NCBI GenBank assembly: GCA_018267825.1
Contig: JAFDXR010000012.1
Span: 25,246-89,245, forward strand
From: Bacteroidota bacterium
GTDB taxonomy: Bacteria; Bacteroidota; Bacteroidia; B-17B0; Aurantibacillaceae
Length of the DNA stretch: 64,000 nt
Direction of reading: 5' to 3'
A model generated the notes under the pieces. The model did no database searches and had not been told where the DNA came from. It saw only the letters and a program-made list of their open reading frames with translations. Within the stretch, counting starts at the first letter, position 1. The number at the start of each line of letters is the position of its first letter. Made by a program: the position numbers and the translations under genes. This document shows positions 1-64,000 of the stretch, one piece after another.

Positions 1-820
1 AAAGCTCATGCCATATATTGCTCCACTCGCTGTATTCTTTTTTGAACCAGGCGAGGACCTGTGCTTTATCAGTATAATCGAGACCATTATCTGCAGCCCA
101 GTTCTGAGCTGTTTTAAAGCTGATGTAAAAACCGATTTCACCATTATCTTTCTGACCCATCAGGATATTTTTGCTGTTCCCAAAGGCCATAATTTTTCCA
201 CCCTTCAGCAATTTCGAAATGTTCGGCGCCGTATTTTCCGCATCGTAGATATTGCCTTCTAGCATGGTGATTCCGGTGTAAAAAGGTTTTATGTCGGTGA
301 GATAGGGACGGATTTTAGAATTTGCCCCATCCGCAGCAATTACCAGGTCGGCGTAGGCAGATGTGCCGTTTTTGAATTGCAGGGTCCAGCCCTGGCCCTG
401 GTGTTTCATGGAGATAAAATGACTGTCCCACACCATGGTTTCGGCCTGCAGTGAATCGAGCAGAATTTTTCGCAGGGCGCCGCGGGCTATTTCCGGACGA
501 AAGAATTTATTGCCAAAGTCTTCTTCTGTTTTGGTTTCGTGATCGCTGAAAAACACTTCTGCCTGTTCGTTAAGGATCAGCTTTTTATCTGCCCCGGGGA
601 GAAAATTATTTTTAAACGCGCCCAGTAAGTTTGCCTGGCGTATTGCTGCCAGGCCAGACTCTTCGTGCAGGTCGAGGGGAGAGCCCTGCACACGGGCATC
701 TTTATTGATATCACGTTCATATACTTTGACATGAACACCCTGTAGTTGTAAAAGCCTGGCAAGAGTGAGTCCGCCGGGGCCGCCGCCAATAATGGCTACC
801 TGTTTATTTGCTAATAACAT
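1..820 (-). CDS. FAD-dependent monooxygenase (TetX/salicylate hydroxylase-like), C-terminus cut by window edge
   Basis: The reading frame opens with ATG at 818-820 and stays open to base 1, giving 273 codons of an incomplete gene. Residues about 8-17 carry the nucleotide-binding glycine motif AIIGGGPGG, and a later stretch DLVIAADGANSKIR is the second FAD/NAD(P)H contact (DG motif) of class A flavoprotein aromatic hydroxylases. The family hydroxylates small aromatic or polyketide substrates, and some members inactivate tetracyclines; the substrate here cannot be read from sequence. An AraC-type regulator gene ends 30 bases upstream in the same direction, so the two may be co-transcribed. The C-terminal part is outside the window. 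Confidence 0.85.
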   Translation of the reverse strand, partial: MLLANKQVAIIGGGPGGLTLARLLQLQGVHVKVYERDINKDARVQGSPLDLHEESGLAAIRQANLLGAFKNNFLPGADKKLILNEQAEVFFSDHETKTEEDFGNKFFRPEIARGALRKILLDSLQAETMVWDSHFISMKHQGQGWTLQFKNGTSAYADLVIAADGANSKIRPYLTDIKPFYTGITMLEGNIYDAENTAPNISKLLKGGKIMAFGNSKNILMGQKDNGEIGFYISFKTAQNWAADNGLDYTDKAQVLAWFKKEYSEWSNIWHEL

Positions 821-850
821 ATCGTATAAGATTTAAAATACGATGCAAAA

Positions 851-1606
851 CTACCTCTGCTTCAGGACGGATAATAGTATAAATCGGTCGTTTTTGTTTT
901 TTGAAAGTTCTTTCGGTACTACACCCGAGAATTTTTTTATTTCTTTTATGAAATGGTTTTGATCAGTGAAATCCAGTTCCGGAAAGAGTTTGCCCTGCGC
1001 AATATGCTCGAGGGAAGCTCTGAAACGCAGAATCTTACAGAACACTTTTAATGAAAGTCCCAGTTGCTGATTGAAATAGCGGTTGATCTGTCTGCTGCTC
1101 CAGCCGACGTTCTCCGACAGCCCGGCTACCTTCATGCTGCCTTTGGAGGCATAGATGAACTCAAAGAGCCGGCGTTTCCTTTCATCCAGGTCTTCCGGCA
1201 GGAGTTGTTTTATTTTCAGAGAAGCTTTTTTATAAAATGCATCAAAGTCTTTTAGGTCATGTTCATTGAAATTCCAGAAATCATCCGGCAGATTTCTGGC
1301 GCTATCCAAATGATCTGCAATGGATGTGTGTAGGATATATTCGACGGCAAGCGGCTTGAAACTGATCACAAAGGCCAGCGTGTGCGGACTGATGCTGATC
1401 TGTTCCGGAAAAGTTTCGAGTCCCATGAGTGTAATGTGAAAAGGCTCGGATGCTGATTTGGAGAAAAACAGGTCAACCCTGCCGTCGGGCATGATGACAA
1501 CCTCTTTTGCTGTATCTGATTTGTTGTGAAACATGCCGATGTTTTCAACGAAATCGTTGAGGAGCTTGTCGGGCTTTACAAATTTATAGTAGAAGTCATT
1601 CTCCAT
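851..1606 (-). CDS. AraC-family transcriptional regulator (DUF6597-type N-terminus)
   Basis: 251 residues. The N-terminal half (YYKFVKP...VVIMPDGRVDLFF) has the pattern of the DUF6597 sensor domain common in Bacteroidota AraC regulators, with the conserved PDG-x-x-D/L turn. The C-terminal about 90 residues hold the double helix-turn-helix, with the first HTH around VAGLSENVGWSSRQINRYF and the second around LDFTDQNHFIKEIKKFSGV. It probably senses a small ligand and controls the adjacent FAD monooxygenase, which starts 30 bases downstream. That link rests on position only. Confidence 0.88.
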   Translation of the reverse strand: MENDFYYKFVKPDKLLNDFVENIGMFHNKSDTAKEVVIMPDGRVDLFFSKSASEPFHITLMGLETFPEQISISPHTLAFVISFKPLAVEYILHTSIADHLDSARNLPDDFWNFNEHDLKDFDAFYKKASLKIKQLLPEDLDERKRRLFEFIYASKGSMKVAGLSENVGWSSRQINRYFNQQLGLSLKVFCKILRFRASLEHIAQGKLFPELDFTDQNHFIKEIKKFSGVVPKELSKNKNDRFILLSVLKQR

Positions 1607-1651
1607 CGTAAAGGAAGTGTGAAGATGAATACTGAAATTCCCAGGATAGTT

Positions 1652-2086
1652 TTAATTTGTGTTGAAGTATAGTGCTCTGAAATTCTTTTGCTCTTCAAGT
1701 GTTGCAACTTCATCTACCGTTGATTCATCAAGTACATTGTAGGAATTTGTTTCAGTATCACCGGGAGTTTTACGAAGTTTATACATAAGTGTTCCCGCGC
1801 TCATATCGCTAAGCATGCCTGATTGTGCAGCGTCGAGGTCTGAGCATCTTACAAGTAAGCGGAAACCTTCGGGTTCTATTGTTTTTCGGATATCGTTTAT
1901 AGCATTGGAGAGGAAGTACTCATTCCGCCCCTCTATAATTTTATCATTAAATCCGAATTTCGTATTCCAGATCACGTTACGGGTTGTACTATGCAGGCCT
2001 TTTTCTACAAACAGTGTATGTTCAGATAATTTGCCTGGGCCCGGATGAAACACTTTCAGTTTAAATGTTTTTTGTTCCGGCTCCAT
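1652..2086 (-). CDS. Hypothetical cytosolic protein
   Basis: 144 residues with no signal peptide, membrane segment or motif I recognise. It is rich in charged residues and reads as a folded alpha/beta protein (for example EGFRLLVRCSDLDAAQSGML). It is a single gene between the AraC regulator and the VOC lipoprotein, with gaps of about 45-50 bases on both sides. A cargo or immunity-like role would fit the company it keeps in this region, but nothing in the sequence proves it. Confidence 0.6.
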   Translation of the reverse strand: MEPEQKTFKLKVFHPGPGKLSEHTLFVEKGLHSTTRNVIWNTKFGFNDKIIEGRNEYFLSNAINDIRKTIEPEGFRLLVRCSDLDAAQSGMLSDMSAGTLMYKLRKTPGDTETNSYNVLDESTVDEVATLEEQKNFRALYFNTN

Positions 2087-2135
2087 ATTATGATCTTAAT
2101 GTAAATCGAGACAGGGTCAGCTATATCATATCGTT

Positions 2136-2663
2136 TTATTTCCCTTCCTGACCGTTACTGTCGGCGGGTTCCCAAAGCTCAATTTTATTGCCTTCAGCAT
2201 CCATAATATGGATAAACTTCCCGTATTCATAGGTAGCAATACTGTCGACGATGGTAACGCCGTTTTTCCGGAGCTGGTCTACAAGCCCTTCGATATTCTG
2301 AACACGGTAATTGATCATAAACTCTTTTTTGGAAGGTGCGAAATAATCGCTGCCTTTTTTGAAAGGGCTCCATTGAAGTTGATTCACTTCATCGGGGTTA
2401 TTTAAATTTCTGAATTCAAAGGTTGAGCCATAATCGTTTGTTTCAATTCCCAGATTTTTGGCATACCATTCCCTGGTTTCTTTCGGATTTTCGGAGAAGA
2501 AGAAGATGCCTCCGATGCCGGTTACTTTAGGCGTTGTATCTTTGGCTGAAGCAGTGCTTTCGGGTTGTTTTTTTTGTTCTTCCATGTTTTGGTTTTTTTG
2601 TGGTGTGGTGTTGCAGGCTATGAACGCTGCCGCCATCGAAAGGGTTATAATTGATCTGAACAT
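2136..2663 (-). CDS. VOC-family (glyoxalase-like) lipoprotein
   Basis: 175 residues. The first about 17 residues form a lipoprotein signal ending in AAAFIACNT, so Cys17 is the likely lipidated residue. A low-complexity linker is followed by a single vicinal-oxygen-chelate domain: GIGGIFFFSENPKETREWYAKNLG starts the first beta-alpha-beta unit, and FIHIMDAEGNKIELWEP is the typical closing strand with a metal-ligand glutamate. VOC domains bind metal and act in detoxification or sequestration. Export of such a domain to the envelope as a lipoprotein is less usual. It has its own promoter at about 2749-2779. Confidence 0.8.
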   Translation of the reverse strand: MFRSIITLSMAAAFIACNTTPQKNQNMEEQKKQPESTASAKDTTPKVTGIGGIFFFSENPKETREWYAKNLGIETNDYGSTFEFRNLNNPDEVNQLQWSPFKKGSDYFAPSKKEFMINYRVQNIEGLVDQLRKNGVTIVDSIATYEYGKFIHIMDAEGNKIELWEPADSNGQEGK

Positions 2664-2748
2664 TTTTTTGTTCTTTTATAGAATTAGCAAGGTTCTGAAG
2701 GTATAGCTATATATATTCATACTTTTTTCTTGTCGATGGAGCGTTATT

Positions 2749-2779
2749 TAAAGATAAGGGTTTTCTGGGAAGAACAAAA
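2749..2779 (-). promoter_or_regulatory. Bacteroidota-type promoter for the VOC lipoprotein gene
   Basis: On the minus strand a TTTTG box (2775-2779) is followed after 18 bases by TATCTTTA (2749-2756). This matches the Bacteroidota primary sigma consensus TTTG-N(17-23)-TAnnTTTG with one mismatch, and lies about 90 bases before the start codon at 2663. Confidence 0.55.
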
Positions 2780-2799
2780 GCAGATGATTTAAGGAAATG

Positions 2800-3360
2800 T
2801 TAAGGTATAATGCAAAACCCAACAATATCATGAATGGTTTTACTGATATGATCATGACCCGCGGGGTATGAAATGCCTGTGATAAACAAATAGGACCGGC
2901 CTTTCAGTGTTTTGAGTTTTTCTATACCTATGTTATTATCCGCCATTGTGTCTGATTTAACTTCCGTATAAAAAGGATATTCGTTTTCGCAGACAATATC
3001 ATAGGCGATAGCGCTGACCTGGGTTTTGATATGGTTAATGCTCAGGCGGAGTGGTGATTTAAGGAGTTTAAGTAATGTATCAACGGAAATCGTGTCCAGA
3101 ATTTTTTGAAACCTGAAAGTGGTGATGGTGTCTTTTTTTATGGTTTCATTCCCCTCACTGTCGAACTCGGCAATAGTAGCAATGATCGTTCCGATAGATA
3201 CCTGGCAGGTGTCAAAGCGGCGTGCTTCTGCCGGTGGCAATAAGAAATTTTTGAAAGTATAGTTCTTAAGTGTCCATTCATATTGGCTGTGGGTTTTCTG
3301 GGCGGAAGCCGGAAAAACTATGAATATGAACAACAAGACAAAGGTGTGTGTGTACTTCAT
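2800..3360 (-). CDS. Hypothetical exported protein
   Basis: 186 residues with a clear signal peptide (hydrophobic stretch FVLLFIFIVFPASAQ, cleavage after the AQ). The mature part shows no family I recognise. The start codon abuts the stop of the preceding small membrane protein (3361), so the two genes are translationally close and probably one operon. The protein is expected in the periplasm or at the outer membrane. Confidence 0.65.
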   Translation of the reverse strand: MKYTHTFVLLFIFIVFPASAQKTHSQYEWTLKNYTFKNFLLPPAEARRFDTCQVSIGTIIATIAEFDSEGNETIKKDTITTFRFQKILDTISVDTLLKLLKSPLRLSINHIKTQVSAIAYDIVCENEYPFYTEVKSDTMADNNIGIEKLKTLKGRSYLFITGISYPAGHDHISKTIHDIVGFCIIP

Positions 3361-3582
3361 TTAAAAAGTATTGAATCGGGTAAGCCTGATAGCAAAGAAA
3401 GTAATGGCAAGACCAATAGTAATGATGTATTTAGCCCGGATCAATGAAGCAGGAAGATTTAATACCGTGCGCGAATAGTATTTGGCCAAAATAACCAGAA
3501 CAATCAGGCAGAAGAGAAAGAGCTTGTTTGCAGCTAATGTTTCAAGTAATCTGTCTTTTGCTTTATTTCTTTGAGTGGTCAT
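3361..3582 (-). CDS. Small membrane protein, two predicted helices
   Basis: 73 residues with two hydrophobic segments: about residues 19-36 (KLFLFCLIVLVILAKYY) and about 47-66 (KYIITIGLAITFFAIRL). No family recognised. The stop codon lies directly before the start of the exported protein gene at 3360, indicating co-transcription and perhaps a functional pair. Confidence 0.55.
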   Translation of the reverse strand: MTTQRNKAKDRLLETLAANKLFLFCLIVLVILAKYYSRTVLNLPASLIRAKYIITIGLAITFFAIRLTRFNTF

Positions 3583-3666
3583 TTTTTAAAATTTTGTATG
3601 GTGTGCGGCACAAAGATGCATGGAAGGAGTGTAAGGCTTTTTTTTGAGGCAGCTGAAGGATAAAAT

Positions 3667-4476
3667 CTATGGTGCAAAGGGCAAGGAAGCGGTCATTGTT
3701 TTGGTGTAGAAAAATCCGTTGTAATCTTCGATGTTGAAAATATTGGGCAGATAATAGTTTTCGTATGCCGTAACCGTACTGAAAATGCTGTTTCCCGGGG
3801 CTACCTGGTGAATTTTTAAACCGTCGGCAGTTTTACTGAACATGGTGCCGCCATTGTTCATGTAATTTATAGAGCACACTTTCTTTCCGAAGCGCTCTTT
3901 CAGATAGCAGCCCATGGTCTTGCTGCCATTGTGTGGAACGATTTTATTGTGAATGTTTCCGCTTAATGTGATGAATACAGCATTTGTATCGGCTCTGGAA
4001 CATTTGAGAATATTTTCATACATGACGAAGTCGCGGTTTGCCTTTGTGTTGTCAAAAAAACAAAATCTCACGCCGAGTTTATTGCATGTGTTGATGGCGC
4101 GGAACCAGGCTTCACTTCCCCGGCCATCTACTGTTTTTCCTGAAAAAAAAGCGGTCTTCGACAAACCGCTTGAGTCGTGCTGTTGGTAAAACGAAGCCAT
4201 GAGTGAATCCTGGATTTCGAATCCAATGATCACCTGTTTATTATTGGAAGCAAACGTTTTGGCAAGACCGGTTAGAAATTCAGCAGGCTCTTTGGTGCCG
4301 TGCATTTCGCCCAGACATATAAACCTGTAATTTTTGAGCAGATTATAGAGGTTTTGATTGACAGCTGCAGGGTCTTTACATTCAACCGCGTTTTTTTGTA
4401 TGGCCTCGGAAACGTTTTGGCTATAGAGCCGTCCAATTGCCAGGATGATTAGAGCGAAGTGTTTGATTTTATACAT
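3667..4476 (-). CDS. Exported ChaN/erythromycin-esterase-like protein
   Basis: 269 residues beginning with a signal peptide (HFALIILAIGRLYSQ). After it comes FICLGEMHGTKEPAEFL, the Gly-Glu-x-His signature shared by the ChaN haem-binding and erythromycin-esterase superfamily, followed by VIIGFEI and, further on, FFDNTKANRD and FITLSGNIHNK, which correspond to later conserved acidic and histidine positions. The role could be hydrolase or iron/haem handling in the periplasm. The family fold is reasonably supported, the substrate is not. Confidence 0.6.
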   Translation of the reverse strand: MYKIKHFALIILAIGRLYSQNVSEAIQKNAVECKDPAAVNQNLYNLLKNYRFICLGEMHGTKEPAEFLTGLAKTFASNNKQVIIGFEIQDSLMASFYQQHDSSGLSKTAFFSGKTVDGRGSEAWFRAINTCNKLGVRFCFFDNTKANRDFVMYENILKCSRADTNAVFITLSGNIHNKIVPHNGSKTMGCYLKERFGKKVCSINYMNNGGTMFSKTADGLKIHQVAPGNSIFSTVTAYENYYLPNIFNIEDYNGFFYTKTMTASLPFAP

Positions 4477-4596
4477 AATTATTTCCTGAATAATGTTTTA
4501 AAGAGCGATGTCTTTAAGGTTCTTAATGGATGCCTTATTTTGCATGCCACCTCTTTTTGTAGTTATATGGCTGAGTACAGGCACCAGGGCTGCTTT

Positions 4597-5085
4597 CTAT
4601 TTGTAGATGTTGTCTTTAAAACGCTGGTACCAAAGCCATTGGTCATAATCCTGCTCAATGTTTTTTTTGTAATCATTGGTTTTCACCTCATAGTAGTTCG
4701 GACCATTGGAAGTTAAGGCCAGTGAATCAGAAAAAATGCTGACCTGGTGCAGAAATTCGTTTACAGAACTGATGTCGGTATCGGTGAGTGTTTTTGTGAG
4801 GCTGTTTATCTTTTTAGGGTCAATGATCGTATCTCCATTCCAAACGGTTATGCCATTTGTGAATTTCACGGCATAGCTGTTTCCCTGTCTGTATATTTTA
4901 TTCTGTTCCAGGCAGCCGCCCCATTCGCCACCGCATTCGTGATGGATACAAGCCACAATGAGTAAAGTGTCTTTCTCAGAAAGGTTCTCAAGTGTTTGCT
5001 TATCCTTAAATGCCTGAGTAGAATTCCTGTTCGGACTGCAATTCAGCAAAACGAACAGCAAAGGGATATAGAAGAGTTTTTTCAT
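4597..5085 (-). CDS. Hypothetical lipoprotein with CGGEWGG motif
   Basis: 162 residues with lipobox LFVLLNCS (Cys16). The mature protein contains HHECGGEWGGCLEQNKIYR and ends with a pattern SNGPNYYEVKTNDY...YQRFKDNIYK. A shorter cassette-borne protein at 30913-31431 has the same landmarks in the same order (CGEWGGHVEKIVIY, then SNASNSYEVQF...YYEFRDYF), so the two are paralogues. No biochemical function is known to me. The conserved Cys/Trp/Gly cluster may be structural. Confidence 0.7.
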   Translation of the reverse strand: MKKLFYIPLLFVLLNCSPNRNSTQAFKDKQTLENLSEKDTLLIVACIHHECGGEWGGCLEQNKIYRQGNSYAVKFTNGITVWNGDTIIDPKKINSLTKTLTDTDISSVNEFLHQVSIFSDSLALTSNGPNYYEVKTNDYKKNIEQDYDQWLWYQRFKDNIYK

Positions 5086-5107
5086 CGTGTTGTGAATTTA
5101 CAAAGGA

Positions 5108-5587
5108 TTAATCAGAGAGCATGTAAATAAATTCTTCGATCTCTGTCTGCCGGGCATTGGCAAATCCTTTATCTGTGCCGATTTTTACAAACCCGCATTT
5201 TCCCAGAACCTTCTGTGAACCATGGTTGTCAAACGCTACGCGTCCGTAAATAGGTCTGGTTTGTTCCATTTTCAGTAATGCCCGGAGGGCGGCTGTTGCA
5301 ATACCCTGCCCCCAAAAGGCCTTATCGATCCAGTAGGTGATTTCCCTGTCGTTTTCAATGGTGAAAGCGGCTATACTGCCGGCAATAGTACCATCGATCC
5401 TGATCGTTTGCATGTTGATGGCGGTGTCAGCCAGATGCTTGCTGTATTTTTCGATGTAAGCCGGTTTATCGTTCGGATCTTTTGCGGTAAAGGCCGCCAG
5501 GTAATTGGCTTCCGGGTCAAGCTGGAACTGAAAAAATGTATCCAGATCATCTTTTTCTGTTTTGGTTAATGTGATGTTGCTTTTCAT
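5108..5587 (-). CDS. GNAT-family N-acetyltransferase (RimJ/RimL type)
   Basis: 159 residues. The layout is that of acetyltransferase_3: an N-terminal LTKTEKDDLDTFFQFQLDPEANYL, then ITYWIDKAFWGQGIATAALRALL carrying the Q/R-x-x-G-x-G/A acetyl-CoA pyrophosphate loop (GQGIAT), and a C-terminal GRVAFDNHGSQKVLGKCGFVKIG. It transfers acetyl groups from acetyl-CoA, probably to an amine or protein N-terminus; the acceptor is unknown. It stands alone, with a 22-base gap to the following lipoprotein gene. Confidence 0.88.
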   Translation of the reverse strand: MKSNITLTKTEKDDLDTFFQFQLDPEANYLAAFTAKDPNDKPAYIEKYSKHLADTAINMQTIRIDGTIAGSIAAFTIENDREITYWIDKAFWGQGIATAALRALLKMEQTRPIYGRVAFDNHGSQKVLGKCGFVKIGTDKGFANARQTEIEEFIYMLSD

Positions 5588-5651
5588 CTGGTTTTGATAT
5601 TCTGTCGGTTTATGTAATGTTCAAAGATGAATATCTATATGTTATCCATTT

Positions 5652-6926
5652 TTAATCATTCTGAGGGTTTATGGTCCATGTTTTGTTGCTTTTTGATGTT
5701 GGCCTGATCAAAAACTTTTTCTGAGAAAAGGCAATGCCAAAGGAAACAGATAAGACGGCAACACCAAGCGATACAGATGTAACCTGTCTGAATCTCTGGT
5801 GGTTGAAACCTTCTTTCTGAATCGAGATCAATGGGGATACAATAAAGGCTGATGTCAGAGAAAGCAGAGTCGTATTTATTGTTAAGCCATTCCACAGACT
5901 TCGCGTGTAATATATTCTGGAAATATCTTTTAAAGGCACTTTGGCAAAACCTGAAGAAACCGGCGTAAAGAAGAAGTGGAGACTATCGGTGTTTCTTCTG
6001 TAAAAATTATGGGTATCCATTTCCTCAGTCTGAATAATCATCGAGTCATTGCTGATTGATATGAAATCACCACGTACATGGTATTCTATACTGTCGTGGC
6101 GGATGCCTTTTTTATCGAAATGTACGCTTAGATCCCAATGGCGTGACACTTCCTTCTCTCTGTGTTTTCTTTGAAGAATGAATGAGGTATAATTGGGAGA
6201 ATTCGGGAAATCACACGAGCTCAGGATGGAGGGGATGTGGTAAGATGCTTTTAAGTTTGCTTTCTTGTGAGTGTTTTCCCAATAGCCCAGCCCATAGTTT
6301 TCGGCTGTGTTATCGACGAATGATACAACATAGGATCGGCCATCTTTATAAATAGCCCTGGATATACCGTTCTTTTTATCGTTCTGATAATTCAGCAGTA
6401 TTTTTTGTGCATCCGGGGAAGCTCCGACCCACAGGCCCTGTCTGTAGTTATACTTATAATTTGAAGTGTCGGCAGGAGCGTAATTCGTAAGCCGGAAACA
6501 GAGCTTTATTTGTGTTTTTTCTGTGGGTGGAGGGTCACCGTAATGCCAATTCTGAAACGTAAATCTTGACATAAAAGTTTCAGAACAATCTTCATAGTCA
6601 GATGAAGTGATTTGATCCAATGAAATGATAGAGTCTTTACGGTAGAAAACAACTCCGGAATAGCCGTCAACAGAAGGAATTTCATATTTATCTGCTCTGA
6701 ATCGAATCATGAGTTTGTAAGTGCTGTCATTGTATACAGTCAGATCGGCATCTTTCTTATTGGGAATAAACTTCAGGGAGCTGTGACCGGAAGAATATAT
6801 TTTTTTGTTGCTCACGGTTATGTCAAGCGTGTCGATGAATACACTGGCAAGCGATTGAGCCTTCAGTATACTGACAGACAGTAGCATGGATACCGCCAGA
6901 AGTTTTGTGATTGTTTTAATCAGCAT
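5652..6926 (-). CDS. Hypothetical exported protein with C-terminal membrane segments
   Basis: 424 residues. A signal peptide (KLLAVSMLLSVSILKAQS) leads into a mostly beta-rich region with short G-x-W/Y phrases (QGLWVGASPDAQKILLNY, NDKKNGISRAIYKDGRSY) that resemble toxin-antitoxin-style MORN repeats. Near the C-terminus two hydrophobic stretches (TTLLSLTSAFIVSPLIS and VTSVSLGVAVLSVSFGIAF) could be membrane helices. The upstream short frame ends a few bases into this gene. Function unknown. Confidence 0.65.
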   Translation of the reverse strand: MLIKTITKLLAVSMLLSVSILKAQSLASVFIDTLDITVSNKKIYSSGHSSLKFIPNKKDADLTVYNDSTYKLMIRFRADKYEIPSVDGYSGVVFYRKDSIISLDQITSSDYEDCSETFMSRFTFQNWHYGDPPPTEKTQIKLCFRLTNYAPADTSNYKYNYRQGLWVGASPDAQKILLNYQNDKKNGISRAIYKDGRSYVVSFVDNTAENYGLGYWENTHKKANLKASYHIPSILSSCDFPNSPNYTSFILQRKHREKEVSRHWDLSVHFDKKGIRHDSIEYHVRGDFISISNDSMIIQTEEMDTHNFYRRNTDSLHFFFTPVSSGFAKVPLKDISRIYYTRSLWNGLTINTTLLSLTSAFIVSPLISIQKEGFNHQRFRQVTSVSLGVAVLSVSFGIAFSQKKFLIRPTSKSNKTWTINPQND

Positions 6927-7245
6927 AGAGGTATCGGTTTTTATCGCAGATTAGCAGGATTTGGGTTTCGTTATACAGTTTGGCCTGATTACTTATGACC
7001 GCCTTTCGAAGCAGGTTAGGGAGTTTAGTGTTGATCGGGCCAGCGACAATGGTACTGAGTCGTAGCGAGGTCAATTTCTCGGATAGGAGGCTGAATGTCG
7101 ACCATGAATTAGACCATTCAAATTCATTCAGCCTTTCTCTTTGGATTTCCTGCCCATTTTGCTCCGGCAGATTTTTCGATTGCGTTTTGGTAATTCCTTC
7201 ACAGTAAGGATGTAAATTTTGATATTTAAGGAATTCTGATTTCAT
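6916..7245 (-). CDS. Doubtful small ORF
   Basis: 109 codons, overlapping the start of the next gene by 11 bases. It has no signal peptide, membrane helix or recognisable domain, and its amino-acid make-up (many Asn, Gln, Ser, Leu) is close to what an AT-rich non-coding frame gives. I keep it because it fills an otherwise empty 390-base gap and runs in the same direction as its neighbours. It may be a decayed gene. Confidence 0.25.
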   Translation of the reverse strand: MKSEFLKYQNLHPYCEGITKTQSKNLPEQNGQEIQRERLNEFEWSNSWSTFSLLSEKLTSLRLSTIVAGPINTKLPNLLRKAVISNQAKLYNETQILLICDKNRYLYAD

Positions 7246-7314
7246 AAAGCCTTTGCATCATATATCTTTGTTGGTCGAATGCAGTGAATTATTTCGGCTA
7301 GTTTGCCAATTTAC

Positions 7315-7833
7315 TTAGTCTTTTAGGTTTGCCTCCACCTGCTTGTAAACGGTAGCGTTACATTTTTTAAGGAGGTTTTTTTTTGTTTCGTCACTCCGAC
7401 AGTCAGTTAGAAGCTTCTCAAGGGCTGCTCTTATGTCGGGAAGTTTACTTATATCCTGAGCATCAGCAGCCAGATCAAATGCTACCTGCTTCAACCAGTT
7501 ATCAAGATCCCCGGCTTTCATTTCAGAGGTGTTTTCAAGAAAATCTTTGGTGCAGTTCATGTAATATTTTCTGGCAACGCCGGAAAAATATTCACTTAAA
7601 GCGCCATCAGAGAACCGCTGAATGCGATTGGCTACCTGAAAATAAAAAAATTTGTCGTCTTTGGCTTTACAGAACAGGCTATCCAGTGTCTGAAACATCT
7701 TTTCTTCATTGCCATCGTCGTAGCTGACTTTTCCATCCAGAATTTGTTGTCCAAAAAACTTCGTGTCAAAAACTTTCTGAGAGAGTAGTATGGAAGTGCA
7801 GAACAGAAACAATAGAGTTAGTTTTATTCTCAT
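7315..7833 (-). CDS. Hypothetical exported protein
   Basis: 172 residues with a signal peptide (LTLLFLFCTSILLSQ). The mature part is helical (for example LDNWLKQVAFDLAADAQDISK and EKLLTDCRSDETKKNLLKKC) and carries four scattered cysteines. No family recognised. It is one of the run of short exported proteins in this stretch, each with its own gap of about 60 bases. Confidence 0.6.
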   Translation of the reverse strand: MRIKLTLLFLFCTSILLSQKVFDTKFFGQQILDGKVSYDDGNEEKMFQTLDSLFCKAKDDKFFYFQVANRIQRFSDGALSEYFSGVARKYYMNCTKDFLENTSEMKAGDLDNWLKQVAFDLAADAQDISKLPDIRAALEKLLTDCRSDETKKNLLKKCNATVYKQVEANLKD

Positions 7834-7894
7834 AGTCTATTATGAATGGCTTCATACATGACAATCGCTTGTTAGTATGTTCAGCCGGTTTTAA

Positions 7895-8533
7895 CTAAAC
7901 GGGGCAAATGGCAATATTGACTTTGTAAACATGGAATCTCTTATTCCTGTCGATATACAGAAATGTTTTGGCGACGCGCTGGTCATGAATTTTCACATAG
8001 TACCAGGTGTCTTTCTGAAAATTATGGGGACAGATATCATATTGTCGGTTGTTTAGAATAAACATTTCGTCGTAGTGTTCGGGTTTTTGTTGAATCGAAA
8101 CGATCTGCCTGTTTCGTCCGGCTGATTTATAGCTGATATTTACTGTATCGGCACTCCATTTAAAAGGCCCGTTCGGCTGTCTGAAATATATTTTATCAGG
8201 CCGGTACATCGTTGCGTTTTCTGTTCCTGGATTGTAACAGGCGAATCTGGCGGTTACAGTATATTCCGAAGGAAGTCCTGCGCTGTCTTTCGTAAGTATA
8301 ATCAGTTGCTCGAATAATACCCCATTCGTCAGTTCGCATGAGCCTTTGATGCATAGGGCGTTTATTTTTATTCGACACGACTGGTTTAGAGAAAGCACCA
8401 TGGCACCGGTCGCCGCACATCCTGAAAGTAAAAAAAAACCACTGAGCAACCCGACAAACAGTAATATACAGGGCCGTCGTTTTATAGCAGGGATGGATTT
8501 TGTACCATTATGTTTGTTTTGATGAAATATCAT
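7895..8533 (-). CDS. Hypothetical lipoprotein
   Basis: 212 residues. A long positively charged N-terminus precedes the hydrophobic core and lipobox GFFLLSGCAATG, so a later start is possible; no in-frame ATG closer to the core is visible. The mature part is beta-rich with paired cysteines (SCRIKINALCIKGSC). No family recognised. It lies 7 bases downstream of the next gene (8541-9056), indicating co-transcription. Confidence 0.6.
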   Translation of the reverse strand: MIFHQNKHNGTKSIPAIKRRPCILLFVGLLSGFFLLSGCAATGAMVLSLNQSCRIKINALCIKGSCELTNGVLFEQLIILTKDSAGLPSEYTVTARFACYNPGTENATMYRPDKIYFRQPNGPFKWSADTVNISYKSAGRNRQIVSIQQKPEHYDEMFILNNRQYDICPHNFQKDTWYYVKIHDQRVAKTFLYIDRNKRFHVYKVNIAICPV

Positions 8534-8540
8534 AGTGATG

Positions 8541-9056
8541 CTATTTATTGTTTACACCAATGATCTTTGTATACTCGTGGTTGTATTCTCGCCTGGTTTC
8601 ACCTATACGATCCAGTAATAGGCCGGCCTGAGCTCTTATTTTTTTCCATATTTCATGAGATTCAAGAGCTTCGTAATTCCAGAGTTCAGAAGGAATTTCT
8701 AGAACGTGTTTTTTGAAGTCAAGCAGATCCGGCTTCATATTTTCTTTGATTGTACCATTTTCAAAATTTTTTTCCAGATGGTAGCCGGAAAAGCCGAGAT
8801 CAAATTCGGATTCAATCTCAAACAGAGGATCGAACGCAGGAGCAGACAGACTTTTCAGATAGTCGACGGAATTTGCAAATAAAACCAGTGAATTATACAC
8901 ACAGGAATAACTGTAGGCTATTTGCTCCTGTTCGTTCAGTCGACGGGGTTTTTCGCTATCATCAGACTCCGCAAATTTATTATGTTGAGGTAATGGGAGG
9001 AAAACCACAAGCAACATGAGAATAAGGGCTCCGGCAAGTATAAAGATCGGTAGCAT
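8541..9056 (-). CDS. Hypothetical membrane-anchored protein
   Basis: 171 residues with one N-terminal membrane anchor (LPIFILAGALILMLLVVFL) and a soluble helical remainder, rich in Glu and Phe. It probably projects from the inner membrane. No family recognised. It is closely followed by the lipoprotein gene ending at 7895. Confidence 0.6.
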   Translation of the reverse strand: MLPIFILAGALILMLLVVFLPLPQHNKFAESDDSEKPRRLNEQEQIAYSYSCVYNSLVLFANSVDYLKSLSAPAFDPLFEIESEFDLGFSGYHLEKNFENGTIKENMKPDLLDFKKHVLEIPSELWNYEALESHEIWKKIRAQAGLLLDRIGETRREYNHEYTKIIGVNNK

Positions 9057-9088
9057 GTTGTGAATGGGTCTTTTTGCAGAAACTTATA

Positions 9089-9499
9089 TCAATGATCATA
9101 TTCCTTGCGGGTAATAGAAACCGAACCGTCATTTTTGGTTTCTTTCACCTTGAATTCAATGGTCAGATTTGTATAGCCTCTTTTTTTATCGGACACCAAT
9201 TGGATAGGCCTGTCTTTGCTGTAGATAGTGTCATTGTTTTCCGGATGCTTTTTATCGTACTGGATGGCGCGGAGCTTGGTATAATACCAGCCGGTTTCAT
9301 AAATATTAAATACCACGGTGCCTTTAGGACCTACACTGTCGATCTTATATTCAGTGGACTTTTTTTCCAGTCCATGCATAAGCTTAACGGTGATACTGCG
9401 CTCAGATTTGTTTTTAATGGTAATGGTAGAGTTCTGTGCTCTTGTATGTGTAGATATTACAATGCACAGAATAATGGCGGGGAAGGTTAGATGTTTCAT
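9089..9499 (-). CDS. Hypothetical exported beta-rich protein
   Basis: 136 residues. Signal peptide FPAIILCIVISTHTRAQ; the mature part NSTITIKNKSERSITVKLMHG looks like a small beta sandwich of the kind that follows secretion signals in Bacteroidota. No enzyme motif is present. It stands 33 bases upstream of the membrane-anchored protein gene and could belong to the same transcript. Confidence 0.6.
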   Translation of the reverse strand: MKHLTFPAIILCIVISTHTRAQNSTITIKNKSERSITVKLMHGLEKKSTEYKIDSVGPKGTVVFNIYETGWYYTKLRAIQYDKKHPENNDTIYSKDRPIQLVSDKKRGYTNLTIEFKVKETKNDGSVSITRKEYDH

Positions 9500-9593
9500 C
9501 AGTTAATGAGTTAAGGGTTTCTGCCTATGTTAAGGTAGAGATTTTTTTTAAATACCCAATAACTCATGTGCCTTAATAGCAGAGAAAAATTCA

Positions 9594-10337
9594 TCAGCGT
9601 TTCACTATGGAACTCAGTTCCAGGAAACGACTCACCTTATCGGGAGAAATAGGAATAATGGCCTTTGTCTGCATAACCAGGTACCCTCCGTCGCTTTTGA
9701 TGTATTCTGATACCAGGTTGTAATTGACTATATAGGATTTATTGCTCCTGAAAAAATGGGGAAAGCTCATCAGGACATCTTCAAAGTTTTTCAATGTGCG
9801 GCTTACCACGATCTTTTCATTGGTGTCGAGGTATATTTCCGTATACGTGTTATCCGCTTTTAAATAAACGATCTGCTCTGTGTTAATGAGCTTAATGCCA
9901 TTACTGGTAGGTATGGCTATTTTGTTGGCATTTACAGACAGGACTGTTTCCTTTTGTGTTTTTTGCTCATGTTTTCGCTTAAAACGATCTATGGCCAGTA
10001 CAAGTTCTTCTGGCTCTATGGGCTTTAACAGATAATCGAAGGCTTCCATTTTAATGGCATTCAGCGCATATTGCTGGTAGGCTGTAGTGAAAATAATGGA
10101 GAAGGTAATTTCATCTTCGTTAAAAAAATCAAGAAGTTCCAGCCCGCTATGCCCCGGCATTTCAATATCCAGGAAAATCAGGTCTGGTGCTGTTTTCCGG
10201 ATCAGCTTTACGGCGTTGGGCAGGTCCTCGCAGCTATCTATGACTTCAATATCGGGACAGAACTCCTGTAAAATGTTTTTAAGCAGTGTTCTGGCTCTTA
10301 GCTCATCATCGATTATGATTGTTTTAAGTTTAGTCAT
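9594..10337 (-). CDS. LytTR-family response regulator
   Basis: 247 residues, taking the ATG at 10335-10337. The N-terminal CheY-like receiver has the acidic pocket (IIIDDE, residues 7-12), the phospho-acceptor aspartate in LIFLDIEMPGHSG (about residue 56) and the lysine of DYLLKPIEPEE. The C-terminal LytTR DNA-binding domain includes IVYLKADNTYTEIYL and FFRSNKSYIVNYNLV. It is the partner of the propeller histidine kinase encoded immediately upstream (50-base gap), so together they form a LytS/LytR-type two-component system; targets are not evident. Confidence 0.93.
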   Translation of the reverse strand: MTKLKTIIIDDELRARTLLKNILQEFCPDIEVIDSCEDLPNAVKLIRKTAPDLIFLDIEMPGHSGLELLDFFNEDEITFSIIFTTAYQQYALNAIKMEAFDYLLKPIEPEELVLAIDRFKRKHEQKTQKETVLSVNANKIAIPTSNGIKLINTEQIVYLKADNTYTEIYLDTNEKIVVSRTLKNFEDVLMSFPHFFRSNKSYIVNYNLVSEYIKSDGGYLVMQTKAIIPISPDKVSRFLELSSIVKR

Positions 10338-10387
10338 GTGCAAATGTCTTTTTTTCAGATGAAAAATTTCTGTCCGGTTAGTGAAAT

Positions 10388-13366
10388 TTACTTTTGGGTT
10401 AGAATGACAGGGATCAATAGATTCACAATTGTTCCGGCAGGTTGGTTAAAATCGTCCAGTTTATCAATGATCTGTACGCTTGCGGAAGCATTTTTCTCAC
10501 TGAGTATTTTTAAACGCTGTTCATTAGCGACGCTCGAGAAAGATTCATGCTTCTGATTTTTTCTGGAGTTTATTTCGCCCGATTGTTTTCTTCCGATCCC
10601 GTTATCATCAATACACACCGATAGCAAATGGTCCTTCATGCTGAAACGGATGTTTACTGTTTTAAGGCCCTTTTTGTGCAACAGACCATGCTTTATGGCA
10701 TTTTCAACATAAGGTTGAATGATCATGGGCGGAAGCTGAATAAAGTTCGTATGTATATAATCGGCGCAATGAATGGCGAAATCAAAATCATCGTTGAACC
10801 TTACTTTTTCAATATCCAGGTAAAGCTGGAGGGTACTGATTTCCTCGGTCAGAGTTACATTATCCTTTTCGCTCATTTCGAGGATCAGGCGGGTGAGTTT
10901 ACTGAATTTGGAAAGGTATGTGGAGGCGTTCTTTTTGTCTTCACTGTAAATAAAGCTCTGTATAGTGTTCAGGGCATTGTAAAAGAAATGCGGGTTCATC
11001 TGGGCTTTAATGGCCTTTAAGGATGTTTTGTAATACTTCTGTTCGTTCTCGATTTTTTCGTTCAGCAATTTGTTTTTTTGCTTTAGTTCATGAATCCGCC
11101 AACGGGCGATCAACACAACACACAGGATGATGAGGGAAAGCCAGATTCCCATGAACCACCAGGTCTGCCACCAGGCTTTGCGAATGGTAAATTCAATAAC
11201 CTGTTCCCGCGAAGCACCAGTGGTGATGTCTCCCAGGTGGAAGGTGATTTTATAGCAACCGGGAGCCAGGGACGACAGGTTGAGTGTGCGGGTCTGATCG
11301 CCGGCTTTTTCCCAGGCGGCACTGTTTATTTTGTAATACAGGGGATAGGTAAAATCCGTTTTAAAACTCAGAATGGAATACTTCAGTTCTATATTATTCT
11401 GGTCGTAACGGAGCTCAATGGGCTTTTCGCATGCCATGGCTTGCGAATTTACCATGAGGCCAGTGATGTAAAACAAGGGGTTTGATTTCTGATCCTCCGG
11501 ATTGTTTAATTGCTCTATGATAATACCATTTTGGGTAATGATGATCAGTTGCTGATCCTGCAGTTCAATATCCGTGATGTCGTAATTTATTTTGTGGCAA
11601 TGCTTTAAACCGAATGGCTTATGGTCCAGATCGACCCTGAAGAGCTGATCATTGTCAGTGAGAAACAGGTAATGCCCGCATATTTTTATAAACGTTATCG
11701 CATCATGCTTCCCAGGCAGGGAGAGGGATATACGCTGCGCTTTGTTTTTTGATATCTGAATAAGCTCTCCCGCACTGGATAAGCCATATATGATTTCTTT
11801 GTACCGGCAGAGTTTGTTGATGTAAAGCCGGGCAGTGTCTATTTTGAGTTCACTCAGGCCTTCGGGAGTCAGTATTTTTAATCCATAACTGGTGCCGAAA
11901 TACACAGTACTCTGAAAGGCGTCGTATTCTACTGTTTTGGCGCGGGAACCCAAAGCATAGCGTGCAAACGGAAAATGCTCTGCTTTGAAGCGATTGTAAA
12001 TCGTTGTCCATTTATCGGCCTTGTTTTTATCTATTTTATACAGTGCACAGGCTCCTGATAGCGCCATGGCATAGTAGTTGGAGTCGATGAGCTTTACGTC
12101 CTTCAGTGCGCCTCCCGAATGCCAGGTACTGCGAAAGGAGGTGTCCAGAATTTCAATTTCGTTGTTACTGATAACGCAGGTCTTATGCACGGAGTCGTAA
12201 TACAGTGCGGTAATTTCCTTGTTATAGGGGCTCCTGTATACTTCTTTGATGTGCTGATCGGGCAGATGAACGTCGTAGAGTTCTCCGCCACTGCCCCCTA
12301 CGTACAGATGGTCGTGAAACAATGTGGCACGGATCGGCTGAATAGACCGGAAGTATTGCCGTGTGTTCAGATTTTTCACAAACAGTAAGCCGTCGTGGAG
12401 TGTCGAAAACCAGAAGTTATCTTCTCTGTCTCTGAAAACATAACTGATGTTGTAGTCTTTGAAATAGGCATTTCCATTGTTTTCGATGCGGCCGCTGTCG
12501 CTGAGCCTATAAGCGCCGTTATTTGTGCAGAACCAGAATGCATCGCCGGTATATGATGCATTCTGAATATTATCAAAATCCAGGGAGAAAGAGGCTTTGA
12601 TCTGAGTTTCCGAAACCTGGTAACACAGATGCAGAGCTGTGTTGTTTTTGGCATATATGAACACACTGTTTTGGGCACTTATAAATTTTGAATAACCATT
12701 GCTGTTTAATTGAGCAGGAATGGAAACGGTGTGGTCAGTCAGATTCTCATCAAAGATGTGCATCGTCTGATCGTTGTACACATAGTAATGATGGAGGTCA
12801 CTGGCAGTACTGGCCATTTTTTTTGTGTCTATATAAATATGTTTTTTGATCTTAAGGGTCTTCGTGTCATATACATCAAGCCCCTCTGCCTGCATCAGAA
12901 AAAGATGATCGCCCACAATGCCATAGTTGAAATAACCGACAGGCGTGTTTTGCGATAAACGGTGAAGCGAATCCTTTTCAATATAAAATACATAACCATC
13001 GAAATTCTGGTACCAGATGCGTCCGTATTTGTCTTCCTGGATATTGGTGCCCGATTTGCTCGACTGAAACTCATTGTTGAAAGTGGTGAATTCGAAGCCG
13101 TCATATTTTACAAGACCCTTATCACCACTGAACCACATATAGCCCTTGCTGTCCTGGAATATATGGTAAATGGCATTTCCGGGCAGGCCATTGGACTTGT
13201 CGATTTTTGTAAACAGAGGGTCCTGGCTTTTGCTTTTCAGGAAAAGAAACAAAAACAACAGGAGACTGATGTATTTTAAGTGAAATCGGATGGAGCAAAT
13301 ATAGGGGATTACCGATAATTTCTTAATGCAGAAAGAGGACTTATCTAACCGAAAACCGTGTTTCAC
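10388..13366 (-). CDS. Beta-propeller sensor histidine kinase (LytS type)
   Basis: 992 residues if the first ATG is used. A hydrophobic export/anchor segment (ISLLLFLFLFLKSKSQ, about 32-47) is followed by Reg_prop propeller blades (NGLPGNAIYHIFQDSKGYMWF is typical), a Y_Y_Y domain, one membrane helix (WWFMGIWLSLIILCVVLI) and a His_kinase domain with QMNPHFFYNALNTIQ (His about 793), PYVENAIKHG and DDNGIGR. It senses an external signal through the periplasmic propeller and phosphorylates the downstream LytTR regulator. A TAnnTTTG box (minus strand, 13297-13304) lies inside the N-terminal coding part, so the true start may be a non-ATG codon further in. Confidence 0.9.
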   Translation of the reverse strand: MKHGFRLDKSSFCIKKLSVIPYICSIRFHLKYISLLLFLFLFLKSKSQDPLFTKIDKSNGLPGNAIYHIFQDSKGYMWFSGDKGLVKYDGFEFTTFNNEFQSSKSGTNIQEDKYGRIWYQNFDGYVFYIEKDSLHRLSQNTPVGYFNYGIVGDHLFLMQAEGLDVYDTKTLKIKKHIYIDTKKMASTASDLHHYYVYNDQTMHIFDENLTDHTVSIPAQLNSNGYSKFISAQNSVFIYAKNNTALHLCYQVSETQIKASFSLDFDNIQNASYTGDAFWFCTNNGAYRLSDSGRIENNGNAYFKDYNISYVFRDREDNFWFSTLHDGLLFVKNLNTRQYFRSIQPIRATLFHDHLYVGGSGGELYDVHLPDQHIKEVYRSPYNKEITALYYDSVHKTCVISNNEIEILDTSFRSTWHSGGALKDVKLIDSNYYAMALSGACALYKIDKNKADKWTTIYNRFKAEHFPFARYALGSRAKTVEYDAFQSTVYFGTSYGLKILTPEGLSELKIDTARLYINKLCRYKEIIYGLSSAGELIQISKNKAQRISLSLPGKHDAITFIKICGHYLFLTDNDQLFRVDLDHKPFGLKHCHKINYDITDIELQDQQLIIITQNGIIIEQLNNPEDQKSNPLFYITGLMVNSQAMACEKPIELRYDQNNIELKYSILSFKTDFTYPLYYKINSAAWEKAGDQTRTLNLSSLAPGCYKITFHLGDITTGASREQVIEFTIRKAWWQTWWFMGIWLSLIILCVVLIARWRIHELKQKNKLLNEKIENEQKYYKTSLKAIKAQMNPHFFYNALNTIQSFIYSEDKKNASTYLSKFSKLTRLILEMSEKDNVTLTEEISTLQLYLDIEKVRFNDDFDFAIHCADYIHTNFIQLPPMIIQPYVENAIKHGLLHKKGLKTVNIRFSMKDHLLSVCIDDNGIGRKQSGEINSRKNQKHESFSSVANEQRLKILSEKNASASVQIIDKLDDFNQPAGTIVNLLIPVILTQK
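13297..13304 (-). promoter_or_regulatory. Possible -7 box for the kinase gene
   Basis: Minus-strand TATATTTG fits the Bacteroidota -7 consensus TAnnTTTG. It falls about 60 bases inside the longest kinase frame and just ahead of the hydrophobic signal segment, which suggests that translation begins at a non-ATG codon downstream. No good -33 box is visible, so support is weak. Confidence 0.3.
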
Positions 13367-13549
13367 TAACCAGGGTGTTTTCTATAAGTCAACGAAAATT
13401 AGTTTCGCTGAAATTTCTGAGTATAATTCAATGAAAAGCGTTACTCCCACTGACGGTTTTGCATTAAGCGGACACTCCCTGAATGTAATATCGTTTCGGT
13501 ATTTGCAAATACACAGAACATTCATAAAATAATTAAACAATAAAAAACA

Positions 13550-14500
13550 ATGAAAAAAACAGTAGTAACAGGAATGGCATTAGCATTGGGCCTCTTAAAA
13601 CTAAATGCACAGGTAACAATCGTGGATCCTTCAACCTTTTCAGGACACTATTACACTGAAAAAAATATTGTGATAGAAGACGGTTACTCCAAGAAGAAAA
13701 AAACGGAGCTGGACCTGGTGTGGAATGCCGAGAATGGCTCACTGACCGGGACCGTTCAGGGTTTTGAAAGTAAGAGCGACAAGATCGTTTTCTTTACGGA
13801 ATCGACTCAAAAGAACTGGGCAGCCAAAAGCAAGATCTGGGTGTTTAAAAGCAGTAATATGAACGATAACTATTATGGAAAGGATATGTTCACCAGCTCC
13901 GGCAGTGAAATTGAAACAGGTATGTTTATTGAAGATGGCGTTTTTGTTTTATTTGATTACACGGGTGGTGTTGATCAGAATGTGAAAACATTTGATGTGG
14001 AAAATGATGTGAACAATGTCCGGATTTTTGCAAAAGACAAATCCAAACTGAGCATGGATAAACAGGAGATTCTTAAAAAAGCCGATGCCATGATCAATGC
14101 AGCCGGTGGCGAGCAGATGAAAAAACAGCTGGATGCACAACGCAAAGCGGATTTTGCTTTCCCGAAAGAAACCCTCAGCAAAACAGACAAAGCCCTGAAG
14201 AAAGAAGTGGTGGAGTTTTTTACCAATATGGAAATGCCTGCCGACGATAACTCTACCTTTATTTGTGCTTATACTGTGAGTCCGGATTGGGCCATTATCC
14301 GTAATACAACAACAGGTGTTATTTTGGGAAGGGAGATTGTTGTGGAAATGGTACGAAAAGGTAACATATCCGGCAAATGCAGGAGATTCCCTTACCTGTT
14401 GTATGCCCAGTATAATGGCAGCGGGTACGGCAAACTGATGTTTAAGAAAAAATGGGACATTGTGGAATGTGATTGTGCAGAAGCCGAAAAGAATAAATAA
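13550..14500 (+). CDS. Hypothetical exported protein
   Basis: 316 residues, the only plus-strand gene in the first 24 kb. It starts with a signal peptide (VVTGMALALGLLKLNAQ). The N-terminal 100 residues are beta-rich, the middle is a helical Lys/Glu/Ala-rich region (KQEILKKADAMINAAGGEQ) and the C-terminus ends in CDCAEAEKNK. No family recognised. It is transcribed away from the kinase gene, with 183 bases between them, and ends at a strong terminator, so it is a self-contained unit. Confidence 0.7.
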   Translation: MKKTVVTGMALALGLLKLNAQVTIVDPSTFSGHYYTEKNIVIEDGYSKKKKTELDLVWNAENGSLTGTVQGFESKSDKIVFFTESTQKNWAAKSKIWVFKSSNMNDNYYGKDMFTSSGSEIETGMFIEDGVFVLFDYTGGVDQNVKTFDVENDVNNVRIFAKDKSKLSMDKQEILKKADAMINAAGGEQMKKQLDAQRKADFAFPKETLSKTDKALKKEVVEFFTNMEMPADDNSTFICAYTVSPDWAIIRNTTTGVILGREIVVEMVRKGNISGKCRRFPYLLYAQYNGSGYGKLMFKKKWDIVECDCAEAEKNK

Positions 14501-14513
14501 AAAACTGATCATG

Positions 14514-14541
14514 AAAAAGCCCTGTATTTACAGGGCTTTTT
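14514..14541. terminator. Bidirectional intrinsic terminator
   Basis: AAAAAGCCCTGTA, a two- to three-base turn and TACAGGGCTTTTT form a hairpin with A-rich and T-rich flanks. It sits between the convergent genes ending at 14500 (plus) and 14581 (minus) and can serve both. Confidence 0.85.
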
Positions 14542-14580
14542 GTTTTGCATACAATAGAAGGATCTGGAAATGGGTTTTTG

Positions 14581-14937
14581 CTACCAGTCGCGAGTGGCAA
14601 TGAGTTCTTCCACATCTGCGTTTTCAAAGCCATAGGCTGTGGCAATAAATTCAAAGTCCATGGCTATACATTCCCGGGCAGCAGTCTCCAGTTCACTGTC
14701 ATTTTCGTAAAACTCCTCCTGCAGATCGTTGAATTTGTCAGTTGCGGCATGTGTCAGTTCATATAATGCTTCGAGGTTTCCCGGGTTGCTTTCTTCAATT
14801 TGAAAACAAAGCTCCAGTAAAATCGCTTTTCCCTTATCTACCAGGTTGTCGGGGAAGTACTCGTCTTCGTACATCTCCTCTAAAAAGGGATGTTTTTTGA
14901 CCTTTTCATTCTTCAGGTCGGATTGTTTTTTAGTCAT
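14581..14937 (-). CDS. DUF5713 family protein
   Basis: 118 residues. The order of landmarks HPFLEEMYEDEYFPDNLVDKG, ALYELTHAATDKFNDLQEEF and AYGFENADVEELIATRDW matches what I know of DUF5713, a small cytosolic all-alpha family of unknown function found as single genes in many bacteria. No catalytic motif. The upstream membrane-protein gene ends 5 bases before this start. Confidence 0.75.
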   Translation of the reverse strand: MTKKQSDLKNEKVKKHPFLEEMYEDEYFPDNLVDKGKAILLELCFQIEESNPGNLEALYELTHAATDKFNDLQEEFYENDSELETAARECIAMDFEFIATAYGFENADVEELIATRDW

Positions 14938-14942
14938 TGTAT

Positions 14943-15473
14943 TTATTGTTTTTTATGAATGATTTTTTCTGCGATAATTTGCCTGATAATTTCCCTGTTG
15001 TCAACGGTTTGTCCTTCGAAAGTGTCTGCACGGAGGTCGTAAACCAGTCTGTTTTCTTTGTATACGGGCTTTTCAATAAGCGGGAAGAATCGGGGACTTT
15101 CAGTCACCGCCAGGTTTCCATAGCCTCCGGAGTAGGCCCCCACGGGTTTGAAATAAGCATTGAAAATCCGGTCATCAGCTTTGATAAAGCAGAAGCTTCT
15201 TAATTTGAAAGTGTCTTGGAAGAAAACTGTCGTAAATGGTATCAGAAAACTATAGACTACAAAAATAAAAGAAACGGAAATGGTTCGCAGAATAAGCGTG
15301 AACCAGCGGTTCTTCATTTTCTGTCTGAAGGTAATGATGAAAGAGAGTATAAAAAGGGTTAGCGAAAATACAATATCTGTCCAAAAGCCAGTCCATGAGA
15401 AGCTTGTCAGCAGAACCATCAAACTATACAAGATAATGATGAGGCAAAGAATAATAGGTAATCTTTTGATCAT
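14943..15473 (-). CDS. Hypothetical membrane protein
   Basis: 176 residues with three hydrophobic helices in the first about 85 residues (IILCLIIILYSLMVLLT, DIVFSLTLFILSFIITF, ISVSFIFVVYSFLIPFT) and a soluble C-terminal part. No family recognised. It is followed after 5 bases by the DUF5713 gene, indicating an operon. Confidence 0.6.
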   Translation of the reverse strand: MIKRLPIILCLIIILYSLMVLLTSFSWTGFWTDIVFSLTLFILSFIITFRQKMKNRWFTLILRTISVSFIFVVYSFLIPFTTVFFQDTFKLRSFCFIKADDRIFNAYFKPVGAYSGGYGNLAVTESPRFFPLIEKPVYKENRLVYDLRADTFEGQTVDNREIIRQIIAEKIIHKKQ

Positions 15474-15525
15474 TGCTTTTCCTGTTTTTCAGTTATTATC
15501 GAAGCTCCGGCCTAGCCTCCCGGAG

Positions 15526-16656
15526 CTATTTGGCTTTTATGTAGGCAAATTTATCCTTTAATTTTAAAAATGGTTTTTCATAAACATTGTAGCTTATTAA
15601 GCTGATTACAATGGTCAGGATCAAAGCAAAGGATGTATCAAGGATGAAAACCTGCCACATTTCTGTATTAAGCGAGTATTTTTTTGTCAGCGTCGTGACG
15701 ATTAAAATCCCCACAAAATGCAAACAATATAAGCCATAACTGATTGTTCCCAGTTTTGTAAAGAGTCTGAATCTCGACATTTTAAAAAGAGACTTTTCTG
15801 AAAAGCATTGTTCTAAAATGATAAGCAGAATAATGAAGGCGATTATGGGCCTTTCCATGACGCTCAATAAAGGCAAATTGCCGCTTAGAATTTCATCACG
15901 AAACAGGAAGATTGTCAGGAAAGAGATATAAATGAGGGAAATATAGACCGGTGCCAGGTTTTGAATCCTGTTTTTAAATGCACTATTTGTCTGAATAAGC
16001 CATGCGCCCAAAGCGCCTACAGCCATATCGCCAATGCAGGATAGGGTATGATATTCATGCATTAGGTAATTATTATTGGCCGCCCTGAAAATCAGACTGC
16101 CGATGATGACAGTTGTAAATGCTATCCAGTATTTCTGAACCGGTAAAAAGTAGAGGATGATGGGCCACACAAAATAGAACTGTTCTTCGATGGCTACGCT
16201 CCAAAGCACGCCCAGTATGGAAGCATCCGGCAATCCTTTTTTAATAAAGTCAAAATTGTTTGTGAACGTTAAATAGTACCAAATGGAAGCTGTTTCGTTT
16301 GGTTGTTGACCAAATGCAGATTTAAGTATGGGGAAAATGAAAAAACCAATGATGACACACAGGTAGAATAATGGCCATATTCTCAGGATCCGTCTTATCC
16401 AGAATTTTTTTATGTCAATTTGCCCGTTTAGTTTTTTTTCCTCGATCAAAAGGTATGTTATGAGAAAACCACTTAAAACAAAGAAAAAATTCACACCCAG
16501 GTTTCCATTCCCAAAAATGTCGTGCTTAATGAAATGGTAGGTGCCGGTTGATTTAATGTAATCAAATTCTGTGTGGAATGAGTGGAAAAAGAACACCGAT
16601 AAAAAGCAGAGGAATCTTAATCCATCCAGGTTTTCAAAATATATTTTTTTTGTCAT
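15526..16656 (-). CDS. Acyltransferase-3 family membrane protein
   Basis: 376 residues from ATG 16654-16656. This start is preferred because AAAGGAG lies 4 bases upstream and the family usually begins here (KIYFENLDGLRFLCFLSVFFFH). A longer frame to 16704 would encode a TTTCTG hexanucleotide repeat. About ten membrane helices are present. The conserved His of helix 1 (FFFHSFH) and the motif NFFFVLSGFLITYLL are typical of enzymes that O-acylate sugars of surface polysaccharides, lipids or antibiotics using acyl-CoA. The acceptor is unknown and no glycan cluster surrounds it. Confidence 0.88.
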   Translation of the reverse strand: MTKKIYFENLDGLRFLCFLSVFFFHSFHTEFDYIKSTGTYHFIKHDIFGNGNLGVNFFFVLSGFLITYLLIEEKKLNGQIDIKKFWIRRILRIWPLFYLCVIIGFFIFPILKSAFGQQPNETASIWYYLTFTNNFDFIKKGLPDASILGVLWSVAIEEQFYFVWPIILYFLPVQKYWIAFTTVIIGSLIFRAANNNYLMHEYHTLSCIGDMAVGALGAWLIQTNSAFKNRIQNLAPVYISLIYISFLTIFLFRDEILSGNLPLLSVMERPIIAFIILLIILEQCFSEKSLFKMSRFRLFTKLGTISYGLYCLHFVGILIVTTLTKKYSLNTEMWQVFILDTSFALILTIVISLISYNVYEKPFLKLKDKFAYIKAK

Positions 16657-16666
16657 TACTCCTTTA

Positions 16667-16695
16667 CTGTTTCTGTTTCTGTTTCTGTTGGTTCT
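16667..16695. repeat. TTTCTG hexanucleotide microsatellite
   Basis: About four consecutive TTTCTG units followed by a degenerate copy, directly upstream of the preferred acyltransferase start. A unit length of six would keep frame if it were translated. Its position before the ribosome-binding site could alter spacing if copy number varies. Confidence 0.6.
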
Positions 16696-16911
16696 GTTAT
16701 CCATCCCTATAGTTGAGGCACCTGAAATCAGAAGCCTTCAACAAGGGGCAGGCTTAAATGTCTGTTATCCCGGGGCATTCACTTTTTTATGAATAGTTAT
16801 TTAAAGATACGGATTTTCATATTCTTTAAACCTGTTTCCGGGGTGTTCTTTTCTTTATTTCAAACCCTGTTTTAGTTGCCTGTGCTGGATTTAAGGCAGG
16901 CAGCCGTGTAC

Positions 16912-17169
16912 CTAAAGCTTTAAAATATTGACGCAGACCAGCAAAAAATAAAATGAGCAGGGTACAATCAGGGGCAGGAATGTCCGGGGGGCTTTTGATT
17001 TGAAATAGGCGAAGGCATGCAGTGCAATAAGTATGGCACTTGTTATCCGTATCGTGATGTAATTATTATGGGTAAGCCCCCGGTAAAAATTCGGATAAAC
17101 TACAAAGAATAGAATGCCGATGATTGTGATGGAGTCTATTGTCCATAATAACCAGAGCGGAATTTTCAT
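16912..17169 (-). CDS. Small three-helix membrane protein
   Basis: 85 residues from the second ATG (KIPLWLLWTIDSITIIGILFF); a longer frame starts at 17199. Hydrophobic helices occur around residues 4-24, 38-54 and 63-83. No family recognised. It stands alone, about 200 bases from the acyltransferase gene. Confidence 0.5.
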   Translation of the reverse strand: MKIPLWLLWTIDSITIIGILFFVVYPNFYRGLTHNNYITIRITSAILIALHAFAYFKSKAPRTFLPLIVPCSFYFLLVCVNILKL

Positions 17170-17236
17170 GACAGTGTATGGATTTGTAGTGTGAAACACG
17201 ATTATTATACCGGGAGGTGCGTTGGCCCGTTGCGGA

Positions 17237-17857
17237 TTAATTCTTTGTGAACTTCGATTTTAGAAAGGCATTCATCATCGTAGCCTTATCCTGCTCATTA
17301 TTATAATTCATGTTCACACCGAAGTCATAACCATTGATAAGCCTTGAATACAGGATCTGATTCATGATGACTTTTCCATCGGGAGCATAAACGGTGGTGC
17401 GGTATACATTGAAATCCAGGCCCTGAATGGTTTCTTTGCTCGAGGCGGTGTCTACTTTTATACCCTGGTCTGCAAAGGTATTGTACATGATCTCATTCAG
17501 TGCGGCATTATTTTGCTCATACTGTCCGGGATATTCTTCTTTAAAGGGTTCTGCTGTGGAAGCAAAAATATTGAAAGCGTCTTTCTGAAAGCTGATCAGG
17601 TGTTTCAGGGTTTTTGTATCTATTTCAAGGCCGGATGATTTTTCAATGGCTTTCTTCCCGGTTTCATCATTGGCTTCGATTTTGTCTTTGGAAACAATTT
17701 TCCAGCCCGCCGGAAGTTCCATTGACCAGCCGATCTCCTTGCTTTCATAAGTTGTCCCCGTTATTTTTCCTTCATCTATCTGGCTATTGGGGTCAACGTG
17801 CCCGCATGAAGCGAATATGAGAAAAATAGATACGAAAGCTGTTGTCAGGAGTTTCAT
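17237..17857 (-). CDS. Lipoprotein with PsbP-like pattern
   Basis: 206 residues with lipobox SIFLIFASCG (Cys18). The mature part has GWSMELPAGWKIVSKD, the opening of PsbP/DUF1795-like folds, and later FNVYRTTVYAPDGKVIMNQ and NGYDFGVNMNY, which read like the central sheet of that fold. Such proteins are usually accessory binding modules rather than enzymes. Envelope location is likely; the partner is unknown. Confidence 0.6.
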   Translation of the reverse strand: MKLLTTAFVSIFLIFASCGHVDPNSQIDEGKITGTTYESKEIGWSMELPAGWKIVSKDKIEANDETGKKAIEKSSGLEIDTKTLKHLISFQKDAFNIFASTAEPFKEEYPGQYEQNNAALNEIMYNTFADQGIKVDTASSKETIQGLDFNVYRTTVYAPDGKVIMNQILYSRLINGYDFGVNMNYNNEQDKATMMNAFLKSKFTKN

Positions 17858-17909
17858 GATGTGTGTTTTTGGGTTTGTAATGTGTTTTGATTAGGTTTAT
17901 GAATGTCGT

Positions 17910-18323
17910 TTACTTTCCATAACGTATAGCCTCTTCCAGTATATTCAGGTTTATATCTTTCAGTACTTTGAATTTAATGCAATAGCCCGTCACGCTGGCT
18001 TTACCGAGGCTTTTACCGTAAGTTTTGGCAAGGTAGGTTTTGTCGTCGATGCCCATGATATAAACCGAGATTCCTGTTGTGTTCGCGCTCAGCCCGATCC
18101 GGTAGAATTCCCGGGTTTTGCCGTTGGCATATTTCATGATTTGAGTACCGTACCCGATATTGGGATTGGAAACAATTTTGTTTTCACTGTTTTTGCCATC
18201 CAGAAACCACAGTTCGGAGCCGGGCATTATTCCCAGGATCAGGCGATGAAGTTCCTGCATGTCGCTGCGCTTTGGTTCCGGCTGGCCGGCGATGTATGCA
18301 TTGATCTGTTCTTGTACGTTCAT
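17910..18323 (-). CDS. DUF1801 (YdhG-like) protein
   Basis: 137 residues. It opens with an INAYIAGQPEPKRSDMQELHRLI helix and continues with the small alpha/beta fold of DUF1801 (IMPGSELWFLDGK, YRIGLSANTTGISVYIMG, GKASVTGYCIKFKVLKDI). The family is widespread, cytosolic and without known activity, and often appears as a free-standing accessory gene. Confidence 0.75.
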   Translation of the reverse strand: MNVQEQINAYIAGQPEPKRSDMQELHRLILGIMPGSELWFLDGKNSENKIVSNPNIGYGTQIMKYANGKTREFYRIGLSANTTGISVYIMGIDDKTYLAKTYGKSLGKASVTGYCIKFKVLKDINLNILEEAIRYGK

Positions 18324-18339
18324 GTGAAATGAAATTTGT

Positions 18340-18441
18340 TTAATGGTTTCGGGAAATTTCTTCTGCGAGTCCGATCAGAAGACCTTCCATTCCGCGGGTA
18401 TAGCAGAGTTCATACATCTGTTGTTCGAGCGATATAATCAT
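18340..18441 (-). CDS. Possible small protein, 33 residues
   Basis: A short minus-strand frame with ATG at 18439-18441 and TAA at 18340-18342 encodes MIISLEQQMYELCYTRGMEG followed by 13 more residues. It is amphipathic and reads as protein-like. It precedes the DUF1801 start by 16 bases and could be a leader peptide, a small gene or the remnant of a larger one; an open frame without ATG continues a further about 15 codons upstream. Confidence 0.3.
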   Translation of the reverse strand: MIISLEQQMYELCYTRGMEGLLIGLAEEISRNH

Positions 18442-18518
18442 CCGGTGGTTAGGCGACCCTGGCAAATTTTTTTGTGAGGAGTGCTGACTCTACAATTTAT
18501 CCGCTTCGATTCCACAGT

Positions 18519-18974
18519 CTAGGGATTATGCGTGAATTCATCATGGCAATGAAAACAGTGAAGTGAGCTTTTCATCAGCATATAGCTATAGGCCTCCTGG
18601 ATTAAGTCGTTGATGCTATCGTTGTTGCTGCGAAGCCTTATGTAGCTTGGCCAGGTGGTTGACCTGCCATAGATCATGCCCAGGCTGTCGAGTGTATATT
18701 TCAGTTTTCCCCCGTCCACCGGCGCCTTCCTGTCGCTGCAATACATGTTGATGCTGTGCATTTTTCCCCTGTATTCAAAGTATTCGGTAGCCAGGAGCTC
18801 GTCGATGTCAGCAAGAGGGTTTACATCTTCGCGTTTTAAGGTGTCTGCCATAGCCGACCTTTTTGAGCTCATGAGATAATAGTACCGGATCTTTTCCTTT
18901 TCCGGGCTCTGCTTTTGTCCGGAGCAATTGCCGAAAAACAGGAGGGTCATTATAATGGGTATTCGCATCGTCAT
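18519..18974 (-). CDS. Hypothetical lipoprotein
   Basis: 151 residues with lipobox TLLFFGNCSG (Cys17). The C-terminus is rich in Cys and His (SLHCFHCHDEFTHNP), with a C-x-x-C-H motif that recalls a haem-attachment site (CFHCH). A single C-x-x-C-H could make it a monohaem cytochrome c-like lipoprotein, but the surrounding sequence gives no distal Met ligand I can be sure of. Otherwise unrecognised. Confidence 0.55.
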   Translation of the reverse strand: MTMRIPIIMTLLFFGNCSGQKQSPEKEKIRYYYLMSSKRSAMADTLKREDVNPLADIDELLATEYFEYRGKMHSINMYCSDRKAPVDGGKLKYTLDSLGMIYGRSTTWPSYIRLRSNNDSINDLIQEAYSYMLMKSSLHCFHCHDEFTHNP

Positions 18975-19009
18975 AAGCAGAAAGAGAAACGGGAAATTGT
19001 CAAATCAAT

Positions 19010-19282
19010 TTAGAATTGTTTGTTCAAATTGTGATATTCGATTTTGGCCATATACGGGAAGTAGGGCAAAATCCCGATAAGCTCTTTTGACTTGTTTTCG
19101 TCCGGGCCTTTGAAAATTAAAACAGCGTCTTTTTTGGAAACAGAAATGTAGAAGCTTTCCAAAATACCTTCCTCTTTCCATTTGTTAACAAACTCCATTT
19201 CTTTTTTGGGTAATTCAGGGGTGGATTTTATGGTTTCTATCCCATTGTCTGAAAGTGTTATCAATACGAGAATTCTGTTCAT
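19010..19282 (-). CDS. YCII/muconolactone-isomerase-like small protein
   Basis: 90 residues: ILVLITLSDNGIETIKSTPEL, then FVNKWKEEGILESFYISVSKKDAVLIFKG and ELIGILPYFPYM. The length and the beta-alpha-beta-beta-alpha-beta pattern with W-K-E-E-G-I-L-E match the ferredoxin-like dimeric barrel of YCII or muconolactone isomerase proteins. A catalytic His/Asp is not obvious. Confidence 0.55.
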   Translation of the reverse strand: MNRILVLITLSDNGIETIKSTPELPKKEMEFVNKWKEEGILESFYISVSKKDAVLIFKGPDENKSKELIGILPYFPYMAKIEYHNLNKQF

Positions 19283-19728
19283 AGTCTTTTTTATTTAAGG
19301 TTTTTAATAGAAAGAGCCGTTTTTTGAAGCCTTCGGATTTTATTGTGTCCGATCACGTTTTCAGTTAGCGAATCTTTGTTAAGTCCAAGTTACACATTTG
19401 AGCGTTAAACCGCAAAAGGAGTCGCTTGCTTGCTGTTACCTGTAAGGTGGCGGTAAACGGGCGCCTCTTGTTTACCTGTCTGCCGAATTCTGTCTTAGGG
19501 GATTTGTCCGTCACTTGCAGGTTATGGTTTCGGACTTTGTGTTCGTTTTGTTAGCCATGGTGTCCCAGCGAAGCAAACCTTTTGTCTGCCGACAAAATGG
19601 CGCCACTATCCAATGTTTATTGTGCCTGGTTGCAGGCGCGAATTAATAGCAAAGTCGCGCAGAACAAACTTCGGGCTGTTTTCAACTTGAGTTTTTGTTT
19701 TCTGTCGGCTACGCTGCTGTTTATAGTC
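19283..19728. other. 446-base gene-free gap with a half attC-like site
   Basis: No credible gene was found. Bases 19410-19443 read CCGCAAAAGG, then GCTTGCTTGCTGTTACCTG, which is the inner and right arm of the palindromes in the cassette array, including the GTTACCT outer box (19435-19441). The matching left arm is missing. The stretch at 19388-19411 shares CAAGTTACRCATTTGAGC with the loop of the array site at 25934. Further GTTA-containing fragments at about 19513 and 19550 look like decayed copies. Confidence 0.5.
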
Positions 19729-20247
19729 TCATTCTATATAAAGGTTCCAGGAATGGGTCTTATGCCAATGGTCCTTTATTTTTTCATACAACACAGTTTC
19801 CTCTGAACCGCACATAAAACAGCCACTTCGACTGATTTTTAATATTACTTTTTGTCGGTCGGCCGATATAATAGGGAGCGAAAATGAGCTGTGATAAACA
19901 GTATCGCTACATAAAGTATCAACAGGCAGATAAGGTACACGCTTATTTCTGGCAGCACTTTCCCAATACCAGTATTTCAGGTGTCCGGGTTTGATCTTCA
20001 TTTTCCAGAACCGGAGACTTTGTTTTTCATAAAAGGCGATATCGTCTGCTGACAGAAATCTTCCGAAATCAGAATTCCAGGCCATGTTTTCGAAGTCTGC
20101 ACACACCGCCTGTCCCAAAACCACGCTATCGTCTGTTATGATCTCGTTTAGAATCGAGTAGATTTCATTTTCGCTCAGGTCTTTGGTTCGATGGCATGAA
20201 TAAAGGCTAAACATCAGCGCTGTGATTAAAGAGACACACCATATCAT
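19729..20247 (-). CDS. Hypothetical lipoprotein
   Basis: 172 residues from the internal ATG at 20245-20247, which places the signal peptide (VSLITALMFSLYSC) at the N-terminus; a 24-codon extension to 20319 is open but would put charged residues before the signal. Mature part mixed alpha/beta with a C-terminal GCFMCGSEETVLYEK that contains a C-x-x-C pair. No family recognised. Confidence 0.55.
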   Translation of the reverse strand: MIWCVSLITALMFSLYSCHRTKDLSENEIYSILNEIITDDSVVLGQAVCADFENMAWNSDFGRFLSADDIAFYEKQSLRFWKMKIKPGHLKYWYWESAARNKRVPYLPVDTLCSDTVYHSSFSLPIISADRQKVILKISRSGCFMCGSEETVLYEKIKDHWHKTHSWNLYIE

Positions 20248-20383
20248 ATTCCATTTGCCCGCCGGGTATGGCCGATAAAGAAATGTATGACCTGATGTTT
20301 TTTGGGGAAATACCTTCATGGGATATTGTTTCTAAAATATAAAGTCTGTTTGTAAACATTGAGAGATTCAACAGACTTGTTAG

Positions 20384-20851
20384 TTATATGTGAACGAGTT
20401 GCAGGGTAAGTGTTTTTGTCGGAGTGTCTACCCAAAGATATATCCGCTCAGGATTGAATTTTTTTGGTTTTTGTGTAAACATGAATGAGGCTGAATCCGA
20501 ATGCCAGAGTCCCTTCACTTTTGAGGTGTCAACCAGACTCCAGTTCTTATCATAATCATTTGTTACCGAGTCGAAAACAGGAGTGTTTCGTATGTCTCTT
20601 TTTATTTTGTCAAAATACTGATCCTGGAAACGAATGTGAACATGCCAGGTGTAATCCAGATCGAAAGCACCCTCCGTGTAATGAATGGAGTCGGCCAGGA
20701 CCTCAAATTTTGCTGTGTCAGGATTAAGGCCGGTTAGTTTCGCAATACTTTGCTGAATGGTGAGCTTTGAATTGTAAGCATCTTTTGTGAGCATGGAACA
20801 GCTCAAAAAGAGAATCAGGCTACAAAGAGATATGCATTGTTTTGTTGTCAT
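20384..20851 (-). CDS. Hypothetical lipoprotein
   Basis: 155 residues; lipobox SLILFLSCSM (Cys18). The mature part is beta-rich (YTWHVHIRFQDQYFDKI, ERIYLWVDTPTKTLTLQLV). No family recognised. It belongs to a run of four consecutive small exported proteins (19729-22357), all minus strand with gaps of 35-65 bases. Confidence 0.6.
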   Translation of the reverse strand: MTTKQCISLCSLILFLSCSMLTKDAYNSKLTIQQSIAKLTGLNPDTAKFEVLADSIHYTEGAFDLDYTWHVHIRFQDQYFDKIKRDIRNTPVFDSVTNDYDKNWSLVDTSKVKGLWHSDSASFMFTQKPKKFNPERIYLWVDTPTKTLTLQLVHI

Positions 20852-20886
20852 GTGAAAGCAGTGTTTCTTTTTTCGTGCATAGATTA

Positions 20887-21372
20887 TTAACGGGGCGTTC
20901 GGATGATGATGTGTTTATAGGTGTACTTTTTATCGGGTATTTTGTAAGTCAGAATGTAATCGCAATAACAGTCGCATGCATCACCACAATCGTGATATGA
21001 TAAAATCAGGGTGTCTGAACTTACAACGTATTTACCGGCATATTTAACACAGCATTCGTTTGACACTTTGAATGAATATACCGTTGTATCTCCCGATCGG
21101 GTGATCAACGTGTCAAAGGGGTATTTTTTTCTCCGGCTGAATGGAATGTCCTGCATTGTATCATTCGGGCAGAATGCTTTGAATAAGCCTGTTAATTGTA
21201 TGGAATCCCTCAGGAATTTTTGACAGTCTGCTGAGTCTTTTCTGAGTTGTTCAGCAAATGCTTTTTGTGCTGAATCGGCACATGTAATGACTGAATATGG
21301 ATTATTTCTGTCGGATGTACATTCGAATAGGATACTGCTTATGAATATTATGTATAGATAGTGTTTTACCAT
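20887..21372 (-). CDS. Cysteine-rich hypothetical lipoprotein
   Basis: 161 residues with signal/lipobox ISSILFECTS (Cys18). The mature part has eight or more cysteines, including ECCVKY and the cluster DCGDACDCYCDYILTYKI, which could hold disulfides or a metal. Similar D-C-x-x-x-C clusters occur in Bacteroidota exported proteins of unknown role. Confidence 0.6.
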   Translation of the reverse strand: MVKHYLYIIFISSILFECTSDRNNPYSVITCADSAQKAFAEQLRKDSADCQKFLRDSIQLTGLFKAFCPNDTMQDIPFSRRKKYPFDTLITRSGDTTVYSFKVSNECCVKYAGKYVVSSDTLILSYHDCGDACDCYCDYILTYKIPDKKYTYKHIIIRTPR

Positions 21373-21427
21373 GGGTGCACATTTCCTGGTTTATTGTTTT
21401 CTGACTACTAACTCAGACGTGGTCTTG

Positions 21428-22357
21428 TTATCGGTAAAACTCATATTTGTAAAATTCGGAGTTGTTCAATTGTACGAGAAATCCAAAGTCATTATAATGC
21501 AAAATATGAATTGTTTCCTGGTAGTTTTTTTGGATCGTGTCATAAATCCGGCATATTTTTTTGACAGTTTTGTCATTCAGGTAAATGAAGTTATTGGTGC
21601 CATTGATGTTTCCGCTATCATCAAAGCTGACCTGAACGATAGGTCTGCCTTTTTCGTTGTAGGTGATAGCAGCACTGTTTTCGTCAGAATAATAAAAGCT
21701 GGTGTCTCTGCTAACCGTATCAACAAGAACGCGGGCGTATTTTTCATGGGTATGCTGAACCCTGACTGTACTATCCTTGTGATTTCTCAGCAAGGTCATA
21801 TTCACCAGTGAATCTTTCAGATAGTTGTAGTAGATCTGCGTGCTGCAAAGAAATTTGCCGTGTCGGTACTTTATTTCCTCAATGTAGGTCACTTTCCCGT
21901 TTTCAGTGGTTTTATGATATACCTTTTTCCCTTTTTTGAAGCGTAACTCCCAGCCAGAAGTTTTTTCGAAGTTGGAGTTTTTGCTATTCCATTGATAAGT
22001 CTCAGAGGTGTAATGCTTTTTTGTCTTAAACTGTTTGAAGTAGATATTGACTTCGTTGTTATGACTATAGATCCGGTTTATGGTAATATGGCCGGACCAA
22101 TAAAAACTGGAATCGAGGTGCCGGCCCATACCATCAAACCATCTGGACTCAATAATGCGGCCCCGGGTATCGAAACTATACGAATAGAGGAGAGATGTAT
22201 CTTTATAAATGCGATACGACTTCAGTTTCAGGGCCTTTATTGCTTTGGGGGTATATGGATCAATGGAAATATACTTTTGTGCATGGGGCTTGCTTTGTCC
22301 AAATACAGAGACCAGTGTCAGACAAAAGGCTGCAATAGTACTGAATAGTTTTTGCAT
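21428..22357 (-). CDS. Hypothetical exported protein with YD/RHS-like turns
   Basis: 309 residues; signal peptide IAAFCLTLVSVFGQ. The mature chain repeats short strand-turn units such as YSFDTRGRIIESRWFDGMGR, TYNEKGRPIVQVSFDDSG and HILHYNDFGFLVQ, of the kind seen in YD-repeat or DUF-type beta-solenoid proteins. It is too short for a true RHS shell. Likely surface or periplasmic; function unknown. Confidence 0.6.
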   Translation of the reverse strand: MQKLFSTIAAFCLTLVSVFGQSKPHAQKYISIDPYTPKAIKALKLKSYRIYKDTSLLYSYSFDTRGRIIESRWFDGMGRHLDSSFYWSGHITINRIYSHNNEVNIYFKQFKTKKHYTSETYQWNSKNSNFEKTSGWELRFKKGKKVYHKTTENGKVTYIEEIKYRHGKFLCSTQIYYNYLKDSLVNMTLLRNHKDSTVRVQHTHEKYARVLVDTVSRDTSFYYSDENSAAITYNEKGRPIVQVSFDDSGNINGTNNFIYLNDKTVKKICRIYDTIQKNYQETIHILHYNDFGFLVQLNNSEFYKYEFYR

Positions 22358-22512
22358 GGTGCTGCGCTATGGTTTAAAGGGCGTGCTTCGTGACGCCGGA
22401 GACTTCATACAGATTTTGTCGTCACACTTATGAGCAAAGTTAAACTTTTGGCAGAATTCACAAGATAAAGGGAGTGGCTTTTTGAGGTGTTACTTCTGCA
22501 ATAATATATTTT

Positions 22513-23154
22513 TCATTTTCCCCAGCACCAGCCTACAAAGGCATTCAGGGTTGTGCCCGTAAAAGCAGAGTGATCGGGCGACCAGGTATCTGGACGGCTT
22601 TTCCACCGGGTATTGCTCAGGTCATACAGAAAAGCAGCTTCCAGCCCAAGAGAAATCCGTTTAACCGTTTGTACCCTTAGTTCTACCCTGGGAATAAGAG
22701 CAGCATTGAAATTTCTGTAAACCCGCCTCTCTTTATCATCCACGATAATTCGCTGCGAGCCAACAAGTCCGCCGCCGCAAATAAACAGGTCGATGTATTT
22801 GTTCTGCGGAAACATATCGTATTTTAAGACAAGGAAGAAATTATTGGCAAACCAATGGAGTGTTAGTGTATCGCCTGGGTTTTTGGTTTGGTTTAGGAAA
22901 TAACTGACACCATACTCCCCGCAGATATTCCGGCTGCCATAGCCCCGTGGGTGCTCCAGGCTTAGTGCAACAAAAGGCCGGGGAGAACTGAAGGTGGTGC
23001 CGAACCTGGTTTCAATGGGATTTTTATAATAACGGGCCCAGGGCACAAAATAGCCATAGCTTGCCTTCAGACTGTTCCGGTTGTCGGATGTAAACGACTG
23101 GCCTGTGATCAGGAGTGTCTTCAGCATCAGGGTTATGATCAGGATTCTATGCAT
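22513..23154 (-). CDS. Hypothetical outer-membrane/exported protein
   Basis: 213 residues from ATG 23152-23154 (HRILIITLMLKTLLITGQS as signal peptide); the longer frame to 23208 overlaps the previous gene. The mature chain has alternating hydrophobic strands and aromatic girdle residues (KASYGYFVPWARYYK, GYGSRNICGEYGVSYFL, SLGLEAAFLYDLSNTRW, TTLNAFVGWCWGK) and ends in an aromatic/lysine, typical of an eight- to ten-strand outer-membrane barrel. Confidence 0.6.
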   Translation of the reverse strand: MHRILIITLMLKTLLITGQSFTSDNRNSLKASYGYFVPWARYYKNPIETRFGTTFSSPRPFVALSLEHPRGYGSRNICGEYGVSYFLNQTKNPGDTLTLHWFANNFFLVLKYDMFPQNKYIDLFICGGGLVGSQRIIVDDKERRVYRNFNAALIPRVELRVQTVKRISLGLEAAFLYDLSNTRWKSRPDTWSPDHSAFTGTTLNAFVGWCWGK

Positions 23155-23164
23155 GTGAGACTCA

Positions 23165-23431
23165 TCAACACCTGATTTTATAGAGGACCCAATAGATAAA
23201 ATAAACAAAACTCAAAACCAGAAGCGGGCCAAAAGTCCAGCATAAGACATGGCCTGCTGTATGGAATTCTGTTCTGGTTCTTAAAAAGAAACCGGTTACA
23301 AATAGGGTGATACACACGGCCCATATTGTTCCAAGATTGTCAATAACCTTCAGATTTATTATTTGCAGAATTTCGAAGATTGTTGCTGTTGTTAAAACCG
23401 AAAATAAGGGAATTCTGATCCTGTTATTCAT
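23165..23431 (-). CDS. Small membrane protein, three helices
   Basis: 88 residues with hydrophobic segments at about 9-27, 34-51 and 64-82 (VLCWTFGPLLVLSFVYFIYW). No family recognised. It is followed by the barrel-like protein gene after 10 bases and probably shares its transcript. Confidence 0.5.
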   Translation of the reverse strand: MNNRIRIPLFSVLTTATIFEILQIINLKVIDNLGTIWAVCITLFVTGFFLRTRTEFHTAGHVLCWTFGPLLVLSFVYFIYWVLYKIRC

Positions 23432-23490
23432 AAGTATTGAAACTTGTGTTTTCTGCTTTATCCGGGGAACCGGAGAATTGGGAACTCAAC

Positions 23491-24270
23491 CTATGGATTC
23501 AGGGTAATTTTCTTCTCGTATTGGAGCTTTTTTGAAAAAGCAAAATTCTTTCCGTTAAATACCTTCACTGTTTTATTTTCCAGGATGATTAATATTCTGG
23601 CAGGTCCCGCACCTACCTGATTGAGCTGATCTTTGGGAAAACATACCTCATTGGAGCCTTCTTTCAATGCAACCGAAACATTGTTGTTGGATGAATTGCT
23701 TTCACTGAAAATTATGGCGGTGCCATTTGTAATATTGGTTACTCCATGGATGCCGAAAGATTTTACGAGACTCAGACTGATGCTGGCCGGTAGTGTTGAA
23801 AAGTCTGCCACGGGATTATTTATGCTGGCAGTATAAGTAAATGTCGGTATGCCGTTTGCCCCGAAAACACTCCATGCCTGCTGTAATGGCAATGTGTTAT
23901 AATCATTTTCGTAATACATGTGGTTACCATTTGAATCTTTCACGGAGTTTAATGATTGCTGGTTCAGACAAACGGAATCAACCATTACAGTGGAGTTTGC
24001 ACTTTCCTGGTAATTCGCAACACCCGAAAAAAAAGCCCTTGTAGCAACATACGAAACGGGCATGCTGCCTGTCATGTCGGAATAAGTTGTCATAGACAAA
24101 AAACCATAGCATGATGAGCTATTCGCCGACGAAAAGCCCGTATTGTCGTTTAAACAGGTACACGAGCCGGAAGGGTTATCCGAAGCGGTTTTACTCGTAT
24201 TCTTTTTGCAACTGAAAATGAAAACACTCAGTGTCGCCAGGAGAAAATAAAAGGATCGCATAGTTTGCAT
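23491..24270 (-). CDS. Hypothetical lipoprotein
   Basis: 259 residues with lipobox LSVFIFSCKKN. A Ser/Asn/Cys-rich linker (NPSGSCTCLND) leads to a beta-rich domain (PTFTYTASINNPVADFSTLPAS, KSFGIHGVTNITNGT). No family recognised. It is driven by a good promoter just upstream (24281-24313) and is the last gene before the cassette array. Confidence 0.65.
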   Translation of the reverse strand: MQTMRSFYFLLATLSVFIFSCKKNTSKTASDNPSGSCTCLNDNTGFSSANSSSCYGFLSMTTYSDMTGSMPVSYVATRAFFSGVANYQESANSTVMVDSVCLNQQSLNSVKDSNGNHMYYENDYNTLPLQQAWSVFGANGIPTFTYTASINNPVADFSTLPASISLSLVKSFGIHGVTNITNGTAIIFSESNSSNNNVSVALKEGSNEVCFPKDQLNQVGAGPARILIILENKTVKVFNGKNFAFSKKLQYEKKITLNP

Positions 24271-24280
24271 ATTAGCTGAT

Positions 24281-24313
24281 TAAAGATACAAATGTTTGTT
24301 TGCAGACGCAAAT
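24281..24313 (-). promoter_or_regulatory. Bacteroidota-type promoter for the lipoprotein gene
   Basis: Minus-strand ATTTG (24309-24313), 20 bases, then TATCTTTA (24281-24288). It ends about 10 bases before the start codon of the gene at 24270. The same box arrangement recurs inside several array palindromes. Confidence 0.6.
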
Positions 24314-24447
24314 AATTAGACCGAAGACCTTGTTTGCCTCCGGTTTTTATCTGTTATTGACAGGCATTGGTTTAGTACTTTTCAAAAAGAATGTTAAAAT
24401 CAGCAGGATGTAGTATACTCTTGTTGTCAAAATAATCCAGTCAGTCC

Positions 24448-24543
24448 TTGCGTTTTCGCGATTTGTGGTCGGGCGGGTTTTCGGAGCACAAAGCTCTATG
24501 GTTGTACGTCAGCCCGCCTGCCGCAAAATCCGTGTTATAGGCA
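24448..24543 (-). repeat. attC-like site A (distal end of array, left core lost)
   Basis: Right arm CCGCAAAATCCGTGTTATAGGC is preserved in pieces (GTTATAG at 24534-24540), and an inner stem GGGCGGG/CCCGCC pairs. The expected left YAAC box is replaced by CCTTGCGTTTT, so this end could no longer accept the next cassette. It follows the stop codon of the YfeS-like gene at 24548 directly. Confidence 0.6.
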
Positions 24544-24547
24544 GCTT

Positions 24548-25072
24548 TTATTCAATTTTGCTTAAGTCTATCAACATCGTGTTCAGGTTGTCACTACGCT
24601 CCTTGGTTGCGTCGCCTTCATATTGTCTGTTTACTATCAATTGTCTTTGGATAGCAATTTTTGCAAGCTCTTTTAGGTCTTTGTCAACTTGTCCGGATAT
24701 TTTTATTTGTCCGAAAGCGGCGGCAATTATTGTATTATCCATACAGTTGATAAAGTGAGGGTCTTCGTCTTGAAGTTGTTTCAAGGTCGGTTCGTCAAGA
24801 ATTTTGGAACACCCTTCACTTGCATACTTAAAACCAAATTCGTCAATAGTCTTGTACAACCATTTTATAATTCCTTTTCCTTTTTTCTCCTGATAGAATT
24901 CTTCAAGATTGAATAATAGGTCAGCTCCATCATCATTTCCAAACGGTGAAAAGTCATTAGTGCAGTCATAATAAAAGCCTGCTATCATATTTTCTACAAA
25001 TTTGGGATGACTTGTCTCTTTTGTTAAAGCGTCTCCTTCAGGGTCGTCATAATAAAATTTCTTTCCTGGCAT
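24548..25072 (-). CDS. Cassette gene: YfeS-like protein
   Basis: 174 residues. The run SHPKFVENMIAGFYYDCTND followed by SPFGNDDGADLLF and, later, DNTIIAAAFGQIKISGQVDK resembles the small YfeS-like family of cytosolic proteins (HP-x-F... SPFGNDDG... AFGQ). No enzymatic role is known to me. The stop codon is 7 bases from the GTTATAG box of site A. It is expressed most likely from the promoter inside site B. The family match is from memory and should be treated as moderate. Confidence 0.6.
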   Translation of the reverse strand: MPGKKFYYDDPEGDALTKETSHPKFVENMIAGFYYDCTNDFSPFGNDDGADLLFNLEEFYQEKKGKGIIKWLYKTIDEFGFKYASEGCSKILDEPTLKQLQDEDPHFINCMDNTIIAAAFGQIKISGQVDKDLKELAKIAIQRQLIVNRQYEGDATKERSDNLNTMLIDLSKIE

Positions 25073-25095
25073 ATTGTCTGTGTCTTTTTAGAGTT

Positions 25096-25282
25096 GTCGC
25101 TAACGTTTTGCGGCCATGGCTGGTTTGGATTCTCAAAACATCAACTTCTTTAACCGAAAACAGGTTATTTAAAGATACCCAGGTTTTTGGGCTGCCGCAA
25201 ATAAAATTTCGCGTCAGCGACCTTTATAATAGCGCGGCGATGAGATATTTCCACTCAATGGCCAGCAGGTGCTGTTAGGTGC
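25096..25282 (-). repeat. attC-like site B
   Basis: Outer boxes GTCGCTAAC (25096-25104) and GTTAGGTGC (25274-25282, a perfect GTTRRRY). Inner arms GCGGCCATGGCTGG and GGCCAGCAGG pair imperfectly. The right box is 6 bases from the stop codon of the phosphoesterase gene. The loop carries a promoter at 25170-25202. Confidence 0.7.
25170..25202 (-). promoter_or_regulatory. Promoter inside site B
   Basis: Minus-strand ATTTG (25198-25202), 20-base spacer, TATCTTTA (25170-25177). It points at the YfeS-like gene starting at 25072. Confidence 0.5.
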
Positions 25283-25288
25283 TTTTAC

Positions 25289-25915
25289 TTAAACGTCAAA
25301 AGTGAGTGGGGCATTCTTTAATACATAATTCTCGTCCAGAACAGAGGCGTTAATAAACCTTGTCATTGAATGCGATAATTGTCCATAAGCCTCGTGAATA
25401 TGTCCGCACACATGAAATTTTGGTTTTAATTCGCGCACCTTGTCAAGTAAGTCCTTACAACCGACATTCTTTCCATCTTTTGTTTTGTCGAGTTTGCAAA
25501 ACGCAGGTCCGTGAGTGATCAATATGTCGGTGTCTGACGGAATTAGGTCCCAGTGTCGGGCGATTGGTTCACCGCGTCTACGATTAAACGCCCAATCAAA
25601 AAACCATGGAGTGACAGGTGATCCCCAAATCTTAACATTCTCAATAGTTGTTCCGCTGTCACATAAATAAGTTACATTGTTGGGAATGATTTTTTTAATC
25701 TCTTCGCCTGATGTCCGTTCAAAATAAAAATCATGATTACCGGCAATGAATATTTTATGTTGATAGTCGAGAGTTGAAAACCAATTTAGAAAATCAATTA
25801 CTTCATTTTCTTCACCGCGTCTGCTTACGTCACCAGCATGTATGATCACATCACCTTTGGGTAGTATCAATCGGTGATGTTGTCCGTGTGAGTCTGCGAT
25901 GGTTACAAATTTCAT
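25289..25915 (-). CDS. Cassette gene: metallophosphoesterase
   Basis: 208 residues with all five calcineurin-type blocks: IADSHGQ (D8, H10), IIHAGDVSRRG, IAGNHDFYF, ILITHGPAF and CGHIHEAYG. Length and motif spacing match the UPF0046/MPPED-like metallophosphatase group, which bind two divalent metals and cleave phosphodiester or phosphomonoester bonds; the natural substrate is unknown. It is a single-gene cassette whose stop codon lies 7 bases from the core box of site B. Confidence 0.88.
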   Translation of the reverse strand: MKFVTIADSHGQHHRLILPKGDVIIHAGDVSRRGEENEVIDFLNWFSTLDYQHKIFIAGNHDFYFERTSGEEIKKIIPNNVTYLCDSGTTIENVKIWGSPVTPWFFDWAFNRRRGEPIARHWDLIPSDTDILITHGPAFCKLDKTKDGKNVGCKDLLDKVRELKPKFHVCGHIHEAYGQLSHSMTRFINASVLDENYVLKNAPLTFDV

Positions 25916-25933
25916 AATGTCTGTCTGGCATTT

Positions 25934-26030
25934 GCAGATAACGTTTGGCGCTTACTTGCATTTTTTTGCTCTTTCAAGTTACGCATTTGAGCCTTAACAC
26001 GCAATATACATGGAATTTAATTTGTTTAGC
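25934..26030 (-). repeat. attC-like site C (right arm decayed)
   Basis: Left box GCAGATAAC (25934-25942) and arm GTTTGGCGCTTACTTGC are intact. The right box is degenerate, perhaps GTTTAGC at 26024-26030 overlapping the stop codon of the next gene. The loop has CAAGTTACGCATTTGAGC, also present at 19388. Confidence 0.5.
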
Positions 26031-26406
26031 GATATATATTGCCGTCGAGTGTCATGTACTTTTCACCAGTCTGTACGGTGTCACAGTTGGTAATAAATGA
26101 ATATGTCGCTATTGTTGGATACATTGTTATTTTATAGGATTCTTTGTCTTTTTTGCTAGAGAGTCTACCAAATAATAAATAATCATTCTTAATAAACCAC
26201 TTTCTGTGTTGTGTGTCCCGTACAAATTTTCCATCTTTGTACCATTCCATACCGCCACTTCCGTCTTTGTCAATACTTATGTAATGCTTTTCATTAGAGC
26301 TGGTATAGTGAACCCATGTTCCAATTAATTCAGAATGATTTTTTGTTATTTTTTCTCGTTTGCAAGAGAATAGCGTCAGAACTATGATTATAGAATAAAA
26401 CTTCAT
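26026..26406 (-). CDS. Cassette gene: hypothetical lipoprotein
   Basis: 126 residues from ATG 26404-26406; an ATG at 26428-26430 lies inside the core of site D and would add 8 residues before the signal. Lipobox VLTLFSCKR (Cys15). The mature part contains LIGTWVHYTSSNEKHYISID, the opening of a lipocalin-like or DUF-type beta-barrel common in Bacteroidota lipoproteins (I-G-T-W). Function unknown. Confidence 0.6.
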   Translation of the reverse strand: MKFYSIIIVLTLFSCKREKITKNHSELIGTWVHYTSSNEKHYISIDKDGSGGMEWYKDGKFVRDTQHRKWFIKNDYLLFGRLSSKKDKESYKITMYPTIATYSFITNCDTVQTGEKYMTLDGNIYR

Positions 26407-26424
26407 TATTGTTTTCTTGGCATT

Positions 26425-26505
26425 GCGCATAACGGCTTGATGCTTTGTGTCGGTTGGCTTTTGAAAGAAACTGTCAGCCTACTACGTAAAAACCGTGTTA
26501 GTGGC
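26425..26505 (-). repeat. attC-like site D
   Basis: Outer boxes GCGCATAAC (26425-26433) and GTTAGTGGC (26497-26505). At 81 bases it is the shortest site. Inner arms GTCGGTTGGC and GTCAGCCTAC pair with bulges. The gene to its right stops at 26521. Confidence 0.7.
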
Positions 26506-26520
26506 TGCCATTATCTTCGG

Positions 26521-26958
26521 TCATTTTTTATGTGTCCAAAGCCAGGCATCACCAATTTCATCGTCTTGTACAATTTCAGTAAACACAAAATTATTGTTCT
26601 CTAAAATTTTTGTTGAAACGTTTTTTTCAGGTGCTGTCTTTGCCGTAATTGTCAGGCTTGGGTCTGCTTGTTTAGCAATTGTAACAAGTTCTTTGCAGGC
26701 AAATGAAGCAATGCCTTGACCTTCAAATTCCTTAAAAGTCCAATATGAAAGTTCAACTCTTCCGCCTATTGGTTGTCCAACGAAACTGCACGAGCCAACA
26801 ATTTTGCCTTCTCTAATAATAAAGTAACCGACCCAAGGAAAGTTGTAGCCGATTTTAGGATAGAAGTCATCATACATTGCAAGTAAAGTTTGGCAGTCAG
26901 CCGAAGCATAAAGTTCTTTTGTTTTATCTTCTTGTTGTGTTATTTGTTTTAATTTCAT
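26521..26958 (-). CDS. Cassette gene: GNAT-family N-acetyltransferase
   Basis: 145 residues. KIVGSCSFVGQPIGGRVELSYW leads to the acetyl-CoA loop FEGQGIASFACKELVTIA and the C-terminal KILENNNFVFTEIVQDDEIG, the usual N-NNF-x-x-x-G/E ending of the fold. The acceptor is unknown. GNATs are frequent integron cargo. The cassette ends at site D, 16 bases beyond the stop codon. Its 5' limit (TTAGTGGT) is complementary at 7 of 8 positions to the site D box (GCCACTAA). Confidence 0.85.
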   Translation of the reverse strand: MKLKQITQQEDKTKELYASADCQTLLAMYDDFYPKIGYNFPWVGYFIIREGKIVGSCSFVGQPIGGRVELSYWTFKEFEGQGIASFACKELVTIAKQADPSLTITAKTAPEKNVSTKILENNNFVFTEIVQDDEIGDAWLWTHKK

Positions 26959-27009
26959 TTCAATTGTTCAATGTTATGTTGTTGTCATATCAGTTGTTGC
27001 CATGCGTTT

Positions 27010-27246
27010 ACCACTAACGGGTTTTAAGCATACTAAGTGCGGCGCTTTGAAACCGAACTGTTTCCTGCTTACAAAATACTTTAAACAAAGATAACTTTTT
27101 TTAGCACGGCAAAAGTGCAGTGTACTTTTGAGCGAGGTTGTTGGTCGGAAAACAAAAAAGTGTCAGCGAAACTGAAAGCGAGCAGGCATTGATTTAGCCG
27201 GAGCCCTTCTTCGTCAGTCCGCTTGAGCTTGCTGGCTGTTATGCGG
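27010..27246 (-). repeat. attC-like site E
   Basis: Outer boxes ACCACTAAC (27010-27018) and GTTATGCGG (27238-27246). At 237 bases it is the longest site. Its right half (CAGCGAAACTGAAAGCG, then GCCCTTCTTCGTC and GAGCTTGCTGGCTGTTA) is nearly identical to that of site F, showing recent common origin. It holds a promoter at 27086-27114. Confidence 0.75.
27086..27114 (-). promoter_or_regulatory. Promoter inside site E
   Basis: Minus-strand TTTTG (27110-27114), 16-base spacer, perfect TATCTTTG (27086-27093). It points at the GNAT gene starting at 26958. Confidence 0.5.
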
Positions 27247-27263
27247 CGTTGTGAACATATTGC

Positions 27264-27445
27264 CTAATGGAGCTTAGGGCTTTTTGTTTGTAATTTTTCA
27301 TCTTCAATGTCGAAATCGTCTTGATGCCCAAGCCAATTGAGGGAGGAATCATGAAATCTTTTATACTGTCTGCGGAGCATGGAACGCCACTTTTGCAGAG
27401 CTGGAGCTAGCGGTTCGTTGTTTTTATTTCGGTTTTTTAATATAG
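27264..27445 (-). pseudogene. 5'-truncated cassette gene fragment
   Basis: A minus-strand frame ending in TAG at 27264-27266, 17 bases from the right box of site E, reads EPLAPALQKWRSMLRRQYKR and on to a C-terminus DEKLQTKSPKLH. It is convincingly protein-like and placed where a cassette gene should end. No start codon precedes it before an in-frame stop near 27445, so the 5' part has been lost, probably when the oxidoreductase gene was joined on. Family not recognised. Confidence 0.5.
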
Positions 27446-27536
27446 TATTTTATTTCTTAACCAAAGTCAACGAGAGTAGGAAATGCGCCACCTACTTTTG
27501 TCCTTTGAAATAATGATAAAAAAGAAAAAAGTAACA

Positions 27537-28490
27537 ATGAAAGCAGCAATTTACGTTCAATATGGTTCTCCAGAGGTTCTCCGGGTCAAACAGGTAGAAA
27601 AGCCAATACCAAACAAAAATGAGATTTTACTAAGAATTAAAGCCACCGCAGTCAATTCAGGTGATTGGCGATTGCGCAAAGCTGACCCATTTGCGGTAAG
27701 ATTTATTTTCGGTTTCTTAAAACCTAAAATTAATATTCTTGGAAGTGTTTTTTCAGGCGAAATTGAAAGTGTCGGTGAAGATGTAAAACAGTTCAAAGTG
27801 GGTGACTTTGTCTTTGGTCATACAGATATGAGCTTTGGTGCCTATGCTGAATACAAATGTCTGCCTGAAAATGCGTCAATGGCATTGAAACCGGCTAATT
27901 TTTCTCACAAGGAGGCAGCTGTTATTCCTTTTGGTGGAGTTACGGCATTGCACTTTATAAAAAAGGCAGCAATAAAACCAGGACAAAAAGTGCTTGTAGT
28001 TGGTGCTTCTGGTGCCGTGGGGAGTGCTGCAGTTCAATTGGCAAAGTCATATGGAGCTATTGTAACAGGTGTTTGTAGCACTGCAAATACGGATTTTGTA
28101 AAATCTATCGGAGCAGGCAAAGTAATTGATTATACTAAGGAGGATTTTACTCGGAATGGCGAAACGTATGATGTGATTTTTGACGCTGTGAAAGCAATAT
28201 CTGTTTCACGAAGTTTAAAGTCGCTAAATAAAAATGGAATAATGATTTTAAGTGCCGCAGGAATGTCTGAAATGCTTCAAGGCGTTTGGATTTCTATGAC
28301 AAGTAGCAAAAAGGTTATGACTGGTGTAATTAGTCATACAGCGGCAGATATTATTTTTCTAAAAGGACTTATTGAGACCGGTAAATTGAAGCCTGTAATT
28401 GATAGAACCTATGGCCTGGAACAAATAGCTGAAGCACACGCTTATGTTGAGAAAGGGCATAAAAGAGGAAATGTTGCAATAGAAGTTTAG
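27537..28490 (+). CDS. Cassette gene on opposite strand: zinc-free MDR oxidoreductase (quinone reductase-like)
   Basis: 317 residues from ATG 27537-27539 (KAAIYVQYGSPEVLRVKQVE is the classic family start; a longer frame to 27483 is unlikely). GroES-like N-terminal domain, then the Rossmann motif VLVVGASGAVGSAAVQLAKS, and GVCSTANTDFVKSIGAGKVIDY. Zinc ligands are absent. It probably reduces quinones or enones with NADPH. It is the only plus-strand gene in the array. Its stop codon overlaps that of the convergent Crp/Fnr gene by 4 bases, with no palindrome between them. Confidence 0.88.
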   Translation: MKAAIYVQYGSPEVLRVKQVEKPIPNKNEILLRIKATAVNSGDWRLRKADPFAVRFIFGFLKPKINILGSVFSGEIESVGEDVKQFKVGDFVFGHTDMSFGAYAEYKCLPENASMALKPANFSHKEAAVIPFGGVTALHFIKKAAIKPGQKVLVVGASGAVGSAAVQLAKSYGAIVTGVCSTANTDFVKSIGAGKVIDYTKEDFTRNGETYDVIFDAVKAISVSRSLKSLNKNGIMILSAAGMSEMLQGVWISMTSSKKVMTGVISHTAADIIFLKGLIETGKLKPVIDRTYGLEQIAEAHAYVEKGHKRGNVAIEV

Positions 28491-29071
28491 GTGTTAAGCC
28501 GATGAGCTATTCGTTTTCTGATCCTGCTTAATGATTCTGGTTTTGCGCCAATGTAGCTTGCTATTTGGTATTGTGGTATTTTTTGAAATAAATCAGGTCT
28601 TGATTTTAATAATTTCAAATAACGCTGTTCGGCTGTATCAGTTGTATATGAGGACATTATTTCTTGTTGCTCTGCAAAAACTTTCTCCATTACTTTTCTC
28701 GAAACGGTTTCAAATTTTGGAAACCGTTTGTAGAGGAGTTCTTCCTTTTCTCTGTTTCCCACAACCAATGAGCTGTCCATACAGCAATCCAAATAATGAT
28801 TGGATGGGTTGTTTTGACTAAAGCTATTCATAGAAATTACCCATTGCTCTTCTGTGAAGAAGTTATTTGTTTTCTCGTCACCGTCAACCAAATAAAATTG
28901 TCTAACACAGCCTTCTAAAACAAAATAGACTTCAGTAGAAATTTGTCCTTCTTTAAGCAAAACAGTCCCCTTTTTATAATGCTGAATGCTCATGGTTTCA
29001 ATAATAGCTTCAATCTCTTCTTGTGAAAGAGGCATAATTCTTTGAAAATATTTAAGGAGTTTATAATCCAT
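28487..29071 (-). CDS. Cassette gene: Crp/Fnr-family regulator
   Basis: 194 residues: cyclic-nucleotide-binding-type sensor domain (HYKKGTVLLKEGQISTEVYF, VLEGCVRQFYLVDGDEKTNNF) and a C-terminal HTH (QIASYIGAKPESLSRIRKRI). Bacteroidota members of this type often sense unknown effectors and control a neighbouring gene. The convergent quinone-reductase gene is the obvious candidate. Transcription probably starts in site F. Confidence 0.87.
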   Translation of the reverse strand: MDYKLLKYFQRIMPLSQEEIEAIIETMSIQHYKKGTVLLKEGQISTEVYFVLEGCVRQFYLVDGDEKTNNFFTEEQWVISMNSFSQNNPSNHYLDCCMDSSLVVGNREKEELLYKRFPKFETVSRKVMEKVFAEQQEIMSSYTTDTAEQRYLKLLKSRPDLFQKIPQYQIASYIGAKPESLSRIRKRIAHRLNT

Positions 29072-29113
29072 TATTTTAGTCTATTTGGCCTTTCTGTGCC
29101 GTACCTTGCAATG

Positions 29114-29314
29114 ACCGCTAACGGATGGCAAGCAGGGGCAGGCGGCATTTGAACCGAACTGTTTTCTACACACAAATTGTTTTATAACAAAGATAAATGT
29201 TTTTTAAGCGGAGGCAAATTAAATTACTATCAGCGAAGCTGAAAGCGGGCAGGCATTAATTTTAGCCTTAGCCCTTCTTCGTCCCGCCGCTTGAGCTTGC
29301 TGGCTGTTACCTGC
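29114..29314 (-). repeat. attC-like site F
   Basis: Outer boxes ACCGCTAAC (29114-29122) and GTTACCTGC (29306-29314). Arms GGCAAGCAGGGGCAGGCGGC and GCCGCTTGAGCTTGCTGGC pair apart from about four extra bases on the left side. The loop is closely related to that of site E and carries the best promoter of the array. Confidence 0.78.
29188..29219 (-). promoter_or_regulatory. Promoter inside site F
   Basis: Minus-strand ATTTG (29215-29219), 19-base spacer, perfect TATCTTTG (29188-29195). It points at the Crp/Fnr gene starting at 29071. Confidence 0.6.
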
Positions 29315-29321
29315 AGTTTTG

Positions 29322-29951
29322 TCAATTAAGTTCTTTTATGCTTTCATTGAGCCATTCGTCATACCAATCTGTGAATGTCATTTTTTGTTTTGTAAACTTG
29401 GATATCGCAGGATATAACCCCATGTCATTTGCTCTGTCGTCAACCCAAATATTACCAGCTTCTTGTCCTGTAATTATTAGCAAAAAATAAATGGCGCAAC
29501 CATAATGGCAAATTCTTATGCTGCCAGTTATATGCTTATTGCTGAAATATTCTTTTTCCCAATTTTGAAATTCTGGAGTAAGATAATGGTCGTCATTATT
29601 TATGTCTCCAGTATATTGCATGTTCCAGTTGTCTGTATATGAGAACGGAGTCGATAGAAATTTTTTGTCTGATATAGCTAATTCATAATTCCAATTGTCA
29701 AGTTGAAGAAGTCCATATGCGGGTCCAGCACCACCGTTTTCTATATGTAATAAAAAATTTTTATAGTCGGCAGGAAGTGCTATGGAATGGGTGTTCTCGA
29801 AAGACTTAACTTGTTTTTCGGATAAAGTTGGATTTAGATTATAATGATGCTTGTCAGAACCAAATATTTTGAAATAATGTCTTTTGAATAAACTTTTCCC
29901 GTCAAGTTTACGAAGTCTTTGCAGTTTATTCATAAGTTCTGTTGTCGTCAT
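29322..29951 (-). CDS. Cassette gene: SUKH (SMI1/KNR4) family protein
   Basis: 209 residues from ATG 29949-29951 (TTTELMNKLQRLRKLDGK); the frame runs on to 30020 through site G but that part is palindrome sequence. The core LSEKQVKSFENTHSIALPADY, FLLHIENGGAGPAYGLLQLD and ICHYGCAIYFLLIITGQEAG are characteristic of SUKH-1, and WVDDRANDMGLYP with FTDWYDEWLNESI is the usual C-terminal part. SUKH proteins act as immunity proteins to polymorphic toxins or as scaffolds. No toxin gene is adjacent, so it may be an orphan immunity gene. Confidence 0.85.
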   Translation of the reverse strand: MTTTELMNKLQRLRKLDGKSLFKRHYFKIFGSDKHHYNLNPTLSEKQVKSFENTHSIALPADYKNFLLHIENGGAGPAYGLLQLDNWNYELAISDKKFLSTPFSYTDNWNMQYTGDINNDDHYLTPEFQNWEKEYFSNKHITGSIRICHYGCAIYFLLIITGQEAGNIWVDDRANDMGLYPAISKFTKQKMTFTDWYDEWLNESIKELN

Positions 29952-29957
29952 AAAATT

Positions 29958-30143
29958 GTAGGTAACGTTTTGCAAATATTTCCCAGTGCGGTTTTCGGAG
30001 CACCCACTGTCTATACCCACAAATGTTTATTCCGAAGATAACTGTTTTTTAGCGAGCCGAAAAATAACCGCGTTAGCGACCACTTGTCTGCGTGCGAGCG
30101 ATGACCCTTGTCTCCCGCATTGGGCGAATTTGCTGTTATAACC
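29958..30143 (-). repeat. attC-like site G
   Basis: Outer boxes GTAGGTAAC (29958-29966) and GTTATAACC (30135-30143). Arms TTGCAAATATTTCCCAGTGCGG-like (left) and CCGCATTGGGCGAATTTGC (right) pair well. A weaker promoter-like TATCTTCG lies on the minus strand at 30033-30040. Confidence 0.7.
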
Positions 30144-30160
30144 AGTACGGGGCACACAGT

Positions 30161-30682
30161 TTATTCACATGTCCGCTTTTTTTGTCTTAATTTATTAAAG
30201 AACAAAATGAAACTGCCAATAATTAAAGTGAAAAGAGTGAGAAAATAGATTATAAAAAATGGGCGAGAAAAAGTCCAGAAGTTTGCGTTATACTCAAGAG
30301 GTGACCAGTCTGTGACTTTGTACAAAGCTGAATATTCTCCGCACTCCTTGTAAAATATCGTGTCGTAGCCAACAACATTACCGGATAAAATATATGAATT
30401 GTTAAGGTATAAAACCACGTTCCCTTTTCCATTGTCAAGGTGTGTCGAGGGTGTATTGTCGCCAATTGTATTTAAATCCGTAACATTTTTTATAAGCCCT
30501 TTCAAGTTGTCTGGAATTGTGAGTGTGCCTTTGAGAACTCTAAGACTTGGAGAACACGTCGACTCTTGAGGTGTCACAAGAATTTGGTCGGAGTTCATTT
30601 TGTCTTTGTTAGCCGGAAATTTGTATGGAACGAAGCCGAGTCCGATTAAAAGAATAAATATTGTCAATATTAATTTATGCAT
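30161..30682 (-). CDS. Cassette gene: hypothetical bitopic membrane protein
   Basis: 173 residues with an N-terminal hydrophobic segment (LILTIFILLIGLGFVPY) and a C-terminal helix (FFIIYFLTLFTLIIGSFILFF) followed by a basic tail (NKLRQKKRTCE). The segment between is extracytoplasmic and beta-rich. No family recognised. The stop codon is 17 bases from the core of site G. Confidence 0.6.
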   Translation of the reverse strand: MHKLILTIFILLIGLGFVPYKFPANKDKMNSDQILVTPQESTCSPSLRVLKGTLTIPDNLKGLIKNVTDLNTIGDNTPSTHLDNGKGNVVLYLNNSYILSGNVVGYDTIFYKECGEYSALYKVTDWSPLEYNANFWTFSRPFFIIYFLTLFTLIIGSFILFFNKLRQKKRTCE

Positions 30683-30714
30683 TTTTGTCTACCGAGATGC
30701 TGTCCGCGCTTTTT

Positions 30715-30895
30715 ACCTATAACGGTTGGCAAGCTTGCACAGTGCGAATTTGGAACAATCGTCAACCGAATATTTTATTGAAACATCATGCTCACTTTTT
30801 GCTTAGATGAAAATACACTTTTCTGCGAAGCAGGCAAAATCGTAAGCAAAAACTTCTTCGTCACCCGAATTGTGCAATTGCTTACTGTTACCAGT
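30715..30895 (-). repeat. attC-like site H
   Basis: Outer boxes ACCTATAAC (30715-30723) and GTTACCAGT (30887-30895). Arms GGCAAGCTTGCACAGTGCGAA and CCCGAATTGTGCAATTGCTTAC pair strongly, with a few extra left-side bases. Confidence 0.72.
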
Positions 30896-30912
30896 TTGGC
30901 CGCCTCACACAG

Positions 30913-31431
30913 TTAATGTTGCTTATTTACGAAATAGTCGCGAAACTCATAGTATTTTTTCCAACTGTTGTCGCGGTCGTCAACTTTGAAGGAACTAGTA
31001 AAATAGTCCTTTGTAAATTGAACCTCATAACTATTTGATGCATTTGATATAATATCAGGTGCAGGTTTATGTTTTGAAAGTCCAATCAGGTATTCCTTAA
31101 CGACTTGCCAGTCTGTTATTCGTAAAGTGTCCGTCCAATTTGTACGAATGGCTGAGGGCAATTTTTTTTCACCTGCAAGTTCTTTTGGGCAGTTTGTTTT
31201 TTCACGGGAATATATAATTGTCAATGCATCTTTGAATTTGTAAATCACAATTTTTTCCACGTGTCCACCCCATTCGCCGCAATCGTAGTCGTCATGGATA
31301 TAGCTAATTAGTTTTAATGTTGTTGAATTGTCATAATTTTGGAAGTCCGTAAATGAATTGATGTCTTGGCTGTGCAAATCCAAGGTCAGTATACTTAGTA
31401 AACACAGTATTAAATATTTTGTAAAGTTCAT
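30913..31431 (-). CDS. Cassette gene: exported CGEWGG protein, paralogue of the lipoprotein at 4597
   Basis: 172 residues from ATG 31429-31431, which puts the signal peptide YLILCLLSILTLDLHSQ at the N-terminus; a frame to 31542 crosses site I and is not expected to be translated. The mature part has DDYDCGEWGGHVEKIVIYK and, near the end, SNASNSYEVQFTKDYF and YYEFRDYFVNKQ. The same landmarks occur in the lipoprotein gene at 4597-5085 (CGGEWGGCLEQNKIY; SNGPNYYEVKTNDY). Function unknown. Confidence 0.7.
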   Translation of the reverse strand: MNFTKYLILCLLSILTLDLHSQDINSFTDFQNYDNSTTLKLISYIHDDYDCGEWGGHVEKIVIYKFKDALTIIYSREKTNCPKELAGEKKLPSAIRTNWTDTLRITDWQVVKEYLIGLSKHKPAPDIISNASNSYEVQFTKDYFTSSFKVDDRDNSWKKYYEFRDYFVNKQH

Positions 31432-31476
31432 TTGTCTAACTAAGTGTTTGTGTACCGGGATTTGTCCAGACGGCTT

Positions 31477-31611
31477 GCTCCTAACGGTTTGGCGCTTGGC
31501 GTTGGTGGGCTTTTGAAACAGAAAACTGTCTACCAGCACCAATGTTTATTAATTGCTCAAATGTTTCTATTTGCACTGTCCGCCCACTAACGCAAAACCC
31601 GTGTTAGTGGC
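31477..31611 (-). repeat. attC-like site I
   Basis: Outer boxes GCTCCTAAC (31477-31485) and GTTAGTGGC (31603-31611). Arms TTTGGCGCTTGGCGTTGGTG and CCCACTAACGCAAAACCCG pair. The stop codon of the next gene (31604-31606) lies inside the GTTAGTG core. Confidence 0.75.
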
Positions 31612-32425
31612 GGCCTTTTTCATTGTCCGCTGTTTGTTTTTCGTATATCGTTGTCAAGTTTGTCTCAAATGCAGGAAACGCAACGACAGGAAACCAATCA
31701 TTTTTAAAATTAGTTAGTTTGTCTGTTGCCGTGTCCATAAATTTCATATGTCCTGCAGTTTGGTCGTTGATTGTGATAAATGTTTCTGCTAAATGAATTT
31801 CAATTACAATACAATCATACGCAAATTGGTCAATTTTATATGCTGTAATTAAAGTTATCTCGTCCCAATTTATTGTCTTAATTTCTTTGTCAAGTTGAAT
31901 TGTAAATGAATTGTCAGCATAGGAAAATACTCCGTCTTGATAAGCTGGGAAATTTTCCTTCGCTGTGTTGTTTATCCTTTCAATGTCGTCTTCAAAATTG
32001 TAACTGTCGGAAAACCAAATTTTAGGATGGTCAACAGCAATAGCGGTCAAAACAATAACAGACAAACCTATTGACAACATTGGAAGTCCGCTTGAAATGT
32101 CTTTGTCACCAAAAACCGAAGCAAGTCCGCCAACTAAGAAAAATGATGAAATTATGATAATAAAGAGAGTGGAAAGAGATGAAAACGGAAGCTGTAACCA
32201 CCTGTCCGTCTTGCGAACCTTTTTGTTGTCTTTAAATTCTATTCTCTTGTCAAATAGAAACCATGCAAACAAAAGTGTCGGAATACCAAATAAGAATATG
32301 AATACAATGTTTTGATCAAACCGTTTTTGTCCTGCTGAGTATAGGTCGTAAAGTCCAACACCCGTAATTGCGATACAAGGTAGTATTAAAGTTTCTGTTA
32401 ATTGTTTTGATATTGGAACTTTCAC
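31604..32425 (-). CDS. Cassette gene: four-helix membrane protein with soluble tail
   Basis: 273 residues. Four hydrophobic helices in the first about 140 residues (TLILPCIAITGVGLYDLY, VFIFLFGIPTLLFAWFLF, LFIIIISSFFLVGGLAS, LSIGLSVIVLTAIAV), then a cytosolic region (FSYADNSFTIQLDKEIKTIN, WDEITLITAYKIDQFAYDC) resembling bacterial PH-like domains. The last codons and the TAA are formed by the core of site I, so any insertion or exchange at that site rewrites the C-terminus. Cassette ends 5' TTAGTGGC / 3' GCCACTAA are perfectly complementary. Confidence 0.65.
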   Translation of the reverse strand: MKVPISKQLTETLILPCIAITGVGLYDLYSAGQKRFDQNIVFIFLFGIPTLLFAWFLFDKRIEFKDNKKVRKTDRWLQLPFSSLSTLFIIIISSFFLVGGLASVFGDKDISSGLPMLSIGLSVIVLTAIAVDHPKIWFSDSYNFEDDIERINNTAKENFPAYQDGVFSYADNSFTIQLDKEIKTINWDEITLITAYKIDQFAYDCIVIEIHLAETFITINDQTAGHMKFMDTATDKLTNFKNDWFPVVAFPAFETNLTTIYEKQTADNEKGRH

Positions 32426-32442
32426 TGTCGTCTGTTAAGGTT

Positions 32443-32618
32443 GCCACTAACGGTTTCCAAGCAGGCACAGTTTGCAGTTTGAAACAGTGTCTACCGAATG
32501 TTTGTTTAAAGATACTAATGTTTGTTGCTTTTGCAAAAATGAAAAAATTGTCCGCCGAAACTTTTTGCAAAAGCTATTACCTCGTCCGCGCAAATTGGGC
32601 TTGCTTGGTGTTATATGC
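32443..32618 (-). repeat. attC-like site J
   Basis: Outer boxes GCCACTAAC (32443-32451) and GTTATATGC (32610-32618). Arms CCAAGCAGGCACAGTTTGC and GCAAATTGGGCTTGCTTGG pair almost fully except for about four left-side extra bases (GTTT). The stop codon of the next gene (32611-32613) is in the core. Promoter at 32507-32538. Confidence 0.8.
32507..32538 (-). promoter_or_regulatory. Promoter inside site J
   Basis: Minus-strand TTTTG (32534-32538), 19-base spacer, TATCTTTA (32507-32514). It points at the membrane-protein gene starting at 32425. Confidence 0.5.
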
Positions 32619-33045
32619 TGGGCGTTTCTGTCGCGTTTAATATGTTTATTTGAAGTCTAGATGCAATAGCTACAAATTGAACAATGTTATTTGCCTTACA
32701 GTTAAATTGAAATTGTATTCCGTCAAAATAACCTTGGTTATTTGTCATTTCCCACACCCAGGTCAATTTACTGCCTAGCAAACCAAATAATACATTGTCT
32801 TGATGGTTTGATATTTTAATAACGTTGTCCTTGTCAACATTAAATTGGTCTTGACTATGTGATTGAGATTGATCGTGAAAAAGAATTTCTAACTCGTCAG
32901 TGTCTGAGTTAACATTTATCATGTAGAGATAGTGTTGAAACTTCAAAACAACGCTTTCTTTCCAACTAGCATTTTCGGTGTCGCTATATTGAACGAGAAA
33001 AATTTCGTCTAATTTGTTTCCAATTATGGTGTCTACAGTCAACAT
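32611..33045 (-). CDS. Cassette gene: DUF6334-like hypothetical protein
   Basis: 144 residues with no signal or membrane helix. The pattern TIIGNKLDEIFLVQYSD, VVLKFQHYLYMINVNSDTDE and a C-terminal helix resembles small beta-rich immunity-like families such as DUF6334; the match is tentative. The TAA stop is part of the GTTATAT core of site J. Cassette ends (5' TTATATGC, 3' GCATATAA) are exact complements, and the complementarity extends to 13 of 14 bases. Confidence 0.6.
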   Translation of the reverse strand: MLTVDTIIGNKLDEIFLVQYSDTENASWKESVVLKFQHYLYMINVNSDTDELEILFHDQSQSHSQDQFNVDKDNVIKISNHQDNVLFGLLGSKLTWVWEMTNNQGYFDGIQFQFNCKANNIVQFVAIASRLQINILNATETPSI

Positions 33046-33064
33046 TATTTATTTTTCACGCCTA

Positions 33065-33164
33065 GCATATAACGTTTCGCAAGCAGGCATAGTTTGCGGC
33101 TAATGTTCAGCCCCGCATTTGAGCAGCACTGCGCCGCAAATTTTGCTTGCTTGCTGTTATGTGC
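33065..33164 (-). repeat. attC-like site K (first site, nearest the recombinase)
   Basis: Outer boxes GCATATAAC (33065-33073) and GTTATGTGC (33156-33164). Arms CGCAAGCAGGCATAGTTTGC and GCCGCAAATTTTGCTTGCTTGC pair over their length; extra bases TTTC lie on the left. The 100-base site is the cleanest palindrome of the array. The loop contains GCATTTGAGC, shared with sites C and the remnant at 19.4 kb. Confidence 0.82.
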
Positions 33165-33175
33165 TGCCTTTATTG

Positions 33176-33763
33176 TCAATCTATTATTTTTAGTTGTCTA
33201 GCCAACTCCATGTTTGTCGTTACAAGCAAATTGTCCATTAAAGGATAAATCTCGTTTTCTTCGTCACGTTTTAATTCAGATGCGCTTAAAATAATAGTTC
33301 TGCCATTTTGAGTTTTAATTACAAAGGTCTGCGGATATGTGGTATAAACTTTATTTGTACCGTCAAGATTTGAGGTCCAGGTTTCCTCCCAGATTATTTT
33401 GAAGTCAATTATTTTTTGTCCGATTAATTGAGACCATTTATTTTCACTTGAAACGTCCCATTTTTGTTCGTACTCATTGGTTTTTTCAGTCAGGTCAACT
33501 TGTTTTGATTTCAGTCCGTAACAAATAAATGTGTTGTCCCAGAAAACGTAAATGGTCTTGTCCGTCGTTTTAAAATAAACAGAATGGTCAAGAGTGTCAA
33601 TGTCAGGATATTTTGTCTTGTAGTATGGCTCAGGATTGATGTTATTTCCGTTTTCGTCCGCAAAGTATTTCAATTCTCCATATATAACGGCACAAATTGT
33701 CTGCCCGACGAACATTTGTCGACAGTCATTTTCATAAGCAATATGTTTGTCTGCCAGTGTCAT
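33176..33763 (-). CDS. Cassette gene 1: hypothetical protein with internal duplication
   Basis: 195 residues, cytosolic. Two halves share a pattern: VGQTICAVIYGELKYF...KTIYVFWDNTF and IGQKIIDFKIIWEETW...GRTIILSASEL. The protein at 32611 has one such unit (IGNKLDEIFLVQYSD). No family assigned. As the first cassette it is the most recently gained under the integron model. Its 5' end (TTATGTGC) and its own site K box (GCACATAA) are exact complements. Confidence 0.6.
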   Translation of the reverse strand: MTLADKHIAYENDCRQMFVGQTICAVIYGELKYFADENGNNINPEPYYKTKYPDIDTLDHSVYFKTTDKTIYVFWDNTFICYGLKSKQVDLTEKTNEYEQKWDVSSENKWSQLIGQKIIDFKIIWEETWTSNLDGTNKVYTTYPQTFVIKTQNGRTIILSASELKRDEENEIYPLMDNLLVTTNMELARQLKIID

Positions 33764-33770
33764 TAAGGTT

Positions 33771-33875
33771 GCACATAACTACATTATAGGATGATCTTTT
33801 TCCACCATATCTTGCAGAAATTGCAAGATATGATTAGATTCTATCCTTAATGGCTTATTCTAAAATAAGGATTTT
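33771..33875 (-). other. attI-like segment between recombinase and first cassette
   Basis: The junction box GCACATAAC (33771-33779) is the outer limit of cassette 1. Beyond it lie 96 bases up to the recombinase stop codon. These contain a perfect inverted repeat CATATCTTGCA-GAAAT-TGCAAGATATG (33806-33832) and a weaker one ATCCTTA/TAAGGAT (33843-33849, 33866-33872). In integrons attI holds recombinase-binding repeats beside the crossover point, which this arrangement would fit. It is not a normal attC-like palindrome. A terminator role is possible but there is no T-run. Confidence 0.5.
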
Positions 33876-35054
33876 CTATAAACTGTCAAAAGGGGTTGTA
33901 ACTTTTTGTATACTGTTATTACTAACATGTGTATATATTTCTGTCGTTGTGCTGCGGCTGTGCCCCAATATGACCTGTATATAGCGTAGATCGGTTCCGC
34001 TTTCCAGTAAATGGGTGGCATAGCTATGCCTCAGCCAATGCAGTGTTACAGGCTTAGTTATATTACATTTTTCCAGAGCTTGTTTTAAGACAGCCGCCAG
34101 ACTGCTGGCATCATAAGGGGTTTCCTTAGCCTGACCTTCAAAGAGCCATCGCTTAGGTCTGCAGGCAATAAAGTAACTTCTCAAAAGTTCAAGTGTTTTT
34201 TGAGATAAGGGCACAATGCGGTCTTTTGCGCCTTTAGCTTGCCTCACAATCAGCAGGTTTCTCTTGCTGTCTACATCCGTAATTTTTAAATTAAGCAATT
34301 CACTCCGGCGAAGACCGCAACTATAAATTAAACTCAGCATGGCCTTATGCTTTAAATTACTATGCGCGTTTAAAATCCGTTTTACTTCTTCTTTACTTAA
34401 TACATTGGGCAGTATTTTTTCACGTTTGGGCCGGTGAATTAATTCAATATCCATGCTTCTGTTTTCAATTGTTTTGAGAAATAATTTCAAAGCATTTACC
34501 ACCTGGTTCTGGTACGATGCAGATAATTTGTGCTTAAGTATATAATCCGTATTGAAAGTAATAACATCCTGGTTTGTCAGATCCGAAATAGCCTTGGGAT
34601 GATGGAAACGCAAAAATAGTGTTAAAGCATCTGTGTAAGTGTCAATTGTATGGTCACTATACCGCTTGGATTTTAGCCAATTTGTAAACTGCAGCACTTT
34701 TTTTAAAACAGCTTCGTTAAGTAATGGAAGATCAGAACGTACTTTTACACCATGAACGGAAGACAATTCTGAGGCTCTGGTGGATATACCTGAGGCCTGA
34801 TATGTATGTTCTATAAGCGGCATTTGCAAATCACTATAATCTAACCACGCATAACCATTCAGGATCTGAAATAACTCCTGTTTTATTGTGATCGAAGCGG
34901 GTAAATACCAGCAATTCATAGTTTTACTCCAACGTATAGGTTGCTTGTATAAACGTAGTCTTTTTAATAGGCTATCGTTTTTCACGAAATGTAATTGTAC
35001 AACATCATGCTTGTCATGATGCGCCATCTGTAATTTAATAATCGGCAAAGTCAT
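33876..35054 (-). CDS. Tyrosine recombinase, integron-integrase-like without IntI insertion
   Basis: 392 residues. An N-terminal extension of about 105 residues contains LKRLRLYKQPIRWSKTMNCW, a module seen in Bacteroidota integrases. A SAM-like core-binding domain follows (about 112-205), then the catalytic domain with YSCGLRRSELLNL (Arg249), RQAKGAKDRIVPLS (Lys274), HWLRHSYATHLL (His339, Arg342), LGHSRSTTTEIYTHV (His365, Tyr374) and the IntI-like ending PFDSL. ITKPVTLHWLRHSYATHLLE closely recalls IntI, but the approximately 20-residue IntI-specific insertion before the HxxR box is not present. It is transcribed toward the array, which suggests it recombines the palindromes and the attI-like site. 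A promoter lies 5 bases ahead of the start. Confidence 0.9.
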   Translation of the reverse strand: MTLPIIKLQMAHHDKHDVVQLHFVKNDSLLKRLRLYKQPIRWSKTMNCWYLPASITIKQELFQILNGYAWLDYSDLQMPLIEHTYQASGISTRASELSSVHGVKVRSDLPLLNEAVLKKVLQFTNWLKSKRYSDHTIDTYTDALTLFLRFHHPKAISDLTNQDVITFNTDYILKHKLSASYQNQVVNALKLFLKTIENRSMDIELIHRPKREKILPNVLSKEEVKRILNAHSNLKHKAMLSLIYSCGLRRSELLNLKITDVDSKRNLLIVRQAKGAKDRIVPLSQKTLELLRSYFIACRPKRWLFEGQAKETPYDASSLAAVLKQALEKCNITKPVTLHWLRHSYATHLLESGTDLRYIQVILGHSRSTTTEIYTHVSNNSIQKVTTPFDSL

Positions 35055-35058
35055 CTGC

Positions 35059-35066
35059 CAAAATTA
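35059..35066 (-). promoter_or_regulatory. -7 box of the recombinase gene
   Basis: Minus-strand TAATTTTG (TAnnTTTG) lies 4 bases before the ATG, so the transcript would have almost no leader. The -33 region is poor. Confidence 0.4.
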
Positions 35067-35103
35067 AAAAAGAAGCCAGGGATATATTGCCACACTTTGT
35101 AGC

Positions 35104-35132
35104 AAAAAAAAGCCGCAAGTTTTGCGGCTTTT
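35104..35132 (-). terminator. Intrinsic terminator after mksB
   Basis: GCCGCAA-AAC-TTGCGGC stem followed on the minus strand by eight T. It lies 23 bases past the mksB stop codon and isolates the recombinase from condensin-operon transcription; the top strand also ends in TTTT. Confidence 0.88.
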
Positions 35133-35154
35133 CATTTTACAGGGAGGCAAGGGC

Positions 35155-38100
35155 TTAGGCCTGCACTTCCGTCACAATGCTTGGGAAGATCCTCACATTG
35201 CCATTGTCTTCGCGGCGGAACTGGTAGGTGTATTTGTAGTGACTTTCCAAACCACTCTTGTTCGGGAGCCCGTTAATCATCATAATGTTGCGGTTCTTCG
35301 CAAAACGCAGAAGCTCGCGCAGGTAGTGGGCAGAGATCTGACCTACCTCGTCGATGATACAGTGTACCTTGAAATCCTTACTGCTGCGGTGACTCGATTC
35401 CTTAATGAATACGTGCAACAGAGTAATATAGATAATGGCTTTTACCAGGATGTCGGTACCGGTGCTTCCGATGCTATCAATCTTATGGGTCCAGCCGGTT
35501 TCGTTCATCCCTTCTTTGATGTTGAACTTAAGTTCAAATAGATCTTGTAAGCGAATTTCTTCCTGCTCCTGTTCCTTAATGGCCGAGCGGAGCTGCTCGA
35601 GCAGTTTCACCGCACGGTTGCTGATCTCGCGACTCTTGGTGCCGGTCGCAAAATCGGTGTTGAATAAACCTTCGTTGTATACCAGGCCATTCTCCTCGCG
35701 AAACTCTTCAATGCGCTTGAGGAGCTTATACACTTTGTTATCCGATTCCTCGAGCTTGATCTTGATAAACTCAATGAGCTTGCTCTCCTCGAACTCGGCT
35801 TTTTTAAAGTCTTCCGCAATGAGGGAAATAATGTGCTGGATTTTATCCTGCTGGTTGCTCAGCTCTTTTACCTTGGTGGCAATACTGTCGGTAACGAGAC
35901 CGATCTGGGTGGCTGTTTCGGCAATGGAGAGCTCAATTTTATGTTCGTTGATGAACGAACGCAGGTTCTGTGCAAAACGCTCGTATTCGGCCTGTGTGGC
36001 GTCGTGGCGGATCATGAAGTTGAAGTGGTTGTCGAGCCTGAACTTGCCTGCAAACTCATTCACATAACGCTGAAATGCACCGTACTCTTCGTTGAAATGC
36101 GAATCGTTTTTGAGGAGCTGGGTACAAAGGTCCATCACACTGTAATTGGTTTTCTTTGGTTCGGCACGCTCAATGATCTCGGCATACTTGTTATATACCG
36201 GTGTTTCGCGGAAGTTTTTGGTGAAGTAATTGATCCCGTTGTTGAACTCAATGAGCTCCTCGTCAAAGGCACGTTTCTGCTTGTTGAGCTCCATGCGTTT
36301 GAGGTTGTATTTGCGTGTGGCCTCTTCGAGCTGGTTGCTCAGGTCGTTGGCCGAACGCACATATTCATCTTTCTTCTGAATCAGGTCAGGCAATTTGTCA
36401 AATATCTCGCGTTTATCCTTAAGATAATCGCTCACGATCTGCGAGTACTGTTCAATTTCCTTGAGAGCTTCCTGAAGTTCCTTAATGCGGTTGTCGATCT
36501 GTTTGATCTGTTTGCTGTCTACACCTTTCGATTTGAAATTGCTTTCTTTCTCTGCACTGAGTTCGGCTTCCTTCTGCTCAAATTCCTTCACCTGGTTTTT
36601 CTTTTCTACTTCCAGTTCGCTGATCTCCGTTTCCTGGCGTGATTTGAGGTCGGCCAGGCGTTCTTCATTAAACACACGGAGTTTTTCAAACTGCAGGTGG
36701 AAATCGTCGAGGAGGTTATTCTTCTTTTTATTGAGAATAGCCAGCTCTTCTTCAATAATATTGAGGCGTTGCCTGTTGCCGCTCAACGATTCTTCTACTT
36801 CTTTGCTGGCACGGGCTTTCCAGTCTTCGAGTTCGGCAATGAGTTTTTTCTCGCGTTTGTCGGCCAGCTCCAGGGAGTAGGCAAGTACTTTTACTTCTTC
36901 CTTGAGTTCACCCAGTTGTTTACCGTATTTATCGGCTGCCAGCATTTTCTCTTCGTTGTTGGTTACCTGAAATTGGTTCATGGCTTCTTCCAGATCGCGG
37001 ATCGCTGCGAGGCGCTCGTTTTTCTCAAACTGGTATACTTCAATGGATTTTGATACCACGCTCACATCGTCGAGCTTCAGCTTAATGCCATACAGCGATA
37101 CATCTTTGCTGTCGGTAAGGCTTGGCTCCAGGTCGGTGCGGAACAGCAATTCCTCATTCACCACTTTACCAATGGTGGTATGCCAGTCTTTCACGTTTTT
37201 CTCGAGGTAACCGTAAAGGGCATCGTGCTGCACATTCAGCTTATCTTCAATCTGCCTGATCTCCGTTTTTACACGGATGATCTCGTTATTTGTTTTCTGA
37301 ATCTGGTTCTGTAAAGAGGTTTTGAGTTTTAACTCGAGGGCTTCCCACTCTTTCTGAAGGGTCTGCACCATGTTTTGTTTAATGGCACGCTCACTCTTGT
37401 TTTTATAGGATACCGCGCGAAGTTCGGCCAGCTCCATCTCATGCGCCTTGATCTCATTTTCGTAGAAACGTGTATTGCGGATGACTTTCTCTTCCGATTT
37501 GAGTTCGTTGAACTCAATCTGCTTGGCTGTGATCTCGGCATTGGTTTCGCTGAGGGCATCTTCGCGTTTCTGTTTTAATTCGGCATCTTTTTTATTGAAC
37601 TCGTTTTTCTGCAATAACTGCAACTCGTTGTAATGGTTGAAGATGTCGCTCGTACGCGAGTTTATTTTATTGATGTAGGCGGTTTTGTCGTTACGCAACT
37701 GATCAATGAGCGATGAGTATTTCATCTCAATGCTTTGTACATTGGAGGTGAGCGACTCGTACTCGCGGCGGGCTATGTTGAGCTCTACCTGAAGCTTTTC
37801 GCGCTCGGCATTTTTCTCAACGGCCTGTTCAATGTTTTTTTCTTTGTATTCTTTGAGTTTTTTATTGGCTTCGCGGATGGTACGGTCGTAGTAACCGATC
37901 TCTTCGCGGATATCTTTCTGTTTTTCTTCCAGCTGATCTTTGTGCGTCTCGTGGTCTTCACCCAGTTTTTCGAGTTCTTCTTCTTTTTGTTTGGAAGCCT
38001 TGAAAATAGTGTCGTTCTGGGTTTCGGCATAACGGAGGCTGCTGCCGAGTTTATCGGCCATTTCCATTTGCGCACCCTTGAGCATATGTACCTGATCGTA

Positions 38101-38841
38101 TTTTTTATCGATAAATTCCATGAGCTGCTGGCTCTCTTTCTTCAGGAATGTTTCGATATCGGTGTATTTCTCGTTGAACTGGCGCAACTGGCGCTCCACC
38201 TGCTCCAGCTTAATGCTGCTGTTTTCGGTGCTCAGGGAGTTGGCAATAAAATCCTTGATAAAGCGGGAGTCGATACTGCTCTTGGAGCTGAGGAATACGT
38301 TGGTAATCGATTTCGGAATGTTCTGGTATTTCTCGTTCCCCTTGAGGAGGTGAAATTTAGATAAGAGTTTGTCGGTTTCGGTACCGTAAATAATATTCCG
38401 GTAACGCTCAAATGTATCGATCTGGTTGGAGATATAAATCCCGCGTTTTTCCAGTCCCTGGATAATTTCCTTGATTTTGAGGGCTTCGTCCTGCTCGTTG
38501 AAAAAATAATCCGGGTTGTATTCGGCATCCACAAAACGAAACACCAGTTTATTGTGGCGGTACACGATCACAAAGAAGGGCTTGTCTTCTGTTTTGATTT
38601 CGTAAATGAGGTAGGAGTTCTCGTAGCGGAAGTAGTGCTCCTCAAATGGTTTCTGTGAAGCAGAAATCCCGAGACCCCGGCTGTTGGCGCTGTAAAAGAA
38701 CAGGATCGCACGCTGCAACGAGGTCTTTCCAAAGTTATTAGTTCCCACAAAACAGGTATTACCGCTCAACTCGATGTCGGCATATTTCACGCTCGCAACA
38801 TTTATTTCTACAATGCGGTTTAAAATTCTGACGTTTTCCAT
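35155..38841 (-). CDS. mksB: MksB, SMC-like ATPase of the MksBEF condensin
   Basis: 1228 residues from ATG 38839-38841 (ENVRILNRIVEINVASVKYA); a 13-residue upstream extension is unlikely. Head domain with Walker A VGTNNFGKTSL (residues 32-42). Two long coiled coils occupy about 230-1050 with a hinge-like region near 550-620. C-terminal signature SIGSTGTDILVK (about 1123-1134) and Walker B HCIIDEVGQIS (about 1160). It loops or compacts DNA in an ATP-dependent way with MksF and MksE, encoded upstream. Wadjet JetC is the close relative, but no jetD is found here. Gap to the preceding exported-protein gene is 63 bases. Confidence 0.88.
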   Translation of the reverse strand: MENVRILNRIVEINVASVKYADIELSGNTCFVGTNNFGKTSLQRAILFFYSANSRGLGISASQKPFEEHYFRYENSYLIYEIKTEDKPFFVIVYRHNKLVFRFVDAEYNPDYFFNEQDEALKIKEIIQGLEKRGIYISNQIDTFERYRNIIYGTETDKLLSKFHLLKGNEKYQNIPKSITNVFLSSKSSIDSRFIKDFIANSLSTENSSIKLEQVERQLRQFNEKYTDIETFLKKESQQLMEFIDKKYDQVHMLKGAQMEMADKLGSSLRYAETQNDTIFKASKQKEEELEKLGEDHETHKDQLEEKQKDIREEIGYYDRTIREANKKLKEYKEKNIEQAVEKNAEREKLQVELNIARREYESLTSNVQSIEMKYSSLIDQLRNDKTAYINKINSRTSDIFNHYNELQLLQKNEFNKKDAELKQKREDALSETNAEITAKQIEFNELKSEEKVIRNTRFYENEIKAHEMELAELRAVSYKNKSERAIKQNMVQTLQKEWEALELKLKTSLQNQIQKTNNEIIRVKTEIRQIEDKLNVQHDALYGYLEKNVKDWHTTIGKVVNEELLFRTDLEPSLTDSKDVSLYGIKLKLDDVSVVSKSIEVYQFEKNERLAAIRDLEEAMNQFQVTNNEEKMLAADKYGKQLGELKEEVKVLAYSLELADKREKKLIAELEDWKARASKEVEESLSGNRQRLNIIEEELAILNKKKNNLLDDFHLQFEKLRVFNEERLADLKSRQETEISELEVEKKNQVKEFEQKEAELSAEKESNFKSKGVDSKQIKQIDNRIKELQEALKEIEQYSQIVSDYLKDKREIFDKLPDLIQKKDEYVRSANDLSNQLEEATRKYNLKRMELNKQKRAFDEELIEFNNGINYFTKNFRETPVYNKYAEIIERAEPKKTNYSVMDLCTQLLKNDSHFNEEYGAFQRYVNEFAGKFRLDNHFNFMIRHDATQAEYERFAQNLRSFINEHKIELSIAETATQIGLVTDSIATKVKELSNQQDKIQHIISLIAEDFKKAEFEESKLIEFIKIKLEESDNKVYKLLKRIEEFREENGLVYNEGLFNTDFATGTKSREISNRAVKLLEQLRSAIKEQEQEEIRLQDLFELKFNIKEGMNETGWTHKIDSIGSTGTDILVKAIIYITLLHVFIKESSHRSSKDFKVHCIIDEVGQISAHYLRELLRFAKNRNIMMINGLPNKSGLESHYKYTYQFRREDNGNVRIFPSIVTEVQA

Positions 38842-38904
38842 GTTTAATCTTTCCCTTCGTATAGGTTTGTCTTGGTACATACCGGACCATTCCGGCGCTT
38901 TATT

Positions 38905-39924
38905 TTAGTATTCGTATATTTTTGTGTACAGTTTGTCCAGTGCCTTCATGTTTTTAATGTCAATGCCTTTGAGCAGCACCGGGTTAATAATCTGCACCGG
39001 GTATAAGCCCAGTTTCTTGCGGTTCAGGTTTATTTTAGCCGCATCGGTTTTAAAGGTTTTTTCATTTCCGGCCTGTGGCTCATAAAATTCAAGAGGCTGC
39101 CCGTTCAGCAGGTTGCGCTGATCGATAAGCTGTGCATAAAACGCCGGCGAAATCTGGCCTTTTATCAGGGCATTGTAAAGCATATCGTTCATGCGTTCGT
39201 TTTTGCGGTCGGCATCATAGTTCAGCAATACATTACGCGCAATGGCGCAGGCCTTGCCATCCATGAGTTTATAGTTCGGAAATCCGTATTGTTTAATGTA
39301 GCCCAGGAGCTCGGCAGCCGTCGTAGAATCGGCTTTCATTTTCTCTTTCACCAGTTTGTATTTGCTGGTAAACTCCGGTGCTGTTTTATTGCAGGCTTTA
39401 TTTTTGAGGCAGCTCACACAATATTCAATGGCTGTTTTATAAGCAGGTGTTCCGAATTTTTTGGAATTTTCCTGCATGGCATACACACTGTTTTCATAGC
39501 TTGCATTTTTGGCGGCACGGCCGGCCTCTTCCCATTTACTGAGGTTGGCGGCATATTCCTTTTTTGTGTTCTGGCTGAAGAAATTGACTTTTTCACGCTG
39601 AGCGCTGTCCATTTCATAACCATTGGTGAGTGCTTTCTCCAGGTAATTAAGTGCTTTGAACTCTTCCTTGATCCTGAGTGCAGCCAGGGCTGCATCCATA
39701 TAATGGCTTGGATTCACTTCACCTTTATATTCACTGAAAGCCATGTCGAAGCGGGCATAAGCCTGCAGGGCCGAATCGTTTTTGAACATACGTTCGGCAT
39801 CCGAAATGTTTTTGTGAAAGGTGATAAAATCTTCCGGTGGAACCGTGTACTTGGTTTGTGCAGACAGGCGTATGCCTGTTACCGACAGGATAAGCAGAAG
39901 CAAGAGAGGGGATGATCTTTTCAT
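38905..39924 (-). CDS. Exported DUF6624-like protein inside the condensin operon
   Basis: 339 residues with a signal peptide (LLLLLILSVTGIRLSAQ). The N-terminal half is TPR-like (YMDAALAALRIKEEFKALNY). The C-terminal half fits DUF6624: AELLGYIKQYGFPNYKLMDG, LYNALIKGQISPAFYAQLID, LLNGQPLEFY and INLNRKKLGLYPVQ. DUF6624 proteins are usually lipoproteins or exported and of unknown role. Its place between mksE and mksB is odd, because the condensin acts in the cytoplasm. Whether it is a functional partner or a passenger cannot be told. Confidence 0.75.
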   Translation of the reverse strand: MKRSSPLLLLLILSVTGIRLSAQTKYTVPPEDFITFHKNISDAERMFKNDSALQAYARFDMAFSEYKGEVNPSHYMDAALAALRIKEEFKALNYLEKALTNGYEMDSAQREKVNFFSQNTKKEYAANLSKWEEAGRAAKNASYENSVYAMQENSKKFGTPAYKTAIEYCVSCLKNKACNKTAPEFTSKYKLVKEKMKADSTTAAELLGYIKQYGFPNYKLMDGKACAIARNVLLNYDADRKNERMNDMLYNALIKGQISPAFYAQLIDQRNLLNGQPLEFYEPQAGNEKTFKTDAAKINLNRKKLGLYPVQIINPVLLKGIDIKNMKALDKLYTKIYEY

Positions 39925-39986
39925 TGCGGTTTATGTTTTTATGATGCTTTGTTCATCGGGTTTTTGTCGGGGGCTTGCAGCGGGCA

Positions 39987-40592
39987 TTAGTTATAGATAA
40001 TACCCTGGGTTTCTTCACCGTTTCCTGTTTCTTCGTAAATCGCAATCGAATTGATCACATCGAGCAGGTAGGTGTATGAGTCCAGTACTTTGTATGATTC
40101 GGTTTGTTCGTCTTCCATTTCCAGGAACGAATCACGCGACATCAGATCGCAGATTTCGCGCACTTTGTTGTGCAGTGTTTCCGAACGGTAGAGCGGAATT
40201 TTCTGAAGTTTCTGTTTCAGGCGCACGTTGGCATTACATTCTTCGGCAATTTCACTTGGACGAAACCGGGTACCGATCGTGATCTTGTTATCCATGCTCG
40301 CAAACAGGTCGATGATGTCGATGTACTTTTCAAAACGCTCCAGTTTTTTCTCGAGTTCACTGTTCGGTTCATTGAGTTTCGAAAAATAGAAGTAGTTATT
40401 GCCACGTTCAATGTTGTAACGGATTACATTGAAATAGGCCTGTAGTCGGTCAAAGTTTTCGGGGTTATTGATGATGTCGTACAGGCGGCCCATATTGTCT
40501 TTGGTGCCGTTGCTCGAAATGAAATTACCACGGGCCATCACGGCAAAAATGTCGTGTGTTTGTTTTGGTAAATTAAAGCTGTTCTCTTCCAT
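39987..40592 (-). CDS. mksE: MksE, KITE subunit of the condensin
   Basis: 201 residues, helical with winged-helix character (MARGNFISSNGTKDNMGRLYDII, IGTRFRPSEIAEECN, SETLHNKVREICDLMSRDSF). Length and position between MksF and MksB match MksE/JetB. Such subunits bridge the MksF kleisin and DNA. It starts 5 bases after mksF ends, so translation is likely coupled. Confidence 0.8.
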   Translation of the reverse strand: MEENSFNLPKQTHDIFAVMARGNFISSNGTKDNMGRLYDIINNPENFDRLQAYFNVIRYNIERGNNYFYFSKLNEPNSELEKKLERFEKYIDIIDLFASMDNKITIGTRFRPSEIAEECNANVRLKQKLQKIPLYRSETLHNKVREICDLMSRDSFLEMEDEQTESYKVLDSYTYLLDVINSIAIYEETGNGEETQGIIYN

Positions 40593-40597
40593 GTGTT

Positions 40598-41842
40598 TTA
40601 ATCTTTACTTTTCACTTTTTTCTTTTCTTCTTTCTTCAGTGGCAGGATAATGGTGTAGCCCAGTCGTTTTTTATTCTTCTCGGCATCTTCATAATCGTGG
40701 TAAGCCAGCCTGTATTTAAAATCGAGGGCATTCTGGTATTCCATCGCAATCTCTACAAACAGCGACAGCCTGTCTTCGAACGATACATTCCCCAGGGCTT
40801 TCGGAAACTTGTGATCCATGAGGTATTCAAAGAGGTTTAATTTCGTTTGATTCAGGAAGCGGTCCACCAGTTTTTCGGTATCAAGTTTGATCTGCTGGTC
40901 AACAATCTTATCCTTGAAGTTATCCGGAAGCTTGTCGGCCATACGACGCACCATGAGGCGCGTGATCTTGTATTTCTCGGCAATACGCTTGCAAAGTACG
41001 TGACCGTCATCGGTAAACAGAAAATCCACGGAGATCTTCGTCCGCGGTGTCTTGTGCCCGTTGTGACGCAGGGTGTTGATGCTGCCGATCACTTCCCTGA
41101 AATTGGTCCGGAAATAAAGGGCTCCGTGCTCTTTTACCTCTTTGAGGCGTTGTGCTTTTTTGTAAACATCGAGCTGGAACTGAATCTTGTTGATGTAGTC
41201 GGTAATGTCGGTCTGAATCTCAATGAGGAAGTCGAGATTCTCAATGAGACTCAGTTTCAGGGCCGATACAATGCCGAATAATTCGATGTCGTTGGTGAGC
41301 GCAAACAGGTTGCGGGTTTCTTCAACAACCTCTTCGGTTTTCTTGATGAAATCGATGATGGTGTCGCGCTTCTCACGATAATCCTCGAGTTTCTGGAGTT
41401 TAATGCGGTAATTACTTTCGTTTTTGTAAGTATCATCCACATTTTTCTGTAGCTTGATGATCTCGCGTGTCAGCGTGGAATTAATGCGTTTCAGGTATTT
41501 TTTAATATTTCGCAGGAAGCGCATTTCGCGCGCCTCCTGGTAGAAACGAATGTAGCGTTTCAGCTCATTGATGTAGTCGTTGATGAAGCCAGGCGTTACT
41601 TCCCCGATCTCCATAAAGTCTTCGAACATGGCCACAACAGCGTCGTTCAGACTCACAACATTCTCATATTCGTAAAGAATTTCGAGCGATACCAGTTTAC
41701 GATACTGGTCCTCGGTGATATCTTCACGGTTCAGCAACTCATTGACCGTTATCTGGTCGCGAACACCAAACAACAGGTCCACCACACCACGGTTGTAGTA
41801 TAAATGGGATAATAGATCTTTTACATTAACCTGTAAACTCAT
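40598..41842 (-). CDS. mksF: MksF, kleisin subunit of the condensin
   Basis: 414 residues: N-terminal winged helix (VNVKDLLSHLYYNRGVVDLL), a long helical coiled-coil middle (about 100-250) and a C-terminal region ending in a basic tail (KKEEKKKVKSKD). This is the layout of MukF/MksF/JetA kleisins, which link the two MksB heads. It is the first gene of the operon mksF-mksE-X-mksB. The upstream 269 bases are shared with the divergent bshC. Confidence 0.8.
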   Translation of the reverse strand: MSLQVNVKDLLSHLYYNRGVVDLLFGVRDQITVNELLNREDITEDQYRKLVSLEILYEYENVVSLNDAVVAMFEDFMEIGEVTPGFINDYINELKRYIRFYQEAREMRFLRNIKKYLKRINSTLTREIIKLQKNVDDTYKNESNYRIKLQKLEDYREKRDTIIDFIKKTEEVVEETRNLFALTNDIELFGIVSALKLSLIENLDFLIEIQTDITDYINKIQFQLDVYKKAQRLKEVKEHGALYFRTNFREVIGSINTLRHNGHKTPRTKISVDFLFTDDGHVLCKRIAEKYKITRLMVRRMADKLPDNFKDKIVDQQIKLDTEKLVDRFLNQTKLNLFEYLMDHKFPKALGNVSFEDRLSLFVEIAMEYQNALDFKYRLAYHDYEDAEKNKKRLGYTIILPLKKEEKKKVKSKD

Positions 41843-42111
41843 TCCTCAGGGACGTTTTAACATTTAAATAACTAAAATACGAAGGCTTTGAAGGCCAATG
41901 AATTCGGGTTATTAACAAAAACAGGGGTAATTCACCAAATGACAGGGGGCTAAAGTATAAGTGTTTGATATATAGGTGTTTTTATGTTAATTGACGGTTA
42001 ATAAGGGTAGTCATTCTTTATAAACATCGTGTTAATAGTCCGTTTCTGAAGCCCGGAATCAGGGCTAAACAGGCCGAGGCAGGTTGATTAAAAAAAGGTA
42101 ATTTTGAACCC
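41843..42111. other. Divergent intergenic region of mksF and bshC
   Basis: 269 bases, AT-rich, without a gene. A TAATTTTG (42099-42106) directly ahead of the bshC ATG fits the Bacteroidota -7 box, but its -33 partner is unclear. No operator-like repeat was seen. Confidence 0.5.
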
Positions 42112-43713
42112 ATGTTCAGCAAACAACTTTTTCCTTTGGAAGATACCCGGTTATTTGACCATGTCATGACCGACTATATAAATGGTTCAACAACCATACG
42201 CCCTTTTTATACCTATGAATTTAACCGGAGCGGATTTGAAAATCTGCTGACTTCCGCTGCTTTTTCCGGCATCAACCGGCAGGTGCTGGTTGAGGAACTA
42301 AAAAAACAGGCAGGCCTTGTTGATAATACCGGCGCAAAAACAATGGCCTATATCACCAGCCTGCAAGAGCAGAATGTGTATACGGTAACCACCGGACATC
42401 AGCTTTGCCTGTTTACAGGCCCCCTGTATTTTGTATATAAAATCCTGTCGGCGATTAATCTCTGCGAAACGCTCCAGGCGGCCTTTCCCCGGAAGCAATT
42501 TGTGCCGGTATACTGGATGGCCAGTGAAGACCACGATTTTGCGGAAGTAAATCATGCCCATGTTTTCGGGAAAACCATTACCTGGAATTCGGAGCAGAAG
42601 GGAAGCGTAGGTGAATTCCGCACAGAAGGCATCGATACTGTGCTGGCTGAAATGAAACAGATTCTCGGAAATGCCCCGCATGCCGAGGCGCTGTATCAGG
42701 TGTTTGAAAAGGCTTACAGCGGACAGAGCAACCTGGCAGATGCTACTCGCTACCTCGTAAATGCACTCTTTGGTGAATACGGACTCGTGGTGCTCGATGG
42801 AAATTCAAAAACACTGAAATCGCTTCTTAAAAAAGAACTGGAGAGAGATATCTTCGAAAACCTCTCGTACCAACAGGTACAGGCCACAAACGAAAAACTG
42901 GCGCAGCATTATAAAGTGCAGGTAAATCCGCGCGAGATCAACGTGTTTTATAAAAGCCAACAACAACGCGACCGGATTGTGTCAGAAAATAACACATTTA
43001 AAGTGCTGAATACGGAGCTGTCTTTTACGAAGGAACAGATTCAGCAATTGATCAGCGAATCGACGGATAGCCTGAGCCCTAATGTCGTATTGCGGCCGGT
43101 GTACCAACAGAAAATACTACCCAACGTAGCCTACGTGGGCGGGCCTGGGGAACTGGCCTACTGGCTCGAATACAAAGCCATGTTCGAAGCATACGGGGTA
43201 ACTTTTCCGGTGCTGGTACCACGTCAGTTTGTAAGCTTTATAGACAAAGGCACCCATGGCAAGCTCACAAAGCTTGGACTGGATACCCGCGCCATTTTTG
43301 AACCGCTCGATGAGCTCGTGAACGGGTTTGTGAAAAAAGAAAATACTGGTCTCGATATCGAATCCTATAAAACAAAACTGTCGCAGGTGTTTGATGCCCT
43401 GACACAGGATGCAACGGGAATTGATAAAACGTTGCAGGGTGCTGTGGAAGCCGAAAAACAAAAGGCTCTCAACGGACTGCTTGCAGTAGACCAGAAGATA
43501 ACCCGCGCATTGAAACAACGTTCGGAAACCGATCTGAATCAGCTGCGCGGCATCAAGGCAAAACTATTTCCTGAGAATACACCGCAGGAGCGCTACGATA
43601 ACATCAGTCAGTACTATTGTAAATACGGTGCGGAGTTTATACGTGGCCTGAAAGAACAGCTGACGTATGATCTGAGTACTTTCCGCTATGTTGTGTTAAC
43701 CGAAACAGAATGA
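42112..43713 (+). CDS. bshC: Bacillithiol biosynthesis cysteine-adding enzyme BshC
   Basis: 533 residues, close to the usual 530-540. Landmark blocks: YTVTTGHQLCLFTGPLYFVY, PVYWMASEDHDFAEVNHAHV, RPVYQQKILPNVAYVGGPGE and a C-terminal coiled coil (about 440-500). BshC adds cysteine to GlcN-malate, the last step in making bacillithiol, the low-molecular-weight thiol of Firmicutes and Bacteroidota. bshA and bshB are not in the window. The stop codon overlaps the next gene by 4 bases (ATGA). Confidence 0.95.
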   Translation: MFSKQLFPLEDTRLFDHVMTDYINGSTTIRPFYTYEFNRSGFENLLTSAAFSGINRQVLVEELKKQAGLVDNTGAKTMAYITSLQEQNVYTVTTGHQLCLFTGPLYFVYKILSAINLCETLQAAFPRKQFVPVYWMASEDHDFAEVNHAHVFGKTITWNSEQKGSVGEFRTEGIDTVLAEMKQILGNAPHAEALYQVFEKAYSGQSNLADATRYLVNALFGEYGLVVLDGNSKTLKSLLKKELERDIFENLSYQQVQATNEKLAQHYKVQVNPREINVFYKSQQQRDRIVSENNTFKVLNTELSFTKEQIQQLISESTDSLSPNVVLRPVYQQKILPNVAYVGGPGELAYWLEYKAMFEAYGVTFPVLVPRQFVSFIDKGTHGKLTKLGLDTRAIFEPLDELVNGFVKKENTGLDIESYKTKLSQVFDALTQDATGIDKTLQGAVEAEKQKALNGLLAVDQKITRALKQRSETDLNQLRGIKAKLFPENTPQERYDNISQYYCKYGAEFIRGLKEQLTYDLSTFRYVVLTETE

Positions 43714-44429
43714 AGAACCCGGTTTTTTTGAGAGCGCAATGGCGTAAGCTGATGATGGCCAACTATGCCATTGATCCGGCGCTGCTGCGCGACTTTGTAC
43801 CGGCCCATACACAGCTTGACCTCTGGAAAGGCCAGTGCCTGGTGAGTCTCGTAGGCTTTATGTTTAAAGATACCCATGTGCGGGGATTCAAAATTCCGGG
43901 CCATGTCAATTTCGAAGAGATCAATCTCCGCTTCTATATTACACATGAAACCGGGGATGGTGAGATACGTCGCGGCACCTCCTTCATAAAGGAGATTGTG
44001 AAACGACCAGCCATTACCTGGGTAGCCAATACGCTCTATAAGGAAAAGTATCATACCATGCCGACACGTCACAGGATTCAGCAGCAAGAAAAGTTGGATG
44101 TACAATTCGAGTGGCAATACCGCAACCGTTGGAATACTATGGCCTGCAAAGCTGCCCCTGAACCCTCGCAAATGCCGGCCGGCAGCGAAGAAGAATTTAT
44201 TACGGAACATTATTGGGGGTATACCCGCTTATCGGAAACGGAAACGTCTGCTTATGCGGTGGAGCACCCCCGCTGGGAAGTATACCCCGTACACGATTAC
44301 ACCATCGATGCTGATTTCGGTGCTTTATACGGTCAGCAATTCGCGCATTTATCCAAGCAGAAACCCGTATCGGTTCTCCTGGCCGAAGGCTCTGAAATAC
44401 TCGTAAGAAAAGGGTTTGAGATCCGTTGA
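43710..44429 (+). CDS. DUF2071 family protein
   Basis: 239 residues: FLRAQWRKLMMANYAIDPALL, LVSLVGFMFKDTHVRGFKIP, INLRFYITHETGDGEIRRG and EHYWGYTRLSETETSAYAVE follow the YqjF/DUF2071 order. The family is cytosolic, of acetoacetate-decarboxylase-like fold and unknown activity. It overlaps bshC by 4 bases, so translation is coupled, but a role in thiol metabolism is not established. Confidence 0.85.
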   Translation: MKNPVFLRAQWRKLMMANYAIDPALLRDFVPAHTQLDLWKGQCLVSLVGFMFKDTHVRGFKIPGHVNFEEINLRFYITHETGDGEIRRGTSFIKEIVKRPAITWVANTLYKEKYHTMPTRHRIQQQEKLDVQFEWQYRNRWNTMACKAAPEPSQMPAGSEEEFITEHYWGYTRLSETETSAYAVEHPRWEVYPVHDYTIDADFGALYGQQFAHLSKQKPVSVLLAEGSEILVRKGFEIR

Positions 44430-44438
44430 GCAGTCAGT

Positions 44439-44837
44439 TTATAAGCTGTCGCATTTACAGGAAAGTTTTGGATCCAGTAGTTTAATATCCGTGATTTTGG
44501 ATGTAGTATCACAATCGTTTACAATGACTTCAAAACGAGCCGAGTCTTTTTTTATAGCCTGCAGGTAATAACTGCCACAGGGTTTTTTGTGCACATCGCT
44601 CAGATCGTAATTAACCTGGTAGGCTTTTAATGCTATACGAAAGCCTTCCGGGGTATAGCCCAGGCATTTAACTTTACACAGGGCCTTATTACTGAACTCA
44701 AATTTCTGATAGGTCAGCTCCTGCATCTTAAGCTCATTGGGCCCGGTGCAGCCTTTTTTGCTGACAATGAAAAAAAGGATAATGCATCCCGGCACAAAGC
44801 CGATCAGGTAAAAACGTAAACGATGCCAGAAGGTCAT
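44439..44837 (-). CDS. Hypothetical membrane-anchored protein
   Basis: 132 residues with one N-terminal helix (FYLIGFVPGCIILFFIV) and a cysteine-bearing soluble part (KCLGYTPEGFRIALKAYQVN, YDLSDVHKKPCGSYYLQAI). It resembles DUF4258-annotated Bacteroidota proteins, but I am not sure of that family. It follows the alanine dehydrogenase gene after 16 bases. Confidence 0.6.
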   Translation of the reverse strand: MTFWHRLRFYLIGFVPGCIILFFIVSKKGCTGPNELKMQELTYQKFEFSNKALCKVKCLGYTPEGFRIALKAYQVNYDLSDVHKKPCGSYYLQAIKKDSARFEVIVNDCDTTSKITDIKLLDPKLSCKCDSL

Positions 44838-44853
44838 AAGGTCTTTTTAAAGT

Positions 44854-46071
44854 TTAGATGGCGGCCATCAGTAAGTTAATGTCTTTGAATGGCAGGTCGA
44901 ATGTTTCGCCCAGGTACTGGTTGGTAAGGATTCCGTTGTAAATATACACGCCGTTGCGTACGCCAGCATCTTTACGTACCAGGCTGTCGAAGCCGCCCTC
45001 ATCGCCCATGCTCAGTAAAATCTGTGAGAATATATTGCTGAATGCATAAGATGCGGTGCGCGCCACACGCGACGGGATATTAGGCACACAGTAATGTATA
45101 ACACCGTGTTTGCGGAATACAGGTTTGGTATGGTTCGTTACTTCAGAGGTTTCAAAAATACCGCCCTGGTCAATACTCACATCAATGATCACCGAGCCGG
45201 TTTTCATTTCGGAAACCATACCTTCTGTAACAATACAAGGCGTGCGGCCTTTGGAGGCACGCATGGCACCAATTACTACATCGGCGCTCTTCAGGTGCTT
45301 TTCAAGAACCTTCGGCACAATCACCGATGTAAATACACGTGTGCCGAGCTGACTTTGCAGCCGGCGCAGGCGTGATGTGGAATTGTCGAATATTTTAACG
45401 GTGGCACCCAGTCCGAGCGCTGCACGTGCAGCAAACTCGCCCACAGTACCCGCGCCGATAATAACCACTTCGGTAGGCGATATGCCGCTGATACCTCCCA
45501 GGATTGCACCTACGCCATTATTGACGTTGCTGAGTAACTCTGCTGCCACGAGTATCGATGTGCCACCGGCTATCTCACCCATGGCACGGATTACCGGAAA
45601 AATACCGGCATCATCGGTGATCATATCGAAAGCCACGCAGTTCAGTTTTTTGGCAATCAGTTTTTTCAGAAAATCCTCCGGCTGAACGGTGAGCTGCAAC
45701 GAAGAGAACAGGGTTTGCTTCTGTTGCATCATTTCAATTTCCTCGAGGGTAGGAGGTGCTATTTTTAAAATGGTATCGGCTTTGTAAATATCCTGCGGCG
45801 AATACACCACTTCGGCACCGGCTTCACTGTAATCGTTGTCGTCGAAGTGAGCGGCTTTTCCGGCACCGGCTTCAATCACTATACGGTGGCCGTTGTTTAC
45901 GAGCAGGGCTACAGCATCGGGTACAAGCGGCACGCGGTTTTCCTGGAACGCAATTTCTTTTGGAATGCCGATATACAACTTTCCTTTCTTACGCGCTACT
46001 TCAAGCATTTCTTCCTGGGGAGCATAAGCACCTTTGGTGAGGGAGAAGAGCACATCTTTGGTCATTACCAT
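44854..46071 (-). CDS. ald: Alanine dehydrogenase
   Basis: 405 residues from ATG 46069-46071. It shows the N-terminal substrate domain (IGIPKEIAFQENRVPLVPDA), the Rossmann motif VVIIGAGTVGEFAARAALGLG and the alanine dehydrogenase/PNT pattern with DQGGIFETSEVTNHTKP and HYCVPNIPSRVARTASYA. It converts L-alanine and NAD to pyruvate and ammonia. Frames upstream of this ATG are not needed. It sits in a cluster with an outer-membrane protein gene and fabD, all minus strand. Confidence 0.92.
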   Translation of the reverse strand: MVMTKDVLFSLTKGAYAPQEEMLEVARKKGKLYIGIPKEIAFQENRVPLVPDAVALLVNNGHRIVIEAGAGKAAHFDDNDYSEAGAEVVYSPQDIYKADTILKIAPPTLEEIEMMQQKQTLFSSLQLTVQPEDFLKKLIAKKLNCVAFDMITDDAGIFPVIRAMGEIAGGTSILVAAELLSNVNNGVGAILGGISGISPTEVVIIGAGTVGEFAARAALGLGATVKIFDNSTSRLRRLQSQLGTRVFTSVIVPKVLEKHLKSADVVIGAMRASKGRTPCIVTEGMVSEMKTGSVIIDVSIDQGGIFETSEVTNHTKPVFRKHGVIHYCVPNIPSRVARTASYAFSNIFSQILLSMGDEGGFDSLVRKDAGVRNGVYIYNGILTNQYLGETFDLPFKDINLLMAAI

Positions 46072-46103
46072 AATCGTGTGTTTAAGTGTGAGTTCGTGTT
46101 CAA

Positions 46104-46808
46104 TTATTGGCCGTGATATCGGGGGGCGTTGCAATCATCGAGTGCCTTTTGTGGTCTGTATACTATACCTACGCGCAGTTCCCAGGTACGGTTTGTGATC
46201 AGAATCCGGTCACGCACGCCCTGCGGATAAACGTCGGGGTTGTAATGCAATTCTGCAAAAAATTTAAAAGGACTGTAAGCCAGAAATTCATAACCTACAC
46301 CCACATCGGCGCTCACGTTTATTTTCGGCAAAGCACCAGCCCATGGGGCATAGGCGGGTGTGGCACGGCTCATATTGTATTCAAGCTTCGGCCCCAGCAT
46401 CCCATACCAGAAACCACGATAGCCTTCTTCCAGCAGAAATTTGGCGTAGTTGTTCCATTGGATATACGTGTAGGAGTTAACACCTGCACCGCGTTGGCCG
46501 GTATAGGGGTTTAATAAAGGTTTTTCGGTTGCTCCCTTGTGTGTAAACTCAAGTTCTGTTTGCCAGCGGATGTGTTTCTTTTTGAGGAGTTCCACAAAAA
46601 TACCTACTGTCCAGCTTGGCAGTTCCGCCGATTTATGCGATGGCGGGATGTAGGCCAGCATATTGATGGTGTCCTGGAAGTTCAGGTTTTTATAACGCTG
46701 GCGCGAGGTATTCGGGCCAACAAATATTCCCACACCCCTGAAAAACTGGGCGTGAACCTGACCAGATAATTCGATCAGGACAAACAGGATGAGCAGTCGT
46801 TTTATCAT
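46104..46808 (-). CDS. PorT-like outer-membrane beta-barrel protein
   Basis: 234 residues, signal peptide (LLILFVLIELSGQVHAQ). Aromatic-flanked amphipathic strands (GVGIFVGPNTSRQRYKNL, WTVGIFVELLKKKHIRWQT, YIQWNNYAKFLLEEGYRGFW, WELRVGIVYRPQ) fit a small OMP barrel of the PorT type. It starts 7 bases after fabD ends. Confidence 0.65.
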   Translation of the reverse strand: MIKRLLILFVLIELSGQVHAQFFRGVGIFVGPNTSRQRYKNLNFQDTINMLAYIPPSHKSAELPSWTVGIFVELLKKKHIRWQTELEFTHKGATEKPLLNPYTGQRGAGVNSYTYIQWNNYAKFLLEEGYRGFWYGMLGPKLEYNMSRATPAYAPWAGALPKINVSADVGVGYEFLAYSPFKFFAELHYNPDVYPQGVRDRILITNRTWELRVGIVYRPQKALDDCNAPRYHGQ

Positions 46809-46815
46809 AAATAGC

Positions 46816-47703
46816 TTAGGCGCTAATGGTTTCTACGGAGGCGTTTACTTTTTTCACAAGTCCCTGCAACACTTTGCCGGGACCTACTTCAGTAAATGAG
46901 GTAGCACCATCAGCAATCATTTGTTCTACGGTTTGTGTCCATCTTACCGGCGCGGTTAATTGGGCTACCAGGTTTTGTTTGATCGCCGCAGGATCAGAAA
47001 CTGCATGGGCTGTTACATTCTGGTAAACAGGGCATACCGGTGTGTGGAATGTGGTGTTATTGATAGCCGCTTCGAGTTCTACACGGGCCGGTTCCATAAG
47101 AGGCGAGTGAAATGCTCCGCCAACAGGTAAAACCAGGGCACGTTTGGCACCTGCCGCTTTTAATTTTTCGCAGGCAATGTTAATGCCTTCAATGCTTCCC
47201 GAGATCACGAGCTGGCCCGGACAGTTATAATTGGCGGCCACCACTACATTACCGGCATCGCTGATGTCTTTACAGATCGCTTCCACCACTTTGTCGTCGA
47301 GGTTCAGAATAGCGGCCATGGTCGAAGGGTTCAATTCGCAGGCTTTCTGCATGGCCAGGGCACGTTTTGATACAAGTACCAGGGCATCTTCGAAGGTGAG
47401 GGTCTTATTGGCAACGAGGGCCGAGAATTCGCCGAGGGAGTGGCCTGCCACCATATCCGGTTTAAAGCTCTCGCCTAAGGTGGAAGCCAGGATCACGGAG
47501 TGCAGGAAAATAGCGGGTTGTGTTACTTTGGTTTGTTTGAGTTCTTCGTCGGTACCACCAAACATGGTATCAGTGATACGGAATCCAAGAATGTCGTTTG
47601 CTTTTTCAAATAAGGCTTTGGCAGCAGGAGATTGCTCATAAAGGTCTTTCCCCATGCCCGAAAACTGCGAGCCCTGGCCGGGAAATATAAATGCTTTCTT
47701 CAT
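46816..47703 (-). CDS. fabD: Malonyl-CoA:ACP transacylase FabD
   Basis: 295 residues with FIFPGQGSQFSGMGKDLYEQ at the start, the active-site serine in MVAGHSLGEFSALV and a later histidine block (VGGAFHSPLMEP). It transfers malonyl groups to ACP for fatty-acid synthesis. Minus strand, likely first gene of the fabD-OMP-ald operon. Confidence 0.96.
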   Translation of the reverse strand: MKKAFIFPGQGSQFSGMGKDLYEQSPAAKALFEKANDILGFRITDTMFGGTDEELKQTKVTQPAIFLHSVILASTLGESFKPDMVAGHSLGEFSALVANKTLTFEDALVLVSKRALAMQKACELNPSTMAAILNLDDKVVEAICKDISDAGNVVVAANYNCPGQLVISGSIEGINIACEKLKAAGAKRALVLPVGGAFHSPLMEPARVELEAAINNTTFHTPVCPVYQNVTAHAVSDPAAIKQNLVAQLTAPVRWTQTVEQMIADGATSFTEVGPGKVLQGLVKKVNASVETISA

Positions 47704-47832
47704 AAGAAGGATGTTTCGTTTAAAAGGTTAAAGAAGTGTATAAAGTTAGCAGAAATTTACGAAAAATCAAGTGAAAGACAGCCGCTTTTAATCCACGAAA
47801 GGGTGTTGATTTTGATGGTTTGCGGATAATTC

Positions 47833-47860
47833 CGGCATGACAAAGAGATTTGTCATGCCG
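47833..47860. repeat. REP-like 12-bp perfect palindrome
   Basis: CGGCATGACAAA-GAGA-TTTGTCATGCCG, followed by ACTGAAACGGAGACATCCC. It lies in the 233-base gap between fabD and the nuclease gene. The TTTGTCATGC arm and the following ATC tail resemble dispersed repeats known from many Bacteroidota genomes. It could also stop transcription of the nuclease gene (minus strand ending at 47937). Confidence 0.6.
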
Positions 47861-47936
47861 ACTGAAACGGAGACATCCCCGGAAATTCATTAAATAGTAA
47901 GGGCGGTTTTCCGCTAAGCCGGCACGAGCGTTGAAA

Positions 47937-50771
47937 TTACACCACATTACACATCCGTGCATAGGCACAGTAGGTGCACTGATCCGGGTCTTCTGTTTGT
48001 GTAAAAGATGTTCCCGGAGCAATCATCCCACGGATATAATCTGCCAGGAAATATTCGAAATTCCGGAGCAGATCGGCCGAAAAAAGTAAGGGTTGTTTTT
48101 GTTTTCCCTCGTATATGAAGCGGGGCTGTTCTTCAAATTTCCGGAATGGAATAATGCAGGGCATCAATTCCTCCGGTTTTGCAATGCCCTGTTTTACAGC
48201 AAGCCAGGCATATACAAACAATTGCAGCATTTTATCATAATCGGGATTGGAAAATAATTCCTCGAAACCGAGAAATTCAAATTTGTCCTTTGGTTTCACC
48301 GACGATTTATAATCAATGATCCGCACCATATGGCGAAACCTGTCTATACGATCGGCAGACCCTTTGATATAAACCGTAGCCGGCTTCCCGTCAATATCCA
48401 TATGCAGTTCAGCCTGCATGCCTTTTTCAAGAGCAAGAATGCTTAACACGTCGCCCTGTTCGATCAGGTGTTTATCCTGTTTCAGTAGTTTACCCACATA
48501 CACATCAAGTACCTTCTGTTGCAGAAAGTTTTTCCCGAACAGAGTTTCCTGGATGCTGAACGTTTTCCGGAATGTGGCTGAAACAACATCATCCTTGCGG
48601 TTCATGGCCTCCTGTACATCGGCTACCTGCAGCACCCTGCCTACATAAGGCAGGTAAAGGGTTTCCAGACTTTCGTGTAATATCGAACCAAAGGTATTGG
48701 CTTCGGCGGTTTCTTCGAGTTCGGCAGTTTCCTTCATGCCGGCACCATACCTGAAGTAAAACCGGAGCGGACAATCTTTATAGCTAATCATAGCCGAAGG
48801 CGAGAGCCCACTGTAATCATCGTTTTGCGTGAGCTTGCGTATAATGGGTTGCAGGCTTTCTGTGTTTTTAGGAATACTGATGGCAATACGTTCGCTCACT
48901 GGCAAAGCAGCGCCGGTTAAGATACGTTCGGTGATGACACTCTCCGGGGCATATTTGCTAAGCTCAAACTGTAACTGTGTGATAAAGCGACTTTTTTCTC
49001 CCGAGCCAAGAATAGAATGTTCTGTATTGTATGTAAGCACTATATGGCTGGCTCTTTGCAGCAAACGGTAAAAGTGATACGCATAAATGGCATCCTTGTC
49101 GCCATACAAAGGCATGTCGTGATAGCGTTTCAGATCGTTCGGAATAAAGGAGTTGTTGGAGCGGCCCGATGGCAGCACATCTTCATTCACGCCAAGCACC
49201 ATGATGTGTTCAAAGTCGAGTGTACGTGTTTCCAGCACCCCCATAATCTGCAAGCCTTTCAGGGGTTCGCCGATAAAAGGAATAGTTGCGCTGCCAACCA
49301 CCTGCCTGAACATACTCCGAAGGGTTTGCAGGGAATTCAGAAAGGTATGCTGATCGAGCAGGCTGCGCAGGCGATTGAAATATTTATTGAATACAAAAAT
49401 GTATTCGCGTTCGAGTGAGCTTAGTGTATTTCCGGGCTGATCATTGAAATCGGTCATCAGTACCGACATCGCAGCGATACCCTGCTGAGCATTCGTCCAC
49501 TGTGTAAACAAAGGTTCCACCACCGGGAAATCATTTTCAAACAGATCGCGGAGCAAAGCCATATTCAGCCACACATAATTTCTGTCGATGATCTTCTGAA
49601 TAATTTTCTGCAGCCGGCGGCGTGTCGATTTGGATTCGAAATACCGCGTGAAAAACGAGTTGTAAAGAACCTGCAACAGATCCTTGTAATAAAAACTTTT
49701 GGAGCTTGCCGATTGCTGCACGGCATGATGCAGCTGGATAAGGCTTTCGGCCAGGTCGTACAGGGGCGTGAGCCGCACCGGGTACTCCATGGTGATGTTT
49801 ACATGCTCTACTTCTTTTGGTAATTGCGAAAGCAAAGGGAAAAGCAGGCTTTCGTCGGCCAGTACCACGGCTGTTTTATCGAGCGAATAGCCTTTCGCTA
49901 CCCATTCGCGCAATTGATTTGCCACCACCTGTGTCTGGCCCACCTGTCGCGGCACAGCCACTATATCAATATGTTTGGGAATTTCACGGAAGTGATCCCC
50001 CGGTTTTGCTGTATTGGCAAAAGCGGGAATAGCAAAATTCTTCCGCAGGAAAAGTCCGGCTTCGTGACCTTCCTGTTCAGTATAGTATACATCGGCATCC
50101 CAAAGTATATGCGCCTGTTTTTGTTTGACAAGCTCCGAAAAAATAATGGTCTCTGCTTTATTCAGTGCATTGAAACCGCAGATGAGTATGTCTTTGAAGC
50201 CTGCCAGGTAAGGGGAGGAGCTGTAGCGCTCCACGGCCAGCCTGTACATCAGGCCCTGATAGCCTACGCGCTTGCGAAGGAGCTGATCTTTGAAAACTTC
50301 GTAGATATCGCCCATCTGCGACATGAAATTGACGTAGTCCTGCTGCGTATCAGTCAGTGCCTCGGCGCTCAGCGACCAGTTTTCAATTTCCTTGATTTCT
50401 TTCAGATTGCGATACAAGGCATCGGTATCCACCAGGTAGCGGTCTGCCTCGTTGAAATCCTGCAACATCAGGGTGCCCCAGCGGGCAAAGGATTCAAACG
50501 GTTCGGCTTTTTCCTTTAAAACCTGTGTGTACGCATTGTAAAGCTCGCACATCAGGTCAATACTGTCGACCGATGACAGGCCCGACAATTCGGCTACGAG
50601 GTCTTCGGCACTGATAACCGTTGGCAACCATATTGTTTTATTAGATACCTTTGCAAGATGCTGTTTTAAATACAGCGCCCCCCGTTTATTTGGCAGAATC
50701 ACACAAAGGTTTTCGGCCGACGTGTGGTTATCAGCAATATAACGGGCTATGACATGCAGGAAAGGAACCAT
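47937..50771 (-). CDS. AddB-like PD-(D/E)XK nuclease
   Basis: 944 residues from ATG 50769-50771. N-terminal inactivated helicase-like region (CVILPNKRGALYLKQHL), and a C-terminal RecB-type nuclease: SYKDCPLRFYFRYGAGMKE, FGSILHESLETLY, RIIDYKSSVKP (active-site D and K) and a cysteine set DQCTYCAYARMC likely for a 4Fe-4S cluster. This combination is that of AddB, the partner of an AddA helicase in end resection; addA is not in the window. Confidence 0.85.
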   Translation of the reverse strand: MVPFLHVIARYIADNHTSAENLCVILPNKRGALYLKQHLAKVSNKTIWLPTVISAEDLVAELSGLSSVDSIDLMCELYNAYTQVLKEKAEPFESFARWGTLMLQDFNEADRYLVDTDALYRNLKEIKEIENWSLSAEALTDTQQDYVNFMSQMGDIYEVFKDQLLRKRVGYQGLMYRLAVERYSSSPYLAGFKDILICGFNALNKAETIIFSELVKQKQAHILWDADVYYTEQEGHEAGLFLRKNFAIPAFANTAKPGDHFREIPKHIDIVAVPRQVGQTQVVANQLREWVAKGYSLDKTAVVLADESLLFPLLSQLPKEVEHVNITMEYPVRLTPLYDLAESLIQLHHAVQQSASSKSFYYKDLLQVLYNSFFTRYFESKSTRRRLQKIIQKIIDRNYVWLNMALLRDLFENDFPVVEPLFTQWTNAQQGIAAMSVLMTDFNDQPGNTLSSLEREYIFVFNKYFNRLRSLLDQHTFLNSLQTLRSMFRQVVGSATIPFIGEPLKGLQIMGVLETRTLDFEHIMVLGVNEDVLPSGRSNNSFIPNDLKRYHDMPLYGDKDAIYAYHFYRLLQRASHIVLTYNTEHSILGSGEKSRFITQLQFELSKYAPESVITERILTGAALPVSERIAISIPKNTESLQPIIRKLTQNDDYSGLSPSAMISYKDCPLRFYFRYGAGMKETAELEETAEANTFGSILHESLETLYLPYVGRVLQVADVQEAMNRKDDVVSATFRKTFSIQETLFGKNFLQQKVLDVYVGKLLKQDKHLIEQGDVLSILALEKGMQAELHMDIDGKPATVYIKGSADRIDRFRHMVRIIDYKSSVKPKDKFEFLGFEELFSNPDYDKMLQLFVYAWLAVKQGIAKPEELMPCIIPFRKFEEQPRFIYEGKQKQPLLFSADLLRNFEYFLADYIRGMIAPGTSFTQTEDPDQCTYCAYARMCNVV

Positions 50772-50773
50772 CA

Positions 50774-51022
50774 ATGATGCAATCGGTGTTTGAAGATATG
50801 CAATTTCCGGTTTACCGGAAGTATAAAAACAATAAACGTTTTTATAAAATTATAAGCGATGCTGAATTTGAAGAAATACAGCTTATTGGCAGTAAGAAGG
50901 TAGTAAGCCTGCATAAGGCGGCGATACTTCCCGATAAAAATTTTATTTACGACCTTTGCTTCGATACTTCCGTCGCCGACGAAATAACCGAAGCGGAATA
51001 CAAAACCATTTATGATGCATAA
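50774..51022 (+). CDS. Small conserved hypothetical protein
   Basis: 82 residues without motif: FPVYRKYKNNKRFYKIISDA, EFEEIQLIGSKKVVSLHKA. The two ATG (50774, 50777) are equal options. It is divergent from the nuclease gene, whose ATG ends 2 bases away, and it overlaps proC by 11 bases, so it belongs to the proC transcript. Confidence 0.6.
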   Translation: MMQSVFEDMQFPVYRKYKNNKRFYKIISDAEFEEIQLIGSKKVVSLHKAAILPDKNFIYDLCFDTSVADEITEAEYKTIYDA

Positions 51023-51824
51023 AATTACGATCATAGGTTGTGGCAATATGGGCCTGATCTATGCCAATTCATTTTTGAAATACCGGATTGTCAATTCAGA
51101 CAATCTGCTCCTGGTTGAAAAAAACGCTGAGCGCCAGGTAAAACTCCAGGCTATGAATATAGGTCGTGTTGTTACCACAACCGACCAGTCTATTGCAGGC
51201 AGCGATATCCTCATCCTTTCGGTAAAACCACAGGATTTTATTGAGTTGGCTCCCGGCATAAAACCACACCTGAAACCATCTACGATCGTGCTGTCGATCA
51301 TGGCCGGAATTGAGATCAGCGCCATTGCTAAATTACTGGGGCACGAAAATATTGTACGTGCCATGCCAAATTCGCCGGTTGAGATAGGTATGGGTATGAC
51401 GGTTTTCACTGCCTCGCCATCGCTGACCCGTGAAGACCTGCTGAAAGTCGATAATATGCTGGCTACCACCGGTCGCACCCTTTACGTGGAAAAAGAACAA
51501 TTGCTGAATGCCGTTACTGCATTGAGTGGCAGTGGTCCGGCTTATTTTTTCTACTTCATGCAACACCTTGTAAAAGCTGGTATGGAAATGGGACTCGATG
51601 AACATATCTCTTCTACGCTGGCCAAACAAACCATGCTGGGTGCTTTTCACCTGATCAATAATGCAAGCAAACCACTCGATGAACTTATTAAAGCCGTGGC
51701 CTCAAAAGGCGGCACAACCGAAGCAGCCCTGCATACGTTTCAAGAGCAACATATGGGCGAAACCATTGTGCAGGCACTACTGAATGCAGAGAAACGGGCC
51801 GGCGAACTGTCTCTGAAATTATAA
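51012..51824 (+). CDS. proC: Pyrroline-5-carboxylate reductase
   Basis: 270 residues with TIIGCGNMGLIYANSFL (NAD(P)-binding), MPNSPVEIGMGMTVF and the C-terminal TALSGSGPAYFFYFMQHLV, plus GGTTEAAL. It makes proline from P5C. It overlaps the preceding small gene and is followed 10 bases later by the O-methyltransferase gene. Confidence 0.96.
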   Translation: MMHKITIIGCGNMGLIYANSFLKYRIVNSDNLLLVEKNAERQVKLQAMNIGRVVTTTDQSIAGSDILILSVKPQDFIELAPGIKPHLKPSTIVLSIMAGIEISAIAKLLGHENIVRAMPNSPVEIGMGMTVFTASPSLTREDLLKVDNMLATTGRTLYVEKEQLLNAVTALSGSGPAYFFYFMQHLVKAGMEMGLDEHISSTLAKQTMLGAFHLINNASKPLDELIKAVASKGGTTEAALHTFQEQHMGETIVQALLNAEKRAGELSLKL

Positions 51825-51834
51825 AAGCACAACG

Positions 51835-52479
51835 ATGGAATTTATAAGCAAAGAACTCAGCGAATATTGCGAACAGCATACAAGCCCCGAAAGTCCCGAA
51901 CTCCGGGCCCTGAACCGGGAAACCCATCTGAAGGTATTGTCGCCCCGCATGCTCAGTGGCCATTTGCAGGGCGCATACCTGAGTTTTGTATCGCACATGA
52001 TCCGGCCTTTGTATGTTCTTGAAATAGGCACCTATACCGGCTATTCGGCTATTTGCCTGGTACAGGGCATTCGTGAGGGAGGGAAACTCATCAGCCTCGA
52101 TGTGAATGAGGAAACCAGCCTGCTGGCACAGACCTTTATTGATAAAACGCCGGTGAAGGATAAGATCGAACTCGTGGTGGCAGATGCAAAGGCTTATATT
52201 CCGGGACTTACCCAACGTTTTGACCTTGTGTTCATCGATGCCGATAAGCGCAACTATGCTTTATATTACGACCTGGTGTTCGATAAAGTAGCACCCGGAG
52301 GTTTTATCATGATAGACAATGTGCTGTGGAGCGGAAAGATCACCATGCCTGAAGAGGCCATGGATAAAGACACACTGGCCATCCATGAGTTTAATAAGCA
52401 CGTGCAGAATGACTCACGGGTGGAGAATGTATTGCTGCCGATCCGCGATGGGATCATGATGGTGAGAAAAAAGGTTTAA
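51835..52479 (+). CDS. Class I SAM-dependent O-methyltransferase (MTF_3 type)
   Basis: 214 residues: VLEIGTYTGYSAICLVQGI (SAM motif I), LISLDVNEETSLLAQTFID, LVFIDADKRNYALYYDLVF and FIMIDNVLWSGKI are the catechol/caffeoyl-CoA O-methyltransferase-type landmarks including the metal-binding D-A-D. The substrate in bacteria is not known. It overlaps the 3' end of the convergent phosphatase gene by 4 bases. Confidence 0.92.
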   Translation: MEFISKELSEYCEQHTSPESPELRALNRETHLKVLSPRMLSGHLQGAYLSFVSHMIRPLYVLEIGTYTGYSAICLVQGIREGGKLISLDVNEETSLLAQTFIDKTPVKDKIELVVADAKAYIPGLTQRFDLVFIDADKRNYALYYDLVFDKVAPGGFIMIDNVLWSGKITMPEEAMDKDTLAIHEFNKHVQNDSRVENVLLPIRDGIMMVRKKV

Positions 52480-54593
52480 AGCCTGAGGCCTATAATCAGA
52501 ACATCGTCTACCTGTTCCAGTTTACCTTTCCAGTCTGTAAAAATTTTATCCAGAACAGATTTCTGTTCGGCCATGGGTTGTGTATGGATGGTCCGGAAAA
52601 GATCTTCCAGTTGCTTATACTTGAATTTTTTGCCTTTATCGCCACCGAACTGATCGGCGTAGCCATCGGTAAGTGTATAGATCACATCGCCTTTTTGAAG
52701 ATCGAAAGAATATCTTGTGAAAGGCTCGCCTTCTTTTGGTGATTTGCCTACAGGCATTTTATCGGCTTTGCAAACGATGACTTCCTGGTTGCGTACGATA
52801 TAAAAAGAATTGTTTGCGGCCGCGTAATTCAGTACCATGCGGTTCAGATCAAAGGCGCAAAGAATGCAGTCCATACCGTCTTTTGCTTCCTCGCTGCCTT
52901 TAGGATTCAGGGCTTTAATGATTTCCTTGCGGGCTTCGTTCAATACCAGATCGGGGTGCTGAACGCGCCGCTCGATAATAATTTCATTGAGGATGGAGAT
53001 GTTCAGGAGGCTCATAAAAGCACCGGGTACACCGTGCCCTGTGCAATCGGCCGTAGCCAGAAAAAAGGTATTCGCATCGGTGGAGAGTGCCCAGTAAAAA
53101 TCGCCGCTCACAATATCTTTGGGTTTATAAAAAATGAAATGCTCCGGTAAGTTCTGCGAAAGATATTCGTCGGATGTGATCAGTGCTTTCTGGATTCGAC
53201 TGGCATAATGAATACTGTCTGTGATCTCTTTGTTTTTTTCTTCGAGGATGACGCGCTGGGATTCAATTTCATGGTTTTTGACACTGAGTTCAATGCTGGT
53301 TTTTTTCTTGGTTTTATAGGCGCGATAGGCCAGTATTCCTGCAATACCGAGTACCACAATCATACCAAGCATGCCCAATAACATGGTTCTTTGCCTCGCT
53401 ATTTCGGAATCGGTGAGTTCTTTTTGTTTATTCAGCAGGGAGATCTGGTTCTCTTTAAGTTCGGAGTCGTATTTTGTCTGCATGTCCGTAACCTGTTTCA
53501 GGGTTTCGGCATTATATAAGGAGTCTTTTAAGATGTCGGACTGGCGCTGGTATTCGTAGGCCTTGTCGTATTGTTTCAAACTGCTGTATATATCCGAGAG
53601 GTCTTTGTACACTGCTTGCAGCAGGGAGATATGGTGTGTTTTTTTAGCATAATCAGCACCTTCCAGGTAGGTGGCAATGGCAAGATCTTTTTTGCCCTGC
53701 ATGTCGTACAATGAGGCAATGTTTACATTGATTTCGGCTACACCGCTGGTGTCGTGCAGTTTCAGGCGAATGTTCTTGGCCCGTTCCACATAGTACAGGC
53801 AGCTGTCCATTTTCTCGTAGTGGTAATAAATGCCCGCTACATTATTGCAGATATCCGCCTCGGTTTGCAAATCTCTGCTATTCAATTGTTTTAATGTGCC
53901 AAAGTAAGTGTGCAGTGCCTTATCAAAGCGATTCTGTGATTCATAAATAACGGCAAGGTTGATTTCGGCGCGGGCAATATTATCGAGGTCGTTGTACTTT
54001 CGGGCAATCCGGAGAGCATCTTCATAGTATTTCTGAGCCAGGGGCAAATTGAGCTGGTTGTAAAATACAACACCGATGCTGATGTAAATGCCGGCTCGCT
54101 TATACTCCAGGGATAACGGGACATAGCGGAGGGCCTGGATGAAGTATTGCGATGCCTCTTTGTAACGGTTGGCAGTTTGAAAAATACTGCCCATATTGGA
54201 AAGGGAACTGGCAATCCGCGAGGAATCACCATAAATGCGGTCTATCTGCAAAGCCATTTTACCATATTCAATGGCTTTGTTATAATTGTGATAATCCTGG
54301 TAAATGCTGCTCAGCTGGTAGTATGAATCGGATTCCCCGTTTTTGAAATTGATTTCTTTCGACAACTGCAGGCATTGCCGGGCATATTCAAGAGCCCGCT
54401 GGGGATCATTGGTTTTGATTTCATAGATGTAGTCGTTAATAAGTCGTGCCAGCGTGGTGTCATGGCCATGGTGTTTCTGAATAAGAGCAAGCAGGCTATC
54501 GCTGTTGTGATTAAATGTTTTGGCTGTGCCTGTCAGGTTCAGGCTGATTAATACACACAGCAGCAGACGTATAGTATATGAGGGCATTATCAT
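52476..54593 (-). CDS. TPR-containing SpoIIE-family protein phosphatase
   Basis: 705 residues: signal peptide (RLLLCVLISLNLTGTAK), about seven TPRs (40-350), one membrane helix (TMLLGMLGMIVVLGIAGILA, about 385-405), coiled coil, then a PP2C/SpoIIE domain: DIVSGDFYWALS, DCTGHGVPGAFMSLLN, DGYADQFGG and DDVLIIGLRL with the metal aspartates. It probably dephosphorylates a Ser/Thr-phosphorylated anti-sigma antagonist in response to a periplasmic signal sensed by the TPRs; no partner is nearby. Confidence 0.92.
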   Translation of the reverse strand: MIMPSYTIRLLLCVLISLNLTGTAKTFNHNSDSLLALIQKHHGHDTTLARLINDYIYEIKTNDPQRALEYARQCLQLSKEINFKNGESDSYYQLSSIYQDYHNYNKAIEYGKMALQIDRIYGDSSRIASSLSNMGSIFQTANRYKEASQYFIQALRYVPLSLEYKRAGIYISIGVVFYNQLNLPLAQKYYEDALRIARKYNDLDNIARAEINLAVIYESQNRFDKALHTYFGTLKQLNSRDLQTEADICNNVAGIYYHYEKMDSCLYYVERAKNIRLKLHDTSGVAEINVNIASLYDMQGKKDLAIATYLEGADYAKKTHHISLLQAVYKDLSDIYSSLKQYDKAYEYQRQSDILKDSLYNAETLKQVTDMQTKYDSELKENQISLLNKQKELTDSEIARQRTMLLGMLGMIVVLGIAGILAYRAYKTKKKTSIELSVKNHEIESQRVILEEKNKEITDSIHYASRIQKALITSDEYLSQNLPEHFIFYKPKDIVSGDFYWALSTDANTFFLATADCTGHGVPGAFMSLLNISILNEIIIERRVQHPDLVLNEARKEIIKALNPKGSEEAKDGMDCILCAFDLNRMVLNYAAANNSFYIVRNQEVIVCKADKMPVGKSPKEGEPFTRYSFDLQKGDVIYTLTDGYADQFGGDKGKKFKYKQLEDLFRTIHTQPMAEQKSVLDKIFTDWKGKLEQVDDVLIIGLRL

Positions 54594-54795
54594 AACTCAG
54601 TTTATGTTCGATGTCAACATGTTTTTCATGCATTCATAACAATGAAAATCAGCTATAGAGCAGTGACCGGGATGTACAACGGGGCTGATACAATAATACA
54701 ATAAAATTTACGACTCAGGCAAAAAGTTATTTAATAGGCCGCCTCCGGGCGTTCCCTCTGCTATTTTTATTATCTTTGGTAAAGTATAACCCAAT
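54594..54795. promoter_or_regulatory. Divergent intergenic region with -7 box of the antiporter operon
   Basis: 202 bases between the phosphatase and antiporter genes. TATCTTTG (54771-54778) is a perfect Bacteroidota -7 box, about 18 bases before the antiporter ATG. The -33 box is not clear. Confidence 0.45.
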
Positions 54796-56940
54796 ATGCC
54801 TCTTTTGAGCATCAATTTACAGTCGGTTCAACAGTTCTTCAGTCATTATCTGCCTGTCAAGAATCCTGTATTAATCCTCGCACTGACCCTTTTAATTATC
54901 CTTTCGGCTCCCTTAATCCTGAAACGTTTCCGTATCCCCGGAATTATCGGGCTTATTATTGCCGGCGTATTAATTGGTCCGCATACCCTCCATATTATTG
55001 AAACATCTACCAGCTTCGATCTTTTCAGTAAAACGGGCCTGCTTTATATTATGTTCCTGGCCGGCCTGGAGATTGATATGCAGGAGTACAGGCGGAATCA
55101 GAGCAAGAGTTTTGTTTTCGGTGCCTTCACCTTTTTTATTCCGATCACCATCGGTTATTTTGTTTGTACCTACGTATTTGGATTTTCGCTGTGGCCTGCA
55201 TTATTACTGGCCAGTATGTTCTCCACGCACACACTGCTCAGTTACCCGATTGTGAGTAACATGGGGATTGTGAAAAACAGGGCTGTGCAGATCTCCTTTG
55301 GTGGTACCATCATAACCGATAGTGCCGTACTGATTCTGCTGGGGATCATTACCAATGTGGTTGACGGGCAGATGTCGGGCGAATTCTGGCTGCGCCTGAT
55401 CCTTTCGCTGGGATTGCTTTGTTTTGCTGTATTGTACCTGTTGCCCAAAGTAAGCCGCTGGTTTTTCAGAAACATTGAAGGGCAGGGGAGTTCGCAATAT
55501 ATTTATGTATTGGCAGTAGTATTCATCTCCGGTTTCTTTTCCGAACTGGCCGGCGTAGAGCCTATTATCGGTGCGTTTCTGGCAGGTATTGCCCTCAATC
55601 GGGTGATTCCGCACAATTCCATCCTGATGAACAGAATCATCTTTATTGGCAATACGATCTTTATTCCTTTTTTCCTCATCAGCGCCGGGATGCTTGTTGA
55701 CCTGAGTTTATTTCTGAAAGGAACCAATGCCCTTATTTTTGCCGGTATCCTGAGTGGTGTAGCGTTGATCACCAAATGGTTTGCTGCCCAGATCACAGGA
55801 TTTATTTACAAATACACCAAGTATGAGCGCCGGGTCATGTTCGGGCTCAGTGCCTCGCATGCTGCGGCAACACTGGCTGTTATTAAAGTAGGTTATGATA
55901 TCGGGCTCTTCGACCAGAATGTAATCAATGGGACCATTATCCTGATCCTGATTACATGTATGGTGAGTTCGTTCGTCACAGAACGCGCGGCCCGGAAAAT
56001 TGCCGTGGCCGAAAAAGAAACGACCAAACGCGTGGCCGATAAGCCGGAGCGCATTCTGGTGCCTTTCAGTAACCCGGAAAATATCCAGGGACTTGTCGAT
56101 TTTGCTTTGCTCATCAAGGATCCGGGTTCGCAGGAACCGATATATCCTTTATCGATTGTAGAAGAAAGTGCTGATGCCGACGAGAAAATGCATGTGGCCA
56201 AGAAGGTTATTGAGAGTGTGGCCGAACAGATCGCCTCCGGTGGAAAGAAAGTGGAGATTCTGAAAAAGGTGGATCTCAGTATCGTGGATGGTATTGTGCG
56301 CACCGCTAAAGCCTATGGTATTTCGGATATCATTATCAGCTGGAAAGCCCAGCAAAGCACTACAGGATTATTCTTCGGAAGTATTGCCGATAACCTGCAG
56401 GTGAAATCGAGGCAGGCACTTATTATTTCCAAACTGATACAACCGCTTAACTCGTATAAAAAAGTAAAGGTGATTCTCACGCCCAATGCCGAGCTGGAGA
56501 ATGGTTTCCAGGCCATTGCCAAAAAAATCAATTTCATGCTCAAACAGGTCGGCAACCAAAAGATTATATACGGACAAAAGAAAACACTGGAATCGTTTAT
56601 GAAAATCATCAACGATAAGAAACGCGATTTCTATATATACCGTGAAGTAGAGTCGTTTAATGATGACGATGCATTGTCGAAGGTAGAAGGCGACGATCTG
56701 TATGTGTTCCTGAGCAGCCGTAAACAAACCGTATCTTACGACTTCCATGTCGACGATATGCCGAAGAGCCTTAATAAAACCAACGAGTTCACAAGTTTCG
56801 TGGTGTTCTATCCGGAATCCCTGAAAGCCCTCAACGATGCACAGATGAGCGAAATGACAACACCGGCCATCCAGGAGAATATAGAAAAGGTGATTCAACT
56901 CAAAGAAAAACTCACCGGCATTTTCAAAAAAGAAAGTTAG
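54796..56940 (+). CDS. CPA2-family cation:proton antiporter with UspA-like tail
   Basis: 714 residues. About 12 helices in the first 400 residues, with PLILKRFRIPGIIGLIIAGV and LYIMFLAGLEIDM, the KefB/NapA-type signature, and GAFLAGIALNRVIP. The C-terminal about 280 residues are cytosolic with a UspA-like fold (RILVPFSNPENIQGLVDFAL, ISDIIISWKAQ, STTGLFFGSIADNL). Likely Na+/H+ or K+/H+ exchange regulated by the tail. The SpeD-like gene follows 3 bases after the stop codon, so it is the first gene of that operon. Confidence 0.88.
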   Translation: MPLLSINLQSVQQFFSHYLPVKNPVLILALTLLIILSAPLILKRFRIPGIIGLIIAGVLIGPHTLHIIETSTSFDLFSKTGLLYIMFLAGLEIDMQEYRRNQSKSFVFGAFTFFIPITIGYFVCTYVFGFSLWPALLLASMFSTHTLLSYPIVSNMGIVKNRAVQISFGGTIITDSAVLILLGIITNVVDGQMSGEFWLRLILSLGLLCFAVLYLLPKVSRWFFRNIEGQGSSQYIYVLAVVFISGFFSELAGVEPIIGAFLAGIALNRVIPHNSILMNRIIFIGNTIFIPFFLISAGMLVDLSLFLKGTNALIFAGILSGVALITKWFAAQITGFIYKYTKYERRVMFGLSASHAAATLAVIKVGYDIGLFDQNVINGTIILILITCMVSSFVTERAARKIAVAEKETTKRVADKPERILVPFSNPENIQGLVDFALLIKDPGSQEPIYPLSIVEESADADEKMHVAKKVIESVAEQIASGGKKVEILKKVDLSIVDGIVRTAKAYGISDIIISWKAQQSTTGLFFGSIADNLQVKSRQALIISKLIQPLNSYKKVKVILTPNAELENGFQAIAKKINFMLKQVGNQKIIYGQKKTLESFMKIINDKKRDFYIYREVESFNDDDALSKVEGDDLYVFLSSRKQTVSYDFHVDDMPKSLNKTNEFTSFVVFYPESLKALNDAQMSEMTTPAIQENIEKVIQLKEKLTGIFKKES

Positions 56941-56943
56941 TAC

Positions 56944-57306
56944 ATGCAGGCAATTGATTACAAAGAAGGACTTCATCTCCTTGTGCAGGGAAAACAATGC
57001 ACGCCTGTTTCTATGACGGGACTTCACGCATTCCTGGAACTGGCAGAATCGACCATTGTGGAATTGAATCTCACCAAAACAGGAATCGTTACACATCAGT
57101 TTGAAAATGGCGGATACACACTTGTTATAGGTCTTACGGAAAGTCATCTTTCGGTACATACATGGCCTGAGTACGGCATTGTGAACTATGATATATATTT
57201 ATCGAACTATCTGGAAGTGAACGATGATAAAGTACTGGCATTTGATGCGATGATGAAAGCATTTTTCAGACCACAACAGGTACGCGAAACTAAAATAAGC
57301 CGCTAA
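56944..57306 (+). CDS. speD: SpeD-like S-adenosylmethionine decarboxylase homologue
   Basis: 120 residues with the self-cleavage motif TESHLSVHTWPEYG: Glu66-Ser67 is the expected processing site, His72 matches His68 of Thermotoga SpeD. The position of Thermotoga Cys83, the catalytic proton donor, is a serine (Ser87 in IYLSNYL) and that of Ser55 a threonine (Thr59). In the usual enzyme AdoMet is decarboxylated for spermidine synthesis. With these changes the substrate may differ. Followed after 9 bases by a zinc-ribbon gene. Confidence 0.82.
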   Translation: MQAIDYKEGLHLLVQGKQCTPVSMTGLHAFLELAESTIVELNLTKTGIVTHQFENGGYTLVIGLTESHLSVHTWPEYGIVNYDIYLSNYLEVNDDKVLAFDAMMKAFFRPQQVRETKISR

Positions 57307-57315
57307 TACACAAAC

Positions 57316-57942
57316 ATGACAATGAAAACCACATTGAATTGCCAGTCGTGCCAGGGATTTATTTCTTTCAGTGGAAAGGATTCTGACACAGTTGTATGCG
57401 ATCAATGCCGTACGCATAATAAGATTCATGCAGGTGTAACGGGATCCGCGGTGGTTTCAGGGACTTTGGTTCAGAATAATACACGCATAAAATTTAATCA
57501 AAAACTGAAAGTAAAGGATGAAGTTTACCGTGTAATCGGGTTACAACAGCTTTATTTTAAAGCGGGTTACAGTAACTACTGGTATCTTGATCCTTCCAAA
57601 AACCAGTCGGCATACCTCGAAGAATCATTCGATAGTTATTATGTATTCCAGCCTCTCCATGTGGATTTGAACCCCCTGTTAAACCCGGGTCATCATGTTG
57701 GTAAGGTATATTCATTACCGGATTATGGTAAAATGATGTTTACAGCGATTCAGAAAATTGAATTTACGGCAGAAGCCGGGGAACTTAAAATGATAGGGGA
57801 CTTCAGCCAGGATGGCTTCGTGCTGGAAGCCGTGAATATGAACCGGCATACTGCTTTACTTCGTTTCTTCATTTTTAAGGATAAGACGGTTTTCGGATTT
57901 GTGGGGGAAAAAGTATCTTACAAAACAATGACAGATCTCTGA
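57316..57942 (+). CDS. DUF4178 protein with N-terminal zinc ribbon
   Basis: 208 residues: zinc ribbon CQSCQGFISFSGK...CDQCRTHNK (residues about 9-35), then two DUF4178-type beta units (LKVKDEVYRVIGLQQLYFKAG; FTAIQKIEFTAEAGELKMIG). DUF4178 genes are known to lie beside SpeD, DUF350 and spermidine-synthase genes; the molecular role is unknown. Cytosolic. It is separated by 2 bases from the next gene. Confidence 0.8.
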   Translation: MTMKTTLNCQSCQGFISFSGKDSDTVVCDQCRTHNKIHAGVTGSAVVSGTLVQNNTRIKFNQKLKVKDEVYRVIGLQQLYFKAGYSNYWYLDPSKNQSAYLEESFDSYYVFQPLHVDLNPLLNPGHHVGKVYSLPDYGKMMFTAIQKIEFTAEAGELKMIGDFSQDGFVLEAVNMNRHTALLRFFIFKDKTVFGFVGEKVSYKTMTDL

Positions 57943-57944
57943 TT

Positions 57945-59237
57945 TTGGATTATATAGTACAACATAACAGTAAGGAATTCAAATGCCATGGTTGTGACGC
58001 AGTGCATCAGCTGGTAGCACCCGGGCAAAGTTCTTTTTACGTCTGCAGGCATTGTGGATGGTCTGTGGGGTTGACTTCGCGTACTCAAAAAAAAACAGAT
58101 CAAAAGACAAGACGTGCAAAAGCAAAGCCTGTCATGGAACCGGGGTACAGCTTTCGTTTCGATGAGCGTGATTGGGTTTGCCTGTCGGTGGCCGAATACC
58201 GCGAAAAAGGAACGCAATATTATTGGCGCGAATATGGTTTGTACGACAAATCCGATAGCTGCCTTGCCTGGTTGAATGAATTCAACGGCCATTGGTCCAT
58301 AGCATATCAAAGTGACGCCTTCCAGGAAAATGCAAGGTCGGGAGAATATACTGATGGTAACAGGCGTTTTTTAATTTTCAATAAGTACAGTGCCCTGTTT
58401 GAGTATGGGTATGGCGAGTTTATGGATGATATAACTTCGCCGGTTGTATACAATGCCAGCGAGTATGTCAATCCACCGGAAATGGTAACGTTCTGCAGTA
58501 ATCTGACAGAGATTTTTTCCATAGAGGCCAGGTATGTCAGTCAGAAGGAAATGAAAGCGATCCTTCCTGAAAAAGCGGAACTGCCTTCGGCTGTTGGAGT
58601 TGGAGCACTTGAGCCTTCTACATTTTATATTTCAGATCGCACACTTCGTCTCTTTACAATCATAACGGTTGTTATCCTGATTGCCATTGAGATTGTCTTT
58701 AATTTCACCGAAACAGAAGTAAAAGTAGGTGGCGTAAATGTTGCTGTTGATACAGCTATGGTACAACCCAAGGTGCCCTTTGTAATCAGGGATATTGATC
58801 TTCCGAAATCGTACAATAATATTGAGGTCAGGATTGCCGGAAATTTGAATAACGAATGGGTTGAGGTAGAAGGAAGCCTGATAAGCGCTGATGGTCGTGA
58901 TGTGGCTGATTTCGGAACCTCTCTCGAATATTATTCGGGATACGAGGATGGCGAATCCTGGAGTGAGGGAAGCAATGCCAATGAAGTGTTTTTGCCAGCC
59001 ATCGAAAAGGGAAACTATATGCTCGATGGCGATGTGAATTTCAGCGGCAAGCGTTTCGGAAACTTCGTAGCCGTTGAAGTATATGCCAATGTAGGCTATT
59101 TCTCCAATCTCTGGTTTTTGCTCGCCCTTGTATTGATTTACCCGGGTTATGTCCTGGCCCGCCGCCATATAAAAAATAAAGCACGCTGGGCAAACAGTGA
59201 TTACGCATACTTACATTTCAATCAGAATGATGACTAA
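57945..59237 (+). CDS. Zinc-ribbon/DUF4178 protein with two membrane helices
   Basis: 430 residues starting at TTG 57945-57947, 2 bases after the previous stop. Zinc ribbon CHGCDAVHQLV...CRHCGWSV, DUF4178-like unit (YSFRFDERDWVCLSVAEYRE, YYWREYGLYDKSDSCLAWL), helix TLRLFTIITVVILIAIEIVF, an exported beta domain, and a last helix LWFLLALVLIYPGYVLA. It seems to link a cytosolic sensing part to the periplasm. The ATG of the next gene overlaps its stop codon. Confidence 0.75.
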   Translation: MDYIVQHNSKEFKCHGCDAVHQLVAPGQSSFYVCRHCGWSVGLTSRTQKKTDQKTRRAKAKPVMEPGYSFRFDERDWVCLSVAEYREKGTQYYWREYGLYDKSDSCLAWLNEFNGHWSIAYQSDAFQENARSGEYTDGNRRFLIFNKYSALFEYGYGEFMDDITSPVVYNASEYVNPPEMVTFCSNLTEIFSIEARYVSQKEMKAILPEKAELPSAVGVGALEPSTFYISDRTLRLFTIITVVILIAIEIVFNFTETEVKVGGVNVAVDTAMVQPKVPFVIRDIDLPKSYNNIEVRIAGNLNNEWVEVEGSLISADGRDVADFGTSLEYYSGYEDGESWSEGSNANEVFLPAIEKGNYMLDGDVNFSGKRFGNFVAVEVYANVGYFSNLWFLLALVLIYPGYVLARRHIKNKARWANSDYAYLHFNQNDD

Positions 59238-59412
59238 TATTTTAAAAATAATAAAGACCTATAAACTGTATGTTGCTTTTCTGGTTATGGTTGTGTCATG
59301 GAGTGTTTATAACCGTATTACCGAAAACCGCATTGTCAGCTGGTTCAGCGACGAAACGGAAAAGCCGAGCGGACCAGGTCAGCATGGCTACAGTGGTTCA
59401 CATCATAAATAA
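59230..59412 (+). CDS. Small membrane protein of the polyamine operon
   Basis: 60 residues from ATG 59230-59232 (59227 also possible) with one N-terminal helix (YVAFLVMVVSWSVYN) and a Gly/His-rich tail (GPGQHGYSGSHHK). No family recognised. It overlaps the preceding gene by 8 bases, so it is translated in the same unit. Confidence 0.65.
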   Translation: MTNILKIIKTYKLYVAFLVMVVSWSVYNRITENRIVSWFSDETEKPSGPGQHGYSGSHHK

Positions 59413-59430
59413 TCTAAAACAAAGAATATC

Positions 59431-59646
59431 ATGGAATACATTAATCTTCACGCCGTTTTAAGCTCAGTGATTTTTTCATTACTGGGAACTGCCTTATTGC
59501 TTGTTTCATTCTGGATCATTGAAAAGCTTACGCCTGAGAATACCTGGAAAGAAATTTCACACAACAAAAATGTGGCCCTGGCCATCGTTATGGGTGCTTT
59601 CATCCTGGGTATGAGTATTATTATTGGCTGTGCTATTCACGGATAG
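59431..59646 (+). CDS. DUF350 membrane protein
   Basis: 71 residues, two helices (SSVIFSLLGTALLLVSFWII and NVALAIVMGAFILGMSIIIG) with EKLTPENTWKEISHNKN between them, the standard single-repeat DUF350 (UPF0719) protein. The family is regularly found next to polyamine-synthesis genes and is thought to act in the membrane with them. 3 bases to the next gene. Confidence 0.88.
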   Translation: MEYINLHAVLSSVIFSLLGTALLLVSFWIIEKLTPENTWKEISHNKNVALAIVMGAFILGMSIIIGCAIHG

Positions 59647-59649
59647 AAA

Positions 59650-61146
59650 ATGCAGTTCCTCTTGTTGTTTTCTGCCTTTGTGGTAGCTACCTGTGGGCTT
59701 ATTTATGAACTCATAGCCGGCACACTTGCCAGTTACCTGCTGGGCGACAGTGTTACGCAGTTTAGTACAATTATTGGCGTATACCTGTTTTCCATGGGTA
59801 TCGGTTCTTTTTTATCAAAGAACTTCAATAAGAATCTTCTGGGATGGTTCATTCAGATCGAATTACTGGTAGGGATTGTCGGGGGCTTCAGTTCGGTGTT
59901 GCTTTTTGTTTGTTTTGAGTATGTAGAATCCTTCCGGATCATCCTGTACTTCATGATTTCACTCACCGGGATTCTTGTTGGTCTTGAAATTCCCTTATTA
60001 TTAAGAATACTCAAAGACCAGATGGAATTCAAGGATCTGGTTTCGAAAATATTTACGGTCGATTATATCGGTGCATTGCTCGCCTCTATTATATTCCCTT
60101 TGATCCTGGTTCCCTACCTGGGACTTGTAAAAACATCCCTGTTTTTCGGAATCCTCAATGTACTTGTTGCCCTCTGGTTGATACTGAAACTCAAATCCGG
60201 GAAAGGATACTTCAATCTGCTTTTAATGGAAGCACTTCTCATTCTCGTGGTTCTGGCAATCGGAATGATTTACGCCGAGGGTTGGGTAAATTCATCAGAA
60301 CAGGCATTTTATCACGATAAAGTGATCTATGCGAAATCGTCGCCATACCAGCGCATTGTGCTGACAAAAAACAAAGATGTTATAAAACTGCATCTGAACG
60401 GCAATCTGCAGTTTTCATCTGCTGATGAATACCGCTACCATGAGGCCCTGGTTCATCCGGGGATGAGTTTGCTTACGAAACCCGAAAATATTCTGGTGCT
60501 CGGCGGGGGCGACGGACTGGCGGTTCGGGAATTATTGAAATACCCCGAAGTAAAGCATATTAAGCTCATTGATCTTGATGCGCAGGTGACGCATTTGTTC
60601 AAGACACATTCTCTCTTAACTCCCCTTAATCAGAATTCCTTATCATCCCCGAAACTGGATGTGCTGAATGCAGACGCCTATACATGGCTCAGAAACAGCG
60701 ATGAAAAGTTTGATTTTGTTTGTGTGGACTTTCCGGATCCTTCTAACTTCAGCATCGGAAAATTATATTCGGCTGCTTTTTATAAGGAACTGAAACGTGT
60801 TTTGAAGCCGAATGCCGTTATTGTGGTACAGTCTACATCGCCACTGGTTGCCCGTAAAACATTCTGGTGTGTAAATCACACACTGCAATACAACGGCTTC
60901 TATACCAAGCCGTACCATGTTTATGTGCCTTCCTTTGGCGAGTGGGGTTATGTTATGGCCAGTCCTGCGCCACTTATCGAATCCTATGATCTGAAAGTGC
61001 CGTGCCGGTTTCTGGATTCTTCAGCACTACGCACAGGATTTGTTTTTCCAAAAGATATGGACTCCATTGCCACAGATGTAAATAAATTGAATAACCAGGT
61101 ATTGGTTCATTACTTCGAAGAGGAATGGTCTAATTATATTCCATGA
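59650..61146 (+). CDS. speE: Membrane-anchored polyamine aminopropyltransferase
   Basis: 498 residues: about six or seven helices in the first 210 residues (CGLIYELIAGTLASYLLG, STIIGVYLFSMGIGSFL), then a spermidine synthase domain with ILVLGGGDGLAVREL (285-289), KLIDLDAQV and DFPDPSNFS (360-366). It would transfer the aminopropyl group of decarboxylated AdoMet to an amine at the membrane. The GGGDG and PDP residues are intact. Its substrate amine is unknown. Confidence 0.9.
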   Translation: MQFLLLFSAFVVATCGLIYELIAGTLASYLLGDSVTQFSTIIGVYLFSMGIGSFLSKNFNKNLLGWFIQIELLVGIVGGFSSVLLFVCFEYVESFRIILYFMISLTGILVGLEIPLLLRILKDQMEFKDLVSKIFTVDYIGALLASIIFPLILVPYLGLVKTSLFFGILNVLVALWLILKLKSGKGYFNLLLMEALLILVVLAIGMIYAEGWVNSSEQAFYHDKVIYAKSSPYQRIVLTKNKDVIKLHLNGNLQFSSADEYRYHEALVHPGMSLLTKPENILVLGGGDGLAVRELLKYPEVKHIKLIDLDAQVTHLFKTHSLLTPLNQNSLSSPKLDVLNADAYTWLRNSDEKFDFVCVDFPDPSNFSIGKLYSAAFYKELKRVLKPNAVIVVQSTSPLVARKTFWCVNHTLQYNGFYTKPYHVYVPSFGEWGYVMASPAPLIESYDLKVPCRFLDSSALRTGFVFPKDMDSIATDVNKLNNQVLVHYFEEEWSNYIP

Positions 61147-62759
61147 TGAATCGACGGCATTTTATAAGTTATTTGGCGGGAACTGTTGGTGCACTCTGGT
61201 TTCTGAATTCCTGCAAAAATAAAGCGACCGTGTCTTATAAAACATCCTGGTTAAGCGATAATGGGGCATTCGGGCACATGATCCGCGATCCGCATTTTCC
61301 GCAACCCTCTTCCGAAATCCGCATTCCTGTACTTATTGCCGGCGGTGGCGTTTCCGGATTAAGCGCTGCCAGGGAGCTTGTTAAAAATAACCGGAACGAT
61401 TTTCTGATGCTGGAGCTCAATCATATAACAGGTGGCAATGCAATCAGCGGACAAAATGAAATTTCGGCCTTTCCCTGGGCCGCACATTATCTGCCTTTTC
61501 CGAATAATTCAAATACAGAACTTCTCAACTTCTTAAAGGAAGAGAATATCATTACATCCTTTGATACGCAGGGCTTGCCTGTGTACAACGAAACCTATAT
61601 CTGTCATGAACCCGCTGAAAGACTTTACCTGCATCACAAGTGGCAGGATGGCCTGGTGCCTGAGTATGCACTGGATACAAACGACAAAAAAGACATCGAC
61701 CGTTTTTTCAGGGATATGGATAACTATCGACGGATGAAAGGCAGTGATGGGAAATATGTTTTCGAAATTCCCCTGGCGGCCGCATCTACCGATGATTTTA
61801 CCGAACTCGACTCCAAAACAATGACAGTCTATCTTCATGAAAAAGGATATAAATCGCCTTACCTTCATTGGTATGTCGATTACTGTTGCCGTGATGATTA
61901 TGGTTCTCCGGCACACATGACATCAGCTTTTGCAGGAATTCATTATTTTGCATCGCGTCGTGGCCAGTCGGCTTCTGCCGAGCGGAATTCAGTGCTGACC
62001 TGGCCGGAAGGGAACCACTTCCTGGTTAAAAAAATGGAGAAATATGTCGCAGGCAAAGTCATGCATAATCAACTCGTATATAGCATCACCAAGAAAGGGA
62101 ATGGGATTGTGTGTGAAGCGTATCATGTTGTAAATAAAACAACCACGCGGTTTATTTGCGATCAACTGCTGTTTTGCCTGCCCTATAATACAGCAAAATA
62201 TATACTGGAGCCTTCTATATGTAAAGTGCCCGAGACCCCCCCGGTGCACAACTGGCCATGGGCTGTGGCCAATATCCGCCTGAAGGCATTTGAGCAGGAG
62301 CGTGGACAGCCGTTAAGCTGGGACAACGTTATATATAGTGAAAATGCTCTTGGCTATATTAATAATTGTCACCAGCTGATCAGGCAACACGATCCGTATT
62401 ACAATTTTACATTTTACAAGAATATTTTAGGTGCTACGGCTACCGAGGCGCGACGAAAGGCCCGCGAAATGACTAAAGAACAACTGGTCAGCGATATACT
62501 GCAAGAGCTGCAGCTGGCTCATCCCCGTATAACAGAATCTATTGAGGAGATTGTTGTGAAAGTATGGGGACATGGCATGGTAAGCCCTTACCCTTCGTAT
62601 CTGAGCCGGGTAAAACCCACTCTTATTAAGAGTATTGATGATAGAATTTATTTTGCCCATACCGACCTCAGTGGAATATCTATTTTCGAGGAAGCTTTTT
62701 ACCAGGGTCGCAATGCTGCTGAAATGTTGTTGAAGCAAAAGAGTGATAGTGTTGTATGA
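61143..62759 (+). CDS. FAD/NAD(P)-dependent oxidoreductase lipoprotein (amine-oxidase-like)
   Basis: 538 residues. N-terminus with twin arginine and lipobox (NRRHFISYLAG, Cys24 in FLNSCKN), so it is likely exported by Tat and lipidated. FAD motif IPVLIAGGGVSGLSAARELV (67-72), LELNHITGGNAISG and a C-terminal IYFAHTDLSGISIFEEAFYQ, as in flavin amine oxidases. It might oxidise the polyamine product in the periplasm. It overlaps speE by 4 bases and the next gene by 4. Confidence 0.8.
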   Translation: MMNRRHFISYLAGTVGALWFLNSCKNKATVSYKTSWLSDNGAFGHMIRDPHFPQPSSEIRIPVLIAGGGVSGLSAARELVKNNRNDFLMLELNHITGGNAISGQNEISAFPWAAHYLPFPNNSNTELLNFLKEENIITSFDTQGLPVYNETYICHEPAERLYLHHKWQDGLVPEYALDTNDKKDIDRFFRDMDNYRRMKGSDGKYVFEIPLAAASTDDFTELDSKTMTVYLHEKGYKSPYLHWYVDYCCRDDYGSPAHMTSAFAGIHYFASRRGQSASAERNSVLTWPEGNHFLVKKMEKYVAGKVMHNQLVYSITKKGNGIVCEAYHVVNKTTTRFICDQLLFCLPYNTAKYILEPSICKVPETPPVHNWPWAVANIRLKAFEQERGQPLSWDNVIYSENALGYINNCHQLIRQHDPYYNFTFYKNILGATATEARRKAREMTKEQLVSDILQELQLAHPRITESIEEIVVKVWGHGMVSPYPSYLSRVKPTLIKSIDDRIYFAHTDLSGISIFEEAFYQGRNAAEMLLKQKSDSVV

Positions 62760-63841
62760 CTCATCAGAACTGGATATATAAGCCCCGTTTCGACATTCTT
62801 TTTATTTTGTCGCCCCCCTTTCTTTGCCTTTTGATCATTATCCTGTTTTCATCTTATTTCAATAATCACGATGTAAGCTGGCCCTGGTGGCTGGCCCTGG
62901 TATTATGTGTAGATGTAGGGCATGTTTACTCTACGATTTACCGGACCTATGCAGATAAAGAAACGTTTAAAACGCACCGGTTATTCCTCATTAGTTTGCC
63001 GGTGGTACTTTTTGTGTTCAGTGTGCTTGTTTACCAGGCTGGTTCTATTTATTTCTGGCGTTTGCTGGCTTACATAGCGGTATTCCATTTTATACGGCAG
63101 CAATATGGTTTTATGCGTATTTACACCCGGGGCGAAACGTCAGGTCCTGTTTCCCGCTGGATCGACGTTATAACAATATATGCAGCAACCCTTTATCCTG
63201 TATTGTTCTGGCATATCCGTGGCGACAGGCAATTTCACTGGTTTGTAGATCACGACTTCCTGGACCTTTCTGCTTTAAAAGAGGGCTTGCCTTTTTTGAA
63301 GGGTTTATATGGATTGATTCTATTGAGCTATGTTACAAAAGAAGTGGTCATGTGGCTTCGTTACAAACGTTTCAATATTCCCAAACAACTATTGGTTGCC
63401 GGAACCGTCGTTTCATGGTATGCGGGCATTGTGTATTACAATGGCGATCTGATTTTTACCCTGATGAATGTTGTGTCGCACGGTATTCCATACATAGCCC
63501 TGGTATGGGTGTATGGGCATAAGAAATCGGGACAGAGTACCCCGGTGTATTATCGTATTCAGGCCTGGATCTTTAAGAAGAAATATATATTGCTTTTTAT
63601 TGGCTCCTTATTCATGATGGCCTATGCGGAGGAATATTTGTGGGATCTGTTCATCTGGCATGAACACAGTGAAATATTTCCCGGGTTGCATCTGTCCGAA
63701 AAAACGCTTAAGGTCTTTACGGAATCACTCATTATTCCCTTGCTTAGCGTGCCTCAGTTAACGCATTATGTTATCGACGGGTTTATATGGAAAATTCAAA
63801 AGGACCGGTTTAACTGGAAGTCATCGACGCTCAATCACTGA
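62756..63841 (+). CDS. Polytopic membrane protein, last gene of the polyamine operon
   Basis: 361 residues with about eight to nine helices (ILFILSPPFLCLLIIILF, WWLALVLCVDVGHVYSTIY, LLAYIAVFHFIRQQYGFMR). Histidines in helices (VGHVYS, VFHFIRQQ, VVSHGIPYI) recall integral membrane di-iron or haem proteins, but I do not recognise the family. The ATG overlaps the oxidoreductase stop codon, so both are made together; it could be the membrane partner of the oxidoreductase. Confidence 0.7.
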   Translation: MTHQNWIYKPRFDILFILSPPFLCLLIIILFSSYFNNHDVSWPWWLALVLCVDVGHVYSTIYRTYADKETFKTHRLFLISLPVVLFVFSVLVYQAGSIYFWRLLAYIAVFHFIRQQYGFMRIYTRGETSGPVSRWIDVITIYAATLYPVLFWHIRGDRQFHWFVDHDFLDLSALKEGLPFLKGLYGLILLSYVTKEVVMWLRYKRFNIPKQLLVAGTVVSWYAGIVYYNGDLIFTLMNVVSHGIPYIALVWVYGHKKSGQSTPVYYRIQAWIFKKKYILLFIGSLFMMAYAEEYLWDLFIWHEHSEIFPGLHLSEKTLKVFTESLIIPLLSVPQLTHYVIDGFIWKIQKDRFNWKSSTLNH

Positions 63842-64000
63842 AAAATATAGTGCTGTTTTGCCTTTACGGTTTGTGTGCTACGAAAGAAAATAAATTCAGG
63901 TATATATTACGATGTTCACAATGTGAAAAAGCCTGGTGAACCTGCGATTGGTGGTTCCCGCTGAGCCCCATCTTATCCCTCTGTGTGAATCTGCGTGTCC
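63842..64000. other. Gene-free end of window
   Basis: 159 bases without gene, repeat or clear terminator. Confidence 0.5.

What the first reader, a model, noticed from the sequence alone, without database searches (positions are those of the whole stretch)
24448..35054. Integron-like cassette array in a Bacteroidota chromosome
Eleven single-gene (mostly) units, each ending in an 80-240 bp imperfect palindrome with YAAC/GTTR outer boxes, stand beside a tyrosine recombinase. This is the logic of an integron, but the palindromes are long, the recombinase lacks the IntI insertion, and the phylum is not a classical integron host. It may be a separate cassette-capture system.
Basis: partly seen in the sequence, partly recalled or inferred. 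Interest (0 to 1): 0.95.

Follow-up and report, generated by a model that had tools for sequence, protein, structure and literature searches.

The report
Xer-type integrons in Bacteroidota
A row of small genes in this Bacteroidota chromosome is bounded by fold-back DNA sites beside a recombinase that likely swaps the genes in and out as integrons do, although the enzyme lacks the piece that known integron enzymes need, and the same arrangement recurs in many related genomes.

Summary
Window units end in YAAC...GTTR palindromes; seven are the strongest such hairpins in the 64 kb. Cassette starts (GTTA+N5) complement their own ends, not their neighbours' (58 of 72 model-found cassettes in 20 loci; shuffles averaged 16, maximum 29). 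The rule located an attI-like point near the recombinase in 12 of 12 arrays. Two genomes of different genera share a 6,137-nt platform at 99.9% identity, in different tRNA-Leu genes; identity stops exactly at that GTTA, and beyond it the fetched array stretches share only site-sized matches. Site arms covary (16 of 18 stem pairs change on both sides). The recombinase family (38 of 60 related genomes) lacks the IntI-specific insertion in 36 of 36 members examined; all 15 IntI examined have it. Canonical IntI is over cut-off in 1 of 60 genomes. The family instead has an N-terminal extra domain, and its sites have another core (mostly GTTANNNGYMA) and usually an A.C mismatch, often without bulged bases. 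It works like an integron but fails IntI membership: a new variant. Catalysis, strand folding and the N-terminal domain's role are inferred. No paper describing it was found in the open-licence library searched.

The parts
33876..35054 (-). Xer-type tyrosine recombinase, 392 aa, with an N-terminal RW..CWY domain (residues 1-79) and no IntI-specific insertion
   Evidence: R249, K274, H339, R342, H365, Y374 (catalytic by position, recalled) invariant in the 59 sequences of A4; TIGR02249 203.8 bits against cut-off 265, NF040815 220/220; insertion absent
33776..33820 (-). attI-like insertion point: ...CCTATAATGTA then GTTA (33779-33776), about 97 nt after the recombinase stop
   Evidence: Predicted from the R'' of cassette 1 (GTTATGTGC at both ends); TATAAACTA|GTTA-like motif at the same logical place in the other co-directed arrays
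33070..33159 (-). attC-like site K, 90 bp
   Evidence: Top pairing hit; R2 E=8e-8
32448..32613 (-). attC-like site J, 166 bp, with a promoter-like TTTG-N19-TATCTTTA inside
   Evidence: motif in the output
31482..31606 (-). attC-like site I, 125 bp
   Evidence: R2 E=1e-19 (one of the 21 sites R2 was built from)
30720..30890 (-). attC-like site H, 171 bp
   Evidence: within the range of shuffle maxima; a similar site in the second array of the same genome (L022, read by eye)
29963..30138 (-). attC-like site G, 176 bp
29119..29309 (-). attC-like site F, 191 bp, with a promoter-like TTTG-N19-TATCTTTG inside
27015..27241 (-). attC-like site E, 227 bp
   Evidence: weaker; 89% identical to an 80-nt part of F
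26430..26500 (-). attC-like site D, 71 bp
   Evidence: R1 E=1e-5 (one of the sites R1 was built from)
25939..26010 (-). attC-like site C, decayed (R' GTTA at 25942-25939, R'' altered)
   Evidence: sequence; not among the model matches
25101..25277 (-). attC-like site B, 177 bp
   Evidence: within the range of shuffle maxima
24444..24541 (-). attC-like site A, last site, R' decayed
   Evidence: R2 E=0.0045
33176..33763 (-). cassette 1 gene, 195 aa, unknown
32611..33045 (-). cassette 2 gene, DUF6334
   Evidence: Pfam 1.7e-23
31604..32425 (-). cassette 3 gene, 273 aa, unknown
30913..31542 (-). cassette 4 gene, 209 aa, unknown
30161..30682 (-). cassette 5 gene, 173 aa, unknown
29322..30020 (-). 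cassette 6 gene, SMI1/KNR4 (SUKH-1) protein
   Evidence: Pfam 4.3e-7
28487..29071 (-). cassette 7 gene a, Crp-like regulator
   Evidence: Pfam cNMP_binding 1.3e-10
27483..28490 (+). cassette 7 gene b, quinone oxidoreductase-like, reverse orientation
26521..26958 (-). cassette 8 gene, GNAT acetyltransferase
   Evidence: Pfam 5.3e-10
26026..26430 (-). cassette 9 gene, 134 aa, unknown
25289..25915 (-). cassette 10 gene, calcineurin-like phosphoesterase
   Evidence: Pfam 4.4e-14
24548..25072 (-). cassette 11 gene, 174 aa, unknown

Best explanation
This is an integron-type cassette platform in which circular gene cassettes are likely captured at an attI-like GTTA beside the recombinase gene, and likely excised, by a Xer-type recombinase that lacks the IntI-specific insertion and is predicted to read each site as a folded single strand. 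Shown by sequence: the array anatomy, covarying hairpin sites, the cassette-end rule expected of circular intermediates, the attI-like point, a different array from that point on in two genomes with the same platform, and linkage to one recombinase family. Inferred: that this recombinase is the catalyst; that one folded strand is the substrate, cut at G|TTA; that the common A.C mismatch, the unequal spacers (2 against about 6 nt) and the nearly fixed A at +7 choose strand and polarity in place of bulged bases; that the N-terminal RW..CWY domain replaces the IntI insertion in hairpin recognition; and that promoter-like elements inside many longer sites drive the gene of the next cassette.
For: Own-end rule: 44 cassettes in 12 arrays, mean match 4.59/6 at own ends against 2.1/6 in-array, 0 of 20,000 permutations as high. 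On model-found sites, 58 of 72 cassettes in 20 loci match 5/5 (5,000 shuffles: mean 16.4, maximum 29). attI predicted from the first cassette and found in 11 of 12 arrays (10 exact, 1 with one mismatch); in the twelfth, L078, seen. Platform of 6,137 nt at 99.935% identity in G000 and G028, in two different tRNA-Leu genes (anticodons gag and taa), ending exactly at attI ...AATAAAGAGTTA|; beyond it, blastn of G000's 12.4-kb array stretch against three fetched G028 stretches (L078, L129, L130) finds only pieces of 145 nt or less. Covariation: 93% of cells paired, 16 of 18 inner pairs with changes on both sides, slid controls 28-40% paired; window sites alone 76% against 26-39%. Linkage: sites in 37 of 38 genomes with the recombinase and in 14 of 22 without, Fisher p=0.0009. 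Canonical IntI over cut-off in 1 of 60 of these genomes. Largest ORF in sense in 68 of 77 intervals. Best Foldseek match of the recombinase model is IntI4, 2a3v; VIA-align puts XerA first.
Against: No recombination has been observed; everything is comparative. 14 of 72 cassettes do not match 5/5 at their ends. In the window itself only 2 of 7 site-to-site cassettes match 5/5, plus cassette 1. 14 genomes have sites but no recombinase at E<=1e-40. In the literature, deleting the IntI insertion abolishes IntI1 activity (PMC7790495, passages), so its absence needs a substitute that is only guessed here. In 37 of 100 sites the stem aligns best with at least one gap, so 'no bulged base' is not universal. 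Sites for one search were first found by pairing, and the structure was drawn from one of them, which raises the paired percentage and favours the unslid version. The 21 sites of R2 match it by construction. Of 20 fetched regions around relatives' recombinases, 9 show sites by the scan; 10 of the other 11 contigs end within 2 kb of the recombinase's 3' end, but L065 has 3.8 kb downstream and none. The C. oryzae plasmid has a 50%-identical recombinase and no site found. G000 and G028 are unnamed assemblies; misbinning of one contig cannot be excluded, though the two tRNA-Leu contexts differ.
Confidence: 0.86

Rival explanations
1. The cassettes are moved by this recombinase, but as double-stranded DNA with a short Xer/Cre-type core around GTTA; the hairpins serve another purpose such as termination or cassette birth.
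For: No IntI insertion; Xer proteins are described as lacking I2 and its single-strand recognition (PMC7790495 passages); the right half has fixed letters, CGTTA and an A at +7 in 101 of 102 sites.
Against: L'' and L' vary in letters while keeping their pairing (16 of 18 pairs covary), so no constant sequence exists where a second subunit would have to bind in double-stranded form.
Confidence: 0.09
2. An ordinary integron: a canonical IntI elsewhere in the genome, or recently lost, built the arrays, and the neighbouring recombinase is unrelated.
For: Sites without a close recombinase exist here (third cluster on contig C28); G024 carries a broken canonical IntI; 84 of 296 genomes drawn from the phylum have IntI, 83 of the 84 outside the class.
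Against: TIGR02249 over cut-off in 1 of 60 relatives while 51 of 60 have sites; in the 12 arrays compared the orientation to this recombinase is fixed within each of two groups and attI lies within about 0.8 kb of it; core GTTRRRY in only 9 of 102 sites.
Confidence: 0.03
3. The palindromes are terminators or REP-like repeats that spread or duplicated in place, with no cassette movement.
For: Palindromes between genes can end transcripts; E is partly a copy of F.
Against: Own-end rule, attI prediction, different arrays from attI on behind an identical platform, and few shared cassettes between congeners.
Confidence: 0.01

Closest known systems
Integrons with IntI (sedentary chromosomal and mobile)
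   Same: Recombinase gene, attI-like point, tandem mostly single-gene cassettes in one orientation, palindromic sites with AAC/GTT ends, own-end complementarity of about 9 nt (9-11 for canonical cassettes, PMC2727003 passages), structure conserved rather than sequence, orphan clusters, cassette turnover. Cassette-borne promoters are also known there (PMC8618304 passages).
   Different: No IntI-specific (I2) insertion; N-terminal extra domain; R' core mostly GTTANNNGYMA, not GTTRRRY; usually a symmetric A.C mismatch and often no bulged base in the stem; a promoter-like element inside many longer sites; in 9 of the 12 arrays compared the recombinase is co-directed with the cassettes; some window sites (to 227 bp) exceed the 57-142 nt given for attC.
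Archaeal XerA / Xer recombinases (NF040815, 5hxy, 4a8e)
   Same: Catalytic and core-binding domains align without the insertion; NF040815 exactly at cut-off.
   Different: Found with cassette arrays; carries the N-terminal RW..CWY domain.
Integron-like subgroup of tyrosine recombinases (Smyshlyaev et al. 2021, PMC8138268, passages)
   Same: [quoted passage not shown] this family could fall there.
   Different: The passages seen describe no arrays or sites for insertion-less members and call the insertion essential for integron function.
Integrons reported in Bacteroidota (PMC8618304, PMC2426708 and, for Salinibacter ruber M1, PMC9024848; passages)
   Same: Integrons in the same phylum in the broad sense.
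   Different: PMC2426708 selected genes by the additional domain or the intI patch, and IntegronFinder searches IntI by profile; here 83 of 84 genomes with IntI lie outside the window's class.

Membership tests
Integron (IntI type) | Tyrosine recombinase with intact catalytic residues | tested here: met
   R249, K274, H339, R342, H365, Y374 invariant in the 59 sequences of A4; their catalytic role is by position (recalled)
Integron (IntI type) | IntI-specific additional domain (I2) and TIGR02249 cut-off | tested here: not met
   203.8 against 265 bits; insertion absent in 36 of 36 family members, present in 15 of 15 IntI
Integron (IntI type) | attI next to the recombinase gene, where cassettes enter | tested here: met
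   12 of 12 arrays, by prediction from the first cassette; different arrays begin exactly there on a shared platform. Entry itself not assayed
Integron (IntI type) | Sites with AAC and GTT ends | tested here: met
   102 of 107 model-found sites have YAAC/GTTR at the model ends; the model itself holds these letters, so this is partly by construction
Integron (IntI type) | R' core GTTRRRY / R'' RYYYAAC | tested here: not met
   9 of 102 for each, both in 2; the base after GTTR is A in 1 of 102
Integron (IntI type) | Site recognised as folded strand: structure conserved, sequence free | tested here: met
   Covariation, (comparative; recognition itself not assayed)
Integron (IntI type) | Extrahelical bases in the L''/L' stem | tested here: inconclusive
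   63 of 100 sites align without any gap, 24 with one, 13 with more; A.C mismatch at stem position 13 in 69 of 100
Integron (IntI type) | Cassette ends complementary to each other beyond the core | tested here: met
   58 of 72; in the window 2 of 7 at 5/5
Integron (IntI type) | Recombination attI x attC and attC x attC by the linked integrase | not testable with these tools
   needs bench work
Xer/XerA recombinase | NF040815 curated cut-off | tested here: met
   220 of 220 bits
Xer/XerA recombinase | Housekeeping enzyme acting at a single dif site | not tested
   no dif search was made; no match at E<=1e-40 in 22 of 60 related genomes speaks against a housekeeping role
HARP / DUF5710 domain (N-terminus) | Pfam match | tested here: inconclusive
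   DUF5710 in 9 of 23, best 5.9e-5; HARP in 2 of 23, best 0.01; none for the window's own domain
HARP / DUF5710 domain (N-terminus) | Fold shared with a nucleic-acid-binding domain | tested here: inconclusive
   [not shown]

The most novel reading that the evidence does not exclude
Bacteroidia carry their own large class of integrons: a second solution to hairpin-based gene capture, in which a Xer-family recombinase with an N-terminal nucleic-acid-binding-like domain and mismatch-marked hairpins does what IntI does with its inserted helix and bulged bases. It is the main integron of that class, moves on tRNA-integrated islands and plasmids, and carries promoters inside its sites so that a newly placed cassette is expressed.
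Probability: 0.5. Interest if true: 0.93.

Novelty: new variant of a known kind. Interest (0 to 1): 0.88.

Why it matters
The IntI insertion is held to be what turned a Xer-like enzyme into one that handles folded single strands without cutting the chromosome (PMC7790495, passages). A widespread family that has covarying hairpin cassettes but no such insertion makes that idea directly testable and may show a second or an earlier route. It would also mean that many Bacteroidota have a gene-capture system that surveys built on the IntI profile would likely miss.

Tried and rejected
Rfam gave nothing in the window at gathering thresholds. The plain inverted-repeat finder (seed 9, minimum 18) did not show the sites, whose arms are interrupted. 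The first covariance model R1 (arms joined, middles left out) missed most long sites, probably because a model limits hit length; R2, built on sites of about 126 nt (20 of the 21 from other loci), did better. The first MAFFT alignment A1 misplaced sites I and D.

The promoter reading holds for many of the longer sites and for most 131-nt sites of L016, not for most 126-nt sites: TAnnTTTG sense 15 of 56, antisense 4, random segments mean 3.6, maximum 10 in 200 draws; 22 sense and 3 antisense of 102. In the 400-kb control, 10 of 270 TAACA..CGTTA pairs reached -22: four in one locus with coding-like repeats, three that look like real sites of a third cluster, three other.

Rows dropped: for, 107 of 118 matches were used (4 opposite-strand duplicates, 3 cut off, 2 duplicated by overlapping loci, and L015:14656 and L012:14998, which I left out without a reason); of the consecutive pairs only those with intact cores and under 4.5 kb apart were counted. 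L117 was left out of the tree for its length. One search lists the best 120 of 7,998 proteins (8,000 candidates scored); 54 of these went into A4 beside 5 from loci and the window.

'Not in print' rests in an open-licence library without preprints.
Full report
OBSERVATION. In the window, genes between 24.5 and 33.8 kb, all but one of the cassette genes on the minus strand, are separated by imperfect palindromes with TAAC at one end and GTTA at the other. A scan of all 64 kb for such pairs with complementary arms ranks seven array sites first (K, F, I, J, G, H, B; -41.1 to -24.0 kcal/mol). The best chance pair in each of six shuffles lay between -23.5 and -27.6, so H and B alone would not stand out. 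E and D are weaker, and C and A are decayed. The recombinase at 33876-35054(-) lies upstream of the array and points the same way.

CASSETTE-END RULE. If a unit moves as a circle, its first bases (after the cut in GTTA) and its last bases (before TAAC) should pair with each other, not with those of its neighbours. In the window, cassette 2 starts GTTATATGCTAGGCGT and the complement of its own end is GTTATATGCTGGGCGT, while the neighbours differ. Over 44 cassettes of 12 arrays the own-end match is 4.59 of 6 against 2.1 of 6 within the array (0 of 20,000 within-array permutations as high). By position, own ends agree in 75-93% at the five bases after GTTA, 5-27% at the next two, and 77-80% at the following four. 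On sites found by a covariance model (107 of 118 matches used; drops are listed under Tried and rejected), 58 of 72 cassettes in 20 loci match 5 of 5, against a shuffled mean of 16.4 and maximum of 29. The window itself is a poor example: 2 of 7 site-to-site cassettes match 5 of 5, plus cassette 1, as fits an old, partly decayed array. Own-end complementarity of 9-11 nt is known for canonical cassettes (PMC2727003, passages).

ATTI. The end of the first cassette predicts where the first cassette must begin. A matching GTTA was found in 11 of 12 arrays within 3.5 kb (10 exact, L067 with one mismatch). In the twelfth (L078) the GTTA at the platform edge matches the end of the cassette that closes at the first site found there. 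In the co-directed arrays it is preceded by a motif such as CCTATAAACTA. In the window it is GTTATGTGC at 33779 on the minus strand, about 97 nt after the recombinase stop.

A NATURAL EXPERIMENT. The window's genome has a second array on contig C12, with a 41%-identical recombinase. Over 6,137 nt this platform is 99.935% identical to one in G028, a genome of another genus. One end of the identity lies inside a tRNA-Leu gene, of different anticodon in the two genomes (gag and taa), next to a serine-recombinase-like gene (named by eye). At the other end it stops exactly at ...AATAAAGAGTTA; then the genomes read GGCGC... and CAGGT.... In G028 the end of the first cassette matches in full; in G000 the attI start matches the R'' of the first site in full. 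Beyond that point, G000's 12.4-kb array stretch shares only pieces of 145 nt or less with three fetched stretches of G028's array. The first cassette in G000 holds a type II DNA methyltransferase. This is what insertion at attI into a recently shared, mobile platform should leave.

STRUCTURE OF THE SITES. In 21 aligned sites from 9 sources, 93% of cells in the stem form standard pairs and 16 of 18 inner pairs have changes on both sides; sliding the partner by 1-3 columns drops pairing to 28-40%. The nine window sites alone give 76% against 26-39%. Sites were first found by pairing and the structure was drawn from one of them, which lifts the percentage and favours the unslid version; two-sided changes are less easily explained so. 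Fixed letters are few: TAACA, an A usually facing C inside the stem, AAA-C before GTTA, and an A seven bases after GTTR (101 of 102 sites). The right core reads mostly GTTA-B-V-N-G-Y-M-A and does not fit GTTRRRY (9 of 102). The spacer is unequal (2 against about 6 nt). In 63 of 100 sites the stem needs no gap; at its position 13 the bases pair in only 6 of 100 and are A.C in 69. Canonical sites carry bulged bases instead, which the I2 helix of IntI docks, impeding the second strand exchange (PMC7790495, passages). Protein and DNA therefore tend to differ in the same place: no I2, and often no bulge.

DISTRIBUTION. The recombinase (E<=1e-40) is in 38 of 60 related genomes and, at E<=1e-50, in 44 of 118 drawn over the phylum. 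R2 sites (E<=0.01, stricter filters) are in 51 of 60: 37 of 38 with the recombinase and 14 of 22 without (Fisher p=0.0009; median 8 against 2 sites). Canonical IntI over cut-off occurs in 1 of 60 relatives, where the gene has an internal stop, but in 84 of 296 genomes of the phylum, 83 of them outside the class. Of 20 regions fetched around relatives' recombinases, 9 show sites; 10 of the 11 other contigs end within 2 kb of the gene's 3' end, and one (L065) has 3.8 kb without a site. Arrays lie downstream in the main group. In the group of the 41% paralogue they lie on the other side, on the opposite strand (L029, L078, L079); on G028:C2 R2 sites spread over about 57 kb. Named cultured hosts: a plasmid of Chryseobacterium sp. 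SNU WT5 (R2 E to 2e-15) and one of Rufibacter tibetensis (62-bp hairpin sites found by the scan; none by R2). A C. oryzae plasmid has the recombinase but no site found.

TURNOVER. Of 94 cassette bodies, one pair is shared between genomes over most of its length (G010 and G023, 91% over 2,459 nt). One duplication within an array region is exact over 1,226 nt (G113). Three other pairs match: G115 with itself at 75%, G023 with G028 over 70 nt, and two clusters of G000 over 73 nt. Bodies may hold more than one cassette where a site was missed. Intervals hold their largest ORF in sense in 68 of 77, antisense in 6, none in 3.

EXPRESSION. Many longer sites hold a promoter-like element (TTTG-N19-TAnnTTTG; Bacteroidota consensus recalled, not from a call), oriented towards the next gene: TAnnTTTG in 15 of 56 sites sense, 4 antisense, random segments mean 3.6, maximum 10. 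Whether it works is untested. Cassette-borne promoters as such are known (PMC8618304, passages).

VERDICT. It works like an integron (0.86). It is not a member of the IntI integrons as defined by the additional domain (tested, not met). It is a new variant of a known kind with its own recombinase and site rules. Catalysis, strand folding and the function of the N-terminal domain remain to be shown. Searches of an open-licence library found no description. Bacteroidota are already listed among phyla with integrons (PMC8618304, PMC2426708, passages), and IntegronFinder 2.0 reports In0 earlier and one complete integron, in Salinibacter ruber, for Bacteroidetes proper (PMC9024848, passages).

Noticed in passing
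L029 (G000:C12:1-19000) and L078 (G028:C2): A second array in the window's genome on an island that ends inside a tRNA-Leu gene (gag here, taa in G028) and carries a serine-recombinase-like gene, 99.9% identical over 6.1 kb to one in another genus: a mobile platform.
   Followed up: yes
L097 (G000:C28:20000-39999), sites near 1995, 4301, 16822, 17644: A third cluster of sites in the same genome; the only recombinase match on that contig is a distant one at C28:96048 (28%). Read by eye, the cassette between 16914 and 17648 obeys or nearly obeys the end rule, but in the model-based test the one counted pair of this locus fails (0 of 1).
   Followed up: partly
window 35155-40592: Next to the recombinase is a DUF3584 SMC-like ATPase (1241 aa) with two further genes behind it, perhaps a MukB/Mks- or Wadjet-like operon.
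   Followed up: no
window 19424-19442: A lone half-site (TAACAGCAAGCAAGC) 5 kb beyond the last site suggests a remnant of an older, longer array.
   Followed up: no
L138 (Chryseobacterium sp. SNU WT5 plasmid), 12284-16066: An IS110-family transposase and a group II intron lie inside the cassette array, near three sites sharing the same R'' and 79-nt length; some group II introns are known (recalled) to target attC.
   Followed up: no
L108 (G024:C26): G024 carries both this system and a canonical integron integrase gene with an internal stop; the genome is marked 6% contaminated.
   Followed up: no
L029 10569-12297: The first cassette of the second array carries a type II DNA methyltransferase and a partner gene without Pfam or PADLOC match, perhaps its restriction enzyme: a likely defence cassette in first position.
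   Followed up: partly
L097 9607-10302 and window 22513-23208: Genes that look related sit near two of the clusters of the same genome (noted by eye from the translations).
   Followed up: no
contigs of G036, G021, G023, G034, G052, G039, G022, G037: Eight of 20 fetched contigs end within 1 kb of the recombinase's 3' end, as if the arrays break assemblies.
   Followed up: partly
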